Assembly (NCBI RefSeq): GCF_023721415.1 | Contig: NZ_JAMQVC010000003.1 | Span: forward strand, 1-64,000 | DNA from: Galbibacter mesophilus | GTDB lineage: Bacteria; Bacteroidota; Bacteroidia; Flavobacteriales; Flavobacteriaceae | Length of the DNA: 64,000 nucleotides | Direction: 5' to 3' | Shown: positions 1 to 64,000 of the stretch, piece after piece | Layout of the letters: each line of letters begins with the position of its first letter | Numbering within the stretch: the stretch's first letter is position 1 | Notes under the pieces: model-generated | What the model was told of the DNA's origin: nothing | Database searches by the model: none | The model's input: the letters and a program-made list of their open reading frames with translations, nothing else | Program-made: the position numbers and the translations under genes

Positions 1-11
1 ATGGCCAAGAC

Positions 12-122
<111 letters not shown>

Positions 123-125
123 TAC

Positions 126-165
126 AAAATCCCGACTTCCATTGGAACGTCGGGATTTTTTTTTG
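126..165 (+). terminator. rRNA operon intrinsic terminator
   Basis: AAAATCCCGAC (126-136) pairs with GTCGGGATTTT (149-159), with an additional inner TTCCA/GGAA pairing, and runs into a long T tract. It lies four bases after the 5S rRNA. Confidence 0.93.
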
Positions 166-316
166 CTTTTTTTTGAAATAAGTTAGAGGGTTAAAAAGTT
201 AAAGAGTGAATGAGTTAATAGGTATGATGTTCGCTAAAATGTTTTGTAAATACTTCTTTTATGTCCTTTAGTCTTTTTAAAAAGGGAATCAACTTTGTTG
301 AATTCATGCATTTTTT

Positions 317-395
317 GCGTGAGGGATAGTAGCGGCATCCTTTGCGAGGTACGCAGCAAAGATATAGCGTATAGCCCGGCCCAAAGGGACACGCC
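317..395 (+). ncRNA. Flavo-1-like structured RNA
   Basis: This gene-free stretch downstream of the rRNA operon folds into a closed multi-stem element. GCGTG (317-321) pairs with CACGC (390-394), TTTGC (341-345) with GCAAA (356-360), and CCC (380-382) with GGG (386-388). The unpaired strands are rich in AGCGG, GGATA and ATAGC motifs. As I remember it, similar elements recur in flavobacterial intergenic regions and match the Flavo-1 RNA motif. The short minus-strand reading frame over 215-397 runs antisense through this element and is most likely not a gene. Family assignment is from memory; the pairing is seen directly. Confidence 0.6.
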
Positions 396-430
396 ATTAT
401 AAAAATGAACCTATAAATGGTTTACAATAT

Positions 431-829
431 TTATTGGTTTTCTAAGTGATTACGGTAATCGCCGGATGCTATTAAATGGTAATAAGTTTGAATAGGATTT
501 ATGAAATTATATACCATCGCATTTATTTCTCCAATATCGGTTTTAATGTGCGCCTCATTTTTTTGATAATAATTGAAACTAGGATCATCTATTCCTTCAT
601 ATTGGTCTAAAGCTGCTAAAACGGCTTCTGTGTTTTTCGTAATTTTATATACTTCCCCTTGAATTTTCTTCGGTGAAGAAGTGTCGAAGATGGCGCCTGG
701 AAAACTGCCCAAGTCGTAAAGTACGCCGGGAGTACTTCCATTACCTATAAAATCACTGTGTTTTCTTAAAAATTGGGCAACGGGATTGTCAAAGCCCTGC
801 ATTAGAGTGCCATAAACGAAGACATACAT
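431..829 (-). CDS. Gamma-glutamylcyclotransferase (AIG2-like) family protein
   Basis: The 132-residue protein opens with the family signature YGTL at residues 6-9 and carries the GEVY (58-61) and LDQYEG (74-79) segments that shape the active site of the GGCT/AIG2 fold; a Glu in this region is the usual general acid/base. Family members cyclise gamma-glutamyl amines or peptides to 5-oxoproline, but the true substrate of bacterial homologues is usually unknown. No signal peptide is seen, so it is probably cytoplasmic. It starts eight bases after the acetyltransferase gene and probably ends the three-gene minus-strand operon that begins with the LD-carboxypeptidase. Confidence 0.85.
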   Translation of the reverse strand: MYVFVYGTLMQGFDNPVAQFLRKHSDFIGNGSTPGVLYDLGSFPGAIFDTSSPKKIQGEVYKITKNTEAVLAALDQYEGIDDPSFNYYQKNEAHIKTDIGEINAMVYNFINPIQTYYHLIASGDYRNHLENQ

Positions 830-837
830 GGAAAAAG

Positions 838-1338
838 CTAATTGGATAGTTTGTAATAACGATCAATACAGTTGTCCTGTTCGTTATAAAATTCTTTGAT
901 AAAATTAAATGTGGAATCTAATATCCGTACGGAAGTGACATTGTTTTTATCTACGTAAGCCACGATTTCTTTTATTTTTTTAACTTCAAAAGCATATTTT
1001 ATGAGTCCGTTGGTAACTTCTTTACCGAAGCCTTGCCTCCAGAATTCCTTCAGTAGGCGATAGCCGATTTCATATTCCTCTTTTTCATTTTTCACTAACG
1101 CAATTGTCCCCATAAAAACGCTGGTTTCCCTGGCGGTAATAGCCCAAACCCAAAAGTCGTTTTTTGGGTTTTCATAGAATTTTAAAATATTTTCGAGATC
1201 TTTTTTATTTTCTTCCAAGGTGTACGTTTTCCCACCAACGTAGCGCATAACATCTTGATCGTTCTGCATTGCATGAAACAGATCGAGGTCTTGCATGGTT
1301 AGCTTTCGAACGGTTAATCTCTTGGTTTGGAATATCAT
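838..1338 (-). CDS. GNAT-family N-acetyltransferase (RimJ/RimL-like)
   Basis: A 166-residue single-domain protein beginning MIFQTKRLTVRKLT, the typical RimJ/RimL-type opening. The acetyl-CoA loop appears as YRLLKEFWRQGFGKEV, with the Q/R-x-x-G-x-G/A-like pattern weakened to RQGFG. The segment IAYVDKNNVTSVRILDSTF matches the C-terminal part of the family, where Asn residues follow the CoA site. It would transfer an acetyl group from acetyl-CoA to an amine; the acceptor cannot be predicted. It lies between the LD-carboxypeptidase (37 bases upstream) and the cyclotransferase (8 bases downstream) on the same strand. Confidence 0.85.
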   Translation of the reverse strand: MIFQTKRLTVRKLTMQDLDLFHAMQNDQDVMRYVGGKTYTLEENKKDLENILKFYENPKNDFWVWAITARETSVFMGTIALVKNEKEEYEIGYRLLKEFWRQGFGKEVTNGLIKYAFEVKKIKEIVAYVDKNNVTSVRILDSTFNFIKEFYNEQDNCIDRYYKLSN

Positions 1339-1375
1339 ACTGTAAAGGTATGATAAAAACTAAGGATTGAACAAC

Positions 1376-2434
1376 TTAGGAAACACTATTTTCCAGCAAC
1401 TCTAAACTGAAATTATTAGTGTTAAGTTTGGCATTGATTCCCACTGGAAGCGTAATGTTGTTGTCTATATGTCCAATTGAGTATCCGTAAATTGCAGGTA
1501 TATTCATTGGTTTGATTCTATCCAGAATGACTTCTTTAAGGCTAAAGGAATTTCTTCTTTCGGGGTCGTCGCAACCTTTAAATACACCAAAAACCACTCC
1601 TTTTGCATGTTTAAAAGTTTTTGAATCGAGGAGCTGTGTTAGCATTCTATCAACGCGATAAGGGTCTTCATCAATTTCTTCGATAAATGCAATCTTATCG
1701 GTATAATCAACTTCAAAGTCGGTGCCGGTCATGGCCGCCAGCAATGAGAGATTTCCTCCAGCTAATTTTCCTGTTGCAATACCATCAGAAATAACATATT
1801 GTTCAAAAGTAGAATCGGCTATGGTTTGACTGGCTGTAAAAGTCTCTGTTTCCAACGGAATACTATTTTGCGTGTTGCAAATTATTTTTTCCAATTGTGT
1901 CCTATTAAAATCATTGTTCAGGGTTGTCCCAACTGGCCCGTGAAAAGTAATTATATTGGTTTTTTGATAAATACTGTTTACCAAAGCAGTGATGTCGCTA
2001 AATCCAAGTAATATTTTTGGATTTTGCTGAATGTAATCAAAATTGATGTCTTTTAATATGCGCGTACAGCCATAACCACCCCGCGCACAAAAAATAGCAT
2101 CGATATCTGGATTAAGGAACATTTCATGTAAATCTTCTACCCGTGCTTTGTCCGTATTGCTGAAATAACCAAAGTTACCAACGATTCTTGGGGTGTGATA
2201 CGGCACAAACCCCATCGCTTTTACATTGGTAATGGCATTTTCCAAGGCTTTGGCAGACAATGCGTAGCCCGGTGCTATTAATCCCACTGTATCCCCTTTT
2301 TTTAGTTTCTTCGGAAGAACTTTGGTGTTTTCTGAAACTAAATTCGGACTAGTTTGCGCAAAATTGCTTTGAAAAGGCACGGCAGTAAGTGCAGAGGCTT
2401 GTATGCTACGGGTGATAAATTTTCTTCTGTTCAT
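1376..2434 (-). CDS. LD-carboxypeptidase, S66 family, exported
   Basis: Peptidoglycan LD-carboxypeptidase/MccF-type serine peptidase of 352 residues. The N-terminus has a twin-arginine-like pattern (MNRRKFITRS) and a hydrophobic stretch to about residue 27, so export is likely. The nucleophile motif GFSD is at 144-147 (Ser146), preceded by the family ARGGYG signature (117-122). Candidate catalytic Glu lies in FIEEIDEDPYR (250-260) and His in GHIDN (His322). The family cleaves the terminal D-alanine from L,D-linked tetrapeptides in cell-wall recycling. The expected role is envelope turnover. It is the first gene of a minus-strand set with the acetyltransferase and cyclotransferase genes. Confidence 0.9.
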   Translation of the reverse strand: MNRRKFITRSIQASALTAVPFQSNFAQTSPNLVSENTKVLPKKLKKGDTVGLIAPGYALSAKALENAITNVKAMGFVPYHTPRIVGNFGYFSNTDKARVEDLHEMFLNPDIDAIFCARGGYGCTRILKDINFDYIQQNPKILLGFSDITALVNSIYQKTNIITFHGPVGTTLNNDFNRTQLEKIICNTQNSIPLETETFTASQTIADSTFEQYVISDGIATGKLAGGNLSLLAAMTGTDFEVDYTDKIAFIEEIDEDPYRVDRMLTQLLDSKTFKHAKGVVFGVFKGCDDPERRNSFSLKEVILDRIKPMNIPAIYGYSIGHIDNNITLPVGINAKLNTNNFSLELLENSVS

Positions 2435-2652
2435 TATAATTACATTTAATTAATTATCTCATGGAAATCCTGGCATGGTATTTCCGACAGGCCAATAAAA
2501 AATCTTAATGAGGCTTAAAACTACTTAATTTTTTTATTTCCGAAGCGATTTCTACAATTCATCCTTCAAATACTACAGTTCGGTAGTTTCTTTTTTTAAA
2601 ACGGATTAAAATAAAGCAATTTTGATACTGTAAATCAAAACCAATTAAAATT

Positions 2653-2817
2653 ATGATACGACTTGTTTATTTTTTGGTGCTCTTCCTTTTTAGTCTAATT
2701 AGTGGAGGCGGACTTTCAGAAAAACCGAAAAGCGAATATGAGCTTACTACCGCTTCAAAGATTCAAACTTGGAAGTTGAATTTAACAACAGATGCAAACT
2801 GTTTTTTTATTTTTTAA
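2653..2817 (+). CDS. Small exported or membrane peptide, 54 aa, hypothetical
   Basis: An ATG-initiated frame of 54 codons encodes a hydrophobic N-terminus (MIRLVYFLVLFLFSLISGGG) that looks like a signal peptide or membrane helix, followed by a polar tail of about 34 residues. It overlaps the extreme upstream start option of the following kinase gene but ends before the preferred kinase start at 2840. I do not recognise a family. It could be a genuine small secreted peptide or a leader linked to the two-component operon. It is short and weakly supported. Confidence 0.35.
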   Translation: MIRLVYFLVLFLFSLISGGGLSEKPKSEYELTTASKIQTWKLNLTTDANCFFIF

Positions 2818-2839
2818 CTTTAAAAGAAATTCAAAATAT

Positions 2840-4168
2840 ATGATAAACTTTGTTAGGGAATTGGGAAGAGCATTTTTTTTAGGGGTATTAATTTTTATCC
2901 TTATTTGGCTTATCAATTTTATGAATGGACATTCAATGGCATTCAACCAAAGTTTTATAACCAGGTTCTTAATCAATCAGGTATATACCATAACGCTTTA
3001 TTTTGCACATGCTACATTTATAAGATATTTTATAAAGAAATACGGGAGAAAAATCTTTAGTGCTTCCATTTTACCCATTTTTTTATTTGCGTCTATTCTA
3101 ATAACCTTATTTCTTACTTTTTTCTTGAATGGTTTTGGTTTAATGGTACGGTATGGAATATCCCTTGAAGAAGCATTTAGTGAACAACGACCAGCCGATT
3201 TTATTGCCACATTGGTGATTACCGTGATTATATCCTTATCGTTTGTAGCTTTTTACTACTATAAAAACAAGCAGGAAACTAAGTTTAAAGAACAAAAGGT
3301 CATTGCTGGAAGGGCGACGGCTCAGTTTGAATCTCTTAAAAATCAATTAGACCCGCATTTTTTGTTTAACAGTTTAAACGTGCTTACGAGTTTAATAGAT
3401 GAAAATCCTTCCGCAGCACAAAAGTTCACTACTTCTTTATCTAAGGTGTACAGGTATGTTTTAGAGCAAAAAAATAAAGAACTCATTACGGTTAAAGAAG
3501 AAATAGAGTTTGCAAAAACCTATATCAGCTTGCTGCGGATGCGTTTTGAGGATAGTATTGTTTTTGATATAACGGATGATTTATTGGAAAATGAAGCCAA
3601 AGTAGTGCCGCTATCGCTTCAGCTTTTGCTAGAAAATGCAGTAAAACACAACAGGGTTAGTCCGCAGCAACCGTTAAAAATAAGTATTGAAGCAAAGGAT
3701 AATTATTTAATCGTAAAAAACAATCTTCAGCAAAAATCAGTATTAAAAAAAAGCAGTGGCGTAGGGTTGATAAATATTAAACAACGCTACCATTTATTAA
3801 CCAGCAGGGAAGTAATTATTGAAAAGAACACGCAAACTTTTCAAGTGAAGATACCCATTTTAACCAAACAGATTTCAACAATGACAACACAAGAAAATTA
3901 CATACAAGATAAACGCTATAAAAGAGCCAAAGAGCGCGTAGATGCTATAAAAGGATTTTATGGAAATCTAACCGCTTATTTAATAGTGATACCGTGCTTG
4001 GCATGGCTAAACTATAAAACTACCGATTTTCCATGGGTAATATTTCCAACATTGGGCTGGGGAATAGGTTTGCTCACGCATGGGATGCAGGCCTACGGCT
4101 ACAATCCACTTTGGGGAAAAGATTGGGAAGAGCGAAAGATTAAAGAATACATGGAAAAAGATATTTAA
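2840..4168 (+). CDS. LytS-like sensor histidine kinase with C-terminal 2TM domain
   Basis: The 442-residue protein starts with several hydrophobic helices (about residues 10-28, 43-60, 74-98 and 120-140), followed by a His_kinase-type (LytS/YehU) domain whose phospho-acceptor lies in NQLDPHFLFNSLN (His173), with an ATPase region containing LLLENAVKHN. The last ~85 residues form a separate 2TM domain that begins at an internal Met (MTTQENYI) and has the same KRAKERVDAIKGFYGNL and WGxGLLxH pattern as the two next genes. I chose the ATG at 2840; an in-frame ATG at 2792 would overlap the small upstream frame. It is the sensor partner of the LytTR regulator at 4830. Signal unknown. Confidence 0.88.
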   Translation: MINFVRELGRAFFLGVLIFILIWLINFMNGHSMAFNQSFITRFLINQVYTITLYFAHATFIRYFIKKYGRKIFSASILPIFLFASILITLFLTFFLNGFGLMVRYGISLEEAFSEQRPADFIATLVITVIISLSFVAFYYYKNKQETKFKEQKVIAGRATAQFESLKNQLDPHFLFNSLNVLTSLIDENPSAAQKFTTSLSKVYRYVLEQKNKELITVKEEIEFAKTYISLLRMRFEDSIVFDITDDLLENEAKVVPLSLQLLLENAVKHNRVSPQQPLKISIEAKDNYLIVKNNLQQKSVLKKSSGVGLINIKQRYHLLTSREVIIEKNTQTFQVKIPILTKQISTMTTQENYIQDKRYKRAKERVDAIKGFYGNLTAYLIVIPCLAWLNYKTTDFPWVIFPTLGWGIGLLTHGMQAYGYNPLWGKDWEERKIKEYMEKDI

Positions 4169-4179
4169 ACCGTACAGCG

Positions 4180-4491
4180 ATGCAAAATTCAGAGAAGCAA
4201 AATAAATACTACAGAGCCAAGGAGCGAGTAGAAGAGTTGAAGAAATTTTATAACAGCCTAACCTCTTATGTGTTAGTTATAACTGTTTTAGCGGGGATAA
4301 ATTATTATGTAGACCAGTGGAATTACCCTTGGTTTCTTTGGGCGGCGGGCCCTTGGGGCATCGGGCTTTTATTTCACGCAGCCAAAGTATATGGATGGAA
4401 TCCGGCGTTTTCCAAAGATTGGGAAGAACGAAAGATTAAAGAATACATGGAAAAAGAAGACGAGAATTACACTTCCTCCCGTTGGGAATAA
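4180..4491 (+). CDS. 2TM domain-containing membrane protein
   Basis: A 103-residue protein that consists of one 2TM unit: an amphipathic RAKERVEELKKFYNSL stretch, a first hydrophobic helix (about 30-46), a second one including the WGIGLLFHA motif, and a charged end containing WEERKIKEYMEKE. It matches the C-terminal domain of the upstream kinase almost segment by segment, so duplication is likely. It lies 11 bases after the kinase gene and is followed by another copy. Probable role: a membrane accessory of the kinase/LytTR system. The function of the domain is not established. Confidence 0.85.
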   Translation: MQNSEKQNKYYRAKERVEELKKFYNSLTSYVLVITVLAGINYYVDQWNYPWFLWAAGPWGIGLLFHAAKVYGWNPAFSKDWEERKIKEYMEKEDENYTSSRWE

Positions 4492-4502
4492 AAAATAGTA
4501 TT

Positions 4503-4823
4503 ATGGAAAATCAAGAAGGGAATTTTAAATATTTGGCGGCAAAAAAGCGCGTAGAAGAGCTCAAAGGATTTTATTGGCATTTGGCAATTTATGTGGCCGT
4601 AAACGGATTTATTTTTGTGCATTTCTTTATGTCCACTTTGCGCACGGGAGAAAGTTTTTGGCAATGGACTAACTTTTTAACCGCCGTGTTTTGGGGTATA
4701 GGCTTGCTTTTCCATGCCTTACATACCTTTGGCTGGGGCAGGTTTTTCTCCAAAGAATGGGAAAATAGACAGATAGAAAAGTATATGGCAGAAGAGGAAA
4801 AACGCGAGCAATTTTTAAAATAG
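4503..4823 (+). CDS. 2TM domain-containing membrane protein
   Basis: This is the third 2TM unit of the locus, 106 residues from the ATG at 4503; the longer frame to 4482 would need a TTG start overlapping the previous gene. The protein shows the same order: AKKRVEELKGFYWHL, a hydrophobic helix (AIYVAVNGFIFVHFF), a second helix with FWGIGLLFHALHTFGW, and a charged tail WENRQIEKYMAEEE. It sits 11 bases after the previous gene and 6 bases before the response regulator, so all four genes probably form one transcript. Confidence 0.85.
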   Translation: MENQEGNFKYLAAKKRVEELKGFYWHLAIYVAVNGFIFVHFFMSTLRTGESFWQWTNFLTAVFWGIGLLFHALHTFGWGRFFSKEWENRQIEKYMAEEEKREQFLK

Positions 4824-4829
4824 CACAGA

Positions 4830-5585
4830 ATGAATGTACTAATTATTGAAGACGAAGCGCCATCCGCTAGAAGGTTACAACGTATGTTGGAGGGCTTACA
4901 GGTAGAAGTTTCCCACGTATTGCATTCCGTAGAAGAATCGATAGTTTGGTTTGGCGAAAACAAACATCCCGACCTTATATTTTTAGATATTCAACTTTCT
5001 GACGGACTCTCTTTTGAAATCTTTGAGACAATGCCTATTAAAAGTGCGGTAATCTTCACTACCGCTTACGATGAGTATGCGTTGCAAGCATTTAAACTTA
5101 ACAGTATAGACTATCTATTGAAGCCCATAGACGAAGAAGAATTATCGCAAGCGGTAAAAAAGTATGAACATTTTAAACCCGTGGATAAAGATGTTCAACT
5201 AAATTTTGAAGATATTAAAAAACTACTTGTAGATCCGTTGGAGAGAGATTACAAAAAGCGTTTTACGGTAAAAGTAGGGCAGCACATTAAGTTAATTCCA
5301 TCAAACGATGTGGTATGCTTTTATAGTGAAAACAAGGGTACTTACTTACACACTAATGAAGGGAGGAGCTATCTACTTGACAATAGTTTGGAAACCGTGC
5401 AAGAAGACCTAGATCCAGAGAAATTCTTTAGGGTAAGCCGAAAGTTTTGTATAAATGTCGATGCGGTAAAAGATATAGTAAGCTACACAAATGCCCGTTT
5501 GCAACTAAAACTATATAACTTTTCCGACCAAGAAGTTATTGTAAGCCGTGAACGCGTAAAGGATTTTAAAGATTGGTTGGGGTAG
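4830..5585 (+). CDS. LytTR-family response regulator
   Basis: A 251-residue two-domain regulator. The N-terminal receiver has the acidic pair EDE at 7-9, the phospho-acceptor Asp53 in FLDIQLSDGL, the conserved Thr in FTTAYDEYAL and Lys in YLLKPID. The C-terminal LytTR DNA-binding domain (about 145-251) contains the usual KVGQHIKLIPSNDVVCFYSENK opening and ends with VSRERVKDFKDWL. It is the cognate output of the LytS-like kinase four genes upstream, separated by 6 bases from the last 2TM gene. Bacteroidota LytTR regulators bind direct repeats upstream of targets; no target is evident here. Confidence 0.93.
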   Translation: MNVLIIEDEAPSARRLQRMLEGLQVEVSHVLHSVEESIVWFGENKHPDLIFLDIQLSDGLSFEIFETMPIKSAVIFTTAYDEYALQAFKLNSIDYLLKPIDEEELSQAVKKYEHFKPVDKDVQLNFEDIKKLLVDPLERDYKKRFTVKVGQHIKLIPSNDVVCFYSENKGTYLHTNEGRSYLLDNSLETVQEDLDPEKFFRVSRKFCINVDAVKDIVSYTNARLQLKLYNFSDQEVIVSRERVKDFKDWLG

Positions 5586-5705
5586 GTTTTTCGTGATTTA
5601 ACTGTCATCACCATCACCTAGAGCATTAATTGATTGGATGTAAAGTATGCTATAAAGTAATGATTTTACTATATTTAACGAATATAATCATTAAATAGTG
5701 GAATT

Positions 5706-6431
5706 TTGATAAGCACGTACGAAACAGGGCACGCCGTTAATGTAGCCCATTTGCAGCTATTAATTCAACACATTTCGGCACTTCATAATTATAATCCTCC
5801 CGTAGAAAATTTAACGATTACAAAGCTCCAGGAACTCCATAATCGAGCTAAAGAAGCAATTAACAATGTAGAGAATGCTAGAAATGCCAACAAGCGTGCT
5901 ATACATCACCGGCAAGAACAATACAAAGGATTAAGGTCTCTTACCACGCGCATCATAAATCATCTGGCCATTTTGCCCTTAAATGAAGGAACCCTAAAGC
6001 AAGCACAAAATTTACGCAACCGAATTATTGGAGGTGGTTTTTTGAAAAATAAAAATGAACCTTCCAACCTTGAAACTCCAGATGCCATTTCTACTTCCAT
6101 GCAATCTTACGCACAGCTTGCCCAGAATTTTTCAATTTTAGTGCAATTGGTAAAAGGTATATAAAGCTACCGGCCTAATACTGAAAGTTTAAAAACGGAA
6201 CGTTTGGAGCACTATAGAAATCAGTTAATTAAAGCCACTCAAGTGGTAAACCAGACCGAAGCCAACTTTAACAAACTTCTTTTAGAGCGTAATGAAATTT
6301 TGTATACAGAAGAAACAGGTTTACACGCTACCGCAAAAGATGTGAAGAATTACGTAAAAAGCGTTTACGGTGCTAAAGCTCCAGAATATAAGCATTTAAG
6401 GAGTATCGAGTTTAGGCGTATTACCCATTAA
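5706..6431 (+). pseudogene. Hypothetical helical protein gene interrupted by an in-frame stop
   Basis: Two open segments, 5706-6164 and 6204-6431, lie in the same reading frame and are separated only by TAA at 6162-6164. Read through, the joining region (VKGI-stop-SYRPNTESLKTERLEHYRN) continues smoothly without a frameshift. From memory, full-length flavobacterial proteins that start ISTYETGH and end near KNYVKSVFGAGSPQYKQ have the same order of segments, which suggests a single ~240-residue helical protein of unknown function. The first codon here is TTG, and I see no upstream ATG in frame. A nonsense mutation with a degraded start fits a decaying gene. A sequencing error or stop readthrough cannot be excluded. 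Confidence 0.7.
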
Positions 6432-6578
6432 ATAGCTGTGTTTATAAACACCTCCTTGGTTTAAAGAACTCACTTTCTTTTATTCTTTACATATCTTAAA
6501 ATTAACTACAACTAAACCATTTCTTCTGTAAATCCCCTTTTTCATTTTTTTACTATGCAGAAGAATTATTTAGCTAGC

Positions 6579-6893
6579 GTCATTTATTATTAGAACGCCG
6601 TCAAGTATTATACTATTGATGTTGTTTATTATTATGGTGATGTCAAGTATTATACTATTGATGTCGTTTATTATTATAGCATTGTCAAGTATTATATTGA
6701 TGATGTCGTTTATTATTAGAACGCTGTCAAGTATTATACTGGTTATGTCGTTTATTATTCGAGCGCTGTCAAGTATTATTTTAGGGATGTAATTTATTAT
6801 TCGAGTGCTGTAATGTATTATACTGGTGATGTCATTTATTATTAGAACGCTGTCATTTACTGTTCTACCGATATAATTTATATAGCTGCTGAA
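6579..6893. repeat. Degenerate 21-bp tandem array (15 units, 42-bp higher order)
   Basis: Units start exactly every 21 bases from 6579 (6600, 6621, 6642 and so on to 6873); the last is degraded. Two unit types alternate: GTCRTTTATTATTAGAACGCT and GTCAAGTATTATACTGGTGAT, giving a 42-bp higher-order period. Several units contain AGTATTATACT, an almost perfect palindrome. The array fills the gap between the interrupted gene and the O-methyltransferase gene. Because 21 is a multiple of three, one frame stays open: an ATG frame at 6619-6792 would encode a 57-residue peptide of hydrophobic heptads (SSIILLM, SFIIRTL). No ribosome binding site or flanking support makes it a gene. Confidence 0.85.
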
Positions 6894-7055
6894 ATGATTT
6901 TCGGTACTCTTATAATAGACCGTTTTTTTGGGGATAACTGTAAACGTTTTGAAGTCTTGTTATAAATAGGAAGCAACTTACTTCAGCATAATGATGAGAA
7001 CAAAACATTTTATGCATCCTGTATTAAAAGCTGTATTTTTACAAAAAATAGAGAG

Positions 7056-7697
7056 ATGCATTTTTTATCAGACGCTTTAGAGAAGTATGTTTCAGAACAT
7101 TCGGAAAATGAACCGGAATTGCTAAAAGAACTCGATAGGGAAACCAATTTGAAGGTTTTGCGTCCCAGAATGTTAAGTGGGCATTTTCAAGGAAGGGTAT
7201 TAAGTATGTTGTCTAAATTAACTTCCCCCAAAAACATTTTAGAAATAGGTACTTATACTGGGTATTCTGCTATTTGTTTGGCAGAAGGACTTCAAAAGGA
7301 AGGTATGCTTCATACTATCGATATCAATGAGGAGTTGTATGATTTTCAGAAGAAATATTTCGAGAAAAGTGGCTATGCCAATCAGATTAAACAATATGTA
7401 GGTGATGCATTGGAGATAATTCCAAAGATAGATACCACCTTCGACCTAGTTTTTATCGATGCAGATAAACCAAATTATGGAGCTTATTTCGATTTGGTGA
7501 TTGATAAAATGAATAGTGGTGGACTCATACTTTCAGACAACGTACTTTGGAGTGGAAAAGTGGTAGAAGAATTAGACGATAAAGATTTTAACACTGAAGC
7601 TTTACTGGCGTATAATAAAAAATTGAAAGAGGATGCTAGAGTAGAAACGGTGTTGTTACCTATTCGCGATGGTCTCACCATGAGTAGGGTTCTGTAA
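7056..7697 (+). CDS. Class I O-methyltransferase (caffeoyl-CoA/catechol type)
   Basis: The 213-residue protein has the SAM-binding motif ILEIGTYTGYSA (61-72), the acidic strand HTIDINEEL (86-94) and the metal-binding residues of the cation-dependent O-methyltransferase family: Asp135 in FIDADKPNY and Asp161-Asn162 in LSDNVLWSG. Such enzymes methylate catechol-like or other hydroxyl groups using S-adenosylmethionine and Mg2+. The substrate is not predictable. No signal peptide. Its 3' end overlaps the convergent PAP2 phosphatase gene by about 40 bases. Confidence 0.9.
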   Translation: MHFLSDALEKYVSEHSENEPELLKELDRETNLKVLRPRMLSGHFQGRVLSMLSKLTSPKNILEIGTYTGYSAICLAEGLQKEGMLHTIDINEELYDFQKKYFEKSGYANQIKQYVGDALEIIPKIDTTFDLVFIDADKPNYGAYFDLVIDKMNSGGLILSDNVLWSGKVVEELDDKDFNTEALLAYNKKLKEDARVETVLLPIRDGLTMSRVL

Positions 7698-8240
7698 CAC
7701 CCACCTTTTGTGTATTTGGTAATAACCGAAAGCTATTAAAGTCCCCACCATGGCTCCAATTAAAATATCAGAGGGGTAGTGTACGCCAACATAAATCCGA
7801 CTGAAAGAAAACAGTAATGGCCAAATATAGAAAACGTTAATCCATTTATACTTATCTCTTAAGATTAAAACAAAGATGGTGGTCATAGCAAACGAAGTGG
7901 CTGCATGGCCAGAGAAAAAGCTAAAAGAGGTAGGTTCTAAAAGTATACGCAGAACTTCGGTAAAATCTTCGTTTCCACTCGGTCTAATGCGGGCAACCCA
8001 AACCTTAACAAGATGTGTTAAGCCACTGGTGGTAAGCAAAACCGCAATAACCAACAATAAAACTTTTAAAAAGCCACGATTTTTATACGTTTGAAAGATT
8101 AGGTAAATAGCTAGGAGGTAGAGTGGAATCCAAGTAATGGGTTGGGTAATGGTTCCCCAAAACATATCGTAGTTTTCAACTCCAAGATTGTTTAGGAAAA
8201 TAAGAATATCCCTATCGTATTCAACAAGTTTTTCCAGCAT
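7656..8240 (-). CDS. PAP2-family phosphatase, membrane
   Basis: A 194-residue integral membrane protein of the type 2 phosphatidic acid phosphatase family. All three catalytic motifs are present: K79...R85-P86 (KVWVARIRP), S110-G111-H112 (FFSGHA) and S147-R148...H154...D158 (SRIYVGVHYPSD). Five or six hydrophobic helices surround them. Bacterial members dephosphorylate undecaprenyl pyrophosphate or phosphatidic/phosphatidylglycerol phosphates; the substrate is unassigned. Its start overlaps the tatA stop by one base, which suggests translational coupling, and its end overlaps the convergent O-methyltransferase gene. Confidence 0.92.
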   Translation of the reverse strand: MLEKLVEYDRDILIFLNNLGVENYDMFWGTITQPITWIPLYLLAIYLIFQTYKNRGFLKVLLLVIAVLLTTSGLTHLVKVWVARIRPSGNEDFTEVLRILLEPTSFSFFSGHAATSFAMTTIFVLILRDKYKWINVFYIWPLLFSFSRIYVGVHYPSDILIGAMVGTLIAFGYYQIHKRWVLQNPTHGETIANR

Positions 8241-8512
8241 TAAAGCTTACGTTTAACTGAACCGGAAAATTCTTCAATATCGTCACGAACTTCTCCAATT
8301 TCTTTTTTTATGTCTTTGGTAAAATCGGTGTTGATACCGTTTTTATCGGCACTTTTTTGAATTTCAGATTTCACTTCATTCGTTGCATCTTTAAGTTGAC
8401 GCATGCCTTTACCCAATCCACGGGCAATTTCAGGAAGCTTATCTGCCCCAAAAATCATCACCACTAAAAATAGTACGAATACAATCTCTGCTCCACTAAT
8501 AAATAAAAACAT
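8240..8512 (-). CDS. tatA: Sec-independent protein translocase subunit TatA/TatE
   Basis: A 90-residue protein with one N-terminal membrane helix (about 6-22), the conserved FG hinge (FGADKLPEIARGLGKGMRQ) and an amphipathic helix, then a charged C-terminal tail rich in Lys and Glu. This is the pore-forming TatA-type component of the twin-arginine export pathway. The nearby LD-carboxypeptidase with an RR-containing leader might be a substrate. It is cotranscribed with the PAP2 gene (one-base overlap) and has a clear -7 box at 8548-8555. Confidence 0.92.
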   Translation of the reverse strand: MFLFISGAEIVFVLFLVVMIFGADKLPEIARGLGKGMRQLKDATNEVKSEIQKSADKNGINTDFTKDIKKEIGEVRDDIEEFSGSVKRKL

Positions 8513-8547
8513 ATATTTCTTCCTTTTTATTGGCGCTTTCGCCTATA

Positions 8548-8555
8548 CAAATATA
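8548..8555 (-). promoter_or_regulatory. -7 box for tatA (TATATTTG)
   Basis: Read on the minus strand the site is TATATTTG, matching the Bacteroidota TAnnTTTG element exactly, about 36 bases before the tatA ATG. The -33 element is not convincing. A short GGCG/CGCC hairpin follows in the leader. Confidence 0.55.
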
Positions 8556-8609
8556 ATGAAGTTTATAGCCAAAAAAGAAAACATTTAACGCAATGGCTTT
8601 CAATAAAAA

Positions 8610-9194
8610 TTATTCAGCATAGGCATTTTTGTAACCTTCGCCTTTTAGAATCGCCAGAATGTCTTCTTCTAAAGTGTTTATGGAATATTCTACAATCCTG
8701 TTTACTTCTTTGCCATCTTTGTAAAAAATAAAAGTAGGAACATTGGTGATGTTCAAATCTTTTTCAAAGTTTTCAGGAGTCGTTTTATCCCTTGTCATCA
8801 TTATTAAGGAGAAGTTTTTATAGCCATAATTGGCTTCATCCATAATTTTAAAGAAATGAGGCACTTCCCGTTGGCTATCACTGCACCACGTACCCATAAA
8901 TACCTTTATTTCAACACCATCCAGTAGCGGGTCTATGGCAGTAGCTACATCTTCCTTGGTTTCATAATCGTTATATCCCGCTTCAAACCATTCTTTGAAT
9001 GGCGCTTTTTCCAAATCTTCCCTAGAGTATTTACCTACTAAAATTTCTTCCTGTTCTTCTAATTTTTCTTCGGAAGAGGAAGTAGATTCCTGTGCAATAT
9101 CATTTTCATTTGATGCTTCCGAAGTTTCCTTTTTTGCTTTCGTATTACATGAAAATAAAAGCGCGACTACGCTGATAATTATAAGATGCTTCAT
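8610..9194 (-). CDS. Thioredoxin-fold lipoprotein with CxxS active site
   Basis: The 194-residue protein has a lipoprotein signal (lipobox LLFSC, Cys16) and a low-complexity Glu/Ser linker to about residue 50, then a thioredoxin fold. The active-site region reads GTWCSDSQRE, so only one cysteine (Cys104) of the usual CxxC pair is present, and the cis-Pro loop is seen in TNVPTFIFYKDG. A CxxS site favours a bacillithiol/glutathione-type reductase, isomerase or non-redox role over classical disulfide reduction; this is inference. It is probably anchored in the periplasm or on the cell surface. It is followed by tatA on the same strand with a 97-base gap. Confidence 0.85.
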   Translation of the reverse strand: MKHLIIISVVALLFSCNTKAKKETSEASNENDIAQESTSSSEEKLEEQEEILVGKYSREDLEKAPFKEWFEAGYNDYETKEDVATAIDPLLDGVEIKVFMGTWCSDSQREVPHFFKIMDEANYGYKNFSLIMMTRDKTTPENFEKDLNITNVPTFIFYKDGKEVNRIVEYSINTLEEDILAILKGEGYKNAYAE

Positions 9195-9215
9195 AGTATT
9201 GTTGTTCTAAAACAT

Positions 9216-9251
9216 AAAAGTAATCTTTAAAACGGATTAAAGATTACTTTT
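9216..9251 (-). terminator. Intrinsic terminator after gpmI
   Basis: A perfect 15-bp inverted repeat, AAAAGTAATCTTTAA (9216-9230) with TTAAAGATTACTTTT (9237-9251), lies between the gpmI stop and the thioredoxin lipoprotein start. The stem is AT-rich and ends in T-rich sequence on the minus strand. Confidence 0.75.
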
Positions 9252-9278
9252 ATAAAAAAATATATAATTATTTGATTC

Positions 9279-10796
9279 TTAAACCAATGAATGTCTGGTC
9301 ATTGCTTTAGGCTGCTCTATTCCCATTAGTTTTAAAATGGTTGGAGCAATATCACCCAGCACCCCGTCTTTAATCTCTTTAATATCTTCATCGACTAAAA
9401 TTAAAGGAACAGGATTGGTGGTGTGCGCTGTATTAGGGCTGCCATCTGGGTTCACCATAGTGTCGCAATTACCGTGATCAGCAATTACAATGGTGGTGTA
9501 GCCGTTTTCTGAGGCTGTTGTAATTACCTCTTTCGCACATTCATCAACTGACTCACAAGCTTTTATAGCTGCTTCCATAACGCCAGTGTGACCTACCATA
9601 TCTGGATTGGCAAAATTAAGGCAAACAAAGTCCACATCTCCTTTTTTAAGTTCAGGAACGATGCTGTCTTTAATTTCATAAGCACTCATCTCTGGTTGTA
9701 AGTCGTATGTAGCCACTTTTGGAGATGGACAAAGCAAGCGTTTTTCATTAGCAAAAGGCTCTTCGCGCCCACCGTTAAAGAAAAAGGTTACGTGAGGATA
9801 TTTCTCCGTTTCGGCAATCCTAATTTGGTTCTTTCCTGCTTTAGAAATAGTTTCCCCAAGGGTATCTACAATGTTTTCTTTGTTATAAACAACATGGATG
9901 TTTTTGAACGTTTCATCGTAATTTGTCATGGTTACAAAATACAGATCTAACTTGTGCATATTTTGTTCATGGAAATCTTCTTGTGAAAGTGCTTGGGTAA
10001 GTTGTCTTCCACGGTCGGTTCTAAAGTTGAAAAAGATAACCACATCTCCTTCTTCTACTTTCGCAATGGCGTTGTTGTTAGCATCTTGCAGAACGATGGG
10101 TTTTATAAATTCATCAGTAATGTCGTTATCATAACTTTCTTGAATGGCTTCTAAACCGTTTTTGTAAGGAGCTCCTTGTCCGTTAACAATTAAGTCGTAA
10201 GCCAACTTCACTCTTTCCCATCGTTTGTCACGATCCATAGCGTAGTAACGCCCTATGATAGAAGCTAATCTGGCATTGGTTTTAGCGCAGTGTTTTTGAA
10301 TATCTTCAATAAATCCTTTTCCACTTTTAGGATCCACATCACGTCCATCTGTAAAGGCATGAACAAAAACATCTTTTAAACCAAAAGCGTTGGTAGCATC
10401 CAAAAGTCCTTTTAAATGATTAATGTGGGAGTGTACTCCGCCATCACTTAAAAGGCCTAAAAAATGTACTTTTTTATTATTTTCTTTAGCGTATTGAAAA
10501 GCTTTTTTAAGCTCTTCCTCTTTTGCAAGTGTTTTATCCTCGACAGCCATGTTGATTTTCGCCAAATCTTGGTAAACCACTCTTCCTGCACCCAAATTCA
10601 TGTGGCCTACTTCACTGTTTCCCATTTGCCCTTCCGGAAGGCCAACATTCATTCCATCCGTGAGGAGATTGGCATTGGGATATTTTTTATATAATGAATC
10701 TATAAATGGTGTGTTTGCATTCTCTATGGCAGATATTTTTGGATCAGGAGATTTTCCCCAACCATCCAAAATCATAAGGATAACTTTTTTGTTCAT
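9279..10796 (-). CDS. gpmI: 2,3-bisphosphoglycerate-independent phosphoglycerate mutase
   Basis: A 505-residue glycolytic/gluconeogenic enzyme that interconverts 3- and 2-phosphoglycerate. The metal site begins at LMILDGWGKS, the phosphoserine nucleophile is Ser61 in MGNSEVGHMNLGAGR, and conserved elements follow: FTDGRDVDP, SIIGRYYAMDRDKRW, FFNFRTDRGRQL, VCLNFANPDMVGHTG and VIADHGNCD. Length is typical of the family. I use the ATG at 10796; the frame could only be extended to a TTG at 10802. A TATCTTTG -7 box lies about 25 bases upstream of the start. Confidence 0.97.
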   Translation of the reverse strand: MNKKVILMILDGWGKSPDPKISAIENANTPFIDSLYKKYPNANLLTDGMNVGLPEGQMGNSEVGHMNLGAGRVVYQDLAKINMAVEDKTLAKEEELKKAFQYAKENNKKVHFLGLLSDGGVHSHINHLKGLLDATNAFGLKDVFVHAFTDGRDVDPKSGKGFIEDIQKHCAKTNARLASIIGRYYAMDRDKRWERVKLAYDLIVNGQGAPYKNGLEAIQESYDNDITDEFIKPIVLQDANNNAIAKVEEGDVVIFFNFRTDRGRQLTQALSQEDFHEQNMHKLDLYFVTMTNYDETFKNIHVVYNKENIVDTLGETISKAGKNQIRIAETEKYPHVTFFFNGGREEPFANEKRLLCPSPKVATYDLQPEMSAYEIKDSIVPELKKGDVDFVCLNFANPDMVGHTGVMEAAIKACESVDECAKEVITTASENGYTTIVIADHGNCDTMVNPDGSPNTAHTTNPVPLILVDEDIKEIKDGVLGDIAPTILKLMGIEQPKAMTRHSLV

Positions 10797-10821
10797 TTTC
10801 AATCTTTATTTAAACGAATTT

Positions 10822-10829
10822 CAAAGATA
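10822..10829 (-). promoter_or_regulatory. -7 box for gpmI (TATCTTTG)
   Basis: Exact match to TAnnTTTG on the minus strand, giving a leader of roughly 15-20 bases before the gpmI ATG at 10796. Confidence 0.6.
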
Positions 10830-11101
10830 CTGAACTCATTTAAACTTTTATGTTTCAAGTCAAAATTTGGGCTTTTTGCAACAGATTTTGACTTTTTTGA
10901 GCAATTTATTGATGAATTAGATAAAAAAGTACCCTAAATAGAATGTCGGTAATAACGCTGGGATAATGATTCTATAACATTCAGATACACAATTGGTTAA
11001 AATTAACATAAAGAAGTTAAACATACGTTAAAGCTAATTTTTTACTGAAACAATCCTGTCATCCAGGCGTCTTTTAGATATAACCAGTAAAACACACTAT
11101 T
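10830..11101. other. Intergenic region between divergent gpmI and ankyrin genes
   Basis: AT-rich divergent promoter region. Apart from the gpmI -7 box I see no gene or strong hairpin here. No clean TAnnTTTG box is visible for the ankyrin gene. Confidence 0.5.
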
Positions 11102-11494
11102 ATGAAAAAGTTAGCACTTTTAACCGCCGTATTCCTAACAGCAGGAATTACTTTTGCAAACACATCAAAAAACGAAAAAGTATTAAATGACGAAGTTACC
11201 GTTTTGGCAACCAGGCCGGCTCCTAAACTTTCGCCGTTTTGCATGTCTATCGTTAAAGGAGATTTGGCGACTGTACAAAAGTTACTTAGTCTTGGGGCAA
11301 ACGTAAATGAAAAATCAGTTGGTCGTACGCCAGCAATGTATGCGGCTCGCTACAACAGAGCTGAGATTTTGGAACTATTAATTGCGCACGATGCCGATTT
11401 AAAAGCAAAATGTTCTGGAAAAGGATTGACCGCCATGGAATACGCGAAACAATCGAATGCGGTGGATGCCATCGCCATTCTGGAAAAACATTAA
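11102..11494 (+). CDS. Secreted ankyrin-repeat protein
   Basis: A 130-residue protein with a signal peptide (hydrophobic core LALLTAVFLTAGITFA, likely cleavage near residue 19-20) followed by a short linker and ankyrin-type repeats from about residue 45. Consensus pieces are visible: GDLATVQKLLSLGANVNEK, GRTPAMYAARYNRAEILELLIAHDADLKAK and GLTAMEYAKQSNAVDAIAIL. Ankyrin repeats mediate protein binding; the partner is unknown and periplasmic location is inferred. It is a single-gene unit with its own terminator immediately downstream. Confidence 0.9.
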   Translation: MKKLALLTAVFLTAGITFANTSKNEKVLNDEVTVLATRPAPKLSPFCMSIVKGDLATVQKLLSLGANVNEKSVGRTPAMYAARYNRAEILELLIAHDADLKAKCSGKGLTAMEYAKQSNAVDAIAILEKH

Positions 11495-11542
11495 ACGCTT
11501 ACATTACAGTGTTTAATTAATTTGGAATTAGCAACCAACTAA

Positions 11543-11567
11543 AAATCCCGCCGAGAGCGGGATTTTT
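11543..11567 (+). terminator. Intrinsic terminator after ankyrin gene
   Basis: AAATCCCGC and GCGGGATTT form a short-loop hairpin followed by T residues, about 50 bases after the ankyrin stop. Confidence 0.9.
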
Positions 11568-11598
11568 TGCGTTTTCATGTTCTCCGTAGTATCCTTTT

Positions 11599-11766
11599 TT
11601 AAATTGGAAATCCGGTAATTAGACGGTAAAAAAATGCGTAAACTGCTATTAGAAAGCAAGCAAGTGTAAACCACATCATCACTTTAAGAATGGTGGCCGC
11701 ATAATTGTTTTTTAAATCGGAAAAAGAACTTGAATAAAGCTCTTTAAGGTGTAAAAATGTTGTCAT
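11599..11766 (-). CDS. Small membrane protein, DUF6747-like, 55 aa
   Basis: A complete 55-codon gene: start ATG (CAT at 11764-11766) and stop TAA (TTA at 11599-11601). The protein opens MTTFLHLKELYSSSFSDLKN, followed by NNYAATILKVMMWFTLACF and a single membrane helix ending AVYAFFYRLITGFPI. This arrangement (polar N-terminal helix, one TM, terminal F/YR-x-x-TGF) is what I remember for the flavobacterial DUF6747 family of tiny membrane proteins. Function is unknown. It is convergent with the ankyrin gene and stands alone on the minus strand. Confidence 0.75.
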   Translation of the reverse strand: MTTFLHLKELYSSSFSDLKNNYAATILKVMMWFTLACFLIAVYAFFYRLITGFPI

Positions 11767-11967
11767 ACAAAATATTTAAAACTAATTAATAATGAATTTT
11801 TTAGCTTTAAATAGATTATTTACAAAGTATAGAATTTTATGGGGTGTTGTAATTACATTATAAAACTAAATCATTTTTTAAAGTATTTAAAATGACTAAG
11901 TTGTATTTGCGATTATCTGCACCGATTTTTGTTAAAATGCAAGATGAAAATTTAATTGCAGTACCAA

Positions 11968-12693
11968 TTAAGGTTGTAAAGCGGGATTTATATCCAGTAT
12001 ATTGTTTTTTATGTATTCTTCCATAAAATCCTCGGTTAGGTATTCGCTTCCCAACAGCTTGTCGTCCTTTAGAATAGTAATTATGTCCAGTTTTTTATAG
12101 GCTTTTAACATAGGTTTGGAAATAGGCAAATAGCTAAAGTGCCAAGGCTCGTATTTAAATCCTTTCCGCTTGGGATTATCGGTATAAACCAAGTAGAAAC
12201 CATAATCATTGGCGTGTTTATCTAACCATTCCTTGAGTTTGCAGTAAGGTCCGTTTCCGTGGAATTTATCAGGATCTAAAACACTTCCGGAAACATTTTT
12301 AGAACCGTCCACAATATCCATATCCGTACCCCAGTGATGTCTAGAAGTACCAGGGATGGTAGAATATTCAATAATTTTATTAATAGCTTCCGTAGGCGAC
12401 AAACCGTCTTTTGTATAAGCTTTGTATTTACGCTCGAAAATAGCTTTTTGTCGGTCGAAATTGCGATAACCGGAAACCACTTTAATATCTATCCCTTCCT
12501 TTTTAGCCGCTTTCTGCATTTCGAGGTAGGCATCATACGCTTCCTTTTGTAACCCGATTCCTTCTCCAAACAAAGTAGGATTTCCTTTACCTATTAAAAT
12601 TTCTTCGGAATAATTATTTTGTGCGAACGTAGTTTTAGCCGATACCAATAAAACAAGTAGACAAGCGGATTTAAAAAATTTCAATAACTTCAT
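11968..12693 (-). CDS. M15-family D-Ala-D-Ala carboxypeptidase (VanY-like)
   Basis: The 241-residue protein has a signal peptide ending near TTFAQ (residue 25) and a VanY/DacB-type zinc peptidase domain. The metal ligands are visible in the S-x-H-x-x-G-x-x-x-D motif SRHHWGTDMD (His119, Asp126) and in PWHFSY (His185), and the substrate-binding VVSGYRNFDRQ is at 72-82. The family removes the terminal D-alanine from peptidoglycan stem peptides in the periplasm. It is a single gene, divergent from kynureninase. Length and motif spacing are normal. Confidence 0.92.
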   Translation of the reverse strand: MKLLKFFKSACLLVLLVSAKTTFAQNNYSEEILIGKGNPTLFGEGIGLQKEAYDAYLEMQKAAKKEGIDIKVVSGYRNFDRQKAIFERKYKAYTKDGLSPTEAINKIIEYSTIPGTSRHHWGTDMDIVDGSKNVSGSVLDPDKFHGNGPYCKLKEWLDKHANDYGFYLVYTDNPKRKGFKYEPWHFSYLPISKPMLKAYKKLDIITILKDDKLLGSEYLTEDFMEEYIKNNILDINPALQP

Positions 12694-12817
12694 TTTAGAA
12701 TAGAATTAATTATAAATGTAATTCTTTCTAATGAATTGAGAGGTTCGGATTTTTAGAAATTTCCTTATCTGAACAAATGGATGAAGGTTAAAACTTCATG
12801 CTTCCAATTTAACTACT

Positions 12818-12825
12818 TATTTTTG
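12818..12825 (+). promoter_or_regulatory. -7 box for kynU (TATTTTTG)
   Basis: Exact TAnnTTTG match placed 17 bases before the kynureninase ATG; the predicted leader is only about 10-12 bases. Confidence 0.55.
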
Positions 12826-12842
12826 TTGAAAACAAGTACTTC

Positions 12843-14120
12843 ATGAATTTTAAGAATACAAGGGAGTTTGCCCAACAGTTGGATGCGGAAGATCAATTAG
12901 CAGCTTATAAGGATGAGTTTATTTTTCCAGTGCTAAATGGAAGAAAAGCTATTTATTTTACCGGGAATTCTCTTGGACTTCAACCAAAAAGAGCACAATC
13001 TTACATAAATGAAATTATGAACGATTGGGGCGCTTTAGCGGTAGAGGGTCATTTTAAAGCAGAAAAAGCTTGGTGGGATTATCACGAGCGACTTGCAGCT
13101 CCACTTGCAAAAGTGGTTGGTGCCAAGATTGAAGAAGTTACGGTGATGAATACTTTAACGGTAAACCTTCATTTGTTAATGGTTTCTTTTTATAGACCAA
13201 CCAAAAACAGGTTTAAAATCATTTGTGAAGAAAAAGCGTTTCCTTCTGATCAATATATGCTGGCGAGTCAGGTCAAATTTCATGGTTTCGATCCTTCCGA
13301 AGCAATTGTGGAAGTTAAAAAACGTGAGGGTGAGCACGCTTGGCATACCGAGGATATTATAAAAAAGATAGAGGAAGTGGGAGATGAGTTAGCGCTGGTA
13401 CTCATTGGCGGTGTTAATTATTATAACGGTCAGGTTTTTGATATCGAAGCTATTACCAAAGCAGGTAAAAAAGCAGGGGCTTTTGTAGGTTGGGATTTAG
13501 CACATGCTGCTGGGAACGTAAAACTGGAATTAAACAAATGGAATGTAGATTTCGCGGCTTGGTGCAGTTACAAATATATGAATAGCGGTCCGGGGAATGC
13601 TTCCGGAGTTTATGTAAACGAACAGTATTTAAACCGAAAAGATATACCTCGTTTTGAGGGGTGGTGGGGCAACGAAAAAGAAACCCGTTTTTTAATGGAG
13701 CCAGAATTTAAACCGATGCCAAATGCCGAAGCTTGGCAGATAAGCAACGCTCCTGTGATGGCTATGGCGCCTTACTTAGCATCGTTGTCGTTGTTTGATG
13801 AGATTAAAATGGATGATTTAATTGAAAAAAGTAAGGTTTTGACCGCGTATTTGGAGTTTATCTTAAATGCTATTGACGATGAATTGGGAGCTGCTAACAC
13901 GTTTGAAATTATAACGCCTCAAGACCGTGGATGTCAATTATCGGTATTTTTGCACGGACAGGGAAAGGATCTGTTCGATTACCTAATGAAAAATGGAGTT
14001 ATTACCGATTGGCGGGAGCCAAATGTAATAAGACTTGCACCAACACCGTTTTATAATTCTTTTGAAGAAATGTACGAATTCGGACAAATATTGAAGAGAG
14101 GAATTTTGCATTTGCACTAA
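12843..14120 (+). CDS. kynU: Kynureninase
   Basis: A 425-residue PLP enzyme that cleaves kynurenine or 3-hydroxykynurenine to anthranilate (or 3-hydroxyanthranilate) and alanine in tryptophan catabolism. Signature segments are YFTGNSLGLQPK near the N-terminus, GWDLAHAAGN (216-225), where Asp and His contact PLP, and CSYKYMNSGPG, with the PLP Schiff-base Lys244. The later RFEGWWGNEKETRF segment is also family-typical. No other kynurenine-pathway gene is beside it, so the product may feed NAD synthesis or anthranilate salvage elsewhere. It has a clear promoter box. Confidence 0.96.
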   Translation: MNFKNTREFAQQLDAEDQLAAYKDEFIFPVLNGRKAIYFTGNSLGLQPKRAQSYINEIMNDWGALAVEGHFKAEKAWWDYHERLAAPLAKVVGAKIEEVTVMNTLTVNLHLLMVSFYRPTKNRFKIICEEKAFPSDQYMLASQVKFHGFDPSEAIVEVKKREGEHAWHTEDIIKKIEEVGDELALVLIGGVNYYNGQVFDIEAITKAGKKAGAFVGWDLAHAAGNVKLELNKWNVDFAAWCSYKYMNSGPGNASGVYVNEQYLNRKDIPRFEGWWGNEKETRFLMEPEFKPMPNAEAWQISNAPVMAMAPYLASLSLFDEIKMDDLIEKSKVLTAYLEFILNAIDDELGAANTFEIITPQDRGCQLSVFLHGQGKDLFDYLMKNGVITDWREPNVIRLAPTPFYNSFEEMYEFGQILKRGILHLH

Positions 14121-14188
14121 AGCATATTTATGCCTTCCAATAAAAATGGCATCATTTATGTTTAATTGAAGACTAAAAACAACCATAT

Positions 14189-14977
14189 ATGAAAAAACAA
14201 ACTTATAATTTAACTTTTGCTCTTATAGCAATTTTATTTCTTGTTGGATGTGCATCAACAGTAAATAATGTGGTGGTGAATGCTATTTCATCGCCGTTGT
14301 CTGATATTAAAGTTCATGACATTATGATGCCCATGGGCAACGACCCACACATGGCGATGACAAAAAAATTGCCGGAAAAAAGTGGCGATCAAAGAAGGGC
14401 GGATAGTTTAGTAAGGGTTATTGAAAAAAATATCATCAGGTTTAAAGATATTGAAGTAGCCAAAGAAGAAGGTTATGAGTTCTTTCCACCAGAGCCGCCA
14501 GCTGATATGAATATTGTGCATTTAGTACACAGGAAATACTCGGATAAAGAAATTAAAAAAGGTTTCGACTCCAATAAGCCTGGTTCTATTTTATATGAAA
14601 GGGATGGCAATGGTTGGAAATTGATAGGAGCCATGATTACCGCTCCAGTTGATGCCTCTCGAGAAGAATTGGATGCTCGAGCACCGCTTTCCATAGCGCA
14701 ATGGCATTTACACCAAAAAGTATGTGTACCTAAACCTATTTGGGATGAAGAGGAGTGGAAAAAAACATTCCCAGACGGTTCACCTGTTTACGGCCCCACA
14801 AGTAGTATTGCTTCTAGATCGGAGTGTGAGAAATTCGACGGAACATTTTTACCTGTAGTTTTTGGTTGGATGACACATGCTTATGTGTATCTAGACAATT
14901 CGGAAGATGTTTGGAACCAAATGTACGGTCACGACCATGGAGGAGGGCATGGTAATGGCGGTCATTCCCACCATTAA
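14189..14977 (+). CDS. Lipoprotein with His-rich C-terminus, unknown function
   Basis: A 262-residue lipoprotein (lipobox FLVGC, Cys21). The central part (about 75-230) has well-ordered segments such as FKDIEVAKEEGYEFFPPEP, VHRKYSDKEIKKGFD, GWKLIGAMITAP and QWHLHQKVCVPKP, and the C-terminus is a histidine/glycine run (MYGHDHGGGHGNGGHSHH). The WHLHQKVC segment and the tail suggest metal binding, but I do not recognise a named family. It is probably an envelope protein facing the periplasm. It follows kynU by 68 bases on the same strand and has its own terminator, so cotranscription is possible. Confidence 0.75.
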   Translation: MKKQTYNLTFALIAILFLVGCASTVNNVVVNAISSPLSDIKVHDIMMPMGNDPHMAMTKKLPEKSGDQRRADSLVRVIEKNIIRFKDIEVAKEEGYEFFPPEPPADMNIVHLVHRKYSDKEIKKGFDSNKPGSILYERDGNGWKLIGAMITAPVDASREELDARAPLSIAQWHLHQKVCVPKPIWDEEEWKKTFPDGSPVYGPTSSIASRSECEKFDGTFLPVVFGWMTHAYVYLDNSEDVWNQMYGHDHGGGHGNGGHSHH

Positions 14978-14993
14978 AAATACAATAACTTAT

Positions 14994-15036
14994 AAATCCC
15001 TGTGCGGTCTTTCTAAGATCTAGTAGGGATTTTTAA
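14994..15036 (+). terminator. Intrinsic terminator after His-rich lipoprotein
   Basis: AAATCCCT (14994-15001) pairs with AGGGATTT (15025-15032), followed by further T residues; the loop is about 23 bases. Confidence 0.65.
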
Positions 15037-15114
15037 CTTAAGAAGAAATTCTTGAAAATATAATTGAATTAAAGAGGGGAAAATGGGTTATTACAATCAA
15101 TTTTCCCTTTTTGA

Positions 15115-16560
15115 TTACCCAATCTGTTTTTCCAATTTAATTTTTTTAAAGTTTGTTTTCGGAGCGTCACACATAGAACAAGTGTAATTTTCAGGTAATT
15201 TTTCAAAGGCTGTGTTTGGTGGAATTGCTTGGGTGTGGTCACCGTATTTAGCATCGTAAATTGTTAAGCAATCTTGACATTGATGAGCTTCTGAGATCAT
15301 TTCCTTTTTAATCTCTGTTGTCTCCTCTTTCGGACTGCTTTGTTCTTCTCCCAACTGTTCAAAATACATTTTACTGAGCTCCATCAATAAACCGGGCAGC
15401 TCTACTTTATCAATGTCTTGCACATGGGTAATATACTCCAAAGTATTTGGGTCGAAGTTTTTTGCATACAGCAAATTATAAGTGTCCCGAATGGTAAAAT
15501 TACCGGGAATTTTAGGCTGCTTGTTTTTTTCAACTACAATGGAAGTAAAATAATACGCTTTTTTGGTGTAATAAGTAATTCCAAAGGTGAGTCCGTACGT
15601 ACTGATGTCGTTTTGGTCGAAATTGGAGACTAAGTATTTTTTCAGTTTTAAAGCTTCTTTATTGGCTACCGGTAGATGCCAATTAAGCTCCAACAAAGAA
15701 TGGCGAACGTTAATTCCTCTTTTTCCAAGGAATTTTTCCCACTTCAGTTTAAATTCTGATTGTATTCCTTTTATAATAAACGACTTCCACGGGGTGATAC
15801 AAATTTTTCCAATTTTGCACTCCGCACACAGGTCGCACATGTCTTTTAAGAAACTTAGATCGTATTTGTTATTTCTCCAATACAAGCCAAGCCAATATTT
15901 GTCCGTTCCCATTTTGTTCATGCCTTCGTAATAAGGGAAGGGGTGAAATGGTACATGCAATGGAGTATCTATGGTTCTGTTATTGGTGTCGATTGCGTCG
16001 TTTACCAAGTCAAAAATCATTTCAACTGTTTCCGGTTCTTCCTGTAATACGTTTTCAATAGCCAAAGAAACTTTTGCAATATCCCAACTATAAATTAATG
16101 CAGGGTAAGAAACTACTTTTTCCCAATGAGGGAGGCGTATGTTTAAAAACCAGTAATCTTCGTGGTTGGAGGCTACAAAATTTAAGTGACCTGTAAAAAG
16201 AGGGACTAAGCGCTGTTTTGGATCAACAATGTTGATTTTCAGTGTTGGATGATGCCTAAATTGCTCTAAAATATAAAGGTAGCGATCGCCAGTAAGCCAA
16301 GGAGTTTTCGGGAAAATATCAGCAGAAACATACGAACAAACAATATTTTCGGAGCCGCTTTCGTCGGGGGCAATCCATTCCATGGCATTGAAATTGGATA
16401 GATTTTCTTCAGTAATCTGTTTGGAAAATAGAATGTCTTGCCTTGAACCAAAAGAAATACTTTTTAGTCCGGCATTTTCTGCTGCGACGGCAATAGTCTT
16501 TAATTCGCCAGGCGATAAAACGCCTCCTTTTATGATGAGTCTGTTGAGTTCCTTTTTCAT
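15115..16560 (-). CDS. Nitrite/sulfite reductase-like protein with C-terminal rubredoxin domain
   Basis: A 481-residue protein of the nitrate cluster. The N-terminus (RLIIKGGVLSPGELKTIAVAAENAGL...FGSRQDILF) looks like the ferredoxin-like half-domain of nitrite/sulfite reductases. A cysteine cluster at 242, 245, 248 and 254 precedes TPWKSFIIKG, a segment reminiscent of siroheme enzymes and CobG. After a Glu/Lys-rich linker the last ~55 residues are a rubredoxin with Cys428, Cys431, Cys461 and Cys464. I use the ATG at 16560, 12 bases after the nitrate reductase stop. The canonical C-x5-C...C-x3-C siroheme/4Fe4S pattern is not seen, so catalysis is uncertain; an electron-transfer or accessory role in nitrate reduction is inferred. 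Confidence 0.75.
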   Translation of the reverse strand: MKKELNRLIIKGGVLSPGELKTIAVAAENAGLKSISFGSRQDILFSKQITEENLSNFNAMEWIAPDESGSENIVCSYVSADIFPKTPWLTGDRYLYILEQFRHHPTLKINIVDPKQRLVPLFTGHLNFVASNHEDYWFLNIRLPHWEKVVSYPALIYSWDIAKVSLAIENVLQEEPETVEMIFDLVNDAIDTNNRTIDTPLHVPFHPFPYYEGMNKMGTDKYWLGLYWRNNKYDLSFLKDMCDLCAECKIGKICITPWKSFIIKGIQSEFKLKWEKFLGKRGINVRHSLLELNWHLPVANKEALKLKKYLVSNFDQNDISTYGLTFGITYYTKKAYYFTSIVVEKNKQPKIPGNFTIRDTYNLLYAKNFDPNTLEYITHVQDIDKVELPGLLMELSKMYFEQLGEEQSSPKEETTEIKKEMISEAHQCQDCLTIYDAKYGDHTQAIPPNTAFEKLPENYTCSMCDAPKTNFKKIKLEKQIG

Positions 16561-16571
16561 TGCATTAAATT

Positions 16572-19500
16572 TTAAGCTAACACGCTGCTGTTCTTTAGAA
16601 TTTCCCTCACTTCCGTTTTGCAACTTCCACAGCCCAACCCGGCACCAGTTTGTTTGCAAAGCGTTGTAAAGTCTTCACATCCTTGATTAATGGCTTCTTC
16701 AATATTCCCGGCACCCACTTGGCTACAGGAACATATTAATTTTCCTATAACGGGCTTTGTATTGTTGGAACCGCGAAGTAGAGTATTTCTTTTATCCGAC
16801 AATTCCACTTTCCCTTCAATCATTTCTTTAAATTCAGCAAACTCATTTTTATCGCCCATTAAAATAGCGCCAATAAGTAAATCGTCTTTTACAATGCATT
16901 TTTTATAGTATCGCTTGCTAACATCCGTAAAAATTATTTCTTCGTAACTGGTATCATTTTCAGGAATATTAATGTCGCCTATACTGCACAGATTCAAGTC
17001 GTTGAACTTTAAAATATTCATCAATACAGAACCTTTGTAATTACTGCTTACGTCGCCTGCAATAAAATTGGAAAGAATATTTGCTTGCTCTTCTGCTGCG
17101 GAAGTAATTCCGAATAAATTATTATTAAACTGTGCTATTTCGCCAATGGCAAAAATAGAAGTGTCGGAAGTTTGTAGGTGTTGGTTTATCTTGATTCCCC
17201 TACCACATTCAATTCCTGCTTGTTTGGCAATTTCAATGTTTGGCCGCGTTCCAATGGCGTAAACAATGGCATGTGCATTGAAGGTTTTTCCACTTTTTAA
17301 AGTAATGGACAGCTCTCCGCTTTCATCATCATCAAAAACGGTGCTAACTTCATTATCAAAATAAATTTGAACACCTCTTTCCTGTACGTCCAACGCTAAA
17401 AGTTTGCTGGAAATTTTGTCCAATTGTCGTTCCATTAATCTGGAAGAACGCTGTACAATGGTAATTCTAACTCCTTGATGCTTTAAAGCTGCAGCCAACT
17501 CCAATCCTAATAATCCGCCCCCAACAATAACCACATGTTGTTCTTCCACTGGAAGATTGGTTTTTTCTAAATGCGATTTAAATTCATCAGCATCTGTTTT
17601 GCTGCGCAGCGTAAAACGACCGGGCAAATCCAGTTGCACATCATTGGGTACAAAAGCTCTACTTCCCGTAGCCAAAATAAGCTTGTCGTAGTGATGTGTT
17701 TCACCGTAAGAGTCGGTAATGGTTTTTTCTTCTTTGCTTATTTGTTCTACGGAAGTATTCCCGTGCAAGTGTATTTGAAGTTTACTTAATTCCTTGTTTT
17801 TTATTTTCTGAAGTTGCTCCCAAGAAAGTTCTTCAGTAACGTATTCCGGTAATAAAACACGATTGTAAAATGGATGTTGCTCTTGGGAGAAAACATGAAT
17901 TTCATCAGAAGAATTATGCTCACGATAGTTCTGTACAAACCTGAATGCCGCTGCTCCCGCACCCACGACAATTATTTTTTCTTTCGCTTTTTTATATTTC
18001 GTAACCGATACCGCCGTGAATTTAAAGTCAGGTTCTTTAGATTGTGGATCTACGATATTATTGGTAAGGTTATTCGCTCTGTTGAGGTCGCTCTTTAAAA
18101 TTTTACCCCAATGCATGGGGATAAAAACCACGCCTTCCCGTACCGCATCGGTTACTTTAGTACGAAGACGAACAACACCATTTTTACTTTTAATTTCGGC
18201 AATATCCCCATTTTTTAGTTGATACAGATATGCGTCCACAGGATTTATTTCCAAAAGTGGAGTAGGGTAGTGCGTATGCAAACGGGATACTTTTCCTGTT
18301 TTTGTCATCGTGTGCCATTGGTCCCTTACTCGCCCGGTAGTGAGAATTAGCGGGTAATTGCTATCGGGTTTTATGGAGGCATTTTCCGTACTGTAGGGAA
18401 CGTTGAAGATAGCTTTTTGCGAAGGGGTGTAAAACTTCCTATCCTCAAAAAGTCGTTTTGTTCCGGGATGTCTGTATTCTGGAACAGGCCATTGGATAGT
18501 CCCTTCTTTCTTTAGTCGATCGTAATTCAAAAAGGAAATATCGATATTCGTTCCTTTTGTCATATCGCAATATTCCCTGTAGATTTCTTCGGTAGCATTG
18601 TAATTAAATCCACGAAAGCCCATTTTATTGGCAAAATCGCATAAGATTTCCACATCGGGTCTGGCTTCGCCGGGTGCGTTCAATGATTTTGGGAGATAGG
18701 AAATCCTTCTTTCGGAATTGGTCATCGTACCCTCTTTTTCCAACCAAGCCGCGGCTGGAAGCAACAAATCAGCCAGTTTAGTAGTGTCGGATTTATGGGA
18801 GATATCCTGTACAACCACAAATTTGGCATTTTTCAATGCTTTTTCAACCTTTCTTGCATTGGGCATACTCACAAGCGGATTGGTACAAACAATCCATACA
18901 GCTTTCAATTTTCCTTTTTCAAGCGCATCAAACATTTCGGTTGCCGTGTAACCAGGTTTCCCCGAAATACTATTTACACCCCAAAATTGAGCCACTTCCT
19001 TTCGGTGGTCTTCGTTCAACAAATTTTTATGGGCCGCCAATAAATTGGCCATTCCACCTACCTCTCGACCGCCCATGGCGTTTGGTTGTCCAGTAAGCGA
19101 AAAAGGACCAGAACCGGGCTTTCCAATTTGTCCGGTAATTAGCGATAGATTCAGTAAAGAAAAGTTTTTGTCGGTGCCCACCACACTTTGGTTAAGTCCC
19201 ATGGCCCACATGCTAATAAATCCTTTAGAAAGACCTATCATGTCGGCCGCTTTTTTTATATCGTTTACCGAAACCCCGCAAATAGTTGCCGCTTTTTTAA
19301 GGGACGTTTCTAAAATTTGCTGTTTGTATTTCTGAAAATTCTCGGAGTGGTTTTTAATAAAATCATAGTCAATTAACCCACGTTCCAACAGTCTTCTGCC
19401 AATGGCATTGTACAAAGTAATATCTGTTCCGGGGATAATTTGTAGGTGAAGATCAGCAAAATTGGCAGAGTCCGTTTTACGGGGATCTACTACTATTATT

Positions 19501-20093
19501 TTGACGTTCGGATTTTCTTCTTTGTGCTTTTCAATTCTTCGGAATAGGATTGGATGACAAAAAGCAGGATTCGCACCAGCTATTAAAAAACAATCTGCTA
19601 ATTCAATATCGTCATAACAAATAGGCACAGAATCTTCCCCAAACGTTTTTTTATAACCAACCACTGCAGAACTCATACAAAGCCTAGAATTGGTATCGAT
19701 ATTATTAGTGCCTAAAAAACCTTTGCTGAGTTTATTGGCAATGTAATATTCTTCCGTTAAACACTGCCCAGATACGTAGAAACCCACACTATCCGGGCCG
19801 TGCTTTTTAATGATGGATTTGAAAACTGAAGCCGCTCTTTCCATGGCATCATTCCATGAAACGCGTTCTCTTGGGTGCGATTTGCTCCATCGCATTTCTG
19901 GGTATAAAATTCTATCTGAAGTATCGTTGGCAACGTAATGAAGGTTCATGCCTTTAGAACACAACATACCTTTGTTAACAGGATGGTCTTTGTCCCCTTC
20001 TACGGTGACTCTATTTTGTGCATCCTTTTTAACAATTATTCCGCAGCCAACACCACAATAAGAACAGGTGGTTTTTACTTCTTCTTTCAACAT
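16572..20093 (-). CDS. Assimilatory nitrate reductase fused to FAD/NAD reductase and [2Fe-2S] domains
   Basis: A 1173-residue fusion. Residues 1-690 are a bis-MGD molybdoenzyme: the N-terminal 4Fe4S ligands are Cys10, Cys13, Cys17 and Cys45, and the likely Mo ligand is Cys139 in SRLCMSSAV. Residues about 705-1090 form an NirB-like pyridine-nucleotide-disulfide reductase module with FAD motif GAGAAA (711-716) and NAD motif GGGLLG (858-863). The C-terminus is a BFD-like [2Fe-2S] domain with Cys1121, Cys1123, Cys1155 and Cys1158. It should reduce nitrate to nitrite with NAD(P)H on one cytoplasmic polypeptide, combining the NasB and NasC roles of Bacillus-type systems. No Tat leader is present, as expected for an assimilatory enzyme. 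Confidence 0.93.
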   Translation of the reverse strand: MLKEEVKTTCSYCGVGCGIIVKKDAQNRVTVEGDKDHPVNKGMLCSKGMNLHYVANDTSDRILYPEMRWSKSHPRERVSWNDAMERAASVFKSIIKKHGPDSVGFYVSGQCLTEEYYIANKLSKGFLGTNNIDTNSRLCMSSAVVGYKKTFGEDSVPICYDDIELADCFLIAGANPAFCHPILFRRIEKHKEENPNVKIIVVDPRKTDSANFADLHLQIIPGTDITLYNAIGRRLLERGLIDYDFIKNHSENFQKYKQQILETSLKKAATICGVSVNDIKKAADMIGLSKGFISMWAMGLNQSVVGTDKNFSLLNLSLITGQIGKPGSGPFSLTGQPNAMGGREVGGMANLLAAHKNLLNEDHRKEVAQFWGVNSISGKPGYTATEMFDALEKGKLKAVWIVCTNPLVSMPNARKVEKALKNAKFVVVQDISHKSDTTKLADLLLPAAAWLEKEGTMTNSERRISYLPKSLNAPGEARPDVEILCDFANKMGFRGFNYNATEEIYREYCDMTKGTNIDISFLNYDRLKKEGTIQWPVPEYRHPGTKRLFEDRKFYTPSQKAIFNVPYSTENASIKPDSNYPLILTTGRVRDQWHTMTKTGKVSRLHTHYPTPLLEINPVDAYLYQLKNGDIAEIKSKNGVVRLRTKVTDAVREGVVFIPMHWGKILKSDLNRANNLTNNIVDPQSKEPDFKFTAVSVTKYKKAKEKIIVVGAGAAAFRFVQNYREHNSSDEIHVFSQEQHPFYNRVLLPEYVTEELSWEQLQKIKNKELSKLQIHLHGNTSVEQISKEEKTITDSYGETHHYDKLILATGSRAFVPNDVQLDLPGRFTLRSKTDADEFKSHLEKTNLPVEEQHVVIVGGGLLGLELAAALKHQGVRITIVQRSSRLMERQLDKISSKLLALDVQERGVQIYFDNEVSTVFDDDESGELSITLKSGKTFNAHAIVYAIGTRPNIEIAKQAGIECGRGIKINQHLQTSDTSIFAIGEIAQFNNNLFGITSAAEEQANILSNFIAGDVSSNYKGSVLMNILKFNDLNLCSIGDINIPENDTSYEEIIFTDVSKRYYKKCIVKDDLLIGAILMGDKNEFAEFKEMIEGKVELSDKRNTLLRGSNNTKPVIGKLICSCSQVGAGNIEEAINQGCEDFTTLCKQTGAGLGCGSCKTEVREILKNSSVLA

Positions 20094-20253
20094 TGATATC
20101 TCTATTTTAACTCAGAAAACGTTAATTTTCTTACTGAGTTCTCTCTAAATTCCGTTTTTTTATCCTGAAATGAAACAGGGGGCATTAATTATTGCTGATG
20201 ATATAATTTTCTAAGGGTTAGATTTCTATATTCTCATTTATCCCTTAAAAACA

Positions 20254-21678
20254 TTAACCATTTGCGGTAACAAGTTTACCAGAAGTGGCCTGCATTTCTT
20301 CTTGCGCTATTTTTTCATCTTGGGAAGAGAAACGAATAGCCAATGCACTTATTCCTGTTACTACCACCAGCATTCCAATCATTAAATAACCACTGGAAAC
20401 CGCATTTGCAGCTGCCTCCGATTGGGCCGCTTTTATAATAGCTTCTCCCAGCCCTTGATTCTCTGCAATAGCTGCTTTTTCTGCTACTGCCGATTTAGAT
20501 TTTAGCAATAATGCTGCTAGGAATGCACCCACATTTCCACCAGCGCCTACAATTCCGGAAATAGATCCGATAGCTTTTTTATTTATAAAAGGCACCACAG
20601 AAAAAGTAGCTCCTTCCGCCATTTGCGTGGAAAGACTAAAAGCTATCAAGAATATGATTCCGGCAATTAGGCTGGTCATTGTGGAAAAAACCGTCAGCAT
20701 AATACCTTCAACGGTTAAAATGGCCACTAAAAATAGCACTCTACCTCTCAAACCTTTTAATTTTCCGAAGCGATCGCCAAAGAAACCACCTAATGTTCGT
20801 GCAAAAATGTTCATTAAGGCGAAGGATAAAACGATATTTCCAGCGGTAAGTCTGTCTAATTGAAAAGTATTTTGAAGATAATCGTCCATGGTTCCATAAA
20901 CGGTTAGTTCGATTCCGAAGCAAGCGGCGTACACCACAAATAAAATCCAAACCCTATAATCTTTAACAGCTTCTAAAAAGCCAACTTCATCTTTTTTTGC
21001 ATTTGGAAGTTTTTTCCCTTCCTCTTTTAGCTCTTTAACATTTCCTTCCGGAGTATCTTGGGTAAAAAAATAATACACCAATCCCATCAAAAAGCAAGAA
21101 GAACCAGCGATTACCATTGCATATCGCCAAGCTTCCGATTCTGCTACTCCAAAACTTATAACCGCTGCTGCAATTAATGGCATCCCCAAACGATTGGCAC
21201 CACCACCTAGATTTCCCCAACCGGCAGAAGTTGCGTTGGCCGTCCCAACTATATTAGAAGCGAACATCAGGGAAGTGTGCACTTGTGTAATTACAAAGGA
21301 TGCGCCAATAAAACCAATAAGGAATCGGCATACTAAAAATTGAAAGGGTGTTACGGCCAATCCGCTTAAAATTACAGGAATGGAGCCTAATACCAATAGC
21401 CAAGTATAGCATAATCTCGGCCCGTACTTGTCGCAGAGTTTGCCTATTAGCAATCGGGCGAAAACGGTTCCCGTAACTGCTAAAATAACTGAATTCCATT
21501 TTTGGTCGGGTGTTAATCCCAGTTCTTTTACTACGTCTGGCATAAACGGAACAATCCCGAACCAAGAGAAAAAACATAGAAAGAATGCAAAAGAGGAAAT
21601 CCAAAATGTTCTAATAGGAACACTTTTCAGGTCGGTAAGGTTTAGTTTCGTTGCTTTGGTGGTTACTGTTGTCTTCAT
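20254..21678 (-). CDS. Nitrate/nitrite MFS transporter (NarK/NasA type)
   Basis: A 474-residue major facilitator with about 12 membrane helices. The nitrate-porter signatures are visible: the glycine-rich GWGNLGGGANRLGMPL segment after helix 4 and the second motif GIVGAGGNVGAFLAALLL. The segment FARLLIGKLCDKYGPRLCY matches the MFS loop 2-3 motif. It imports nitrate or exchanges nitrate and nitrite across the inner membrane. It is followed by the nitrate reductase fusion gene (160-base gap, same strand) and preceded by a cluster of palindromes that probably control it. A ~60-residue insertion with an Ala/Glu-rich segment separates the last helices. Confidence 0.93.
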   Translation of the reverse strand: MKTTVTTKATKLNLTDLKSVPIRTFWISSFAFFLCFFSWFGIVPFMPDVVKELGLTPDQKWNSVILAVTGTVFARLLIGKLCDKYGPRLCYTWLLVLGSIPVILSGLAVTPFQFLVCRFLIGFIGASFVITQVHTSLMFASNIVGTANATSAGWGNLGGGANRLGMPLIAAAVISFGVAESEAWRYAMVIAGSSCFLMGLVYYFFTQDTPEGNVKELKEEGKKLPNAKKDEVGFLEAVKDYRVWILFVVYAACFGIELTVYGTMDDYLQNTFQLDRLTAGNIVLSFALMNIFARTLGGFFGDRFGKLKGLRGRVLFLVAILTVEGIMLTVFSTMTSLIAGIIFLIAFSLSTQMAEGATFSVVPFINKKAIGSISGIVGAGGNVGAFLAALLLKSKSAVAEKAAIAENQGLGEAIIKAAQSEAAANAVSSGYLMIGMLVVVTGISALAIRFSSQDEKIAQEEMQATSGKLVTANG

Positions 21679-21712
21679 CTGTTTTGAGATTTTTGATTTT
21701 CAATTGGTTAAC

Positions 21713-21720
21713 CGAAATAA
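21713..21720 (-). promoter_or_regulatory. Possible -7 box for narK (TTATTTCG)
   Basis: Minus-strand TTATTTCG is a 7-of-8 match to TAnnTTCG/TTTG, 35 bases before the ATG. The palindromes at 21755-21834 would lie roughly 50-130 bases upstream of the resulting start site, positions that suit an activator. Confidence 0.4.
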
Positions 21721-21754
21721 TCGGCGATAACAGTAATTGGATTAATATTTTTAA

Positions 21755-21873
21755 AATACGTATTCCAATACTTAAATTTCAATGATAAAATTAAGTATTA
21801 ATACTTAATAAATAAAATATAAATACGTATTTATTTGATTTTTAATGAAAAAGGATTTTTAAGTATTTAAAAT
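21755..21873. promoter_or_regulatory. Cluster of palindromic operators upstream of narK
   Basis: Four palindromic or near-palindromic sites sit in about 120 bases. AATACGTATT (21755-21764) is perfect over 10 bases. TTAAGTATTAATACTTAA (21791-21808) is perfect over 18 bases. ATAAATACGTATTTAT (21819-21834) is perfect over 16 bases. TTTAAGTATTTAAA (about 21859) is partial. The 18-mer core TAAGTA-N4-TACTTA occurs again directly upstream of nirB at 30441-30456. TACTTA resembles the NarL/NarP heptamer TACYYMT, so the NarL-like regulator encoded at 22092 is the natural candidate binder; this is inference. Confidence 0.6.
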
Positions 21874-21920
21874 GAGGTATTTTGAAAAATGGTTGAAGAA
21901 AACTATAAAAATGATTTTTT

Positions 21921-21976
21921 TGCTAGATGCTAGATGCTAGATGCTAGATGCTAGATGCTGGATGCTAGATGCTGGA
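21921..21976. repeat. Heptanucleotide tandem repeat (GCTAGAT)n
   Basis: Seven to eight uninterrupted or once-mutated copies of GCTAGAT/GCTGGAT lie between the narK operator cluster and the 3' end of the NarL-like regulator gene. Short exact repeats like this vary in copy number by strand slippage. I see no coding role. Confidence 0.9.
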
Positions 21977-22091
21977 AGTCTGCAGACAGAGGTCGAAAGC
22001 CGGAGGCTGGATTTGGAGCCTTTTCCTTTTTAACTGCTGAAATGTTTACGTATTTTGATTTTAGATTTGAGATGGTTTGGAGCAGGATTTT

Positions 22092-22751
22092 TCACGCAAA
22101 ACCATACATGCGCGCTTTGTTAGCAAGTTCAATCTGATTTTTAACATCCAGTTTTTTCATCAAATTAAATCTGTGGACTTCGGCAGTGCGCTTGCTGATT
22201 TTTAATTCTTCGGCAATTTCTTTGTTGCTTAGTCCTTTTAAAACGTGTGTAAGAATTTGTTTTTCACGCTTCGTAAGGTTAAAATCGGCTTCTATGGTTG
22301 CTGTATCCGTTTTTTCGATAGGTTTTCCATCCACAAAATTGTTGATGATAATGGAAGATACATCTCCAGTAAAATACTTTCCGCCGTCTGCAACCGTGTG
22401 TAAGGCTTTTAGGAATTCTTCTTTGCTAGAACCTTTCAATAAATAACCATCGGCTCCAGCTTGAATAGATTGAACAACATATTCTTCGGAATCGTGCATG
22501 GAAAGTACCAAAGCTTTCACTTCAGGAGAAGACTTTTTAAGATGCTTTACCACTTCGATTCCGTTCATTTCCGGCATACGGATATCAACGACCAGCAAAT
22601 CGGGTTTGTGGTTGGCAATAATTTCCAGTGCCTCCTTCCCATTGGAAGCTTCATCAATTACTTTTATGGATTGATCATCTTCTAAAATGGATTTAATGCC
22701 GTCCCTTACCAGCACATGGTCGTCTGCCAAAACTATATTTATAGTGTTCAT
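22092..22751 (-). CDS. NarL/LuxR-family response regulator
   Basis: A 219-residue two-domain regulator: a receiver with DD at 10-11, phospho-acceptor Asp56 in VVDIRMPEMNG, and Lys in GYLLKGSSKEE; then a LuxR-type helix-turn-helix (about 150-215) with LTKREKQILTHVLKGLSNKEIAEELKIS. It is likely the output of the nitrate-type kinase at 24934, from which it is separated by a large lipoprotein gene. It lies upstream of narK on the same strand and probably controls the nitrate genes. The segment before its ATG contains TAAGTA (22782-22787) and TACTTA (22804-22809), perhaps an autoregulatory site. Confidence 0.92.
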   Translation of the reverse strand: MNTINIVLADDHVLVRDGIKSILEDDQSIKVIDEASNGKEALEIIANHKPDLLVVDIRMPEMNGIEVVKHLKKSSPEVKALVLSMHDSEEYVVQSIQAGADGYLLKGSSKEEFLKALHTVADGGKYFTGDVSSIIINNFVDGKPIEKTDTATIEADFNLTKREKQILTHVLKGLSNKEIAEELKISKRTAEVHRFNLMKKLDVKNQIELANKARMYGFA

Positions 22752-22827
22752 TTCCCGTTCTAAGTGTTAGAATTTCTAAACTAAGTACTAAAGTACGGAA
22801 AAATACTTATTCTGCATCAATGACTGA

Positions 22828-24873
22828 TTATTCTATGATTTCCACAAAAAAGTCTGGATTTACGAAGGAATGACTTTTAAGATTTTCTCTCTTAAAATAG
22901 CTTGAAATACTAACTAGTTGTCCTTTGTAGTTTTGAAATAGTAAATGTGGAAAACCTTTTGAGGCAATGGTCCTTGTGGTTTGGTTCTTTCTATCATGGA
23001 TAAGTACATTTTTTGTAAAGTCTTCTCCCAAGGAAGACGGATTATTGCTGGTTCCATAAAGTAAATTTCCGTCCTCACTTATACCATAGGTCGTTTCGGG
23101 ATATGTTAAGGTATTTTTTAGTGAATAAGAGTTAGTAGAGTAAATTTCTTTTCTAAAGCAATTAAAAATCTCTTTGGAAATGGGGTTGAAAAAAGTTCTT
23201 AGTATATCGTTATACATTGGTATGTCTACAGAAGTACTATTTATAATTGTTCCATTGTCGTCAAGAGTGTAACGGTAACTCTTGCCTTCATAATTATGTC
23301 CAACTAAAAACTCATTGTCAGTGATTTTTAATATTTTGTAATTAAAAAAAGCTTGATGTTCTGAAAAGTGGGGTTGTTTATCAAGTAAATTTAAAATGTC
23401 GTTATTTCTTCTTAAGGTATATACGTAATCGTGGTCTGTTACACACCAAATATCACCTTTGATATTGATAAAATCATCTTCATATATGTAATTGTCGAGT
23501 TTTATTGCATATTTAAAATTTAAGTTTTCTGCGTCGAAAGTGTAAAGTTGCCCATGTTGCGAAAAAAAGAGCTCGTTTCCATTTTCAGAATTAAATAATC
23601 TCATCTCCTCATCAGTAGAAATGTTTGGTGTTTTTGAGGCTGTGGCCTCTACTTTCATAGTCTCGTAATTATATTTAACAAGTTGAAGATTTCCACCTTC
23701 CCTATTGCCGTAAATATAAATTATTGGTTTAGTTTCTGAATAGGTAAAAAAGTATATTTTATTGAAATCAAGTGTTCCAGGCCTTGTGAAATTAACTTGT
23801 TTATCATTAATGTTTTGCTTTATTTCACTCTTGTTGCCAAAAATATCAATAGCATATATTTGATAAAATGGATTTACTACATAAGGCGGATTTGTATCTG
23901 TAAATGATGTTGTATTAACATCCTGAATCTGTGCAACCTCTTCAAAATATCCTTCGGAAAGACTTATGGACGAATTTGAACCGTTGGTCGTTATTAAATA
24001 ATGGGAGAAATAAATGGAGGCCGATGGTGTCCAATTTAGTGTAACACTTGTGTTGTTCGGTATGGGTTCAGAAAGTTCAACGCCTGGAATGATAAGATCC
24101 TGTGTGCGGATAGAATGAATATTGCTTTCTCCAATGAGACCTTTATCATTATAAATTTTAAAAAAATAGTACAGTTCTTCTTCCACAGGAGGATTTGAAT
24201 CAATATATGATGTTTGACTTACCTCTGATATGGAAGCCAACAATTGGCTATCACTTTTGGAATAACTTCTTGATCTATATATTTCATACCTGTTAAACTT
24301 ATTTGTTCCTATGTAAGAATTCCATACAAGTTCTATTTTATCAGTTTTGTAGTGGTCTTGCCTTATAAAAAAGGAATCCGAATAAATATCCTTGTCATTT
24401 GGAGGGTTGTAGGAATGCGCAGTAACATTGAATATTTGATCTGTCAAACTAGCACTTACATCTAGTTTAATTTTAAAAATAAAACTAGTGCCGCTAAGTT
24501 TTGTTATAACAAGTTCTTGTCGTTTTCCATTCGAATCGGTTACCGTAAGAACACCATCGTTTAACTTCCATTGAGATAAATGAATATCTGCTCCGCAAGT
24601 AAAACTATCCTTGAAAATATATTCACGATATTTGCCATCGGCAGTAATAAGTGTAAAATCAGATCCACACTCGGAAACAGATGGCTCTATAATAATAATT
24701 TCCCCATCATGCTCAATGGATGTTATTGCCCATGCACCAATTAAGTCTTCTTCTTTGGCTGATGTTAAAGCATTTATATAAAAAATGTCTTCGCTGTCTT
24801 GATTGTCATCTTCAGAACATCCTAAAAAAATAAAGCAAATTGCTATGGCTAAAAAGGGTTTAAGGTTCTTCAT
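22828..24873 (-). CDS. Large lipoprotein with lipocalin-like and Fn3-like regions
   Basis: A 681-residue protein with a lipobox (FIFLGCSEDD, Cys19) and an acidic Asp/Glu-rich start that fits surface lipoproteins of Bacteroidota. Residues about 40-140 resemble the lipocalin-like DUF found in such proteins (LIGAWAITSIEHDGE). Two fibronectin-like modules follow, marked by DKIELVWNSY...FNRYEIYRS and NNTSVTLNWTPSASIYFSHYLI. The second half looks like a repetitive beta structure, with stretches such as KIYFFTYSETKPIIYIYGN. No enzyme motif is seen. It interrupts the kinase and response regulator pair and has its own -7 box, so it is more likely a separate surface protein than a member of the nitrate pathway. 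Confidence 0.75.
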   Translation of the reverse strand: MKNLKPFLAIAICFIFLGCSEDDNQDSEDIFYINALTSAKEEDLIGAWAITSIEHDGEIIIIEPSVSECGSDFTLITADGKYREYIFKDSFTCGADIHLSQWKLNDGVLTVTDSNGKRQELVITKLSGTSFIFKIKLDVSASLTDQIFNVTAHSYNPPNDKDIYSDSFFIRQDHYKTDKIELVWNSYIGTNKFNRYEIYRSRSYSKSDSQLLASISEVSQTSYIDSNPPVEEELYYFFKIYNDKGLIGESNIHSIRTQDLIIPGVELSEPIPNNTSVTLNWTPSASIYFSHYLITTNGSNSSISLSEGYFEEVAQIQDVNTTSFTDTNPPYVVNPFYQIYAIDIFGNKSEIKQNINDKQVNFTRPGTLDFNKIYFFTYSETKPIIYIYGNREGGNLQLVKYNYETMKVEATASKTPNISTDEEMRLFNSENGNELFFSQHGQLYTFDAENLNFKYAIKLDNYIYEDDFINIKGDIWCVTDHDYVYTLRRNNDILNLLDKQPHFSEHQAFFNYKILKITDNEFLVGHNYEGKSYRYTLDDNGTIINSTSVDIPMYNDILRTFFNPISKEIFNCFRKEIYSTNSYSLKNTLTYPETTYGISEDGNLLYGTSNNPSSLGEDFTKNVLIHDRKNQTTRTIASKGFPHLLFQNYKGQLVSISSYFKRENLKSHSFVNPDFFVEIIE

Positions 24874-24895
24874 ATCAGTCGGTTAGTAATTTCGC

Positions 24896-24903
24896 CGAAA
24901 GTA
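24896..24903 (-). promoter_or_regulatory. -7 box (TACTTTCG) for the large lipoprotein
   Basis: On the minus strand the site is TACTTTCG, a one-base variant of TAnnTTTG, 22 bases before the lipoprotein ATG. It suggests that this gene has its own transcript inside the nitrate cluster. Confidence 0.4.
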
Positions 24904-24933
24904 ATAAATATTTAAATACGAGAATGAAAAATT

Positions 24934-26739
24934 TTACAAAGGAACATTAATGGTAATCCGCGTACCTTTTCCAGGTGTGGAAGTCATAAATAATCTACCG
25001 TTGATATAATTTATGCGCTCTTTCATAAAGGTAAGCCCCATGCCGCCTTCCCCGTTTTTTCTGGGGGTTATCTTTTCGGGCTCAAACCCCTTTCCATTAT
25101 CATCAATAGTAATGCTCAATAAATCTTTGCTATGTGAAACCGTGACGATAATATGGGATGCAGATGCATATTTAATAGCGTTGTTAACGGCTTCCTGTGT
25201 TATTCGATAGATATTTATTTCGGTTAATGAATCAAGACGTTCGCTAAAATCGGTTTTGTTTACAAATACAATATTTTCACCTGTGAATTTAGCGAGCTCG
25301 ATACATAATTTGGTGAGTGCAGGTGCAATTCCATGATCAGTTAATTCTGGCGGAGCTAAATTGAAGGTTGCAGTGCGAACTCCTTTAATAATATTGGCGG
25401 TTAGTTCCTTAAGATGCGATACTTTTTCGGTTGTTTTTTCAATATTTTCGGGATTAATACTTTCAATATTAAATTTTAATCCTGTTAACATTTGTCCGAT
25501 ACCGTCATGAATATCTTTGGCAATCCTATTCTGTTCCTTTTCTTGGTTTTCAATAATTTTTGCCGATAATGTTTTCTGTTGATCTATTTGCGCTTCAAAA
25601 CGTTCCTTGTTAAGTTTTTCTATTTGAAGTTTGGCCAGTTTACGTTCTGTTATATCAAAGCAGATAAGGAGTAGTTCTTCTTTCTGTTCTCCCGGATGAT
25701 AAGGAATTAAAGACATTTCCAGCCAAATAGGCTCTTCATTGGGGAGTGTGCCTTTTATTTCTCCTTGCCACCCCGTATTTTGATGATTGATGATTACATT
25801 TTCAATAATCTCCTGCTCTTTTTCACGGGAAGATATCACTTCAGAAAATTTCGTATTGGCACTGAAACTTCGGTAATTTACTTTGCTGGAAAATTTATTT
25901 CCTAGGTGAACCAAAAAGCCTTCAGGAGTAATGCGCGCAAATAAAAGTGTTTGTTCCATTACCAAACTCAAAGCCTTTAGCTGCTTAACCGACCTTTCTT
26001 TTTCTTGGCTCAGTTTATCAGCGTTAAAAGCCATTTTTCTGGCATTTTCTTCAGAATCCAATAAGCGCTTGATGGTTTGTTTGGTACGCTTGGCGGCAGG
26101 CCAAAAAATGAATAGAAACTCAGCTAAAAGTATTGTCAATGTAATTATCAGAAGAATAACCTCCAGTCGTTCTAGTTTTTCAACTTTTCGGGTAGCCTCT
26201 TCATCGTATTGGTTTACAATGCTATCCATCTTCTTTAAAAAGAAAGTTTCATTGGCAAGAATGTCGTTAACTTCTGCCTGGATATTGACTTCTGGTTGGT
26301 TTTTAGCGGTTTTTTCCAGTATTTTTTTTACTGAAGTTTGAATCTCTTCAAAATATGGTTGAATTTCCAGAAACATTTTTTCTATTGTTTCTGAGTTGTG
26401 GTTATTTAGTTGAAGGCTGTCGCTACCTTCTTGAAGTGCGTAATGGGAAACCGTCCAAGTCTGTAAAGTTTCTTGAATGTTTTTTCTTTGAAGATACTTT
26501 TCTTCTGAAGAGGTATTGGTATTGAGCAACAATACCTGTTTGGTTAATTGCTGACTCAGCATTCGTTGGCGACCAGCAATATTGATGGTTCTGGCATCGT
26601 CTTGCTGATCGCGGATGTAAATGCGCACCAAAATCTGGCTAACGATTACAGACACAGCTATTGCGCTAAGGGCAATAATGTATAGTTTTCTTAGCCGATT
26701 GAATGTGTTTTGGTCCAACGATGTGACCTTGGTGCTCAT
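24934..26739 (-). CDS. Nitrate-type sensor histidine kinase (NarX/PilJ-like sensor, PAS, HisKA_3)
   Basis: A 601-residue membrane kinase. TM1 spans about 18-40 and TM2 about 193-214, bracketing a periplasmic helical domain whose first helix carries INIAGRQRMLSQQL (52-65), equivalent to the P-box nitrate-binding region of NarX and PilJ-type sensors. A PAS-like region (about 255-365) and a HisKA_3 domain follow, with His411 in RIAKDIHDGIGQ, N box EAVNNAIKYA and a G-rich ATP lid GEGGMGLTFMKERI. The expected signal is nitrate or nitrite in the periplasm. It starts 7 bases after the DUF4202 stop, so nirD, DUF4202 and the kinase form one operon. Confidence 0.92.
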   Translation of the reverse strand: MSTKVTSLDQNTFNRLRKLYIIALSAIAVSVIVSQILVRIYIRDQQDDARTINIAGRQRMLSQQLTKQVLLLNTNTSSEEKYLQRKNIQETLQTWTVSHYALQEGSDSLQLNNHNSETIEKMFLEIQPYFEEIQTSVKKILEKTAKNQPEVNIQAEVNDILANETFFLKKMDSIVNQYDEEATRKVEKLERLEVILLIITLTILLAEFLFIFWPAAKRTKQTIKRLLDSEENARKMAFNADKLSQEKERSVKQLKALSLVMEQTLLFARITPEGFLVHLGNKFSSKVNYRSFSANTKFSEVISSREKEQEIIENVIINHQNTGWQGEIKGTLPNEEPIWLEMSLIPYHPGEQKEELLLICFDITERKLAKLQIEKLNKERFEAQIDQQKTLSAKIIENQEKEQNRIAKDIHDGIGQMLTGLKFNIESINPENIEKTTEKVSHLKELTANIIKGVRTATFNLAPPELTDHGIAPALTKLCIELAKFTGENIVFVNKTDFSERLDSLTEINIYRITQEAVNNAIKYASASHIIVTVSHSKDLLSITIDDNGKGFEPEKITPRKNGEGGMGLTFMKERINYINGRLFMTSTPGKGTRITINVPL

Positions 26740-26746
26740 ATTATAA

Positions 26747-27331
26747 TTAGGCTAAAGCTTTTTGTATAAGTGTCAAGCTTTTCTGGTCTAAAGGAAGTTT
26801 GAGAGCAGCTTGGTGACCTTTTTCAGACATCTTACCCCATGTTTTTTGTAAAATATCCACTATTTTTTCATCTGGGTGTTTGGCGGCAAAATCTTCAAAA
26901 TAATACTGAAGGAAAACCAAACAAACCACATCTTCCAAGGTTTGGGAGTCTTCATCTTTTTTCAGCATTTTCTTACGTATTAAAAAAGAAACTCTTTCAA
27001 TGAAATCTGTATCATAGCCAACTTCAGTTAAAATTTCAGAAGTAAGCTGGGCATGCATCTTTTTTAATTCTTCACGCCATTTTAAATAGCCTACACGGTC
27101 CATTGGGTATGAATCCCTATCAATTTTCCAACGTGCAATGTGCTGTGCACGAGCGGCTATTTGTAGTTCTTCGCTGGCTTCCGGTTCAAAAGACAACAGC
27201 GTTTCTGTCATTCGCTGCGAATATAAAAGTTCTTTTGGATGTTCTTTTCCTTGGTAATTTTCTGTATTTGGGTCTTGCGCGTTTAAACGGTCTATTTTTT
27301 CAATTGCTTTATTGAAATTAGGTGTATTCAT
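26747..27331 (-). CDS. DUF4202-family protein of the nitrate operon
   Basis: A 194-residue cytoplasmic protein, mostly alpha-helical, with family-typical segments AIEKIDRLNAQDPN, KELLYSQRMTETLLSFEPEASEELQIAARAQHIARWKIDRDSYPMDRVGYLKWR and VCLVFLQYYFEDFAAKHPDEKI. The His/Arg-rich AAxAQHIxRWxxPR-like stretch resembles HD-domain phosphohydrolases only superficially. Function is unknown; placement between nirD and the nitrate sensor kinase ties it to nitrate or nitrite use. It starts 12 bases after nirD. Confidence 0.8.
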   Translation of the reverse strand: MNTPNFNKAIEKIDRLNAQDPNTENYQGKEHPKELLYSQRMTETLLSFEPEASEELQIAARAQHIARWKIDRDSYPMDRVGYLKWREELKKMHAQLTSEILTEVGYDTDFIERVSFLIRKKMLKKDEDSQTLEDVVCLVFLQYYFEDFAAKHPDEKIVDILQKTWGKMSEKGHQAALKLPLDQKSLTLIQKALA

Positions 27332-27343
27332 GTCTTCGTGTAA

Positions 27344-27721
27344 TTAATCTGTGAAGCCAATATACACATTTTCATTTTCAATTTTTACAGGGTAGGTGGC
27401 AATTTTGTAGTCTTCGCCGTTTAGGTTTTCTCCATTTTCTAAAGAAAACGTCTTTTTGTGCAAGGGACAAGCTACTTTTGGAATGCCGCTTGCGTCGCCA
27501 ATCATTCCTCTGGAAAGTACCATTTCCATTTTATGCGGACAAAGGTTTTGGCAGGCATACCAAGCGGATTTGCGGGTGAAGTTGTAAACCGCAATTTGCT
27601 TGGATTTATACTTAACGCAAGCGCCCCCATTCTCTGGGAAGTCGTTTATATTTCCAGCGTTGAACCAATGCATAACTTTGTTTTGAGTAACCGATTGATA
27701 TTGTTGAAGTAGTTGTTCCAT
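27344..27721 (-). CDS. nirD: Nitrite reductase small subunit, Rieske-type
   Basis: A 125-residue NirD-like protein. It has both Rieske ligand pairs, Cys61-x-His63 (NLCPHKME) and Cys85-x-x-His88 (ACPLHKK), so it should bind a [2Fe-2S] cluster; many classical NirD proteins have lost these residues. It is the small subunit of the cytoplasmic NADH-dependent nitrite reductase with NirB encoded upstream. The gap to nirB is 184 bases and contains a hairpin, so its expression may not be strictly coupled to nirB. Confidence 0.9.
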   Translation of the reverse strand: MEQLLQQYQSVTQNKVMHWFNAGNINDFPENGGACVKYKSKQIAVYNFTRKSAWYACQNLCPHKMEMVLSRGMIGDASGIPKVACPLHKKTFSLENGENLNGEDYKIATYPVKIENENVYIGFTD

Positions 27722-27837
27722 TTTTTATCGTGTTTTGAACCTTGAATTGAGGTTTTTATTACAGTGTGTTTTTTATAGAATTAAATACAGCTTTTTATAA
27801 GCTACTTGGGCGTGCTACAAAGGATTTAGCTTTTCAG

Positions 27838-27880
27838 TTGGCAGCGTTTACACAACTGACTTAATAAGTCCCGCTGCCAA
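27838..27880 (-). other. Nested hairpin between nirB and nirD
   Basis: TTGGCAGCG (27838-27846) pairs with CGCTGCCAA (27872-27880), and an inner GACTT (27858-27862) pairs with AAGTC (27866-27870). No T tract follows on either strand, so it does not look like an intrinsic terminator. In the nirB-nirD transcript it could be an RNA processing or stability element. Confidence 0.5.
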
Positions 27881-27905
27881 CCGATACACTAAACACTGTA
27901 ATTTA

Positions 27906-30416
27906 TTAAACCCAAGCCTTTGGCATTTTTTGATCCCTGAGTGATACGTATTCAATGTTGTCGTCGCTGTCATCGGTGTTGACAAAATGCTTGAATCGTT
28001 TCATCATTTCTGGGTCTTCAATTGCCTGTTTCCATTCACATTCGTATTTATCAACTAAGCCTTGCATTTCTTTTTCCAAATCTTCGGCAATTCCTAATGA
28101 ATCTTCAATAACCACCTTTTTAAGGTATTCTATCCCGCCATCGAGTTTTTCCAACCATGGAGCAGTACGGGTGAGAGGTGCAGCTGTTCGGATGTAAAAC
28201 ATTAAGAACCGATCGAGATATTTAATACATGTTTCATCATCCAGCTGTTCCGCCAATAAGATAGCATGTTTCGGCGTAGCACCTCCGTTACCACATACAT
28301 ATAAGTTCCAGCCGCCTTCCACGGCTATGAGTCCGAAATCCTTTCCTCTCGCCTCAGCGCACTCACGGATACACCCCGATACGCCACCTTTTAGTTTGTG
28401 TGGGGAACGCAGTCCGCGGTATCTGTTTTCAATTTCAATGGCGAAAGAAACACTTTCGTGCATTCCATAGCGACACCAAGTAGATCCCACGCAACTTTTA
28501 ACGGTTCGAAGCGATTTTCCGTAAGCATGGCCGCTTTCAAATCCGGCATCTATCAATTCTTTCCAGATAAGGGGAAGTTGGTGTAGTTCGGCACCAAAAA
28601 GATCGATACGTTGTCCGCCCGTAATTTTGGTATAGAGGTCATATTTTTGTGCAACTTTTCCAAGTACCATTAATTTTTCCGGAGAAATCTCGCCGCCCGG
28701 AACACGAGGTACTATAGAATACGTTCCGTTTCGTTGAATGTTTGCCAAAAACCGATCGTTGGAATCTTGAATGGTTACCTGCTTGTTGGCGGTTTCCATA
28801 TAAATGCTGGCAAAGAGTGAAGCGAGTAGCGGTTTACAGGTTTCACAACCATCGCCTTTTCCAAAAAGATTTAATGCTTCGTCATAAGTTTGTACTTTAT
28901 TTATTTTAATGAGGTCGTAAAGTTCCTGTCGGTTGTAATGGAAATGTTCGCAAATGGTTTCTTTAACTTCTTTTCCTAAAGATTTTAGGGTTTCATTTAC
29001 TAAATCAACCACCATAGGTTTACAGCCTCCACAGCCAGTTGTGGCCTTAGTGCTTTTAACAACATCGGAAAGTGAAGTACAAGTTTCGTCTTTGATCATT
29101 CCGCAGATGCTTCCTTTGGTCACGCTTTCACAGGAACAAATTTGTGCAGAATCGGGAAAATCCATTACACTTCCTACGGAAGAACTCTCGCCACCCCGAG
29201 CACCTAGAATGAGATCTTCAGGGTTTTCAGGCAATTTCATTTCGTTGATGTACAATTGAAAAAGCGTATTATAATCTGATGCATCTCCAACTAAAATACC
29301 TCCCAGTAGTTTTTTACCATCTTTTGTAACGTTTATGCGTTTGTAAATTCCTTTGTGTTTGTTTTCAAAAGCAATTACTGAAACATCATCATTTTCAATA
29401 AATGGATCTCCAAAACTAGCTACTTCCGTGCCGATAAGTTTCAACTGGGTAGACATGTCTATACTTGAAACCATGGTAACATCGCCGCCCGTAATCTGCT
29501 CTACGGCTACGTGGGCCATATCGTATCCAGGTGCAACCAAGCCGTAGATTCCATTGTTATAAAGAGCAACTTCACCAATTGCGTAGACATCTTCTGCTGA
29601 GGTTTTCATTTGGTTGTTTACCCAAATACCACCACGTTCACCTACCTTTATGCCCGCTTCCCTTGCGAGTTCGTCGCGAGGACGAATTCCAGCGGATATA
29701 ATAAGCATGTCCACTTTTAAGTTGGTGTCGTCGTTAAATTGCATAGCTTCAATAGCGCCGTTTCCAACAATTTCAGAGGTTGCTTTTTCCAAATGGACTT
29801 TAATGTCCATCGATTCAATTTTACTTTTTAAAAGGTTACTTGCGGGAAGGTCTAGCTGTCTCGGCATTAGGCGCGGTGCAAACTCAACAACATGGGTTTC
29901 CATCCCTAATTCCTTTGCTGCGTTCGCAGCTTCTAGTCCTAGCAGTCCGCCACCAAGTATGGCAGCCTTTGCTTTGCCTTCTTTTTTAATTTTTGAGGCA
30001 TAGCTTTTCATTGCATCGAGGTCTTCAAGCGTGCGATAAACGAACACTCCAGCTTTTTCAGAACCTTTAATGGGCGGAATGAAGGGGGAGGAACCTGTCG
30101 CGATTACTAAGTAGTTGTAGGTGTATGTTTCATTCCTATACGTAGTTATTTCTTTTTTCTGAGTATCAATTTTAGAAATCAGGGAAGAAGTATGTAGTTT
30201 TATATTATTTTCTTGGTACCAATTGGCGGGAGCCATTAAAAGCTCTTCTGCCGACTTTTCTCCAAAGTACTCGCTTAGATGAACCCTGTCATATGCTGGT
30301 CTTGGCTCTTCTCCAAATACTTCTATTTCATAATCATTTCTATTTGGTTTGCTAACTAGTTTTTCACAAAACTTATAACCAACCATTCCGTTTCCGATAA
30401 CTATAATTTTTTTCAT
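27906..30416 (-). CDS. nirB: Nitrite reductase large subunit, NADH-dependent
   Basis: An 836-residue enzyme reducing nitrite to ammonium in the cytoplasm. Domain order: FAD/NAD reductase (VIGNGMVGYKFCE at the start, second Rossmann AAILGGGLLGLEAAN), two BFD-like [2Fe-2S] segments (ICSCESVTKG...TTGCGGCKP and GKGDGCETCKP), then the ferredoxin-like and siroheme/4Fe4S halves with CVGSTWC and CIREC (C-x5-C and C-x3-C). I use the ATG at 30416; the longer frame needs a TTG start inside the -7 box. The promoter contains the shared palindrome. It is first in the gene order nirB, nirD, DUF4202, kinase. Confidence 0.96.
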   Translation of the reverse strand: MKKIIVIGNGMVGYKFCEKLVSKPNRNDYEIEVFGEEPRPAYDRVHLSEYFGEKSAEELLMAPANWYQENNIKLHTSSLISKIDTQKKEITTYRNETYTYNYLVIATGSSPFIPPIKGSEKAGVFVYRTLEDLDAMKSYASKIKKEGKAKAAILGGGLLGLEAANAAKELGMETHVVEFAPRLMPRQLDLPASNLLKSKIESMDIKVHLEKATSEIVGNGAIEAMQFNDDTNLKVDMLIISAGIRPRDELAREAGIKVGERGGIWVNNQMKTSAEDVYAIGEVALYNNGIYGLVAPGYDMAHVAVEQITGGDVTMVSSIDMSTQLKLIGTEVASFGDPFIENDDVSVIAFENKHKGIYKRINVTKDGKKLLGGILVGDASDYNTLFQLYINEMKLPENPEDLILGARGGESSSVGSVMDFPDSAQICSCESVTKGSICGMIKDETCTSLSDVVKSTKATTGCGGCKPMVVDLVNETLKSLGKEVKETICEHFHYNRQELYDLIKINKVQTYDEALNLFGKGDGCETCKPLLASLFASIYMETANKQVTIQDSNDRFLANIQRNGTYSIVPRVPGGEISPEKLMVLGKVAQKYDLYTKITGGQRIDLFGAELHQLPLIWKELIDAGFESGHAYGKSLRTVKSCVGSTWCRYGMHESVSFAIEIENRYRGLRSPHKLKGGVSGCIRECAEARGKDFGLIAVEGGWNLYVCGNGGATPKHAILLAEQLDDETCIKYLDRFLMFYIRTAAPLTRTAPWLEKLDGGIEYLKKVVIEDSLGIAEDLEKEMQGLVDKYECEWKQAIEDPEMMKRFKHFVNTDDSDDNIEYVSLRDQKMPKAWV

Positions 30417-30434
30417 GACTACGTAATTTGTTTT

Positions 30435-30456
30435 CAAATATAAGTAAAAATACTTA
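30435..30456 (-). promoter_or_regulatory. nirB promoter: -7 box and adjoining TAAGTA-N4-TACTTA operator
   Basis: Minus-strand TATATTTG (30435-30442) is an exact -7 match, and its location shows that nirB must start at 30416 rather than upstream. It is joined to TAAGTAAAAATACTTA (30441-30456), which differs from the narK palindrome core at two positions. ATACGTAG (about 30464) and ACTACGTAA (about 30418) are further copies of the TACGTA element seen near narK. The operator abuts the -7 box, so the mode of control may differ from narK. Confidence 0.6.
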
Positions 30457-30570
30457 ATTAAATATACGTAGTTTAACTTGTGTTGTCGTGGATGTCTTAT
30501 TTTTGAAGATATTTTATTTTTTCTTGGGCTAAATTTTAAGATATGTAATTGCTGCTATCTAAAAACAAAA

Positions 30571-30599
30571 AATCCGCATTTGTTAACCAAATGCGGATT
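30571..30599 (-). terminator. Intrinsic terminator after outer-membrane protein gene
   Basis: AATCCGCATTTG (30571-30582) and CAAATGCGGATT (30588-30599) form a 12-bp perfect stem with a five-base loop, followed by Ts on the minus strand. Confidence 0.85.
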
Positions 30600-30654
30600 A
30601 AAACGATAGGTTTGAGGGATGTCTAAAAACTATCCTATCTGTTTTTATTCAATT

Positions 30655-31248
30655 TTAGAACATATATCCAAGTCCTGCTGAGAAAACAGAATTATGGATG
30701 TCACTATCTTCTATTACTTCAGATAGACCGTAAGAGTATCTAGCTTGAAGGAAGAAACCGTTATTGAATTTGTATTCTGCACCCCCGGTTAATTGAAAAT
30801 CGATAGCGTTAATTTCATCTGTATCAAAATCTCCTTCATCTTCAAAAGGTTCAAAATCTACTTCTTCGTTTACTTTAAAACCTAACTGTGGACCTGCATG
30901 AAGGTTTAAACCTTCCGTAAGATAAACTTTAGCTAAAAGAGGAACTTGAATGTAGTCTACCTGAAATTCTGCATCTACTTGGTTTTCTTCTTCTGTAATA
31001 TCAAACCCTTGACCAGAATAGAAAACCTCTGGCTGTATGGAGAAATTTCTGGAGATAGGTGCTTCTGCCACCAAACCTCCATAAAAGTTTGTTCTGGAGT
31101 CAGGACTGTCTATATCATCTCCTGTTACACTAGAAAAATTAACCCCAGCTCGCGCCCCTATTTGCAGTTGATGCCAGTTATCATCGGTTTGTGCATACGT
31201 AAATGCGCTTGCTAAAATGGCTACTGCGATTAAAACTTGTTTTTTCAT
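30655..31248 (-). CDS. PorT-like outer-membrane beta-barrel protein
   Basis: The start at 31248 is the ATG; upstream extension would need a TTG. The 197-residue product has a signal peptide (MKKQVLIAVAILASAFTYAQ) and a small beta-barrel pattern with alternating hydrophobic residues: LQIGARAGVNFSSV, NFYGGLVAEAPIS, FSIQPEVFYSGQGFD, GLNLHAGPQLGFKV and FFLQARYSYGLSEVIED, ending in an aromatic residue (GLGYMF). It belongs to the PorT/OMP_b-brl_2-type families of Bacteroidota. Role unknown. A perfect terminator follows. Confidence 0.85.
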   Translation of the reverse strand: MKKQVLIAVAILASAFTYAQTDDNWHQLQIGARAGVNFSSVTGDDIDSPDSRTNFYGGLVAEAPISRNFSIQPEVFYSGQGFDITEEENQVDAEFQVDYIQVPLLAKVYLTEGLNLHAGPQLGFKVNEEVDFEPFEDEGDFDTDEINAIDFQLTGGAEYKFNNGFFLQARYSYGLSEVIEDSDIHNSVFSAGLGYMF

Positions 31249-31603
31249 AATTGAATTTTTTAATGTTATTAGTTGAGCCAAAATTAGAAAGTGGAACAAA
31301 GCAAAATCGTTAACTCCTTTATAAGTATTTAATAAGGTTCTCTTAAATGATTTTGAGGTATAAAACGGCGCTAATCTTTATTTCTAAAGGAAGTGTCTGC
31401 TAACTTTTTTATTGTGAAGTGTTTGCTTGTTGAAGCATTCGCAAACGAAGATTATTGTGCGGGTTTTTAATTTTAAGAAAAATTTAGAAAGCATCGGAAG
31501 AGACCAAAAAAAAAGCCGCCCTTATTGCAATTGGACGGCTTTTCTCAAATTAATTAAAGCTAACTAAAAAATTCGAACTTAAACATTCTACTAAAAAATA
31601 TGA
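31249..31603. other. Intergenic region between SusD and outer-membrane protein genes
   Basis: About 355 bases. It holds the susD terminator at 31511-31543. Otherwise it is AT-rich with no convincing gene. Confidence 0.5.
31511..31543 (-). terminator. Intrinsic terminator after susD-like gene
   Basis: On the minus strand AAAGCCGTCC and GGGCGGCTTT pair, with a loop of about 12 bases, and a long T tract follows (the A run at 31505-31513 on the plus strand). Confidence 0.85.
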
Positions 31604-33142
31604 TTAATAACCTGGGTTTTGGTCACTATCTTCAATATTTGCATTATTGTCTATTTCTGATAAAGGAATAGGTAGCAATTGGTGTTTTGGAGTGTAATAT
31701 GTGATTGGATCAACAGTAAGTTTTCCTTGTGCTCTCCATCTTAGCAAATCTCTGTTTCTTATTTGCTCTCCACCTAACTCAACCATTTTCTCATGCATTA
31801 AAGCTTCAAAAGCTTGTTGTTTAGAGCCTACAGGATATTGTGCAGTAGGGTAGGGCGGCATGTTTACAGAAGGTCTTTGGCGAACCATGTTCATATAGTT
31901 TACTGCTTGTGAAATAGATCCAACTTCAATTTCACATTCAGCTAAGTTTAATAATACTTCAGCATAACGAATAACACGATGGTTAAGACCTGTTTCGTAG
32001 TACCCTCCTGGATCTAATTTGTACATGATAGAAGGTTTACGCCAGCTTATTTTGTTTGGAGCGCCTTGATACAATAAAGAATTACCATTTACCTCATCGC
32101 CTTCAACGATTCTTGGATCTTCAGGATCTCCAAAAGTGTCTCCTTCAAAATAAAAACTTTTATCTAATCTCGGATCTCTTTTTGCAGCACCATTTTCAGG
32201 GGTTTCAAATTCATCTAACATGGCTTGTGAAGGGATTACGTTTCTCCACCCGTACCCTGAGTATTCTTGAGAATGGATACTTGCCTCGTTAGAGAGACCG
32301 TTACCTACAGGATCCCAATTGAAGTTACCAATTTTTGCATAACCAATTTCCCAAATAGATTCACTATTGTATTCGTTTTCTTCTTGAAAGTTGTCGTCAT
32401 ATTCGTCAACTAAGCTGTAGCTTCCTGACGCCACAATTTGATCGAAAGCAGTTTTAGCATTTGTATAGTCTCCTTGGAACATATATACACGGCCCAGTAG
32501 TGCCAACGCGGCACCTTTAGTTAGTGTTCCGGGTTCTCTTGGTTGAAATGTAAGACCATTTGCGGCAGCTTGTAAGTCTTCAATAGCTTGTGCTAGAACC
32601 TCATCCTGGCTGCTTAATGGAGCCGAATTGTCTGGACTGGTAGCGAATGATAGGTATATAGGAGCATTTCCCCATAAAGTTCCTAATTCATAGTAGGCCC
32701 AACCTCTGGCGGCCAAGGCTTCAGCAACCGCTCTGTTTTTAGTGGCCTCATCGGCATCGGCAGCTTCTGGGGCATTTGTAATTATTGAGTTAGCCCTGTG
32801 TATAGTAATGTAAAGGCCATTCCAAACAGATCCAACAACGGGGTTGGAGGGGTTATGGGTTCCTAATAAAACCTGATTGAATTCAGTTCCTAATTGTCCT
32901 CCTCCTGAACCGTTTTCGTCACTTCTCATATCGTTTAAAAACCAATAATAGCGTGAGAAAAGGTTGGTGGAGGTCATTGCACCATAAATAGCATTTAAGC
33001 CTTTATTTAGTTCATCCGCATTTTTGTAGTAGGTGTCCACTACAAGTACGTTCGGATTGGTTTTATTCAAGTCATCGTAACTACAGGCATCGATGATAAA
33101 TATCAAAACCAAAAGTGATAGTATTGTGATTATTTTTTTCAT
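31604..33142 (-). CDS. SusD/RagB-family nutrient-binding lipoprotein
   Basis: A 512-residue lipoprotein (lipobox IIDAC, Cys20) with the alpha-helical SusD fold: an N-terminal DDLNKTNPN... region with TPR-like helices, GAALALLGRVYMFQGDYTNAKTAFDQIVASGSYSLV, and a C-terminal RYAEVLLNLAECEIEVG segment, ending near ITYYTPKHQLLPIPLSEIDNN, all typical. It forms the lid of a surface glycan-binding transporter together with the SusC protein encoded 22 bases upstream. The ligand is not deducible from sequence. Confidence 0.95.
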   Translation of the reverse strand: MKKIITILSLLVLIFIIDACSYDDLNKTNPNVLVVDTYYKNADELNKGLNAIYGAMTSTNLFSRYYWFLNDMRSDENGSGGGQLGTEFNQVLLGTHNPSNPVVGSVWNGLYITIHRANSIITNAPEAADADEATKNRAVAEALAARGWAYYELGTLWGNAPIYLSFATSPDNSAPLSSQDEVLAQAIEDLQAAANGLTFQPREPGTLTKGAALALLGRVYMFQGDYTNAKTAFDQIVASGSYSLVDEYDDNFQEENEYNSESIWEIGYAKIGNFNWDPVGNGLSNEASIHSQEYSGYGWRNVIPSQAMLDEFETPENGAAKRDPRLDKSFYFEGDTFGDPEDPRIVEGDEVNGNSLLYQGAPNKISWRKPSIMYKLDPGGYYETGLNHRVIRYAEVLLNLAECEIEVGSISQAVNYMNMVRQRPSVNMPPYPTAQYPVGSKQQAFEALMHEKMVELGGEQIRNRDLLRWRAQGKLTVDPITYYTPKHQLLPIPLSEIDNNANIEDSDQNPGY

Positions 33143-33164
33143 TGTATGATAAATTTATCGATGT

Positions 33165-36100
33165 TTAAAATTTCGCTTTAAATCCAAACAAGATAGTTCT
33201 TGGCTGTGGGTATTGACCGTAATCAATTCCTTGCGTCAATGTGTTGTTGTTTCTAGATCCAATCTCAGGATCGTACCCTTCATAATCCGTAAACGTAAGT
33301 AAATTCGTTCCCGAAACATAAAGGTCAATTGCTTCTATGAAACCGTCCCCAGAGCTGTTTAGCCAATCTGACGGAATTCTATACCCAAAACGTAGGTTTC
33401 TCAAACGTAGGTAGGATCCATCTTCAATGAATCTATCAGAAGTTCTTGTGTTTGCATTAGGGTCTCCATTTACCATTCTTGGAATGTCCGTATTGGTATT
33501 TTGTGGAGTCCACGCATCCAATACTTGTGTTCCAGCATTAAACAGACGAAGTCCACCTTCCATATATACACGAGCGGCATTGTACACATCATTTCCTTGT
33601 ACCCCGTTCCAGAACATGCTCATGTAGAAGTTCTTGTATTCAGCACTGAAATTAAATCCGTAGGTAAAGTCTGGAATGAAATTACCGATAATTGTTCTAT
33701 CGTCAGCAGTAATAGTTCCATCTCCATTTAAATCTTCAAAAATTAGATCTCCAGGAGCGGCGTTATCTTGATAGTTTCCATTTGGGTTTCTGGAGTTGTA
33801 ATCATCTATTTCTGCCTGACTTTGGAAAATACCTTCTACCTTCCATCCATAAAACTGCTGAATTGGATCCCCTACAGCAGTTCTGGTGATATCTTCACCT
33901 CCTGTGTCTCCATTAGCACCCGCAAAAATCGCGCCAGTGTCGTTGGCTAAGCTTAATACTTCGTTTCGGTATAAACTCATGTTTAAAGAAACATCCCATT
34001 TAAAATCATTGTTTGGGTTTGAGAAGTAAGAACCTTGGAATTCTAGACCCCAGTTTTCCATTCCTCCAATATTCCCTAAAGTCGATCCACTATATCCAAG
34101 AGAGTTGGCTAAAGGGATATTCAATATAAGGTTGTCTGTCTCTCTTTGGTACCATTCTCCAGAGAATTGAAGTCTGTTGTTATATAAACCTACATCTAAA
34201 CCAACGTTAACCATCGTGGTAACCTCCCATTCTAGGTTTTCATTTGGTAGTTTGTCGAAATAAGCACCCTGAAACTGTTGATTGTTAAAAATTCCAGTTA
34301 CACTTTGGTTAATACCGGCTTGACTTTCATAAGTACCAATACCTTCAAAACCTACTTGTCCCCAACTACCTCTTACTTTTAGTTCAGACAGCGAAGAATC
34401 TTTAAACCAATTTTCCTTAGCGATATTCCAACCCGCTGAAACTCCTGGGAATGTTTGCCATTTTTTACCGTCTGCAAATTTTGAATTTCCATCTCTTCTT
34501 AGAGAAGCGCTAATTAGATATTTTCCAGCGAAATCATAGTTTAGCCTTCCAGCGTAAGAATAAATGGTAGTTTCACCATATCCTCCTTGAATATCGAAAC
34601 TATCTGGATCGGCACCGCCGAGTACATCAAGGTCATTCGAATCTCTTTGAGCGTAAGCGTTTAAATTGTTTCCAGTTCCATCTTGACGTTCTGCAATTCC
34701 TATGAAATCAATATTATGATCTCCGAACGAGCGGGCATATGTTAATTGATTAGAGAAGTATGTCCCGAAGAAAGTAGAGCGATTGTCTCTTATTTCTTTA
34801 CGTTCTCTTCCTTTGAATCCGTCAAAATAAATAGGTAAGATGGTTTGAGCTCTGTTATAAGACCAATCTACACCGGCAATGAATTTATAGCTTAAGCCTT
34901 CAAATAAATCAACTCCTACATAACCAGTACCAAGTATTCTAACGTTATTGTTGAAGCTGCGATCTAGAAGGGCAGTCCTAACTGGGTTTTCTGGGTCAGA
35001 TCCGTCGGCTGCATCTGGAGCTCTATATCCTCCTGGAAGTGTTGGATCGTATATAGGAATGTATGGAATACTTCTAATGATATGTTGGATTTGCGTTCTT
35101 CCACCGGAATTCGCTTCATTTTCAGTTTCACCGGTAGCAATAGTCAAGGTCTGACCGATGTGAACTTTCTTATGGATATCATGATCTGAGTTTATACGGA
35201 CATTGTACCTTTCATACCCTGTTCCTACCATAATACCTTCCTGTTTGAAATATCCAAAAGATGTAAAGAATTTAGACATCTCACTTCCTCCGGTTAAGCT
35301 TAGGTAATGGTTTGTTGTAAATCCACTTTGAAAAACTGCATCTTGATAATCAACATCTGTTTGAGCATAAGTTTGATTAGCACCTGGATAAATTGGTTCG
35401 TTTAAATTGCTCCATCTACTAGGGAAAGGATCTCCAGCATTACCTAACAATTCTCTACCATATTCAAGGTATTGTTCGCGATTTAATAAATCGAGTTTGT
35501 TCGATGCTTGTCCGAAACCAGTATATGAGCTAAGTTCAACATCAAGTTTTTCAGAATTCCTACCCTTTTTCGTAGTAATCAGTACAACTCCGTTTGCAGC
35601 ACGCGAACCATAAATGGCTGCGGCACTTGCATCTTTCAATACAGAAATAGAGGCAATATCATTATTGTCAAAATCTCTTAATCCTCCAACTGGATAGCCA
35701 TCTACTACATATAATGGACTAGAGGCAAAACTAATAGAACCAATACCACGAATTCTTACAATAGGGCTGGTTCCAGGGGCTCCATTGTTGGTAACTTGTA
35801 CCCCAGGCATTCTACCTTGCATAGCCTCCGTGAAACTGGGAGCAGGAATTGTGGTAATTTCTTCACTTGAGATAGTAGAAACCGCTCCGGTTACCGCTTC
35901 CTTCTTTTGGCTACCATAACCAATTACTACAACTTCGTCCAGTGCGCTGGCCGATTCTTGCAGGGTTATGTTTACAATTGATCTTCCTCCAACGTTCTCT
36001 TCCTTTGATGAAAAACCAACGTAGCTAAAAACTAACGTACTGTTGCCTCCAGCATTTATGGAATAATTACCGTCAAAATCAGTTTGGGTACCATTTGAGG

Positions 36101-36245
36101 TCCCTTTCACAATTACGGAAGCTCCAGGTAGAGGAGTACCGTTTGCGTCTGTCACTTTCCCTGTTACCGACTGCGCGTAGCCAAAACTACCACACAATAG
36201 TAAAATCAGGATGAATGAATAGTTAATTAAGAAGTTTTTTTTCAT
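33165..36245 (-). CDS. SusC/RagA-family TonB-linked outer-membrane transporter
   Basis: A 1026-residue TonB-dependent transporter with a signal peptide (to about residue 25), an N-terminal CarboxypepD_reg-like domain (SVTGKVTDANGTPLPGASVIVKGTSNGTQTDFDGNY), the SusC plug motif VVIGYGSQKKEAVTGAVSTI, the plug proper (SPLYVVDGYPVGGL, DASAAAIYGSRAANGVVLITTKKG) and a C-terminal barrel ending ILFGFKAKF. It imports oligosaccharides or other bulky nutrients handed over by SusD. It is adjacent to an AraC regulator and, farther on, a GH130 phosphorylase, which suggests mannoside use; that link is inference from neighbourhood only. Confidence 0.95.
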   Translation of the reverse strand: MKKNFLINYSFILILLLCGSFGYAQSVTGKVTDANGTPLPGASVIVKGTSNGTQTDFDGNYSINAGGNSTLVFSYVGFSSKEENVGGRSIVNITLQESASALDEVVVIGYGSQKKEAVTGAVSTISSEEITTIPAPSFTEAMQGRMPGVQVTNNGAPGTSPIVRIRGIGSISFASSPLYVVDGYPVGGLRDFDNNDIASISVLKDASAAAIYGSRAANGVVLITTKKGRNSEKLDVELSSYTGFGQASNKLDLLNREQYLEYGRELLGNAGDPFPSRWSNLNEPIYPGANQTYAQTDVDYQDAVFQSGFTTNHYLSLTGGSEMSKFFTSFGYFKQEGIMVGTGYERYNVRINSDHDIHKKVHIGQTLTIATGETENEANSGGRTQIQHIIRSIPYIPIYDPTLPGGYRAPDAADGSDPENPVRTALLDRSFNNNVRILGTGYVGVDLFEGLSYKFIAGVDWSYNRAQTILPIYFDGFKGRERKEIRDNRSTFFGTYFSNQLTYARSFGDHNIDFIGIAERQDGTGNNLNAYAQRDSNDLDVLGGADPDSFDIQGGYGETTIYSYAGRLNYDFAGKYLISASLRRDGNSKFADGKKWQTFPGVSAGWNIAKENWFKDSSLSELKVRGSWGQVGFEGIGTYESQAGINQSVTGIFNNQQFQGAYFDKLPNENLEWEVTTMVNVGLDVGLYNNRLQFSGEWYQRETDNLILNIPLANSLGYSGSTLGNIGGMENWGLEFQGSYFSNPNNDFKWDVSLNMSLYRNEVLSLANDTGAIFAGANGDTGGEDITRTAVGDPIQQFYGWKVEGIFQSQAEIDDYNSRNPNGNYQDNAAPGDLIFEDLNGDGTITADDRTIIGNFIPDFTYGFNFSAEYKNFYMSMFWNGVQGNDVYNAARVYMEGGLRLFNAGTQVLDAWTPQNTNTDIPRMVNGDPNANTRTSDRFIEDGSYLRLRNLRFGYRIPSDWLNSSGDGFIEAIDLYVSGTNLLTFTDYEGYDPEIGSRNNNTLTQGIDYGQYPQPRTILFGFKAKF

Positions 36246-36544
36246 GTTAATTTAAATGTTTTTTAATAAATGCAACTTGCTTGGTTGTTACAAAATGCAT
36301 TTACGTTGAGTTAGCTGTTTGCTTTAGGTAAAGTTAACGCTCTTTAACATTTTTAGTTTACTATATATTATCAATAACTTATAATATCGATAAGAAAATT
36401 GTCAAATTAATATTGTAAGCGGGTGAAAAGTGAGATATTTAATTTTGCAAACCGTTTGAGGGCAAATAGTTAAAAAAAGATAACATTGATGGAAATATCC
36501 AAATCTAAGTTCTAAAATTGTATTAGAAGGGGATAGGTGGGTGT

Positions 36545-37423
36545 TTACAAAACTCTCCTAATACCGGAGAAATCGTCACGGTATTGGGTAGGTGTACGGC
36601 CTTTACTATTTTTAAAAACTCTATTGAAGTTTGCAATACTGTTAAAACCGCACATATAGGCAATTTCGGAAATGCTATAGTCTTTTTCAATAAGCCATTG
36701 TGATGCGTAACCAATCCTTACATCGTTGAGGTATTCTATGAGGGTCTTTCCAGTGTGACGCTTCATAAACCTGTTGAAAGAAACATTGCTCATGTTGATG
36801 AGTTTTGCCATTTGGCTCAAGGTTATTTTTGAAGCGTAATTATTATGTATGTAATTATACACTTTTTGGATATCCTCATTGCTTTGGAAATCCATTTTTA
36901 AAAATGTGTTTGTAGATAGGAGTCTTTGGTTTCTGGAGTTGGCAAGGTCATGAAAAATGGACATCATTTTTAAAAAATAATCCATTCCATCCAGTTTGGA
37001 AGCTGCCGTTACATCGGGAGCAATTGCCAATGCGGTTTCACGAGAAAAGCAAACGCCATGCGCAGCACGCCAAAATAAATCCTTTATGGGTTTCATGATA
37101 CTTCTCCCCATAAAATCACTATTGAATAAGTTTTCTTGGAATTGTATGGTGATTTCGTGAATGTCTTGGTTCTTGCAATTATGTGTTTCCCAACCGTGGT
37201 ATAAATTTGGACCAACCAAAACCAATTCAATATCATCAATTTCTTCAATGCTGTCTCCTACAATTCTGCGTACGCCTTTACCGTTGCTGATAAAATTCAA
37301 TTCGTACTCGGGATGATAATGAATAGGGAAGTCAAAATGGCTTTTGACTCTATCGAAAATCAGAAAACAGTCGTGATCCGACAAAGGTGTTATTTCCCGA
37401 TGAAATTTTTTATGGAGATCCAT
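36545..37423 (-). CDS. AraC-family transcriptional regulator, cupin sensor
   Basis: A 292-residue regulator. The N-terminal cupin-like sensor has HYHPEYELNFISNGKGVRRIVGD (35-57) and the C-terminal AraC HTH spans about 190-290 with ITLSQMAKLINMSNVSFNRFMKRHTGKTLIEYLNDVRIGYASQWL and ISEIAYMCGFNSIANFNRVFKNSKGRTPTQYR. It likely senses a sugar in the cytoplasm and controls the neighbouring SusCD, GH130 and symporter genes. It starts about 394 bases after the GH130 stop, so it probably has its own promoter; a near-match TACCTTTA box is at 37475-37482. Confidence 0.9.
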   Translation of the reverse strand: MDLHKKFHREITPLSDHDCFLIFDRVKSHFDFPIHYHPEYELNFISNGKGVRRIVGDSIEEIDDIELVLVGPNLYHGWETHNCKNQDIHEITIQFQENLFNSDFMGRSIMKPIKDLFWRAAHGVCFSRETALAIAPDVTAASKLDGMDYFLKMMSIFHDLANSRNQRLLSTNTFLKMDFQSNEDIQKVYNYIHNNYASKITLSQMAKLINMSNVSFNRFMKRHTGKTLIEYLNDVRIGYASQWLIEKDYSISEIAYMCGFNSIANFNRVFKNSKGRTPTQYRDDFSGIRRVL

Positions 37424-37816
37424 AATTTATTGGCGTTAGCGTTTGGTTGTGGTTGCTTAAAGTTATTTTGACTATAAAGGTAGTGTAAATGAATGATTAT
37501 TCATAAAATAAAATTAAATTTATGAGGGAAGGTGACTATTTCTGTAGTGAGACTGTGGTTATTTAGTATATAATATTAGGGCATCAGGTCGATTTCTGAC
37601 AAATAAACATTATAGAAAATACTTGCTCAATGTATATTTCTACTTACTGGTTTTCAAATAGAATTATCTATAAAATGATTTTAAGTATCAATTATAGTAA
37701 TCCTATCAATGGAAATACACAATGCTAAAACGGAATAAAGATTTATTTTTTTGATAGAAAAGTATAAAATTGGCCTGTAAAAGTTAGTTTTTTTAACCGC
37801 TTTTGATTGCTCCTGT
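37424..37816. other. Intergenic region upstream of the AraC gene
   Basis: About 390 bases of AT-rich sequence with no gene that I can support. It contains a TACCTTTA near-match to a -7 box (37475-37482, minus) and a partial palindrome ATGAATGATTATTCAT (37489-37504) that could be an operator for the AraC protein. No terminator is visible after the GH130 gene. Confidence 0.45.
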
Positions 37817-39004
37817 TTATAATACTTCTTTGTTTTTTTCAATTAATTGTAAAATGTTGTTAACGGATTTATTGCTTTCAAATCCGTCTGGGGGGGTGTT
37901 AATACAATAATCTAGTAAAACATCTACAGTGGTGGTTGCCACATGCATTCTAGTATCTGAAGAGGCGTAATAAATATAAACCGTTCCATCATTATCGGCT
38001 ATCCAACCGTTACAGAACAAAACATTGGAAACATCTCCTACAATTTCTTGACTGTTTGGCGCCATAAAATAGCCTCCTGGAATATGAGTAATCTTGCTAA
38101 TATTGTTTAAATCCGTAATAAAAAGATATAGTACGTAACGAAGTCCAGATGCTGTGTTTCTTACGCCATGAGCAAGGTGCAGCCATCCCTTTTCGGTTTT
38201 AATTGGTGCCGGACCTAATCCATTTTTCAATTCGTAAACCGTATGATACTCTTTGTTGTTTAAAATTGTTTCTTCTTCTATTTCCGGGACTTCTATATTC
38301 TTCACAAAACCAACTCCAATTCCTCCGCCGGCTCCTGTTTCTATAAACCCATCTTGAGGTCTGGTGTAAAAAGCATACTTTCCGTTTATAAACTCGGAAT
38401 GTAAAACCACATTTCTTTGCTGATTGGATGCTGTTTTAAGATTAGGAAGGCGTTCCCAGTTCTTTAAATCTTTAGATCGTATGATGCCAGCATTTGCAAG
38501 GGCCGAAGATGTATCGCCATCCGGTGCTGATGGGTCTTTTCTTTCCGTGCAGAACACGCCATAAACATATCCGTCTTCGTGAACAGTCAGGCGGATGTCA
38601 TACACATTTACGTCTTGGTCTTCGTTTTCTGGCATGAGCAGGGGAGTATCCCAAAATGTAAAATTATCTATGCCATTAGGACTTTCAGCGAAGCCAAAAA
38701 ACGATTTTCTGTCGTTGCCCTCAATTCTTACGGCTAAGACGTATTTGTCTTTCCATTTTATGGCACCAGCATTAAAAGCGGCATTAACTCCAATGCGTTC
38801 AAGTCCCATAGGGTTGCTTTCAGCGTTTAAATCAAAACGCCAATGAATTGGAATATGTTTTGCAGTAATTATAGGATACTTATACCTTGTGTAAATATTG
38901 TTCTCTTCAGGTAATGGAGTATTTTTCCTGTTTATCAGCTCTTTATAGTTCTGCATTAAGGAATCGTAATTTTTTATTTTTCTAACAGCACTTTTATGTA
39001 TCAT
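37817..39004 (-). CDS. GH130 4-O-beta-D-mannosyl-D-glucose phosphorylase-like enzyme
   Basis: A 395-residue GH130 phosphorylase of the mannosylglucose type. Diagnostic segments are IHWRFDLNAESNPMGLERIGVNAAFNAGAIKW, ARVEG-like VRIEGNDRKSFFGFAESPNGIDNF, NVYDIRLTVHEDGYVYGVFCTERKD (with the catalytic Asp region), HSEFINGKYAFYTRPQDGF, WLHLAHGVRNTASGLRYVLY and IYYASSDTRMHVATTTVD. The enzyme phosphorolyses mannosyl-glucose to mannose-1-phosphate and glucose. I prefer the ATG at 39004 because the homologous N-terminus begins there; an ATG at 39031 overlaps the symporter stop. It lies downstream of the symporter gene (14-base gap). Confidence 0.92.
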   Translation of the reverse strand: MIHKSAVRKIKNYDSLMQNYKELINRKNTPLPEENNIYTRYKYPIITAKHIPIHWRFDLNAESNPMGLERIGVNAAFNAGAIKWKDKYVLAVRIEGNDRKSFFGFAESPNGIDNFTFWDTPLLMPENEDQDVNVYDIRLTVHEDGYVYGVFCTERKDPSAPDGDTSSALANAGIIRSKDLKNWERLPNLKTASNQQRNVVLHSEFINGKYAFYTRPQDGFIETGAGGGIGVGFVKNIEVPEIEEETILNNKEYHTVYELKNGLGPAPIKTEKGWLHLAHGVRNTASGLRYVLYLFITDLNNISKITHIPGGYFMAPNSQEIVGDVSNVLFCNGWIADNDGTVYIYYASSDTRMHVATTTVDVLLDYCINTPPDGFESNKSVNNILQLIEKNKEVL

Positions 39005-39017
39005 ATTCCAAAAAAAA

Positions 39018-40841
39018 TTATAATTCGTCATCAAGTTTGTCCCACCAAAATTTCTTCAATAAAATACCGCACACCAGCAAAATGCTCATGCATATCAGTA
39101 GTGATTGATATTCTCTCAGTATTAAATACAATGGGATGATAACCAATAATGTTTGAGCGGTTGTACCGACCATTATGTTAAACATATCTCTTTTGAATAA
39201 AGAGTTTTTCTTGAATTGTGGATCTTCTTCCACGACTTTATCATGTATAGGTTTCCAAAATCCCCATGGTCGGGTTTTCTTGTAAAATTCTTTTAAATCG
39301 GCTTCATCGGTAGGTTTAGCGGTGTAAGTTCCAATGATACAGCCGGCTAATGTTATTATAAAAAGTAGGGGAAATAGATATAGCTCTAATGTGTCTGGGA
39401 AAATAATTGGGAAAAGTACGGCGGGTACCAATCCAGATAACATTCCCCAAAAATAACCTTCGCCATTAAATCTCCACCAATGCCATTTTAGAATATTGGA
39501 AACGATATAGCCGCCCCACAGTGCAGAAACAATCCATTGCGTAATTGAGTTAACGTCGGTAATGAAAAATCCAAGCGTAATACTGATAATCACTACAATT
39601 ATTCCGCTGGAATAGTTCATGGTTTTTATCTGCCGAGGATTAGCAGTGGGGTTTTTACTCAAATAAATGTCGTTTACAATGTATGCTTGTGCAGCATTTA
39701 GCGTTCCGGCGAAAGTTGACATAAACGCTGCCAAAAGTCCGGCCAGTAAAAGTCCGGTAAGTCCAACCGGCACAAATTGATTGATGGCAGATGGTAGTAT
39801 GTTTTCAAAATCAATAGTTCCAGCTCTTTCCAAATTCAGTTGATCGTAAAACAAAATACCTAAAACTGCAAAACCGCCTATCATTAAATATCTTGTTGGC
39901 ATCAAGGCGAGCGATACAAAACCGCTCATTTTCGCAGCTTCTTTTGGAGATTTCGTCGATAGTATTTTTTGCATGTCATAATTAGGAGCAGGACCTGCGA
40001 TGCTACATAAAATACCTTTAAAGATCAAAAGCATAAAGAAAATTCCAAAAAGGGAATATCCGTCTGACTGTATTTTTTCATTTACTTCTGAAATAATACC
40101 AGTCCAATCCATTTCCAAGGTCCAGCCAAAGAATGGGGTAAACCATTCTTCGGGAGCATTTAAATTTTCATTACCCATGGCTTCCCAAGCAAAATAAGCA
40201 ATCGCGATTGAAGACACGGTCATTATGGAGAACTGAAGCAGGTCTGCAAAAACAATCCCAGACATTCCGCCGATAACCGCATAGAAAACGGCGAACAGCG
40301 TAAAAATAGTTCCGTAAAAATGTGGTACATACTTCAAGGGGATGTCGAATGGCACGTAGGCACTTACCGTTTCCCAAGGGATAAAAATTTCTACAAATTT
40401 CCCGAGACCTATAAATCCGTAGGCTAAAAAACCGAGACAACTTATAATAGCAAAGATAACCACTATGGTATGCGATCTTTTACCTCCTTTTCCTTTTCCA
40501 AAACGAAACCAAATCCATTCGGCACCTGTAGTAACGTTAGATCTTCGTAACCAAGCAGAAAGATAAATCATTAAAAAAACTTGGTTAAAAACTGGCCAAA
40601 GCCATGGAATCCAAATACTTTTTAGTCCGTAAACAAATGTTATGGTAACCAGCCACATGGTACCAGAAATGTCAAACATTCCAGATGCGTTGGAGAGGCC
40701 TAGCATGTACCAAGGAATAGATTTTCCACCAAGAAGGTAGTCGTCTTTACTTCTCTTTGCTCTTTTTTGGGCTACAAGGCCTAGAATAACGGTGGCGATT
40801 AAGTAACACAGTATTATAATGATGTCTGTGATTTCAAGCAT
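39018..40841 (-). CDS. Sodium:solute symporter (SSS family), likely for mannosides
   Basis: A 607-residue integral membrane protein with about 13-15 helices and SSS features: GGKSIPWYMLGLSNASGMFDISGTMW after helix 2, VGLTGLLLAGLLAAFMSTFAGTLNAAQAYIVNDIYL, and Na+-site Ser/Thr residues in the latter segment. It is longer than many SSS proteins by a C-terminal extension with two more hydrophobic helices (about 560-600). Its stop lies 14 bases before the preferred GH130 start, so it should import the disaccharide that the phosphorylase cleaves. It is probably the first gene of the operon. Confidence 0.88.
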   Translation of the reverse strand: MLEITDIIIILCYLIATVILGLVAQKRAKRSKDDYLLGGKSIPWYMLGLSNASGMFDISGTMWLVTITFVYGLKSIWIPWLWPVFNQVFLMIYLSAWLRRSNVTTGAEWIWFRFGKGKGGKRSHTIVVIFAIISCLGFLAYGFIGLGKFVEIFIPWETVSAYVPFDIPLKYVPHFYGTIFTLFAVFYAVIGGMSGIVFADLLQFSIMTVSSIAIAYFAWEAMGNENLNAPEEWFTPFFGWTLEMDWTGIISEVNEKIQSDGYSLFGIFFMLLIFKGILCSIAGPAPNYDMQKILSTKSPKEAAKMSGFVSLALMPTRYLMIGGFAVLGILFYDQLNLERAGTIDFENILPSAINQFVPVGLTGLLLAGLLAAFMSTFAGTLNAAQAYIVNDIYLSKNPTANPRQIKTMNYSSGIIVVIISITLGFFITDVNSITQWIVSALWGGYIVSNILKWHWWRFNGEGYFWGMLSGLVPAVLFPIIFPDTLELYLFPLLFIITLAGCIIGTYTAKPTDEADLKEFYKKTRPWGFWKPIHDKVVEEDPQFKKNSLFKRDMFNIMVGTTAQTLLVIIPLYLILREYQSLLICMSILLVCGILLKKFWWDKLDDEL

Positions 40842-41140
40842 GGATGTTGAGTACGTTTTAGTTAAAGGTGGTTTTCTTTGTTAAATTGTAAATGAAAAGT
40901 ATGTTTTTTTGAATTTATAGTGAAATTTTGTTGTTTGTATGAAGCAAATTTAATGGAAGCCTTGATTTTTAAATGATATTATATCGTCAATTCATTAACG
41001 TATAATTTCATTTCATGTTAAGAAAGCTACCAATAGATATTGTTTCAGTAAAATTATCAGATTTGCAAGCCATTTTATTTAAAAGAAAGTCTGACTTTAT
41101 AAGTAGTATGTCTTATTCAGAAGAATAGATTTACACTATT
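40842..41140. other. Gap between symporter and LETM1-related genes
   Basis: AT-rich; contains no ORF I can support and no obvious hairpin terminator. It should hold the promoter for the symporter-GH130 operon. Confidence 0.4.
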
Positions 41141-42346
41141 TTACTCCTCAATGTCTTCTTCAACTCTATTGTCATCGAATGCAGATGGTAACAGATTGGG
41201 AATCATTTTAATAAATATAGGTAATAAGATGGCGCCTCCGGGAAGTGCAAATATGGCTAGAGAAGGTACCGTTTTGAAAATATCCAGCAATTGCTCACGA
41301 ATTTTTTTACGTTCTTCAACAGTAAGTTCTTTTGTGGTTGATTTACCCAGCAAATACACAAGCTCTTTGCTTCCTTCCAATTCTTTTTTTAAACGCTTAC
41401 TATTACGTGTAATTAATTTTTTAACAAGGGCGTGGGAATTGTCGAAGAACTGTTTTACGGGATTGGCATTTTTAAATAAAGACACTTCATCTTTGTGTTT
41501 ATCAAAGAAAATACTAACATGTTGAATAGCTTCTTGTGCATAGTCTTTAGGAAGCTGAAGGTCTATGGCAGTACCAAAAATAAACTCAGATTCCTTATAG
41601 TTTAAAGAATGATCTTCCCATGCAGAGAGACAAACCATATCTAAAAAATACATTTTTTCAATAAGGTTAAAGTCTTTTGTTAGTAATATCCTATAATTTC
41701 CATCAAATTCTTTCTCCGAAGCAGCATGATAAACCAAAGATGCATTTAACAATTTCAGTAACTGAATATCGTTTTCGGATTTTTCTTGCTTCATGGTGAT
41801 CGCGTGATAGGCTAGATTCACCAAAATATGCTCTAATAGGTGGGCAGCAGATTTAATATCCTTTTCACCATTCAAATATTTTTGGTAGACAATTACATCA
41901 ATGTAAACCAGTGAATTCGTAAGCACCTTATGAAAATTCTTAGTAAAAATGTTCTCAAGGATATAAACACGGTTGTGTATTACTTTTTCTAGGCGGCTTG
42001 TTTTTTTCTTTCCTTGTAAGAGCGTATCAAAGAATGATATTTTTTCAGACTCCAGTTCTTCATAAAACTCTAAAAGGCTATCAACAAAATCTGAAAAAGA
42101 TACTTTTTTTTGCTGATTAAGGAGGTAGATGCAATAATGGGCGTATAAGAGATTTACTTTCGCCATTTCATCTTCTGAAAGCAGGGAAGGTGAGCTAATT
42201 TCCTTTGGAATCATAACATTGGCTCCATAGATAAAGCCATATTTGCGTAGTTCTTTATGAAGTGCTTCAGAATTGGAACAAAGCAGTTCTGTAATTTTTA
42301 TCAGGGAAGCAAATTTATCTATCCAGCCTTGGGCAGAAGGGTTCAT
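41141..42346 (-). CDS. LETM1-related protein
   Basis: A 401-residue, mostly alpha-helical protein. The C-terminal ~90 residues (KSTTKELTVEERKKIREQLLDIFKTVPSLAIFALPGGAILLPIFIKMIPNLLPSAF) match the LETM1-type membrane segment that precedes the ribosome-binding region in the mitochondrial family; the preceding region (1-300) is helical and of unknown type, with a single TM near 363-388. From memory, flavobacterial homologues are called LETM1-related biofilm-associated proteins; the biofilm link is not visible here. It is the last minus-strand gene before the strand switch at 42347. Confidence 0.75.
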   Translation of the reverse strand: MNPSAQGWIDKFASLIKITELLCSNSEALHKELRKYGFIYGANVMIPKEISSPSLLSEDEMAKVNLLYAHYCIYLLNQQKKVSFSDFVDSLLEFYEELESEKISFFDTLLQGKKKTSRLEKVIHNRVYILENIFTKNFHKVLTNSLVYIDVIVYQKYLNGEKDIKSAAHLLEHILVNLAYHAITMKQEKSENDIQLLKLLNASLVYHAASEKEFDGNYRILLTKDFNLIEKMYFLDMVCLSAWEDHSLNYKESEFIFGTAIDLQLPKDYAQEAIQHVSIFFDKHKDEVSLFKNANPVKQFFDNSHALVKKLITRNSKRLKKELEGSKELVYLLGKSTTKELTVEERKKIREQLLDIFKTVPSLAIFALPGGAILLPIFIKMIPNLLPSAFDDNRVEEDIEE

Positions 42347-42420
42347 TCTACATTAATTTCTGATGGTAAAAATACAATAGATTTTAATCTATTTTATTAA
42401 AATTTCAAAAAATATAAAAC

Positions 42421-42530
42421 CCACCTAGCAGTTTCTTCGTAAGTATAGGTAAAAATAAGTTTTTTTGGTTAATATTTAGGTTTTTTGTTAGGTGGAAGAG
42501 GCGCATTATTTTAATGCGCCTTTTTCTTTT
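42421..42530 (+). ncRNA. Candidate structured small RNA with its own terminator
   Basis: CCACCTAGC (42421-42429) pairs with GTTAGGTGG (42487-42495), including one G-U pair, and closes a 57-base AT-rich loop. Four bases later AGGCGCATTA (42499-42508) pairs perfectly with TAATGCGCCT (42512-42521), followed by TTTTCTTTTTT, an intrinsic terminator that works only on the plus strand. No plus-strand gene lies upstream for about 27 kb (the last ends at 14977), so the terminator must end a short transcript that starts near 42350-42420. No promoter consensus is obvious. RNA identity is inferred. Confidence 0.45.
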
Positions 42531-42531
42531 T
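42499..42531 (+). terminator. Plus-strand intrinsic terminator
   Basis: A ten-bp perfect stem (AGGCGCATTA/TAATGCGCCT) with a three-base loop and a T-rich tail, located between a minus-strand gene and a plus-strand gene. Confidence 0.85.
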
Positions 42532-42540
42532 TGCGAAACC

Positions 42541-42760
42541 CAAACCCCAAAAGCCGAAGGTGCATTGGGGTTTGCTGGTTGAGCTAACCCCGACCGTTAG
42601 CGTCGGGGTCTCCTGTTTTTTTGTCCGATTTCTTTCCCCAAACCCCAAAAGCCGAAGGCGCATTGGGGTTTGCAGGTTGAGCTAACCCCGACCGTTAGCG
42701 TCGGGGTCTCCTGTTTTTTTGTCCGAATTTCTTTCCCCAAACCTCAAAAGCCCTAGACCC
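42541..42760 (+). repeat. Tandem duplication of a 98-bp terminator-bearing unit
   Basis: Copy 1 is 42541-42638 and copy 2 is 42639-42737; they differ at two substitutions and one inserted A. A third, truncated copy begins at 42738. Each full copy has two hairpins: CAAACCCCAA with TTGGGGTTTG (42541-42550/42565-42574) and ACCCCGAC with GTCGGGGT (42587-42594/42602-42609), the latter followed by CTCCTGTTTTTTT, which resembles a plus-strand terminator. No ORF is present. Confidence 0.85.
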
Positions 42761-42938
42761 AGCGAGTTTTGTTGACTGTACCTGTCTTTAACTATTAGCT
42801 TTACAAAAAAATCCATTTTGACATTTGGTAAATGTCTTTCAATTTTGTGATTTTAGCATTGTAAATATTTGCATTAAAGTACTTTACGTTAGATTCCCTT
42901 TTCAGAAAATGAAATCTTTAAAACTGAAAAAATAGAAG

Positions 42939-42946
42939 TACCTTTG
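42939..42946 (+). promoter_or_regulatory. -7 box for der (TACCTTTG)
   Basis: An exact TAnnTTTG match 19 bases before the der ATG at 42965. It lies within the longer reading frame that begins at 42944, which shows that the longer start is wrong. Confidence 0.6.
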
Positions 42947-42964
42947 CACCTTAAAATTAAAAGT

Positions 42965-44269
42965 ATGAGTGCCATTGTAGCCATCGTTGGAAGACCAAAT
43001 GTTGGAAAATCGACCCTTTTTAACAGAATGATTAAAAGAAGGGAAGCTATTGTTGATGAAATTAGCGGAGTTACCCGCGACCGTCACTATGGGAAATCAG
43101 ATTGGAACGGTCGGGAATTTTCTTTGATTGATACAGGCGGTTATGTTGTAGGGAGCGATGATATTTTTGAAAAAGAAATAGATAAGCAAGTTGAGTTGGC
43201 TATTGAAGAGGCAGATGTTATCATTTTTGTGGTAGATGTCGCTACTGGAGTTACAGGAATGGATGAAGAAGTGGCGCAATTATTACGGCAAGTGAATAAA
43301 CCTGTGGTAATGGCTGTGAATAAGGTTGATAGCGCTGTTCGAGAGGCAGATGCCGTAGAGTTTTATTCCTTAGGATTGGGAGAATATTATACCATTTCCA
43401 GCATTAACGGTAGCGGTACGGGTGAATTATTGGATGCTGTTGTCGAGCTTTTGCCTGAAGACACTGGCGTTGAGGAAGAGGAATTGCCTAGATTCGCCGT
43501 GGTAGGTAGACCAAATGCAGGAAAATCGTCTTTCATTAATGCCCTTTTGGGGGAGGACCGTTACATCGTTACTGATATCGCGGGGACTACGAGGGATAGT
43601 ATGGATACCAAATATAACCGTTTTGGATTTGAATTTAATTTGGTTGATACAGCCGGTATCCGAAGAAAAGCGAAAGTAAAGGAAGATTTGGAATTTTACA
43701 CCGTGATGCGCTCCGTAAGAGCTATTGAGCACTGTGATGTTTGTTTACTGGTTCTAGATGCCACACGCGGATTTGAAGGTCAGGATTTAAACATTTTCTG
43801 GTTGGCAGAACGAAACCGTAAAGGGATTGTGATTTTGGTAAATAAGTGGGATTTAATTGAAAAGGATACCAATACTGTTAAGAAATTTGAAGCCTTTATA
43901 AGAAAAGAGATTGAACCTTTTACAGATGTGCCAATTGTGTTCATTTCCGTATTGAACAAACAAAGAATATTTAAGGCCATTGAAAAAGCAGTAGAGGTGT
44001 ACGAAAATAAAACCAAGCGTATAAGTACTTCTAAGCTTAATGAAACCATGCTGCCTATCATAGAAAACACTCCACCGCCATCACATAAAGGTAAATATGT
44101 TAAGGTGAAGTTCTGTACACAATTACCAACGCCTACACCTCAGTTTGCATTTTTTGCTAATTTACCGCAATATGTTAGGGAGCCTTATCGCCGTTTTATT
44201 GAAAATCAACTACGTGAAAATTTTGATTTTCATGGGGTTCCTGTGCAGGTTTACTTCAGGAAAAAATAA
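42965..44269 (+). CDS. der: Ribosome biogenesis GTPase Der (EngA)
   Basis: A 434-residue protein with two consecutive GTPase domains. The first P-loop is GRPNVGKST (9-17), with DTGGY switch and NKVD; the second is GRPNAGKSS near residue 180, with DTAGIRR and NKWD. A C-terminal KH-like domain follows (about 350-434), ending [10 protein letters not shown]. Der is needed for 50S ribosomal subunit maturation. The start is set by the -7 box at 42939; the extended frame would begin with TTG. It follows the RNA/terminator island. Confidence 0.97.
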
Positions 44270-44329
44270 TAAGGCTGTTAAAAAAATACTAAAAAGTAAA
44301 TTTCACCTTTATCGGTTGCGGTTTTATTC

Positions 44330-44337
44330 TATTTTCG
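44330..44337 (+). promoter_or_regulatory. -7 box (TATTTTCG) for outer-membrane protein gene
   Basis: A TAnnTTCG match 15 bases before the ATG at 44353. Confidence 0.4.
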
Positions 44338-44352
44338 AGGAAACTAATACCG

Positions 44353-47103
44353 ATGAAGAAAATATCCCTACTATTCTTCTTCGTAGTTAGCGTATTTTCC
44401 TATGCGCAAGACTATGAACTAACTGGAAAAGTAATAGACGAAACTACTCGCGAACCTTTAGAAGCTTCTACCGTTTACGCAGAAACTATACAGGACAGCA
44501 CTATGGTTTCTTATACAGTGTCTAACCAAAATGGTGATTTTATATTGGAAATGGACACTCCTGAAAAAAAAGTCCACCTTTTTATTACTTACAATGGTTA
44601 TCAGCCTGTTAAAAAGGTGGTAACACTTTCTAAAAATACGATCGATTTTGGTGAAATTCCTTTGGCGTTACAAGCAGAGCAGCTGGAAGGGGTAAGTGTA
44701 GTTGGCGAGCGCGTGCCTATAACCATAAAAAAGGATACGCTGGAGTTTAACGCCGACTCTTTTAAAACGCGTCCCGATGCTAGTGTGGAAGATGTGCTGA
44801 AAAAACTGCCGGGAGTTGAAATTGATAGCGATGGAAAAATTACCGTAAACGGAAAAGAGGTAAATAAGGTGTTGGTGAACGGACAAGTTTTTTTTAGTTC
44901 CGATCCTAAAGTAGCTACAAAAAGTCTTCCGAAAGAAATTATAGATAAAATTCAAATTTCCGATACAAAGTCCAAAACCCAAGAATTTACAGGAGATGAT
45001 GGTGATGGCGAAAACAAGACCATCAATTTAACTATAAAGAAGGATAAAAATAAAGGGTATATGGGCCGTGCCGCCGCAGGATACGGTACCGATGAACGTT
45101 ATCAAGCTAACGGAATTCTTAATTATTTTCGGGATAAAGAGCGTGTAAGTATTTTGGCGACCTCAAATAATATTAACAACGCTGGCTTTTCATTCGATGA
45201 AATTTATGACATGGTGGGGAATACTAATGGAGGTTATTCTTTTGCTAACGATAACGGACTCATAAATAACTTCGGAAGAGGTATTACGACGTCGTCTTCC
45301 CTCGGAGCGAGTTACGCCAATGCGGAAAAAGACGCTTATGAAATTGATGCCAACTATTTCTTTGCATACAGTGATTCATTTGATGATCAAAAAACTGCCC
45401 GGGAAAATATCTTGCCAGAAGGGAGTTTTTTCACCAATAGTGAATCCCGTTTTGACGGATCGACCAATTCTAACAGGGGAGCGGCAAATTTGGAGTTTGA
45501 CATAGACAAAACAATGCGGATTTCCATTCAGCCAACCTTAAGTGTTAACCGAACAAACTCGGTCAATATTAGTGAAACTACTTCTTCAGATACAGATGGT
45601 AATTTAACCAACAGCAATCAGCGACAAACCATTACTGATGGAATGCAACGAAATTTCAATAATGAAGTGAATATTTACAAAAAACTGGATACCGTTGGAA
45701 AGTTTGTTAGGGTTTCGTTCTCAAACACAAATGTGGTTAACGATAATGAATCGAATTTTATGTCTACACGTGAAGTTTTTGGTAACAATGCGAATGAGGA
45801 ATCGGTGGATCAAATGAATTTTGATGATACCAAAAGGGATGATTATCGTTTTGAAGCTGCTTACCGACAACCTATTGCCGCCAAAGTTTTTCTTGATTTT
45901 GAATATCAATGGCGAACGCAAACTAATCAGAATAAAAAAGATGTTTTCGATTTTGATAACACTACCAATGAATATGATAATTTCAATGCTGTTTTAAGCA
46001 CCGACTTTACCTTCAGAAATATTCAACAAATACCTTCTTTTGGAATAAGAAGGGACGGTGAAAAATGGCGCTGGCGCGTTAATGCTGAATATGCATTTAC
46101 AGATATTAAAAACAGCGATTTTCTGCAGACGGGCTCTTTCAAGAGAAATTATAATAATCTATTGTTCAATGCATCTTCCAGCTATGCTTTCAGCAATAAC
46201 AAACGTCTTCGATTGAATTATCGTACAAACCTGAATGTTCCTTCCGTAGGGCAATTGCAACCGGTGCCCAATATTTCCAATCCGCTTAACATTATACAAG
46301 GTAATCCCGATTTAAACTTAACTAAAACGCATAGACTGAATATCAATTATAATAATTTTAATTGGCGAGAGCGTACGGGTGTGTATCTATATTCTGGAGG
46401 TGAAATTGAAGAGGATAAAGTGGTTTCGGTAACCACTACCGATGAAGACTTTCTTAGAACGACAACTTTCACCAATGTAGATGGAAATTACAATATGTAT
46501 TTTGGTTTTGGGTACTCTAAACAGTTAAAAAAAGACAGTACGTTTACCGCGAAAGTTAATTTTAGACCTTTTTTGCGCTATAATAACGATGTAAGTTTTA
46601 ACAACGGACAAGAACTGGTTGCTAAAAGTTTTACCGTAAACCCGTACTTAAGCACTACGCTTAACTTCAGTGAAATTGTTGAAATAGAGCCTGCTTACAG
46701 GATTAGCTATAATAACACGAAGTACAATATTGAAAGTTTTGAAGATGTTGAGTTTGTCTCGCATACAGCTTCGTTAAGAACAACTACTTATTGGCCGGAA
46801 AATGTAGTTTGGGGTAATGATATAAATTATAATTACAACGGTAATGTTTCGGCAAATTTTGATAAAGATGCGCTGTTTTGGAATATGAGTTTGGGCTATC
46901 AATTCTTGAAAAAGAATGCTACATTTAAGGTGCTAGCGTACGATTTGCTTAATCAAAACAACAATGCTCGAAGAACAACAGGAGCCGATTTTATACAGGA
47001 TAGCCAAAGTACGGTGCTTACCCAGTATTTTATGGCGAGTTTGAGTTTTAAGTTCGATCAATTTGGTGGGAAAAAGCCAAATGGGAGAAGGGGACGTTAT
47101 TAA
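44353..47103 (+). CDS. TonB-dependent receptor-like outer-membrane protein (OMP_b-brl_3 type)
   Basis: A 916-residue protein: signal peptide (to SYAQ, about residue 18), CarboxypepD_reg-like domain (YELTGKVIDETTREPLEASTVYAE), a short plug-like segment (SVEDVLKKLPGVEIDSDGKITVNGKEVNKVLVNGQVFF), then a long beta-barrel with many NN/DN-rich loops, and a C-terminus with KPNGRRGRY. This is the Bacteroidota OMP_b-brl_3 class of TonB receptors, which often lack a recognisable ligand motif. It follows der with an 83-base gap but has its own -7 box. Confidence 0.85.
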   Translation: MKKISLLFFFVVSVFSYAQDYELTGKVIDETTREPLEASTVYAETIQDSTMVSYTVSNQNGDFILEMDTPEKKVHLFITYNGYQPVKKVVTLSKNTIDFGEIPLALQAEQLEGVSVVGERVPITIKKDTLEFNADSFKTRPDASVEDVLKKLPGVEIDSDGKITVNGKEVNKVLVNGQVFFSSDPKVATKSLPKEIIDKIQISDTKSKTQEFTGDDGDGENKTINLTIKKDKNKGYMGRAAAGYGTDERYQANGILNYFRDKERVSILATSNNINNAGFSFDEIYDMVGNTNGGYSFANDNGLINNFGRGITTSSSLGASYANAEKDAYEIDANYFFAYSDSFDDQKTARENILPEGSFFTNSESRFDGSTNSNRGAANLEFDIDKTMRISIQPTLSVNRTNSVNISETTSSDTDGNLTNSNQRQTITDGMQRNFNNEVNIYKKLDTVGKFVRVSFSNTNVVNDNESNFMSTREVFGNNANEESVDQMNFDDTKRDDYRFEAAYRQPIAAKVFLDFEYQWRTQTNQNKKDVFDFDNTTNEYDNFNAVLSTDFTFRNIQQIPSFGIRRDGEKWRWRVNAEYAFTDIKNSDFLQTGSFKRNYNNLLFNASSSYAFSNNKRLRLNYRTNLNVPSVGQLQPVPNISNPLNIIQGNPDLNLTKTHRLNINYNNFNWRERTGVYLYSGGEIEEDKVVSVTTTDEDFLRTTTFTNVDGNYNMYFGFGYSKQLKKDSTFTAKVNFRPFLRYNNDVSFNNGQELVAKSFTVNPYLSTTLNFSEIVEIEPAYRISYNNTKYNIESFEDVEFVSHTASLRTTTYWPENVVWGNDINYNYNGNVSANFDKDALFWNMSLGYQFLKKNATFKVLAYDLLNQNNNARRTTGADFIQDSQSTVLTQYFMASLSFKFDQFGGKKPNGRRGRY

Positions 47104-47142
47104 TGCTTGTACGGAAACTTTTCTTCCTATAAATAACGGAAT

Positions 47143-47508
47143 TTATTCATCCAGATAATCATCAATATCACGGCGGTCTTTTTTTGTGGGTCGTCCTGTT
47201 CCCTTTTTTCGGTAGTATTCTTTTGAGTATTTAAGCAATTCCACATGCTCAAAGGCTTCCTTGGGAGTAACATCTTTCCGGTAGATGTCCACTAATTTAG
47301 CACCAACTCGGTTATCGGGAATGTCGAGAACCTTAATTTGGTAATTAATTTGATTTTTACGTAGCTCTATGCTGTCGGTTGGAAAAACATCGCGTGAGGG
47401 CTTTGCCTTCTGTCCGTTTAAGGTAACATGTCCTTTTTTACAGGCTTCCGTAGCCATATTTCTGGTTTTGTAATATCTTATACACCATAAATACTTATCA
47501 ATACGCAT
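47143..47508 (-). CDS. S4-domain RNA-binding protein (Hsp15-like)
   Basis: A 121-residue protein with an S4 RNA-binding domain at the N-terminus (MRIDKYLWCIRYYKTRNMATEACKKGHVTLNGQKAKPSRDV) and a basic C-terminal part (KGTGRPTKKDRRDIDDY). The family includes Hsp15, which binds free 50S subunits carrying nascent chains. Length is close to the Hsp15 size. It stands alone on the minus strand, divergent from the FKBP-like gene. Confidence 0.9.
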   Translation of the reverse strand: MRIDKYLWCIRYYKTRNMATEACKKGHVTLNGQKAKPSRDVFPTDSIELRKNQINYQIKVLDIPDNRVGAKLVDIYRKDVTPKEAFEHVELLKYSKEYYRKKGTGRPTKKDRRDIDDYLDE

Positions 47509-47618
47509 AACACTAAATAAAAAATTTCGTTAATGGGTAAAGCAAAAATACTAGAAAATAGTATCTTGCGCACCTGAATTCGAGGAATATAATAATATAT
47601 ACTGAAAAAGCAAGATTG

Positions 47619-48533
47619 ATGAAGATTACCTATTTATTGCCTGTGTTCTTAGGGCTTTACCTGTTTACCGCCTGTAACAATGATGACGATGGAAATAATG
47701 GTCCGGTGTTGAGAGATTTGGCAGAAGTTACAGCTGAAAACGAGGCTGAATTGCAAGACTATCTGAATACACATTTTTATAATTATGAAGAATTTGCCAA
47801 CCCATCGGCAGATTTTGATTATAAAATTGTATTGGACACTATTGCCGGTGAAAATGCAGATAAAACACCGTTAATTGAACAAGTGAAAGATACTACAATA
47901 GACGTTCAGGATGTTCCTCAAAAAATGTATTATTTAGTTGCTCGACAAGGGGTTTCCGAAAAACCTAAACTAGGGCACCAAATATTAGTTAGGTATCAAA
48001 CAGATGAAATCAATGGGGATGTAATCGATGAATCTGTAGTTGAAACTCCATTTAATACAGTTGCTCCAAATCTTTCCGAGGGATTTAAACAATTAGCTAT
48101 AAAAATAGCAAAGGGAACTGGCTTTGTTGAAAATGGAGATGGCACCTTGCAATGGAATAATGATTATGGGATTGGTGTTTCTTTTGTTCCATCGGGTTTA
48201 GCTTTTTACTCTGGGGGAGATTACCGTACTTTAATTTTTAAAATTGACATGCTTCAGTTCAATGATCAAGACCAAGATATCATCCAAACCTCCTCAGGAA
48301 ATGTAGCTTCCCCAGACGGGATTCCTTCCCATATAGAGGATGTAGATGGTGATGGTGATCCACGAAACGATGATACGGATGGTGACGGACTTCCAGATTA
48401 TTTGGATGCGGATGATGATGGTGACGGAATTCTAACGGAATTTGAGTACGACACAGATGGTGACGGTATTCCAGACGATCATGATAATGACGGTATTCCA
48501 GATTACCTCGATCCCGATAACCAAATTGGTTAA
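47619..48533 (+). CDS. Lipoprotein with FKBP-type PPIase domain and calcium-binding repeats
   Basis: A 304-residue lipoprotein (lipobox LFTAC, Cys19 from the ATG at 47619; an upstream frame start would be TTG). The central part (about 95-215) has an FKBP-like layout: GHQILVRYQTDEINGDVIDES and the hydrophobic YGIGVSFVPSGLAFYSGGDY segment of the pocket. The last ~70 residues have repeated DxDxDG-type motifs (DVDGDGDPRNDDTDGDGLPDYLDADDDGDG and so on), typical thrombospondin-type-3 calcium repeats. It is probably attached to the outer membrane and acts as a periplasmic or surface prolyl isomerase. It is followed by a terminator. Confidence 0.8.
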   Translation: MKITYLLPVFLGLYLFTACNNDDDGNNGPVLRDLAEVTAENEAELQDYLNTHFYNYEEFANPSADFDYKIVLDTIAGENADKTPLIEQVKDTTIDVQDVPQKMYYLVARQGVSEKPKLGHQILVRYQTDEINGDVIDESVVETPFNTVAPNLSEGFKQLAIKIAKGTGFVENGDGTLQWNNDYGIGVSFVPSGLAFYSGGDYRTLIFKIDMLQFNDQDQDIIQTSSGNVASPDGIPSHIEDVDGDGDPRNDDTDGDGLPDYLDADDDGDGILTEFEYDTDGDGIPDDHDNDGIPDYLDPDNQIG

Positions 48534-48602
48534 TATTTAAAATTTATTACCCGAGTCTAGACTACTTCAGTTTGTTACTTTAGGCTCAAAATAAAAACCT
48601 AC

Positions 48603-48637
48603 AACCTACGAGGCTTTAAAAATCTCGTAGGTTTTTT
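48603..48637 (+). terminator. Intrinsic terminator after FKBP-type lipoprotein
   Basis: AACCTACGAG (48603-48612) pairs perfectly with CTCGTAGGTT (48624-48633), followed by Ts. Confidence 0.9.
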
Positions 48638-48682
48638 TGTTGAATTAATTTGAAATGCCATAACCTGATTTCAAGTGCGGGA

Positions 48683-48913
48683 AAAGTAAAGCACAGTTTT
48701 TAAAAAGTAGTTTTAAGTACCAAAAAAGTAAAATGAAGTTAATAAAAAGTAACGCTCAGTTGTTAGAATGTAAGTTGTAGTTGCTGTAAAGTAAAGCTAA
48801 GTAGCAAAAAAGTAGATTTCAGTTAAAAGGAAGTAAACTAAAGTAGTGACAAAGTAAATCTCAGTTGGAAGAATGCAAGTCGTAGTTGTTAAAAAGTAGT
48901 TTGTAGTCGCTGA
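48683..48913. repeat. Second degenerate 21-bp tandem array (11 units)
   Basis: Units begin every 21 bases from 48683 (48704, 48725 and so on to 48893). The consensus is AAAGTAnnnnnnAGTnnnnAA, so AAGTA-like and AGTT/AGTA-like triplets repeat at alternating 10- and 11-base distances, about one helical turn. Units 3 and 4 most resemble units 8 and 9, suggesting a 105-bp higher-order repeat. Its sequence is unrelated to the 6579-6893 array, which has the same 21-bp period. It lies between the lipoprotein terminator and the terminator of the TonB-receptor gene, so it is non-coding. Confidence 0.85.
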
Positions 48914-49021
48914 GATGGTTCGGGAGCGTGAACTTTACAACTTACCAGCTTAACGCCTTATCGGCTAAATAGAATAAAAAAATAATTTCAAGTGTTCGGA
49001 AAGACTCCTGGAGTGACTAAT

Positions 49022-49055
49022 AAAAAAGTCCGAAAACGTAGATGTTTTCGGACTT
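49022..49055 (-). terminator. Intrinsic terminator after TonB-receptor gene
   Basis: AAGTCCGAAAAC (49026-49037) and GTTTTCGGACTT (49044-49055) form a 12-bp perfect stem; the minus strand continues into Ts. Confidence 0.85.
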
Positions 49056-49183
49056 CCTTTCAGCAGCAACTTTATTACACTAACCATCAACTGTATGTCG
49101 CTGCCTCTATTGGGTGTTTTGGTTGGTTGTTTATGGTTGTTTTTTAAATGTAGTTGGTGTTAATGCGCTATTATTCTTTCAGT

Positions 49184-51649
49184 TTACATAATTCCACCGC
49201 CGCCTTCTTTGGTGTTGCTATCACGGTTTTTACGGGAAGCTTTTCGGTTTTTACCACTTCCGAAGCGATAAGAAAGTCCGGCGTAAATGGTTCTACTTTC
49301 CCAATTGAATGCTCCTCGTTGTTCGTAGGGGCGTTCGCCATCAAACTGGAATTGCATGGTGTTAAAAATGTCGTTGAAGTTTAAGCTAAACGTTCCCTTT
49401 CCATCAGCAAAACTGTATCGCCCACCCGTATTTACAAAATACATGGGCTTTGCATTCATTTGTATGCCTCGGTTTTCGCCTCTGTAAAAACCAAACAATG
49501 ACAAGCTTATTTTTTTGGTAACATTAAAATTATTGTTCAGTCTAAAATTGTAAGCTACGTTATCTACTTCTACTTCCTGCTCAATAATATCATCTACTGT
49601 AGGAGTGTCGTCCGGCGCTAGAATTTCTGTAAGTCCGCGTTGGGTTTGTGCGTACAGGTCGAAACTTCCGTTTATGCTCCACCATTCCAAAGGTTTGTAA
49701 TTGGTGGAAACTTCTATACCATAGGCTTCGGTGTCATCAAAATTGTCGTATGTAAGTATTTGCTTGCTCAAATCCAATCGGTCTACATATAGGGCGCGGT
49801 TAATTTCATCTTTAATGGTACGGTAGTATAAGCCAAAAGTAAGACTACCATGTTCCAACCGGCGGGTGTAGTTTGTTTCATAGGAGTTGGTAAACTGTGG
49901 AAGCAAACTCGGATTTCCGAAGGATGAAATTTGCGGGGTGCTCCATTCCCGAATCGGATTTACTTGTGTAAGTCCTGGCCTGTCCACTCGGCGACTAAAA
50001 CTTACTTGAAATTGGTTTTTTTCTGAAGGCGTGTAGGTTACATAAGCCGATGGATAGAGTTGTTTGTAATCATCGGTGAAACTACGCGCACTGTTAGTGT
50101 CTGCTTTTACGCTTACGTCTTCAAAACGGGCGCCCACTTGGTAGCTCCATTTCTCAAAACTTTGTCCGTAGGTAGCGTAAGCTGAATAGATGTCCATTCC
50201 GTAAACGAATTCGGTATCGGGGATGGGAATAAGTTGTCCGCCACCATCAAAAGTAAAGCCGGTAGAAGAATAATCCACATCTGTTTCAAAAAGACGTGCC
50301 TCTAGGCCCAATTCCAATTTCCCTTTCTCGTTAATCGGGTTTACATAGTCCAAATTGGCAATGGTTTGCTTTCTGTAAGTGTCAACAAAATCCATATAAT
50401 CGGGTTGATTGGTTTCCCCATCGAAATCAAAATTGGCATCTTCATCGTTTTGGAAGGAGCTGTAATCTACTTCCAGTTCAATATTGTGGCCTTCTTTTTC
50501 GAAATCTCTTTTGTAATCGAAGTTATATTGTTCATTTCGGTTAGCATTTTCATTATTAAATAGCTGGTCTGAATTTCCTACGGAAGGGTCGAAGTTGATG
50601 ATTTCAGTATCCCCAAACCCTTTACCATCAAATAGGTTCTGATTGGTAAATAGGGAAATGGTATTTTTTTCATTTAAGAAATAATCCACTCCCAATTTAT
50701 ACAGATACGATTTGTTGTTGTTGAAGAAATAAAAGTCCTGTATTTGGTTTTCATTAAAATTGGTACTTGGGTCATCGAGTCGTTCTACTTCTCCGTTATT
50801 AACATATTTTCCAATATTGGTACCCACATTTCCGTAGAAATTAAACTTTCCACGTCTATAGTTTAAGTCTAAAGAGCTATTGAATTTAGCTTCTATTTCG
50901 TGCGATACTCCAACATTTACGTTACCATTGAAACCAATGTTGGCATCTTTATATAACACAATATTTATTAGTCCGCTCATTCCTTCTGGATTGTATTTAG
51001 CAGACGGATTGGTGATTAATTCAATCTTTTTTATAGATGTAGAAGGGATTTGTTTCAGTAATTGTGCCACGGGAACATTGGAGAGTTTGCCATCTACCAT
51101 TACCCGTACGTTGGAATTACCGCGCATGGAAAGTTCGCCGGTTTGCTGGTCTACATTTAGCGACGGTATGTTATTCATAATATCACTTGCCGTAGGCCCT
51201 TGTGTGGTAAGGTCTTTTCCTACGTTTACCACTTTTCGGTCTATTTTTTGCTCAATACTGGAACGTTCTGCAACGACGTCCACGCCTTCGAGTTCGGTAA
51301 TATTTTCTTCCAAGGCAATAGTTCCCAAATTCACTTTACGGTTGCTCTTTGAAATGGAAATTGATTTAGAGAACGATTGATAGCCGATAAATTGAACTTC
51401 AAACTGATAAGAACCTTCTTCAACATCTGATAGCTGAAAAGCCCCGTTATCTTCGGTTATTCCACCCAGTACGGTTGTGCCTTCCTGTTTAATCATAACG
51501 GTGGCGTAGGGAATGGGTTGTTGTGTGTTTTGGTCAATAATTACTCCGGAAATAGTTCCAATTTTGGCAAAATTGGTATTCGGTACACTGTTTTGTGCGA
51601 ATGCGATGGATGTTAGGAATGCAAAGCATCCTACTAAAAATGATTTCAT
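49184..51649 (-). CDS. TonB-dependent receptor-like outer-membrane protein with CarboxypepD_reg domain
   Basis: An 821-residue protein: signal peptide ending near AFAQ (residue 19), a CarboxypepD_reg-like domain (ISGVIIDQNTQQPIPYATVMIKQEGTTVLGGITEDNGAFQL), plug-like GKDLTTQGPTASDIMNNIPSLNVDQQTGELSMRGNSNVRVMVDG, and the long barrel of the OMP_b-brl_3 class, ending TIYAGLSYRFGSGKNRKASRKN before a Gly-rich tail. The ligand is not apparent. It is not preceded by a recognisable regulator and is separated from neighbours by terminators. Confidence 0.88.
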   Translation of the reverse strand: MKSFLVGCFAFLTSIAFAQNSVPNTNFAKIGTISGVIIDQNTQQPIPYATVMIKQEGTTVLGGITEDNGAFQLSDVEEGSYQFEVQFIGYQSFSKSISISKSNRKVNLGTIALEENITELEGVDVVAERSSIEQKIDRKVVNVGKDLTTQGPTASDIMNNIPSLNVDQQTGELSMRGNSNVRVMVDGKLSNVPVAQLLKQIPSTSIKKIELITNPSAKYNPEGMSGLINIVLYKDANIGFNGNVNVGVSHEIEAKFNSSLDLNYRRGKFNFYGNVGTNIGKYVNNGEVERLDDPSTNFNENQIQDFYFFNNNKSYLYKLGVDYFLNEKNTISLFTNQNLFDGKGFGDTEIINFDPSVGNSDQLFNNENANRNEQYNFDYKRDFEKEGHNIELEVDYSSFQNDEDANFDFDGETNQPDYMDFVDTYRKQTIANLDYVNPINEKGKLELGLEARLFETDVDYSSTGFTFDGGGQLIPIPDTEFVYGMDIYSAYATYGQSFEKWSYQVGARFEDVSVKADTNSARSFTDDYKQLYPSAYVTYTPSEKNQFQVSFSRRVDRPGLTQVNPIREWSTPQISSFGNPSLLPQFTNSYETNYTRRLEHGSLTFGLYYRTIKDEINRALYVDRLDLSKQILTYDNFDDTEAYGIEVSTNYKPLEWWSINGSFDLYAQTQRGLTEILAPDDTPTVDDIIEQEVEVDNVAYNFRLNNNFNVTKKISLSLFGFYRGENRGIQMNAKPMYFVNTGGRYSFADGKGTFSLNFNDIFNTMQFQFDGERPYEQRGAFNWESRTIYAGLSYRFGSGKNRKASRKNRDSNTKEGGGGIM

Positions 51650-51769
51650 TGATTAGATTGATTTTCTGATTGATGATTAATGATTATCTTTAAATTGGGT
51701 TGTTACATAAAAGACGACCAAAGTCAAATGCTGTTACATCAGAAAAGAATCTTTAACATACTTTAACAA

Positions 51770-52129
51770 ATGGAGAAAACATTGGTAATGGGGGCGTCTT
51801 TGAAGCCTTCGAGATATAGTAATATTGCGATAAATAGACTGGTAAGTACTGGTAAAGAAGTGGTTGCTTTTGGATTGAGAGAAGGTGAAGTGGCTGGCAT
51901 TGCCATTGATACCGATTTAAAAAAATATAAGGATGTACATACGGTAACATTGTATTTAAATGCAAAGAATCAAGAGTCGTATTACGATTTCATCATAGGG
52001 TTGCGCCCAAAAAGAGTGATTTTCAATCCCGGAACCGAGAATCCCGACTTCTATGCAAAACTCCGTGATAACAATATAGAGGTGGAAGTAGCGTGTACTT
52101 TAGTGCTGCTCTCCACTGGGCAGTATTAG
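51770..52129 (+). CDS. CoA-binding domain protein (CoA_binding_2 family)
   Basis: A 119-residue single-domain Rossmann-like protein beginning KTLVMGASLKPSRYSNIAINRLVSTGKEVVAFG, with the family VYLNAKNQESYYDFIIGLRPKRVIFNPGTEN region later. The segments ALR-GE and PGTEN are typical of CoA_binding_2 (YccU-like) proteins. A role in CoA-linked regulation is possible but unproven. It is divergent from the TonB-receptor gene and convergent with the symporter gene. Confidence 0.9.
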   Translation: MEKTLVMGASLKPSRYSNIAINRLVSTGKEVVAFGLREGEVAGIAIDTDLKKYKDVHTVTLYLNAKNQESYYDFIIGLRPKRVIFNPGTENPDFYAKLRDNNIEVEVACTLVLLSTGQY

Positions 52130-52180
52130 TAAAAATAACGTTCGTAAGTTGAATTAATCCTTTTTATAGGGTTTTAAGGG

Positions 52181-53659
52181 CTATCTTCCAATACTTAACA
52201 AAGCTTCTCTTTCTTCGGAAGTTGGCTTTTTGGAAATGAGTAATAGTCCGATAAAGGTTAGCGCACCATTTAAAATCAAGACAAAAAAGCCAAAATCGAA
52301 CTCAAATTTGGCTTTGCTTAAATAACTGATAAAATACGATAAAACTGGAGCGAGAATAGCGATTAAAGGAATATAGGCATCGTTAGCTTTTAATTTAGTG
52401 AAAAGTCCGAAGCTATAAAGTCCGAGCAACGGACCATAAGTGTACCCGGTGAACACGAAAAGTTTGGCAATTACACTTTCGTTTTGAATAATATATTTAA
52501 AAGCGATGATCACAAAAATGAGCAGCAATGAAAATGCGACGTGAATACGTTTTCTAATTTTTATTTGCTGCTTTTCTTCGTACTGTTCAATATTTAAAAT
52601 GTCGACGCTAAAGGAAGTTGTTAAAGAGGTAAGCGCGCTATCTGCACTGCTGTAGGCCGCGGCTATGAGTCCGATTAAAAAGAAAATAAAAACAGCAACA
52701 CCCAAATAGTCTTTGGCAAGCACGGCAAAAAGGTCATCTTTATGAGCGTCTATGCCGTTTTGTTGAGCATAAATGGTCATTAATAGTCCTAAACACAAGA
52801 AAATAAAGTTTACAATGGTAAGAACAATGGTAAACCAGAACATGTTTTTTTGAGCATCTTTTAAAGTTCTGCACGTTAGGTTTTTTTGCATCATATCTTG
52901 GTCAAGACCTGTCATCACCACAGCAATAAATGCTCCAGAAATAAACTGTTTCCAAAAATAATTAGCACTTTTAATATCATCAAAAAAGAAGATTTGAGAC
53001 AATTCACTAGAAGAAATAAAGCCTACTAAATTGGTGTCATCAATATTTAAATCGTTGTAAACCGTAACTATGGCCACTCCCAAAGCAATTAGCATAAAAA
53101 GAGTTTGCAATGTGTCTGTCCAAACAATAGTTTTAATCCCACTTTTAAATGTATAGAGCCAGATTAAAACGATGGTAAGCGTTACTGTTGCCCAAAAGGG
53201 AACACCTATTTGATTAAAAATTATTACTTGCAGCACATTTGCCACGAGAAACAAACGGAAACTAGCCCCTATAATTCTAGAAAGTAAAAAAAATGAAGCT
53301 CCCGTTTTGTAGCTATTGTTGCCAAATCTTTTTTCAAGATAGGTGTAAATAGAAGTGAGGTTGAGTCTGTAATAAAGTGGCAGTAACACACTGCCAATGA
53401 TAAAATATCCCAAAATATAGCCCAGTACCACTTGCATATAGCCAAATTTCGATTCTTCTACCCAGCCGGGAACCGAGATAAAAGTGACTCCGCTAAGTGA
53501 TGCGCCAATCATTCCAAAAGCAACCACGTACCAAGGCGATTGCCGGTTTGCTTTAAAGAAACTATCATTACTTTCTTCGTCTTTGCTGGTTAAAAAGGAT
53601 ACTAAAATTAGGATGCCAAAATAGGCAGCTATAATGAGTAGGATATATAATGGCTTCAT
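52181..53659 (-). CDS. Sodium:solute symporter (SSS family)
   Basis: A 492-residue membrane protein with about 13 helices. SSS features: FFKANRQSPWYVVAFGMIGASLSGVTFISVPGWV near the N-terminus and the conserved AAYSSADSALTSLTTSFSVDIL in TM8-9, whose Ser/Thr residues contribute to the Na+ site. It is shorter than the first symporter of the window and lacks its C-terminal extension. The substrate is not predictable. It is a single gene, divergent from the DUF6660-like gene. Confidence 0.9.
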   Translation of the reverse strand: MKPLYILLIIAAYFGILILVSFLTSKDEESNDSFFKANRQSPWYVVAFGMIGASLSGVTFISVPGWVEESKFGYMQVVLGYILGYFIIGSVLLPLYYRLNLTSIYTYLEKRFGNNSYKTGASFFLLSRIIGASFRLFLVANVLQVIIFNQIGVPFWATVTLTIVLIWLYTFKSGIKTIVWTDTLQTLFMLIALGVAIVTVYNDLNIDDTNLVGFISSSELSQIFFFDDIKSANYFWKQFISGAFIAVVMTGLDQDMMQKNLTCRTLKDAQKNMFWFTIVLTIVNFIFLCLGLLMTIYAQQNGIDAHKDDLFAVLAKDYLGVAVFIFFLIGLIAAAYSSADSALTSLTTSFSVDILNIEQYEEKQQIKIRKRIHVAFSLLLIFVIIAFKYIIQNESVIAKLFVFTGYTYGPLLGLYSFGLFTKLKANDAYIPLIAILAPVLSYFISYLSKAKFEFDFGFFVLILNGALTFIGLLLISKKPTSEEREALLSIGR

Positions 53660-53770
53660 AAATTAATTTTCGAGCTCGAAAAATACAAAACTATGTTAGA
53701 AAATTGATTGGGGAAATAGAACTTTAAGAATTTAATATTCAAAAGAATTACTTTCTATTTCAATAATTTT

Positions 53771-53778
53771 TATCTTTG
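53771..53778 (+). promoter_or_regulatory. -7 box directly before the DUF6660-like gene (TATCTTTG)
   Basis: An exact TAnnTTTG match ending only 5 bases before the ATG at 53784, so transcription would start at or very near the start codon and the mRNA would be leaderless or nearly so. Confidence 0.55.
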
Positions 53779-53783
53779 AAGCG

Positions 53784-54101
53784 ATGAAAAACTGGGCATT
53801 CATAGTGTCTTTTCTATTTCTCTTTTTGTCTACGATACCTTGTTCCGATGGGTTTGATGTAGAAGATAAATGTGGGAAAGAAATTGGATTGAATCGCGAC
53901 CATCAAAAAGACAGTGATGATGCTTGCCCGATTACCTGTATTTGTAATTGCTGTGGAATGACAATTGCGTATGAGCCAATTAAAGCTTTTCATTTGGATT
54001 GGAACATAGAAATCCCTACTTCGCTTATAGGGTCTTACACATCGAATTACATTTTTAATTACTTTTCCAATATTTGGCAACCGCCGCAATTGATTAACTG
54101 A
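53784..54101 (+). CDS. DUF6660-like small Cys-rich exported protein
   Basis: A 105-residue protein with an N-terminal signal sequence (MKNWAFIVSFLFLFLSTIPCSDG) and a cysteine/histidine-rich core: Cys30, His40, Cys48, Cys52, Cys54, Cys56 and Cys57 (ACPITCICNCC), then a hydrophobic tail ending IWQPPQLIN. From memory this matches the DUF6660 family. It lies 45 bases before a TonB receptor gene on the same strand, a pairing that suggests metal uptake or sensing. The metal is unknown. Confidence 0.7.
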   Translation: MKNWAFIVSFLFLFLSTIPCSDGFDVEDKCGKEIGLNRDHQKDSDDACPITCICNCCGMTIAYEPIKAFHLDWNIEIPTSLIGSYTSNYIFNYFSNIWQPPQLIN

Positions 54102-54146
54102 AATAGAATCAAAATCACTTTTAGTTAATCAATTATACATTTCACA

Positions 54147-56330
54147 ATGAAACAATTTTTTTTGAGTTTTATGCTCATCATATTCCCGTGCTTCACAATT
54201 ATGGCACAAACTTCCGATATTGAGATAAAAGTAACCACAGCATTGGAAGGTGAGCCGCTTACAGGAGCTACGATTTATTTTTCAGACCTCGATAGAGGAG
54301 GGGTGACCAATTATAACGGTATTGCTGTATTTTCGGATATTCCAAATGGAGAATACCAAGTCTCAATTTCATATATAGGTTTTAAAACCCTCAATGCAAC
54401 TATTGGAATACCTAATAACGGCAACTTGTCTTTTGAGCTCACTGCTGACGAAAGTGAACTCGATGAAGTGGTGATTCAATCTTCAAGAAGTACACGTACC
54501 ATTCAAAAAATCCCTACGCGTATTGAATTGATTGGAGGCGAAGAATTGATGGAAAAAGCATTTATGAACCCTACAAACATATCTATGGTACTACGTGAAA
54601 GTACTGGGATACAAATGCAGCAAACCTCCTTGAGTAGTGCAAATACCAATATTAGAATACAAGGGCTTGATGGTCGCTATACTCAACTTTTACGGGACGG
54701 ATTCCCATTGTATGGTGGTTTTTCAAGTGGATTGAGTATTTTGCAGATTCCTCCTTTGGATTTACAACAATTCGAAATTATTAAAGGAAGTTCTTCCACC
54801 GTATATGGTGGTGGTGCAATTGCAGGTTTAGTGAACTTGGTATCAAAAACACCGGACGAAGAGCCCGATTTGGACATAATGTTTACTCAAACACAGGCTT
54901 TAGGGAGTACAGCTAATGTTTTTTACAGCAAGCGAAATGAGAAATTTGGTTTTACACTTTACGGTTCTGGGAATTACCAAAAGGAATATGACCCAGAGAA
55001 TGATGATTTTAGCAACTTGCCAAGGACTACTTCCGTTTCTTTCAATCCAAAGTTATTTTATTACCCTTCGGAAAAAACTACCGTTTGGGTGGGTGTAAAT
55101 GGAACGTACGACAAGCGAATTGGTGGGGACATGTCTGCCATAGAAAATGGTGAAAGTGGAATTCATCAATATTCCGAAGAAAATCTTTCTAGACGATGGA
55201 GCAGTCAGGCAGTGTTTACAAAGCAATTAAATGAGAGCAGTTCTTTGGACATCAAGAATAGTGTTTCATTTTTTGATAGAAAATTGAGCGTGCCAGACTT
55301 TACTTTCGAGGGCAATCAAATCAATACTTTTTCAGAAATTAATTATCAAAAATTCACAGATAGAGCCGATTGGATTTTGGGAGCTAATATATATTCTTCC
55401 AATTTTGATGAAATCGATACCGCACCGTTGCAAAGAGACCAAGAGGATTTAACGTACGGATTTTTTGGAAAGAATATTTACGACTTATCCCGTAATTGGG
55501 TGTTGGAAACGGGATTGCGAGTCGATTATAATACTGATTTTGGTTTTTTCCCATTACCACGAGTTTCCTTGCTTTATAAAACTGAAAAAGGTTTTTCAAG
55601 TAGAATAGGTGGAGGACTAGGTTACAAAATACCCGATATTTTTACTGAAGAAGCTGAAAGGGTAAACTTTGAAAATGTTCTTCCAATTGATAAATCTTCC
55701 TTGAATGCAGAGCGTTCGTATGGGGTTAATTTAGATTTTAATTACCAAACACGGTTGTTTGATAATATTGGTTTCAGTATTAATCAATTGTTTTATGCTA
55801 CTTCTATAAAGGATGCTTTGCTCTTGAACAATACTAACAACGATTTTTATGAGTATGAAAATGCACCCGATATAATATTTAGTAAAGGTGCCGAAACAAA
55901 CATTAAATTTACATACAAGGATTTTAGGTGGTTTTTAAACTACGCTTTCATTGATGCAAAGTTGCATTATTTACCAGGGAATCCTCAAAAGCCCCTTACT
56001 GCTAAACATAATGCGGGGAGCGTACTGATGTATGAAACTGATAAATGGCGAATAGGCTATGAAACATTTTACACTGGCAGACAGTTTTTGTCAAATGGAA
56101 CAAAGACCACAGATTATGTTTTAATGGGATTGCTTGTAGTCCGAAATTTTAAATTTTTAAGTGCCTTTGTGAATTTTGAGAATTTTACCGATAGAAGGCA
56201 AAGTAGGTTTTCTCCTTTAGTGCTTCCGCCGCACGATAATCCAGAATTCCCCGAAATCTATGCGCCAACCGAAGGATTTATTTTTAGTATAGGATGTATT
56301 ATTAAACCCTTCGGGAATGAAAGCCACTAA
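54147..56330 (+). CDS. TonB-dependent receptor, FecA-like
   Basis: A 727-residue receptor: signal peptide (FLSFMLIIFPCFTIMAQ), CarboxypepD_reg-like domain (IEIKVTTALEGEPLTGATIYFSDLDRGGVTNYNG), the TonB-receptor plug (about 110-240, with NISMVLRESTGIQMQQTSL, LDGRYTQLLRDGFPLYG and GSSSTVYGGGAIAGLVNLVSKTP) and a C-terminal barrel that ends GCIIKPFGNE. It is probably cotranscribed with the Cys-rich DUF6660-like gene. Import of a chelated metal or a small siderophore-like ligand is inferred. Confidence 0.9.
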   Translation: MKQFFLSFMLIIFPCFTIMAQTSDIEIKVTTALEGEPLTGATIYFSDLDRGGVTNYNGIAVFSDIPNGEYQVSISYIGFKTLNATIGIPNNGNLSFELTADESELDEVVIQSSRSTRTIQKIPTRIELIGGEELMEKAFMNPTNISMVLRESTGIQMQQTSLSSANTNIRIQGLDGRYTQLLRDGFPLYGGFSSGLSILQIPPLDLQQFEIIKGSSSTVYGGGAIAGLVNLVSKTPDEEPDLDIMFTQTQALGSTANVFYSKRNEKFGFTLYGSGNYQKEYDPENDDFSNLPRTTSVSFNPKLFYYPSEKTTVWVGVNGTYDKRIGGDMSAIENGESGIHQYSEENLSRRWSSQAVFTKQLNESSSLDIKNSVSFFDRKLSVPDFTFEGNQINTFSEINYQKFTDRADWILGANIYSSNFDEIDTAPLQRDQEDLTYGFFGKNIYDLSRNWVLETGLRVDYNTDFGFFPLPRVSLLYKTEKGFSSRIGGGLGYKIPDIFTEEAERVNFENVLPIDKSSLNAERSYGVNLDFNYQTRLFDNIGFSINQLFYATSIKDALLLNNTNNDFYEYENAPDIIFSKGAETNIKFTYKDFRWFLNYAFIDAKLHYLPGNPQKPLTAKHNAGSVLMYETDKWRIGYETFYTGRQFLSNGTKTTDYVLMGLLVVRNFKFLSAFVNFENFTDRRQSRFSPLVLPPHDNPEFPEIYAPTEGFIFSIGCIIKPFGNESH

Positions 56331-56467
56331 AAACTTTTTGTCTAATAAAATTAATCAGTTTTTATGATGAATTCTGTAGGTTGGTGAAGGCGATTTTTGG
56401 ATATTATGATGGCTTTTCAATTGAAAAAAGTAAATGGTATAAATTTCATTTTGTAAGGGAAATGGCA

Positions 56468-56475
56468 TAATTTCG
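56468..56475 (+). promoter_or_regulatory. -7 box before recR (TAATTTCG)
   Basis: A TAnnTTCG match ending 5 bases before the recR ATG, the same close placement as before the DUF6660-like gene. Confidence 0.4.
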
Positions 56476-56480
56476 CAGCA

Positions 56481-57101
56481 ATGGAGTTTTCATCAAAATT
56501 ATTGGAGAATGCCGTGTACGAAGTTTCTCAACTGCCGGGCATAGGAAAGCGTACAGCGTTGCGTTTAGTACTGCATTTATTGCGCCAGCCCGAGAGTCAG
56601 ACGAAGAATTTGACTTCTGCTTTGTTGAACCTTCGACAGGAAGTTAAATTTTGCAAAAGCTGCCATAATATTTCCGATTTCGAAATTTGTGAAATTTGTG
56701 CCAATCCGAAGCGGGAAAAAGCTTTGGTGTGTGTAGTCGAAGACGTTCGTGATGTGATGGCTATTGAAAATACAGGTCAGTTTCGAGGAATTTATCATGT
56801 GTTGGGAGGAAAAATATCGCCAATGGACGGCGTAGGCCCAATGGATTTAAATGTTGCCTCGCTGGTTGAGAAAGTGAAAGAGGGCACAGTAGACGAAATT
56901 ATTTTTGCCTTAAGTTCTACTATGGAAGGGGATACCACCAATTTTTATATATTTAAGCAATTGCAACCTTATAAAGTAGTTACATCCACCATTGCTAGGG
57001 GAATAGCAGTTGGCGACGAATTGGAGTATGCAGATGAAGTAACCTTGGGAAGAAGTATTTTACATAGAGTTCCTTTTGAGAATTCCTTAAAAAATGAATA
57101 A
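56481..57101 (+). CDS. recR: Recombination mediator protein RecR
   Basis: A 206-residue DNA repair protein. The N-terminus has the helix-hairpin-helix region [17 protein letters not shown], followed by the zinc finger Cys58, Cys61, Cys70, Cys73, a Toprim domain ([19 protein letters not shown]) and the C-terminal [26 protein letters not shown] segment. With RecO and RecF it loads RecA at single-stranded gaps. Length is normal. Confidence 0.96.
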
Positions 57102-57155
57102 AGGTATTGTAAACTAAGATTAGAAAATTTAATAATACAAAAGCATATTTTTTAG

Positions 57156-57163
57156 TATTTTCG
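57156..57163 (+). promoter_or_regulatory. -7 box for E2 gene (TATTTTCG)
   Basis: A TAnnTTCG match, 37 bases before the ATG at 57201. Confidence 0.4.
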
Positions 57164-57200
57164 CAAAACAAACATCAGAAAACAGCTACAAATTATTGAT

Positions 57201-58583
57201 ATGGCAAGAATTGAATTAAAACTTCCCCAAATGGGAGAAAGTGTCGCAGAAGCAACGGTTACTTCATGGTTAAAAGAAGTGGGCGATACCATCGAGGCTG
57301 ATGAAGCCGTTTTGGAAATTGCTACCGATAAAGTGGATTCTGAAGTGCCCAGTGAAGTGGATGGCGTGTTGGTTGAAAAGTTTTTTGAAGTAGATGATGT
57401 GGCTAAAGTAGGTGATGTATTGGCCATTATTGAAACAGATGGGGATGCTGAGGAACAAGTTTCGGAAGTAAATGACACAGATGATGAAGTAGAAGAAGAG
57501 ACACAGCAAGTAGCCGCTTCCATCGAAGAAAATATAGAAACTGTTAAAGAAAATGTATCGACATCTTCTCAGGATTTTAGCGACTCAGAAAGGTTCTATT
57601 CTCCATTGGTGAAAAATATTGCCAAGGAGGAGAATGTAAGTTTAAGTGAGTTAGAAACCATTAAAGGTACAGGTAAAGACGGTCGCGTTACCAAATATGA
57701 CATGTTGAATTACCTTGAAAACAGAGGCTCTGCAAAAGCTCCTGAAACAAAAAGCCAAGAGACCGTAAAACCTCAAGAACCTGCTAGGGAAACACCAAAA
57801 CAGACTGCGCTAGCAAAAGAACCAGCAAAGTCTATGGCGAAAGCTGCGCAAGCAACACCTGTTTCGGTTAATGGGCAAGATGAAATTATTGAAATGTCGC
57901 GAATGGGGAAACTCATTTCACATCATATGGTGGAAAGTGTGCAAACATCCGCACATGTACAAAGTTTCATAGAAGTAGATGTTACCAATATTTGGAATTG
58001 GAGAAATAAGGTGAAAAATGAGTTTCAGAAAAGGGAAGGAGAAAAACTTACTTTTACTCCTATTTTCATGCAAGCCGTGGCAAAAGCCATTAAGGATTTT
58101 CCAATGATTAATATTTCGGTTGATGGCGATAAAATAATCAAAAAGAAGAATATCAATTTAGGAATGGCTGCTGCGCTTCCCGATGGAAATTTAATTGTTC
58201 CCGTGATTAAGAATGCAGACCAACTAAATTTGGTAGGCATGGCGAAACGCGTAAACGATTTGGCCAATAGAGCACGTGAAAACAAATTGAAGCCTGAAGA
58301 AATTCAAGGAGGTACTTACACTGTTACCAACGTAGGAACTTTTGGCAGTGTTATGGGCACGCCTATCATCAATCAGCCGCAAGTTGCTATTTTAGCGTTG
58401 GGAGCGATTCGTAAAGTACCGGCAGTAATTGAAACCCCAGAAGGTGACTTTATTGGTATCCGTCATAAAATGTTCTTGTCGCATAGCTACGACCACCGCG
58501 TGGTAAACGGAGCTTTGGGCGGACAATTCGTACAACGGGTAGCAGAATATTTGGAAGCTTGGGATGCCGACAAAGAGATATAG
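57201..58583 (+). CDS. 2-oxoacid dehydrogenase E2 (dihydrolipoyl acyltransferase)
   Basis: A 460-residue E2 component. One N-terminal lipoyl domain carries the lipoylated Lys44 in EIATDKVDSEV; an E3/E1-binding domain follows (YSPLVKNIAKEENVSLSELETIKGTG) after an acidic linker, then an Ala/Pro/Lys-rich linker and the catalytic domain. The active-site segment SYDHRVVNGALGG has His432 and Asn436 where many E2 enzymes have Asp in DHRVVDG; the Asn form is common in some acyltransferases. I cannot decide between branched-chain and other 2-oxoacids. It stands alone without E1 or E3 genes. Confidence 0.9.
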   Translation: MARIELKLPQMGESVAEATVTSWLKEVGDTIEADEAVLEIATDKVDSEVPSEVDGVLVEKFFEVDDVAKVGDVLAIIETDGDAEEQVSEVNDTDDEVEEETQQVAASIEENIETVKENVSTSSQDFSDSERFYSPLVKNIAKEENVSLSELETIKGTGKDGRVTKYDMLNYLENRGSAKAPETKSQETVKPQEPARETPKQTALAKEPAKSMAKAAQATPVSVNGQDEIIEMSRMGKLISHHMVESVQTSAHVQSFIEVDVTNIWNWRNKVKNEFQKREGEKLTFTPIFMQAVAKAIKDFPMINISVDGDKIIKKKNINLGMAAALPDGNLIVPVIKNADQLNLVGMAKRVNDLANRARENKLKPEEIQGGTYTVTNVGTFGSVMGTPIINQPQVAILALGAIRKVPAVIETPEGDFIGIRHKMFLSHSYDHRVVNGALGGQFVQRVAEYLEAWDADKEI

Positions 58584-58610
58584 TCCATTTTAACACGTAT
58601 AACACAAAAT

Positions 58611-58640
58611 AAACCCTGAATTTTTCGGGGTTTTATTTTT
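58611..58640 (+). terminator. Intrinsic terminator after E2 gene
   Basis: AAACCCTGAA (58611-58620) pairs with TTCGGGGTTT (58624-58633) with one G-U pair, then a T-rich tail. Confidence 0.75.
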
Positions 58641-58674
58641 TCAATGCCTAATTTTATGGTTTTAAATTAATAGC

Positions 58675-59451
58675 ATGGAATTAAACCTTTCAAAGCCTAT
58701 CTGTTTTTTCGATCTTGAAACCACTGGAATCGATGTTGCTAAAGACAGGGTTGTAGAGATATCAATACTCAAGATTTTTCCCAACGGAAATAAAGAAAGT
58801 AGAACTTGGCTGGTAAATCCCGAAATGCCCATACCTCCACAGTCATCGGCAATACATGGGATTACAGATGAGAAGGTAGCCAACGAACCTACTTTTAAAG
58901 AACTGTCCAAAACCATTTATAATATGATTAAAGACAGTGATTTGGCTGGGTATAATTCAGACCGCTTTGATATTCCTGTTCTGGCCGAAGAGATGTTGCG
59001 CGCCGATATTGACTTTGATATGGGGAACCGTGTATCGGTAGATGTGCAGACTATCTTTTTTAAAATGGAGCAAAGAACCCTTTCTGCCGCTTATAAATTT
59101 TACTGTGGAAAAAAATTGGAAGATGCCCATTCTGCGGAAGCAGATACGAATGCCACTTACGAAATCCTAAAGTCTCAATTGGATAGGTACGAAGAATTGC
59201 AAAATAACATGAAGTTTCTAGGTGATTTTACCACACGCAAACAAACAGCAGATTTTGCTGGTTTTATTGTGTATAATGATGATGGCGATGAGGTTTTCTC
59301 CTTCGGGAAACACAAAGGAAAAAAAGTGGAAGATGTTATGGAGCAGGAGCCGGGTTATTTTGGGTGGTTGCTTAATGCCGATTTCCCTTTGTACACTAAA
59401 AAAGTGCTTACCGCTATTAAATTGAGAAAGCTGAACACCAAGTTGAATTAA
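58675..59451 (+). CDS. DEDDh-type 3'-5' exonuclease (DnaQ/PolC-like)
   Basis: A 258-residue exonuclease. The DEDDh motifs are visible: FFDLETTGID (Asp13, Glu15), NSDRFDIPVL (Asp99) and ExxHSAEAD (His152, Asp157). Upstream SRTWLVNPEMPIPPQSSAIHGITDEKV fits the DnaQ fold. The C-terminal ~80 residues (YNDDGDEVFSFGKHKGKKVEDVMEQEPGYFGWLL) form an extra domain seen in Bacteroidota members. It is not the canonical pol III epsilon but a related proofreading or processing nuclease. It is followed closely by the fumarylacetoacetase-like gene. Confidence 0.9.
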   Translation: MELNLSKPICFFDLETTGIDVAKDRVVEISILKIFPNGNKESRTWLVNPEMPIPPQSSAIHGITDEKVANEPTFKELSKTIYNMIKDSDLAGYNSDRFDIPVLAEEMLRADIDFDMGNRVSVDVQTIFFKMEQRTLSAAYKFYCGKKLEDAHSAEADTNATYEILKSQLDRYEELQNNMKFLGDFTTRKQTADFAGFIVYNDDGDEVFSFGKHKGKKVEDVMEQEPGYFGWLLNADFPLYTKKVLTAIKLRKLNTKLN

Positions 59452-59463
59452 CTTAAGAATTAA

Positions 59464-60075
59464 ATGAAAATTGTTTGTATTGGTAGGAATTATACCGAGC
59501 ATATTGCAGAACTTCAGAATGAAAAACCAACAGACCCGGTAATTTTTATCAAACCGGATTCTGCGGTTTTAAAAAACCAACACGATTTTTACATTCCAGA
59601 TTTTTCCGATGACGTTCATTACGAAGTTGAGGTGTTGGTAAAAATAAGTAAAGTCGGGAAGCATATCGACCCTAAATTCGCTCCGAAGTATTACAAAGAA
59701 ATTGGACTGGGAATAGATTTTACAGCTCGCGACCTTCAAAGCAAGCTTAAAGAAAAAGGACTTCCTTGGGAAAAAGCGAAAGGATTTGATGACGCTGCCG
59801 TTGTGGGAAAATGGATTCCAAAGGAAAAATTAGGTGATGTAGACAATCTCAACTTTAGGTTGGAAAGAAATGGCGAGGTGGTTCAAAATGCTAATACTTC
59901 GTTAATGCTCTGGAAAATCGATGAGTTAATTTCGTATATTTCCACTTATTTTACACTGAAAACAGGAGATATTATTTTTACGGGAACGCCTGCTGGTGTT
60001 GGGAAAGTGTATGAAAACGACCAATTGACAGGATTTTTGGAGGAAGACGAAATGTTTTCCGTACTCGTAAAATAA
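59464..60075 (+). CDS. Fumarylacetoacetase-family protein
   Basis: A 203-residue protein of the FAH superfamily, complete in itself (MKIVCIGRNYTEHI... start with K/R-NY). Metal-ligand and substrate elements are visible: IKPDSAV, HYEVEVLVKISKVGKHI (Glu-x-Glu), GIDFTARDLQ and FTGTPAGVG. Members are hydrolases, decarboxylases or isomerases of acylpyruvates; the exact substrate is unknown. It starts 12 bases after the exonuclease stop. Confidence 0.93.
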   Translation: MKIVCIGRNYTEHIAELQNEKPTDPVIFIKPDSAVLKNQHDFYIPDFSDDVHYEVEVLVKISKVGKHIDPKFAPKYYKEIGLGIDFTARDLQSKLKEKGLPWEKAKGFDDAAVVGKWIPKEKLGDVDNLNFRLERNGEVVQNANTSLMLWKIDELISYISTYFTLKTGDIIFTGTPAGVGKVYENDQLTGFLEEDEMFSVLVK

Positions 60076-60164
60076 TATTAAAATACGCCGCTAAATAACT
60101 ATGAACGCATCTTGATTTTTTAGGAAATAGAAAAAGTTAAGATGAGTTCTATAAACACTAACAC

Positions 60165-60500
60165 ATGAAATACGACTTAAGCAAATTGAATGAACTATCA
60201 GGAGGAGATGAAGAATTCAACACTTCTGTCATAGAAACTTTTTTGCTGGAAACCCCCGAAGATTTATCAAACTTAAAAAATGCAGTGAGTAACCAAGAGT
60301 TTACGCACATATATCAGTTTGCGCATAAAATAAAGCCCAATGCCGATTTGTTAGGAATAGATAGTGTGAGGGATGAAATGTTAACAATAGAAGGTCATGC
60401 TCGTGGTGACCAAGACATGGATGCTATAAAAAATCTTTTAGATAGCGCGGAAAAGGAACTTCAGGAATCTTTTAAACTTTTCAAAGCACACATCAGTTAG
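60165..60500 (+). CDS. Histidine-containing phosphotransfer (Hpt) protein
   Basis: A 111-residue single Hpt domain. The phospho-acceptor is His54 in [15 protein letters not shown], within a four-helix bundle pattern ([27 protein letters not shown]). It would shuttle phosphoryl groups between hybrid kinases and response regulators. No kinase is adjacent, so the partner is elsewhere. cinA starts one base after its stop (TAG at 60498-60500, cinA ATG at 60502). Confidence 0.85.
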
Positions 60501-60501
60501 T

Positions 60502-61749
60502 ATGTTTGCAGAAATAATAACTATTGGGGATGAAATTCTTATTGGTCAGATTGTTGATACCAATTCTGCCTACATTGCCAAGAAATTAAACTTAATCGGG
60601 GTTTCGGTTTACCAAATAACCTCTGTTCAGGATGATAGACAACATATCATTCAAGCATTTACTGAAGCGGAAGAAAGGGCAGATGTTATTATTGTAACTG
60701 GCGGACTTGGCCCAACCAAAGACGATATTACCAAGCATACAATATGTGAATATTTTAATGATGAGTTGATAGAGAACCAAAGTGTTCTTCAAAATGTAGA
60801 AGACCTTTTCAAAAAATACATCAGTACCCCTATTTCAGATTTAAATAGAAGACAGGCGTTGGTACCTTCCAAAGCAACCGTTTTGCAGAATAAATATGGA
60901 ACGGCTCCCGGTATGTGGTTGGAGAAAGGGTCTAAAACCTTTGTCTCGCTTCCTGGAGTACCTTATGAAATGAAAGCGTTGATGGAAGATGCAGTATTGC
61001 CTAAAATACAGGAAAAATATAAAAGACCTTTTATACTGCACAAAACGCTTATCACTTACGGATTAGGGGAGAGTGCCATTGCGCAAAGGTTGGAAGAGTG
61101 GGAAGATAATTTACCGTCGTTTATAAAATTGGCTTATTTACCCAACTTGGGGAAAGTGCGGCTGCGGTTAACGGCCAAAGGAGATGATAAGGATTTATTG
61201 GACGCTGAAGTTAAAAAGCAACTGGATAGTTTAAATCCGCTTATCAATGATATTTTCTTCGGAATGGAAGAGGATAGCACCATGGAAATGATTCTCGGTA
61301 AGCTCTTACAAGAGAACAACGCTACTTTGGCAACGGCGGAAAGTTGTACGGGAGGAAAAATTGCGGAAACTATTACTTCTGTGCCTGGTGCTTCGTCTCA
61401 TTTTCGGGGAAGTGTGGTAAGTTATGCCACGGAAACTAAAATAGATGTATTAGGAGTAAGTGAATCTTTAATAGAAGAGCATTCCGTAGTGAGCGGCCCA
61501 GTTGCCGAATCGATGGCTAAAAATGCGCAAAAACTATTAAAATCCACCTATGCAATTGCTACAACCGGCAATGCCGGACCAGAAAAAGGAGATTCTGATG
61601 CAGAAGTAGGTACCGTTTATATAGCATTGGCCACCCCAGACAAGGTTTTTTCAGAAGAATTTAATTTTGGTAACCACCGGGAGAAAGTGATAAATAAAGC
61701 GGTTAACAAGGCTTTGGAAATGCTTTTAAAAGAAATTTTAAAAAAATAG
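60502..61749 (+). CDS. cinA: CinA-like nicotinamide-nucleotide amidohydrolase
   Basis: A 415-residue CinA. The N-terminal MoCF-like domain (about 1-170) has [33 protein letters not shown] and [11 protein letters not shown]. The C-terminal amidohydrolase domain (about 255-415) has [32 protein letters not shown] and [10 protein letters not shown]. CinA deamidates NMN and cleans up damaged nucleotides. The start is set by the one-base gap to the Hpt gene. Confidence 0.95.
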
Positions 61750-61758
61750 CTTATTTAC

Positions 61759-61789
61759 TTGTCTTACAAGTCAAAAATTCGTTAATTTG
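61759..61789 (+). promoter_or_regulatory. Promoter for the rpmB-rpmG operon
   Basis: TTG (61759-61761) and TTAATTTG (61782-61789) are separated by 20 bases, close to the TTG-N19-TAnnTTTG consensus, upstream of rpmB. Confidence 0.5.
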
Positions 61790-61825
61790 CACCCTGTTTT
61801 AAAATAACACTAAAGTTTTAGAAGA

Positions 61826-62062
61826 ATGTCAAGAGTTTGTGAACTTACAGGAAAGAAAGCAATGGTGGGGAACAACGTTTCTCACGCGATGAACAAAACC
61901 AAGCGTAAATTTAATGCTAACCTTATTAAAAAGCGTTTTTTCTTACCAGAAGAGGATCGTTGGGTTACCCTTAAAATATCTACTTCTGCGTTGAAGAACA
62001 TCAACAAAAAAGGGATTACAGCGGTTTTAAAAGAAGCAAAAGAAAAAGGATTTATTAAGTAA
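61826..62062 (+). CDS. rpmB: 50S ribosomal protein L28
   Basis: A 78-residue L28: [50 protein letters not shown] is typical, and the length is normal. It is the first gene of a small ribosomal operon with L33. Confidence 0.97.
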
Positions 62063-62091
62063 TTAATTCATCCGTTAAAACGATATAAAAA

Positions 62092-62274
62092 ATGGCAAAG
62101 AAAGGTAATAGAATACAGGTTATTTTAGAATGTACCGAGCACAAAGCTTCTGGTCAGCCAGGAACTTCTCGTTACATTACTACAAAAAACAAGAAGAATA
62201 CGCCGGATAGATTAGAGATTAAGAAATTTAATCCTATCCTTAAAAAAATGACTGTTCACAAAGAAATAAAATAA
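62092..62274 (+). CDS. rpmG: 50S ribosomal protein L33
   Basis: A 60-residue L33 ([54 protein letters not shown]). Only one cysteine remains of the zinc-binding CxxC motifs of the C+ form, so it is a zinc-free (C-) type. It follows rpmB by 29 bases. Confidence 0.97.
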
Positions 62275-62280
62275 TAAGCC

Positions 62281-62433
62281 ATGGCAAAGAAGACAGTAGC
62301 AACTTTACAAACAAGTTCAAAGAGATTAACCAAAGCTATCAAAATGGTTAAGTCTCCAAAGAGTGGAGCGTATACTTTTGTTGAGTCAGTAATGGCTCCA
62401 GAAGAAGTAAACGACTGGTTAAACCAAAAATAA
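62281..62433 (+). CDS. DUF4295-family small ribosome-linked protein, 50 aa
   Basis: A 50-residue Lys-rich protein (MAKKTVATLQTSSKRLTKAIKMVKSPKSGAYTFVESVMAPEEVNDWLNQK) starting 6 bases after rpmG and too short to appear in many ORF lists. The DUF4295 family is found downstream of rpmG in Bacteroidota and its members are thought to be ribosome-associated. The start ATG and stop TAA are both clear. Confidence 0.9.
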   Translation: MAKKTVATLQTSSKRLTKAIKMVKSPKSGAYTFVESVMAPEEVNDWLNQK

Positions 62434-62459
62434 GAAGTTCACAACTTATTATATATATG

Positions 62460-62489
62460 AAGCTACTTTCTAGGGAAAGTAGCTTTTTG
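62460..62489 (+). terminator. Intrinsic terminator after the L28-L33-DUF4295 operon
   Basis: AAGCTACTTTC (62460-62470) and GAAAGTAGCTT (62475-62485) form an 11-bp stem with a four-base loop, then Ts. Confidence 0.93.
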
Positions 62490-62574
62490 TTTTTATATAT
62501 TTGATGTTGAAAAAGTTTTGGAAGCAAAAAACACTATTTTTTGCTAAAAATGATCAACTAACAACGAACAACGG

Positions 62575-63528
62575 ATGAGTTTTTTCAAAAAAATATTTTC
62601 TTCGGAAAAGAAAGAGACTTTAGACAAGGGACTTGAAAAGTCTAAAACCAGTTTTTTATCGAAGCTGGGTAAAGCGGTTGCCGGAAAATCCAAAGTAGAT
62701 GATGAGGTATTGGATAATCTGGAAGAAGTTTTGGTGACCAGTGATGTGGGTGTAAATACTACGCTAAAGGTTATTGAGCGTATCGAAGAGCGTGTTTCTA
62801 AAGATAAATATTTAGGCACGGATGAACTCAATCTTATTCTTAGAGAGGAAATTGCAGGACTGCTTTCGGAAACGAACTCTGGCGAAGAAAAAGAGTTTAC
62901 AATTCCAGAAGATAAAAAGCCTTACGTGCTCATGGTTGTTGGGGTAAACGGTGTTGGAAAAACAACAACAATTGGAAAGTTGGCTTATCAGTTTAAAAAA
63001 CAAGGAAAAAAAGTTGTTTTAGGTGCTGCAGATACTTTCCGTGCTGCGGCAATAGACCAATTACAGATATGGGCAGACCGTGTTGAGGTTCCAATTGTAA
63101 AACAAAGCATGGGCAGTGACCCAGCGTCGGTTGCTTTTGATACGTTGAAATCAGCGGTTAGCCAGGATGCAGATGTAGTGATTATAGACACCGCTGGAAG
63201 ATTGCACAACAAGGTTAATTTAATGAATGAGCTTACCAAAGTGAAACGTGTAATGCAAAAAGTGGTGGACGATGCGCCTCACGACGTGCTTTTGGTACTC
63301 GATGGTTCTACCGGTCAAAATGCCTTTGAACAAGCCAAACAATTTACAAAAGCTACCGAAGTAACATCCTTGGCGGTGACCAAACTTGACGGAACGGCTA
63401 AAGGTGGAGTGGTTATCGGAATATCAGATGAATTCCAAATTCCCGTAAAATATATTGGCGTAGGTGAGGGGATAGAAGATTTGCAAGTCTTTAATAAATA
63501 CGAATTTGTAGATTCTTTTTTCAAGTAA
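62575..63528 (+). CDS. ftsY: Signal recognition particle receptor FtsY
   Basis: A 317-residue FtsY with the N and G domains but without the long acidic A domain. The P-loop is GVNGVGKTTT (123-132); later GAADTFRAAAIDQLQIWADRV, DTAGRLHNKVNLMNEL, TKLDGTAKGG and the C-terminal GVGEGIEDLQVFN are the NG-domain signatures. It docks the SRP-ribosome complex to the membrane translocon. It has a terminator immediately downstream. Confidence 0.97.
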   Translation: MSFFKKIFSSEKKETLDKGLEKSKTSFLSKLGKAVAGKSKVDDEVLDNLEEVLVTSDVGVNTTLKVIERIEERVSKDKYLGTDELNLILREEIAGLLSETNSGEEKEFTIPEDKKPYVLMVVGVNGVGKTTTIGKLAYQFKKQGKKVVLGAADTFRAAAIDQLQIWADRVEVPIVKQSMGSDPASVAFDTLKSAVSQDADVVIIDTAGRLHNKVNLMNELTKVKRVMQKVVDDAPHDVLLVLDGSTGQNAFEQAKQFTKATEVTSLAVTKLDGTAKGGVVIGISDEFQIPVKYIGVGEGIEDLQVFNKYEFVDSFFK

Positions 63529-63555
63529 CCTTATTTCATGAGTAACATAAAAAAG

Positions 63556-63588
63556 ACCTTGTTGATGCATTTCAGCAAGGTTTTTTTG
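63556..63588 (+). terminator. Intrinsic terminator after ftsY
   Basis: ACCTTGTTGA (63556-63565) pairs with TCAGCAAGGT (63572-63581) with one G-U pair, then a T run. Confidence 0.85.
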
Positions 63589-63627
63589 ATTGAAAGAAAG
63601 GGATTATCTTTAAAGAAAATTGCGTAG

Positions 63628-64000
63628 ATGAAAAAACTCCTATTCCTTCTAATCATAAGTTGTTTTTTTGGGTGTAAATCTGAAAAAGATTCCGAAAAGA
63701 TAGAAGCTGGAAATACGGCTTACAATGAAGCTTCAGAAATTGAAAAACAGCAGGCACATGAAAATGAGCGTATGCGGTTTAAATTAATTCAGTCAAAAGT
63801 AGATCGCGGTGATATGTGGAAACCGTTTCAAAAGGATTTACAAAATTTCGGAGAGGAGGCATACAATACTTTGAAGCCACAAATTATTGAAAAAGATATT
63901 CTTGCCATTCAGCAACAAATAAAAGAGGGAAAACTTACTTATAAAGAGTTGGTTCTTTTTTATCTCTATCGCATACATAAATACGAAAGTAACCCCAATA
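63628..64000 (+). CDS. Amidase-like lipoprotein, 5' part (cut by window end)
   Basis: The frame from the ATG at 63628 is open to the last base of the window. The N-terminus has a lipobox (ISCFFGCKSE, Cys16) and the next ~108 residues read like the N-terminal helical part of the amidase signature family (DILAIQQQIKEGKLTYKELVLFYLYRIHKYE). The catalytic Lys-Ser-Ser region is outside the window, so the family call rests on the N-terminus only. Confidence 0.7.
   Translation, partial: MKKLLFLLIISCFFGCKSEKDSEKIEAGNTAYNEASEIEKQQAHENERMRFKLIQSKVDRGDMWKPFQKDLQNFGEEAYNTLKPQIIEKDILAIQQQIKEGKLTYKELVLFYLYRIHKYESNPN

Follow-up and report, generated by a model that had tools for sequence, protein, structure and literature searches.

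In E. coli, narK and nirB are NarL/NarP targets. The sites of NarL are described as 7-2-7 arrangements with TAC at the outer ends and a 2-bp gap (TACCCCTAAAGGGGTA; PMC4549865), and FixJ recognizes the half-site TAMGTA (TAAGTAATTTCCCTTA; GTAMGTAG in SELEX) within regions of fixK at -69 to -44 and -57 to -31 (PMC4999443). In staphylococci, the response regulator of the NreBC system controls nitrate genes and has a palindromic site (PMC8139620). A class of nitrate-sensing pairs of the Bacteroidetes, narHK/narRR, was described in 2021, with Joostella marina among the gene neighbourhoods examined (PMC8199190); among named organisms, Galbibacter and Joostella are closest to our source genome. The accessible portions of that description deal with kinase diversity and gene neighbourhoods, whereas the operator, the regulon and the promoter architecture come from the present analysis, and a literature search, with most subscription papers outside its coverage, found no described operator or regulon for Bacteroidota nitrate sensors. 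The present results comprise an operator of high conservation, a regulon prediction, a regulator that fits both and a promoter rule for marine and soil Flavobacteria, and the overlap of the operator with the -7 box bears on how regulators act at the sigma-A promoters (TAnnTTTG) of Bacteroidota. The site, its conservation, its fixed register, the predicted regulon and the co-occurrence with narHK and narRR were all computed.

The window, that is, the whole 64-kb stretch of DNA that was analysed, carries the following genes of the cluster:

15115–16659, minus strand: protein with half a nitrite/sulfite-reductase domain and a rubredoxin (from domains)
16572–20093, minus strand: nitrate reductase with NAD(P)H reductase domains as fusion partner, gene behind narK (from domains)
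20254–21678, minus strand: narK-type MFS transporter, predicted target (MFS_1; named narK by resemblance)
22092–22751, minus strand: narRR, NarL/FixJ-family response regulator, proposed binder (Response_reg and GerE domains)
24934–26739, minus strand: narHK, NarX-type sensor kinase (PilJ, PAS, HisKA_3 and HATPase domains)
26747–27331, minus strand: DUF4202 gene of the cluster, without an operator of its own (from its domain)
27344–27721, minus strand: nirD, small subunit (Rieske_2)
27906–30416, minus strand: nirB, NADH nitrite reductase large subunit, predicted target (from domains; operator conserved)

The kinase, the regulator and nirB are also linked within the loci of relatives. The domain search with narHK returned PilJ (1.9e-15), HisKA_3, HATPase_c and a PAS_9 match of 26.6 bits, under the 27-bit cutoff, and gave no HAMP or GAF match. 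The NarX-like PilJ and PAS domains, the lack of HAMP and GAF and the adjoining nitrate genes are shared with the sensors described earlier (PMC8199190). A NarX-type sensor is likewise common to this system and to NarL/NarP of Enterobacteria, but the recognition helix of the regulator differs. NreBC differs in its GC-rich site and its oxygen-sensing kinase.

Two operator sites lie on either side of narRR:

21792–21807, minus strand: narK operator, TAAGTA-N4-TACTTA palindrome, TAAGTATTAATACTTA (exact match; conserved before narK)
30441–30456, minus strand: nirB operator, TAAGTA-N4-TACTTA palindrome, TAAGTAAAAATACTTA (exact match; conserved before nirB)

A preliminary description of this DNA had placed both palindromes correctly, with 14 of 16 positions in agreement (2 mismatches), and had rightly put a NarL-like regulator gene between them. 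They are the sole two exact occurrences of the word in the window, and none of 100 dinucleotide shuffles of the window held two exact words (mean 0.00). Looser counts are at background: with up to two mismatches the window has 9 matches against 5.8 expected, and with one mismatch allowed the genome has 21, fewer than the 44 of the backwards control. We therefore rejected counting alone as evidence. The exact word occurs four times in the 3.77-Mb genome, against about 1.2 expected from the window composition, and three of the four matches precede nitrate or molybdenum-cofactor genes, so that the evidence for the motif rests on location rather than on number; a moeA/outer-membrane-protein pair is a predicted target in the source genome. 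The remaining exact site (C5:99788), 5' of a GFO/IDH/MocA-type oxidoreductase gene, is probably a chance match. At the one-mismatch sites of the genome, scanning short translations by eye at 13 loci revealed no evident adjoining nitrate gene (0/13).

Conservation in relatives carries more weight. With up to two mismatches the palindrome, in its consensus form TAMGTA-N4-TACKTA, stands before nirB in 46/46 family loci, the source genome included (42 with at most one mismatch), and before narK in 24/24 (18 with at most one), compared with 0/45, 2/46 and 0/45 for the control genes narHK, nirD and DUF4202 in the same-family loci. Among the named loci, all 12 fixed positions are matched before nirB in 78 of 80 and before narK in 35 of 38, and the control genes reach at least 11/12 in 0/80, 0/80 and 0/78; the two nirB loci without a full site have either no match of 11/12 or better (L226) or one of 11/12 (L229). 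In Algoriphagus, which belongs to another order, the full nirB site is found in 17/17 named loci. Pairwise identity between nirB sites is 92–93% in the half-sites and 34–38% in the flanks. The degeneracy of the consensus is symmetric, A/C in the left half corresponding to T/G in the right half. Elsewhere in the genomes of relatives, further sites are found upstream of nitrate reductase, transporter, NrtA-like and outer-membrane genes; of 21 such extra sites in genomes bearing the narHK/narRR pair, two (L217, L218) had no nitrate gene that could be recognized by eye. As judged by sequence comparison, the palindrome precedes genes for nitrate use in many Flavobacteria and in some related bacteria. 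A chance likeness of two AT-rich palindromes would agree with the modest genome count and with one-mismatch matches no more numerous than the control, but it is refuted by the retention of the site before nirB orthologs while the flanks have diverged, and its probability is negligible.

The preliminary description had read TACTTA as the NarL heptamer TACYYMT. In the palindrome, however, TAC is on the inner side of each half and 4 bp separate the halves, so that orientation and spacing rule out the 7-2-7 arrangement; the sequence instead matches the FixJ half-site TAMGTA, here forming a 16-bp imperfect palindrome. The recognition helix of narRR, SKRTAEVHRFNLM, which at least 93 of the 125 orthologs carry unchanged, resembles that of FixJ (SPRTVEVHRANVM), with which it shares RTxEVHRxNxM, and less so that of NarL (TESTVKVHVKHML), although NarL (1a04) is the best whole-length solved match. 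The phospho-acceptor Asp56 and Lys106 are present in 125/125 aligned orthologs. The kinase, the signal and the targets differ from those of FixJ, and the full symmetric palindrome lies inside the core promoter here, unlike the fixK regions given above (PMC4999443).

Within the family, the genomes with narRR, those with narHK and those with nirB are one and the same set, 46 of 199. A composite motif of palindrome and -7 box is found in 43 of the 46 pair-bearing genomes and 6 of the 153 others, with 93 matches in the former and 6 in the latter compared with 3 and 4 for the backwards control; the Fisher value of 2e-33 is overstated, the genomes being related. The six composite sites in pair-less genomes (L195–L200) showed no evident nitrate gene by eye. 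Because the three genes are inherited together, the family data alone cannot single out narRR. At class level, seven genomes from three families carry nirB and have neither a narRR nor a narHK ortholog (their regulator matches do not exceed 44%, and their kinase matches are confined to the C-terminal part or absent); none of the seven has a full site in front of nirB, narK or nasC, whereas four genomes with orthologs, two of them from the source's own family, have a full site before nirB, narK, nasC or narRR; in one of these positive loci (L184) the nirB site itself reaches only 11/12. No site is found at nirB in two genomes (G437, G485) whose PilJ kinase and regulator are only distantly related, at 38–42%, and three genomes keep the motif although their kinase match is missing its N-terminal sensor part.

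FNR-type sites have a G 5 bp from the dyad. The palindrome shares this feature, and a Crp/Fnr-family protein, the alternative named in the preliminary description, could be the binder in place of narRR: a Crp/Fnr gene with N-terminal cysteines has the motif in front of it in 12 of the 21 extra regions examined and adjoins nirB in some loci (L117, L121). An ortholog of this nirB neighbour (at least 54% identity) is present, however, in only 34 of the 46 genomes with the nirB motif, the other 12, including the source, having Crp/Fnr paralogs of at most 37% or none, which excludes it as general binder; distant relatives of this protein also occur in nirB loci without the full site (L186–L190, L192), and the likeness of the half-site to that of FixJ counts against such a binder. 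We consider binding by a Crp/Fnr protein improbable, and the nirB-neighbour protein would instead be a target; some other paralog may bind, the ortholog test having covered the nirB neighbour. Given the strong conservation and co-occurrence, and the failure of the tested Crp/Fnr protein, narRR is the best candidate, and it very probably binds the shared operator of the nitrate genes. To this extent the earlier interpretation, a shared nitrate operator with narRR as its likeliest binder, stands; its NarL heptamer and its remark on the -7 box do not.

According to that remark, a -7 box requires neither of the two elements, which is contradicted by a fixed overlap with predicted boxes of the flavobacterial sigma-A type, TAnnTTTG (PMC9723704):

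21786–21793, minus strand: predicted -7 box of narK, TAATTTTA, overlapping the palindrome by 2 bp (imperfect match)
30435–30442, minus strand: predicted -7 box of nirB, TATATTTG, overlapping the palindrome by 2 bp

Palindrome and box share one TA in both promoters, the final one of the palindrome. Among relatives, TAnnTTTG stands in the same register in 102 of 127 distinct nirB promoters, and TTTR at the same offset in 46 of 61 distinct narK promoters; since the last TA of the palindrome doubles as the first TA of TAnnTTTG, the palindrome is built into the core promoter. This register, strict in nirB and less so in narK, might suggest a promoter of an alternative sigma factor in which the palindrome is incidental, but the box is the sigma-A one and the degeneracy is symmetric. 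In narRR and many nasC promoters, moreover, the palindrome lies about 9–10 bp further from the -7 box, a shift that rules this explanation out; we regard it as highly improbable.

A site over the -7 box is the usual place for a repressor. Lying at about -26 to -11 and meeting the -7 box in most nirB promoters, the palindrome could allow narRR, still as binder, to block the -7 region, with nitrate or phosphorylation relieving or driving the block. We think repression unlikely: nirB promoters carry a -33 TTG less often than the controls do (16/115 and 56/183, p 0.001), as in activator-dependent promoters, which would be odd if the promoter had to be held off, although narK promoters show no clear deficit (11/47, p 0.37). 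Nitrate induction is expected of assimilation genes, which also speaks against repression. Precedents for it are NarL, which acts as a repressor of frdA at a 7-2-7 site close to the start (PMC4549865), and, in R. palustris, unphosphorylated FixJ, which represses the nif genes (PMC13327599). On balance we favour activation by bound narRR as the probable outcome.

We infer narRR as the binder, nitrate as the signal and activation upon binding, as follows. The kinase narHK would sense nitrate or nitrite and phosphorylate narRR, a dimer of which would bind the 16-bp palindrome TAMGTA-N4-TACKTA, the final TA of which would be the first TA of TAnnTTTG. The targets would be nirB, narK and separately promoted nitrate reductase genes, joined by the moeA/outer-membrane-protein pair and, in some relatives, by the Crp/Fnr regulator. 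More tentatively, a FixJ-like regulator may activate from inside the -33/-7 spacer across Bacteroidota in the manner of MerR, replacing the missing -33 contact, and one half-site would be merged with the -7 element (TACK-TAnnTTTG); if so, spacer activation would be a promoter class for the unusual sigma-A polymerase of the phylum.

Before narRR itself there is a weak copy of the operator:

22794–22809, minus strand: weak operator copy, TAAGTATTTTTCCGTA, upstream of narRR (2 mismatches to the exact word; 11/12 of the degenerate consensus)

Autoregulation is therefore possible in this genome. A site with up to two mismatches precedes narRR in 27 of 30 family loci; among the named loci 19 of 74 reach at least 11/12 and only 2 of 74 reach 12/12, so that autoregulation as a general rule is weak beyond the family sample.

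Further half-sites flank both operators, the TACGTA-type hexamers among them having been correctly noted in the preliminary description:

21757–21762, no strand assigned: TACGTA half-site, downstream of the narK operator
21769–21774, no strand assigned: TACTTA half-site, downstream of the narK operator
21824–21829, no strand assigned: TACGTA half-site, upstream of the narK operator
30420–30425, no strand assigned: TACGTA half-site, downstream of the -7 box and just before the nirB start
30465–30470, no strand assigned: TACGTA half-site, upstream of the nirB operator (relatives have half-sites at -12 to -14)

In the promoters of relatives, such additional half-sites turn up again at preferred offsets, the one at +30 being present in 55 of 127 nirB promoters.

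The two matching palindromes, TAAGTA-N4-TACTTA, that the preliminary description placed before narK (20254-21678) and nirB (27906-30416) are both exact, and no other exact copy lies within the 64-kb window. A scan of the 3.77-Mb Galbibacter mesophilus genome yielded four exact copies:

21792-21807, before narK
30441-30456, before nirB
C2:985630 (contig C2), between moeA and a gene for a 423-aa outer-membrane protein
C5:99788 (contig C5), before an oxidoreductase gene

Composition alone predicts about 1.2 exact copies versus the four observed, so it is their location rather than their number that constitutes evidence; with one mismatch allowed, the genome holds no excess of the motif (21 places, versus 44 for a backwards control). 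The palindrome with its -7 context (TAMGTANNNNTACKTANNTTT) has four exact genome matches, one each at narK and nirB and a further two in the moeA/outer-membrane-protein gap; with one mismatch there are 13 matches versus 10 for the control. In that gap (10610-10645 of fetched region L005) two operators lie 20 bp apart between divergent genes, one facing each; MoeA domains are detected in the former product, and the latter has a weak Alginate_exp match, below its cutoff.

The motif (consensus TAMGTA-N4-TACKTA, 12 fixed positions) is conserved before nitrate genes in relatives. In a family sample of 199 genomes, from which 45 other nirB loci were fetched, nirB and the genes for the sensor kinase narHK (24934-26739) and the response regulator narRR (22092-22751) each occur in 46 genomes, the same ones being listed for all three. 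Allowing up to two mismatches, a copy of the motif stands before nirB in 46/46 family loci (42 with at most one), narK in 24/24 (18 with at most one), narRR in 27/30 and nasC in 12/26, versus 0/45, 2/46 and 0/45 for the control genes narHK, nirD and DUF4202. A second collection, whose organisms are partly shared with the family set, supplied 80 named loci (the best of 403), Galbibacter and Joostella being the closest named relatives. In these loci all 12 fixed positions are matched before nirB in 78/80, narK in 35/38, nasC in 24/59 and narRR in 2/74 (19/74 at 11 or more), and the control genes reach at least 11/12 in 0/80, 0/80 and 0/78; these 80 include 17 Algoriphagus loci (order Cytophagales), every one with the full nirB site. 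Half-site similarity at nirB is 0.92-0.93, a figure inflated by preselection of sites at 11/12 or better, versus 0.34-0.38 in the flanks, which is background.

The operator also tracks the regulator/kinase pair. The composite motif (palindrome plus -7 box) occurs in 43 of the 46 family genomes with the pair versus 6 of the 153 without it (93 matches versus 6; backwards control, 3 and 4). The three exceptions that have the pair (G001, G024 and G075) carry ATTG, not TTTG, at their nirB sites. For 17 family genomes the first scan of the fetched stretch missed a complete regulator gene, but every one of these genomes contains an ortholog (51-71% identity; paralogs, at most 43%). At class level nirB was present in 15 of 295 genomes, and the 13 not previously covered were examined. 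Seven of these, from three families (G311, G307, G424, G353, G290, G209 and G382; loci L186-L192), have no pair ortholog, their regulator matches being at most 44% identical, within the paralog range, and their kinase matches C-terminal only or lacking; a full site precedes nirB, narK or nasC in 0/7, with one locus showing an 11/12 match 236 bp from nirB. In the four loci with pair orthologs (L182-L185, of which L183 and L185 belong to the family itself) a full site does precede nirB, narK, nasC or narRR, although in L184 only narRR has one and the nirB site scores 11/12. Two genomes (G437 and G485; L193 and L194) carry a distant pair near nirB, with regulators 38-42% identical and kinases matching the PilJ part; their nirB sites are no better than 10/12, and they may use a different operator there.

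TACTTA had been read as a NarL heptamer (TACYYMT), a reading that the geometry contradicts: in NarL sites the two inverted heptamers carry TAC on their outer sides and stand 2 bp apart (PMC4549865), whereas in this palindrome the TAC lies on the inner side and the halves are 4 bp apart. The half-site is instead shared with FixJ (site TAAGTAATTTCCCTTA, SELEX word GTAMGTAG; PMC4999443, citing earlier work), down to a third position that may be either A or C (A in 26 nirB sites, C in 20). Against solved structures the whole regulator matches NarL best, although for its HTH domain alone EsrB and FixJ are closer than NarL. At least 93 of 125 orthologs share the recognition helix SKRTAEVHRFNLM unchanged; the orthologs were drawn from two overlapping collections and hence are not 125 independent proteins. 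Since Asp56 and Lys106 never vary, the regulator is expected to be controlled by phosphorylation in the ordinary way. The operator, its register, the predicted regulon and the co-occurrence are computational results; narRR is very probably the protein that binds the palindrome.

The palindrome had also been considered dispensable for the -7 box, but the two overlap in fixed register. The flavobacterial sigma-A box TAnnTTTG lies at -12 to -5 (PMC9723704). Of 127 distinct nirB promoters, taken from 46 family loci, 76 named loci and 5 loci at class level (among the last L189, without the pair), 102 have this box starting at palindrome offset 14; the next commonest offset accounts for 7 promoters. 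At offset 14 narK promoters have TTTG in 16/61 and TTTR in 46/61, and the palindrome of both genes would thus span about -26 to -11. TAnnTTTG stands at offset 24 in 13/31 nasC promoters, where a third half-site occurs at offset 20 in 15/31, and at offsets 22-25 in 24/45 narRR promoters; a half-site is therefore often fused to the -7 box. Further half-sites recur at preferred offsets, e.g., +30 in 55/127 nirB promoters. A -33 TTG is rarer in nirB (16/115) than in control promoters (56/183; p 0.001, related promoters not being independent), and narK (11/47) does not differ significantly from controls (p 0.37). Binding of narRR at this position probably activates transcription; repression from the same site is possible but the less likely outcome.

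A Crp/FNR-type protein had been named as an alternative binder. Of the 21 extra regions examined (L201-L221), 12 have a Crp/Fnr gene with the motif before it, but the ortholog of that gene (threshold 54% identity) is absent from 12 of the 46 genomes, G. mesophilus included. The operator-bearing Crp/Fnr genes (L202-L205, L208, L210-L214, L219 and L220) encode N-terminal cysteines, and a globin-like or NrtA-like gene lies 3' in 11/12 regions (judged by eye; one globin confirmed).

The narRR/narHK pair belongs to an already described group (PMC8199190); the literature searched yielded no operator or regulon for it. The kinase carries a PilJ sensor domain, and the signal would be nitrate. In G002, G082 and G180 the kinase match covers the C-terminal part only, and the motif is nevertheless present; in the first two, the kinases at the narHK position (L121 5875-7212 and L106 5613-6977) lack PilJ by Pfam but keep PAS and kinase domains, as well as the nirB operator.

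Kinase and regulator genes are separated by a gene for a 681-aa lipocalin-domain protein (22828-24873), and a tandem array of the 7-bp unit TGCTAGA (7.6 copies, 21921-21973) lies between narK and the regulator gene. Beyond narK, 16572-20093 encodes a 1173-aa fusion of nitrate reductase, NAD(P)H-oxidoreductase, Rubredoxin_C and Fer2_BFD domains, which is matched over almost its whole length in the loci of many relatives. The end of this ORF is overlapped by another (15115-16659), whose product combines a half nitrite/sulfite-reductase domain with a rubredoxin at the C terminus.
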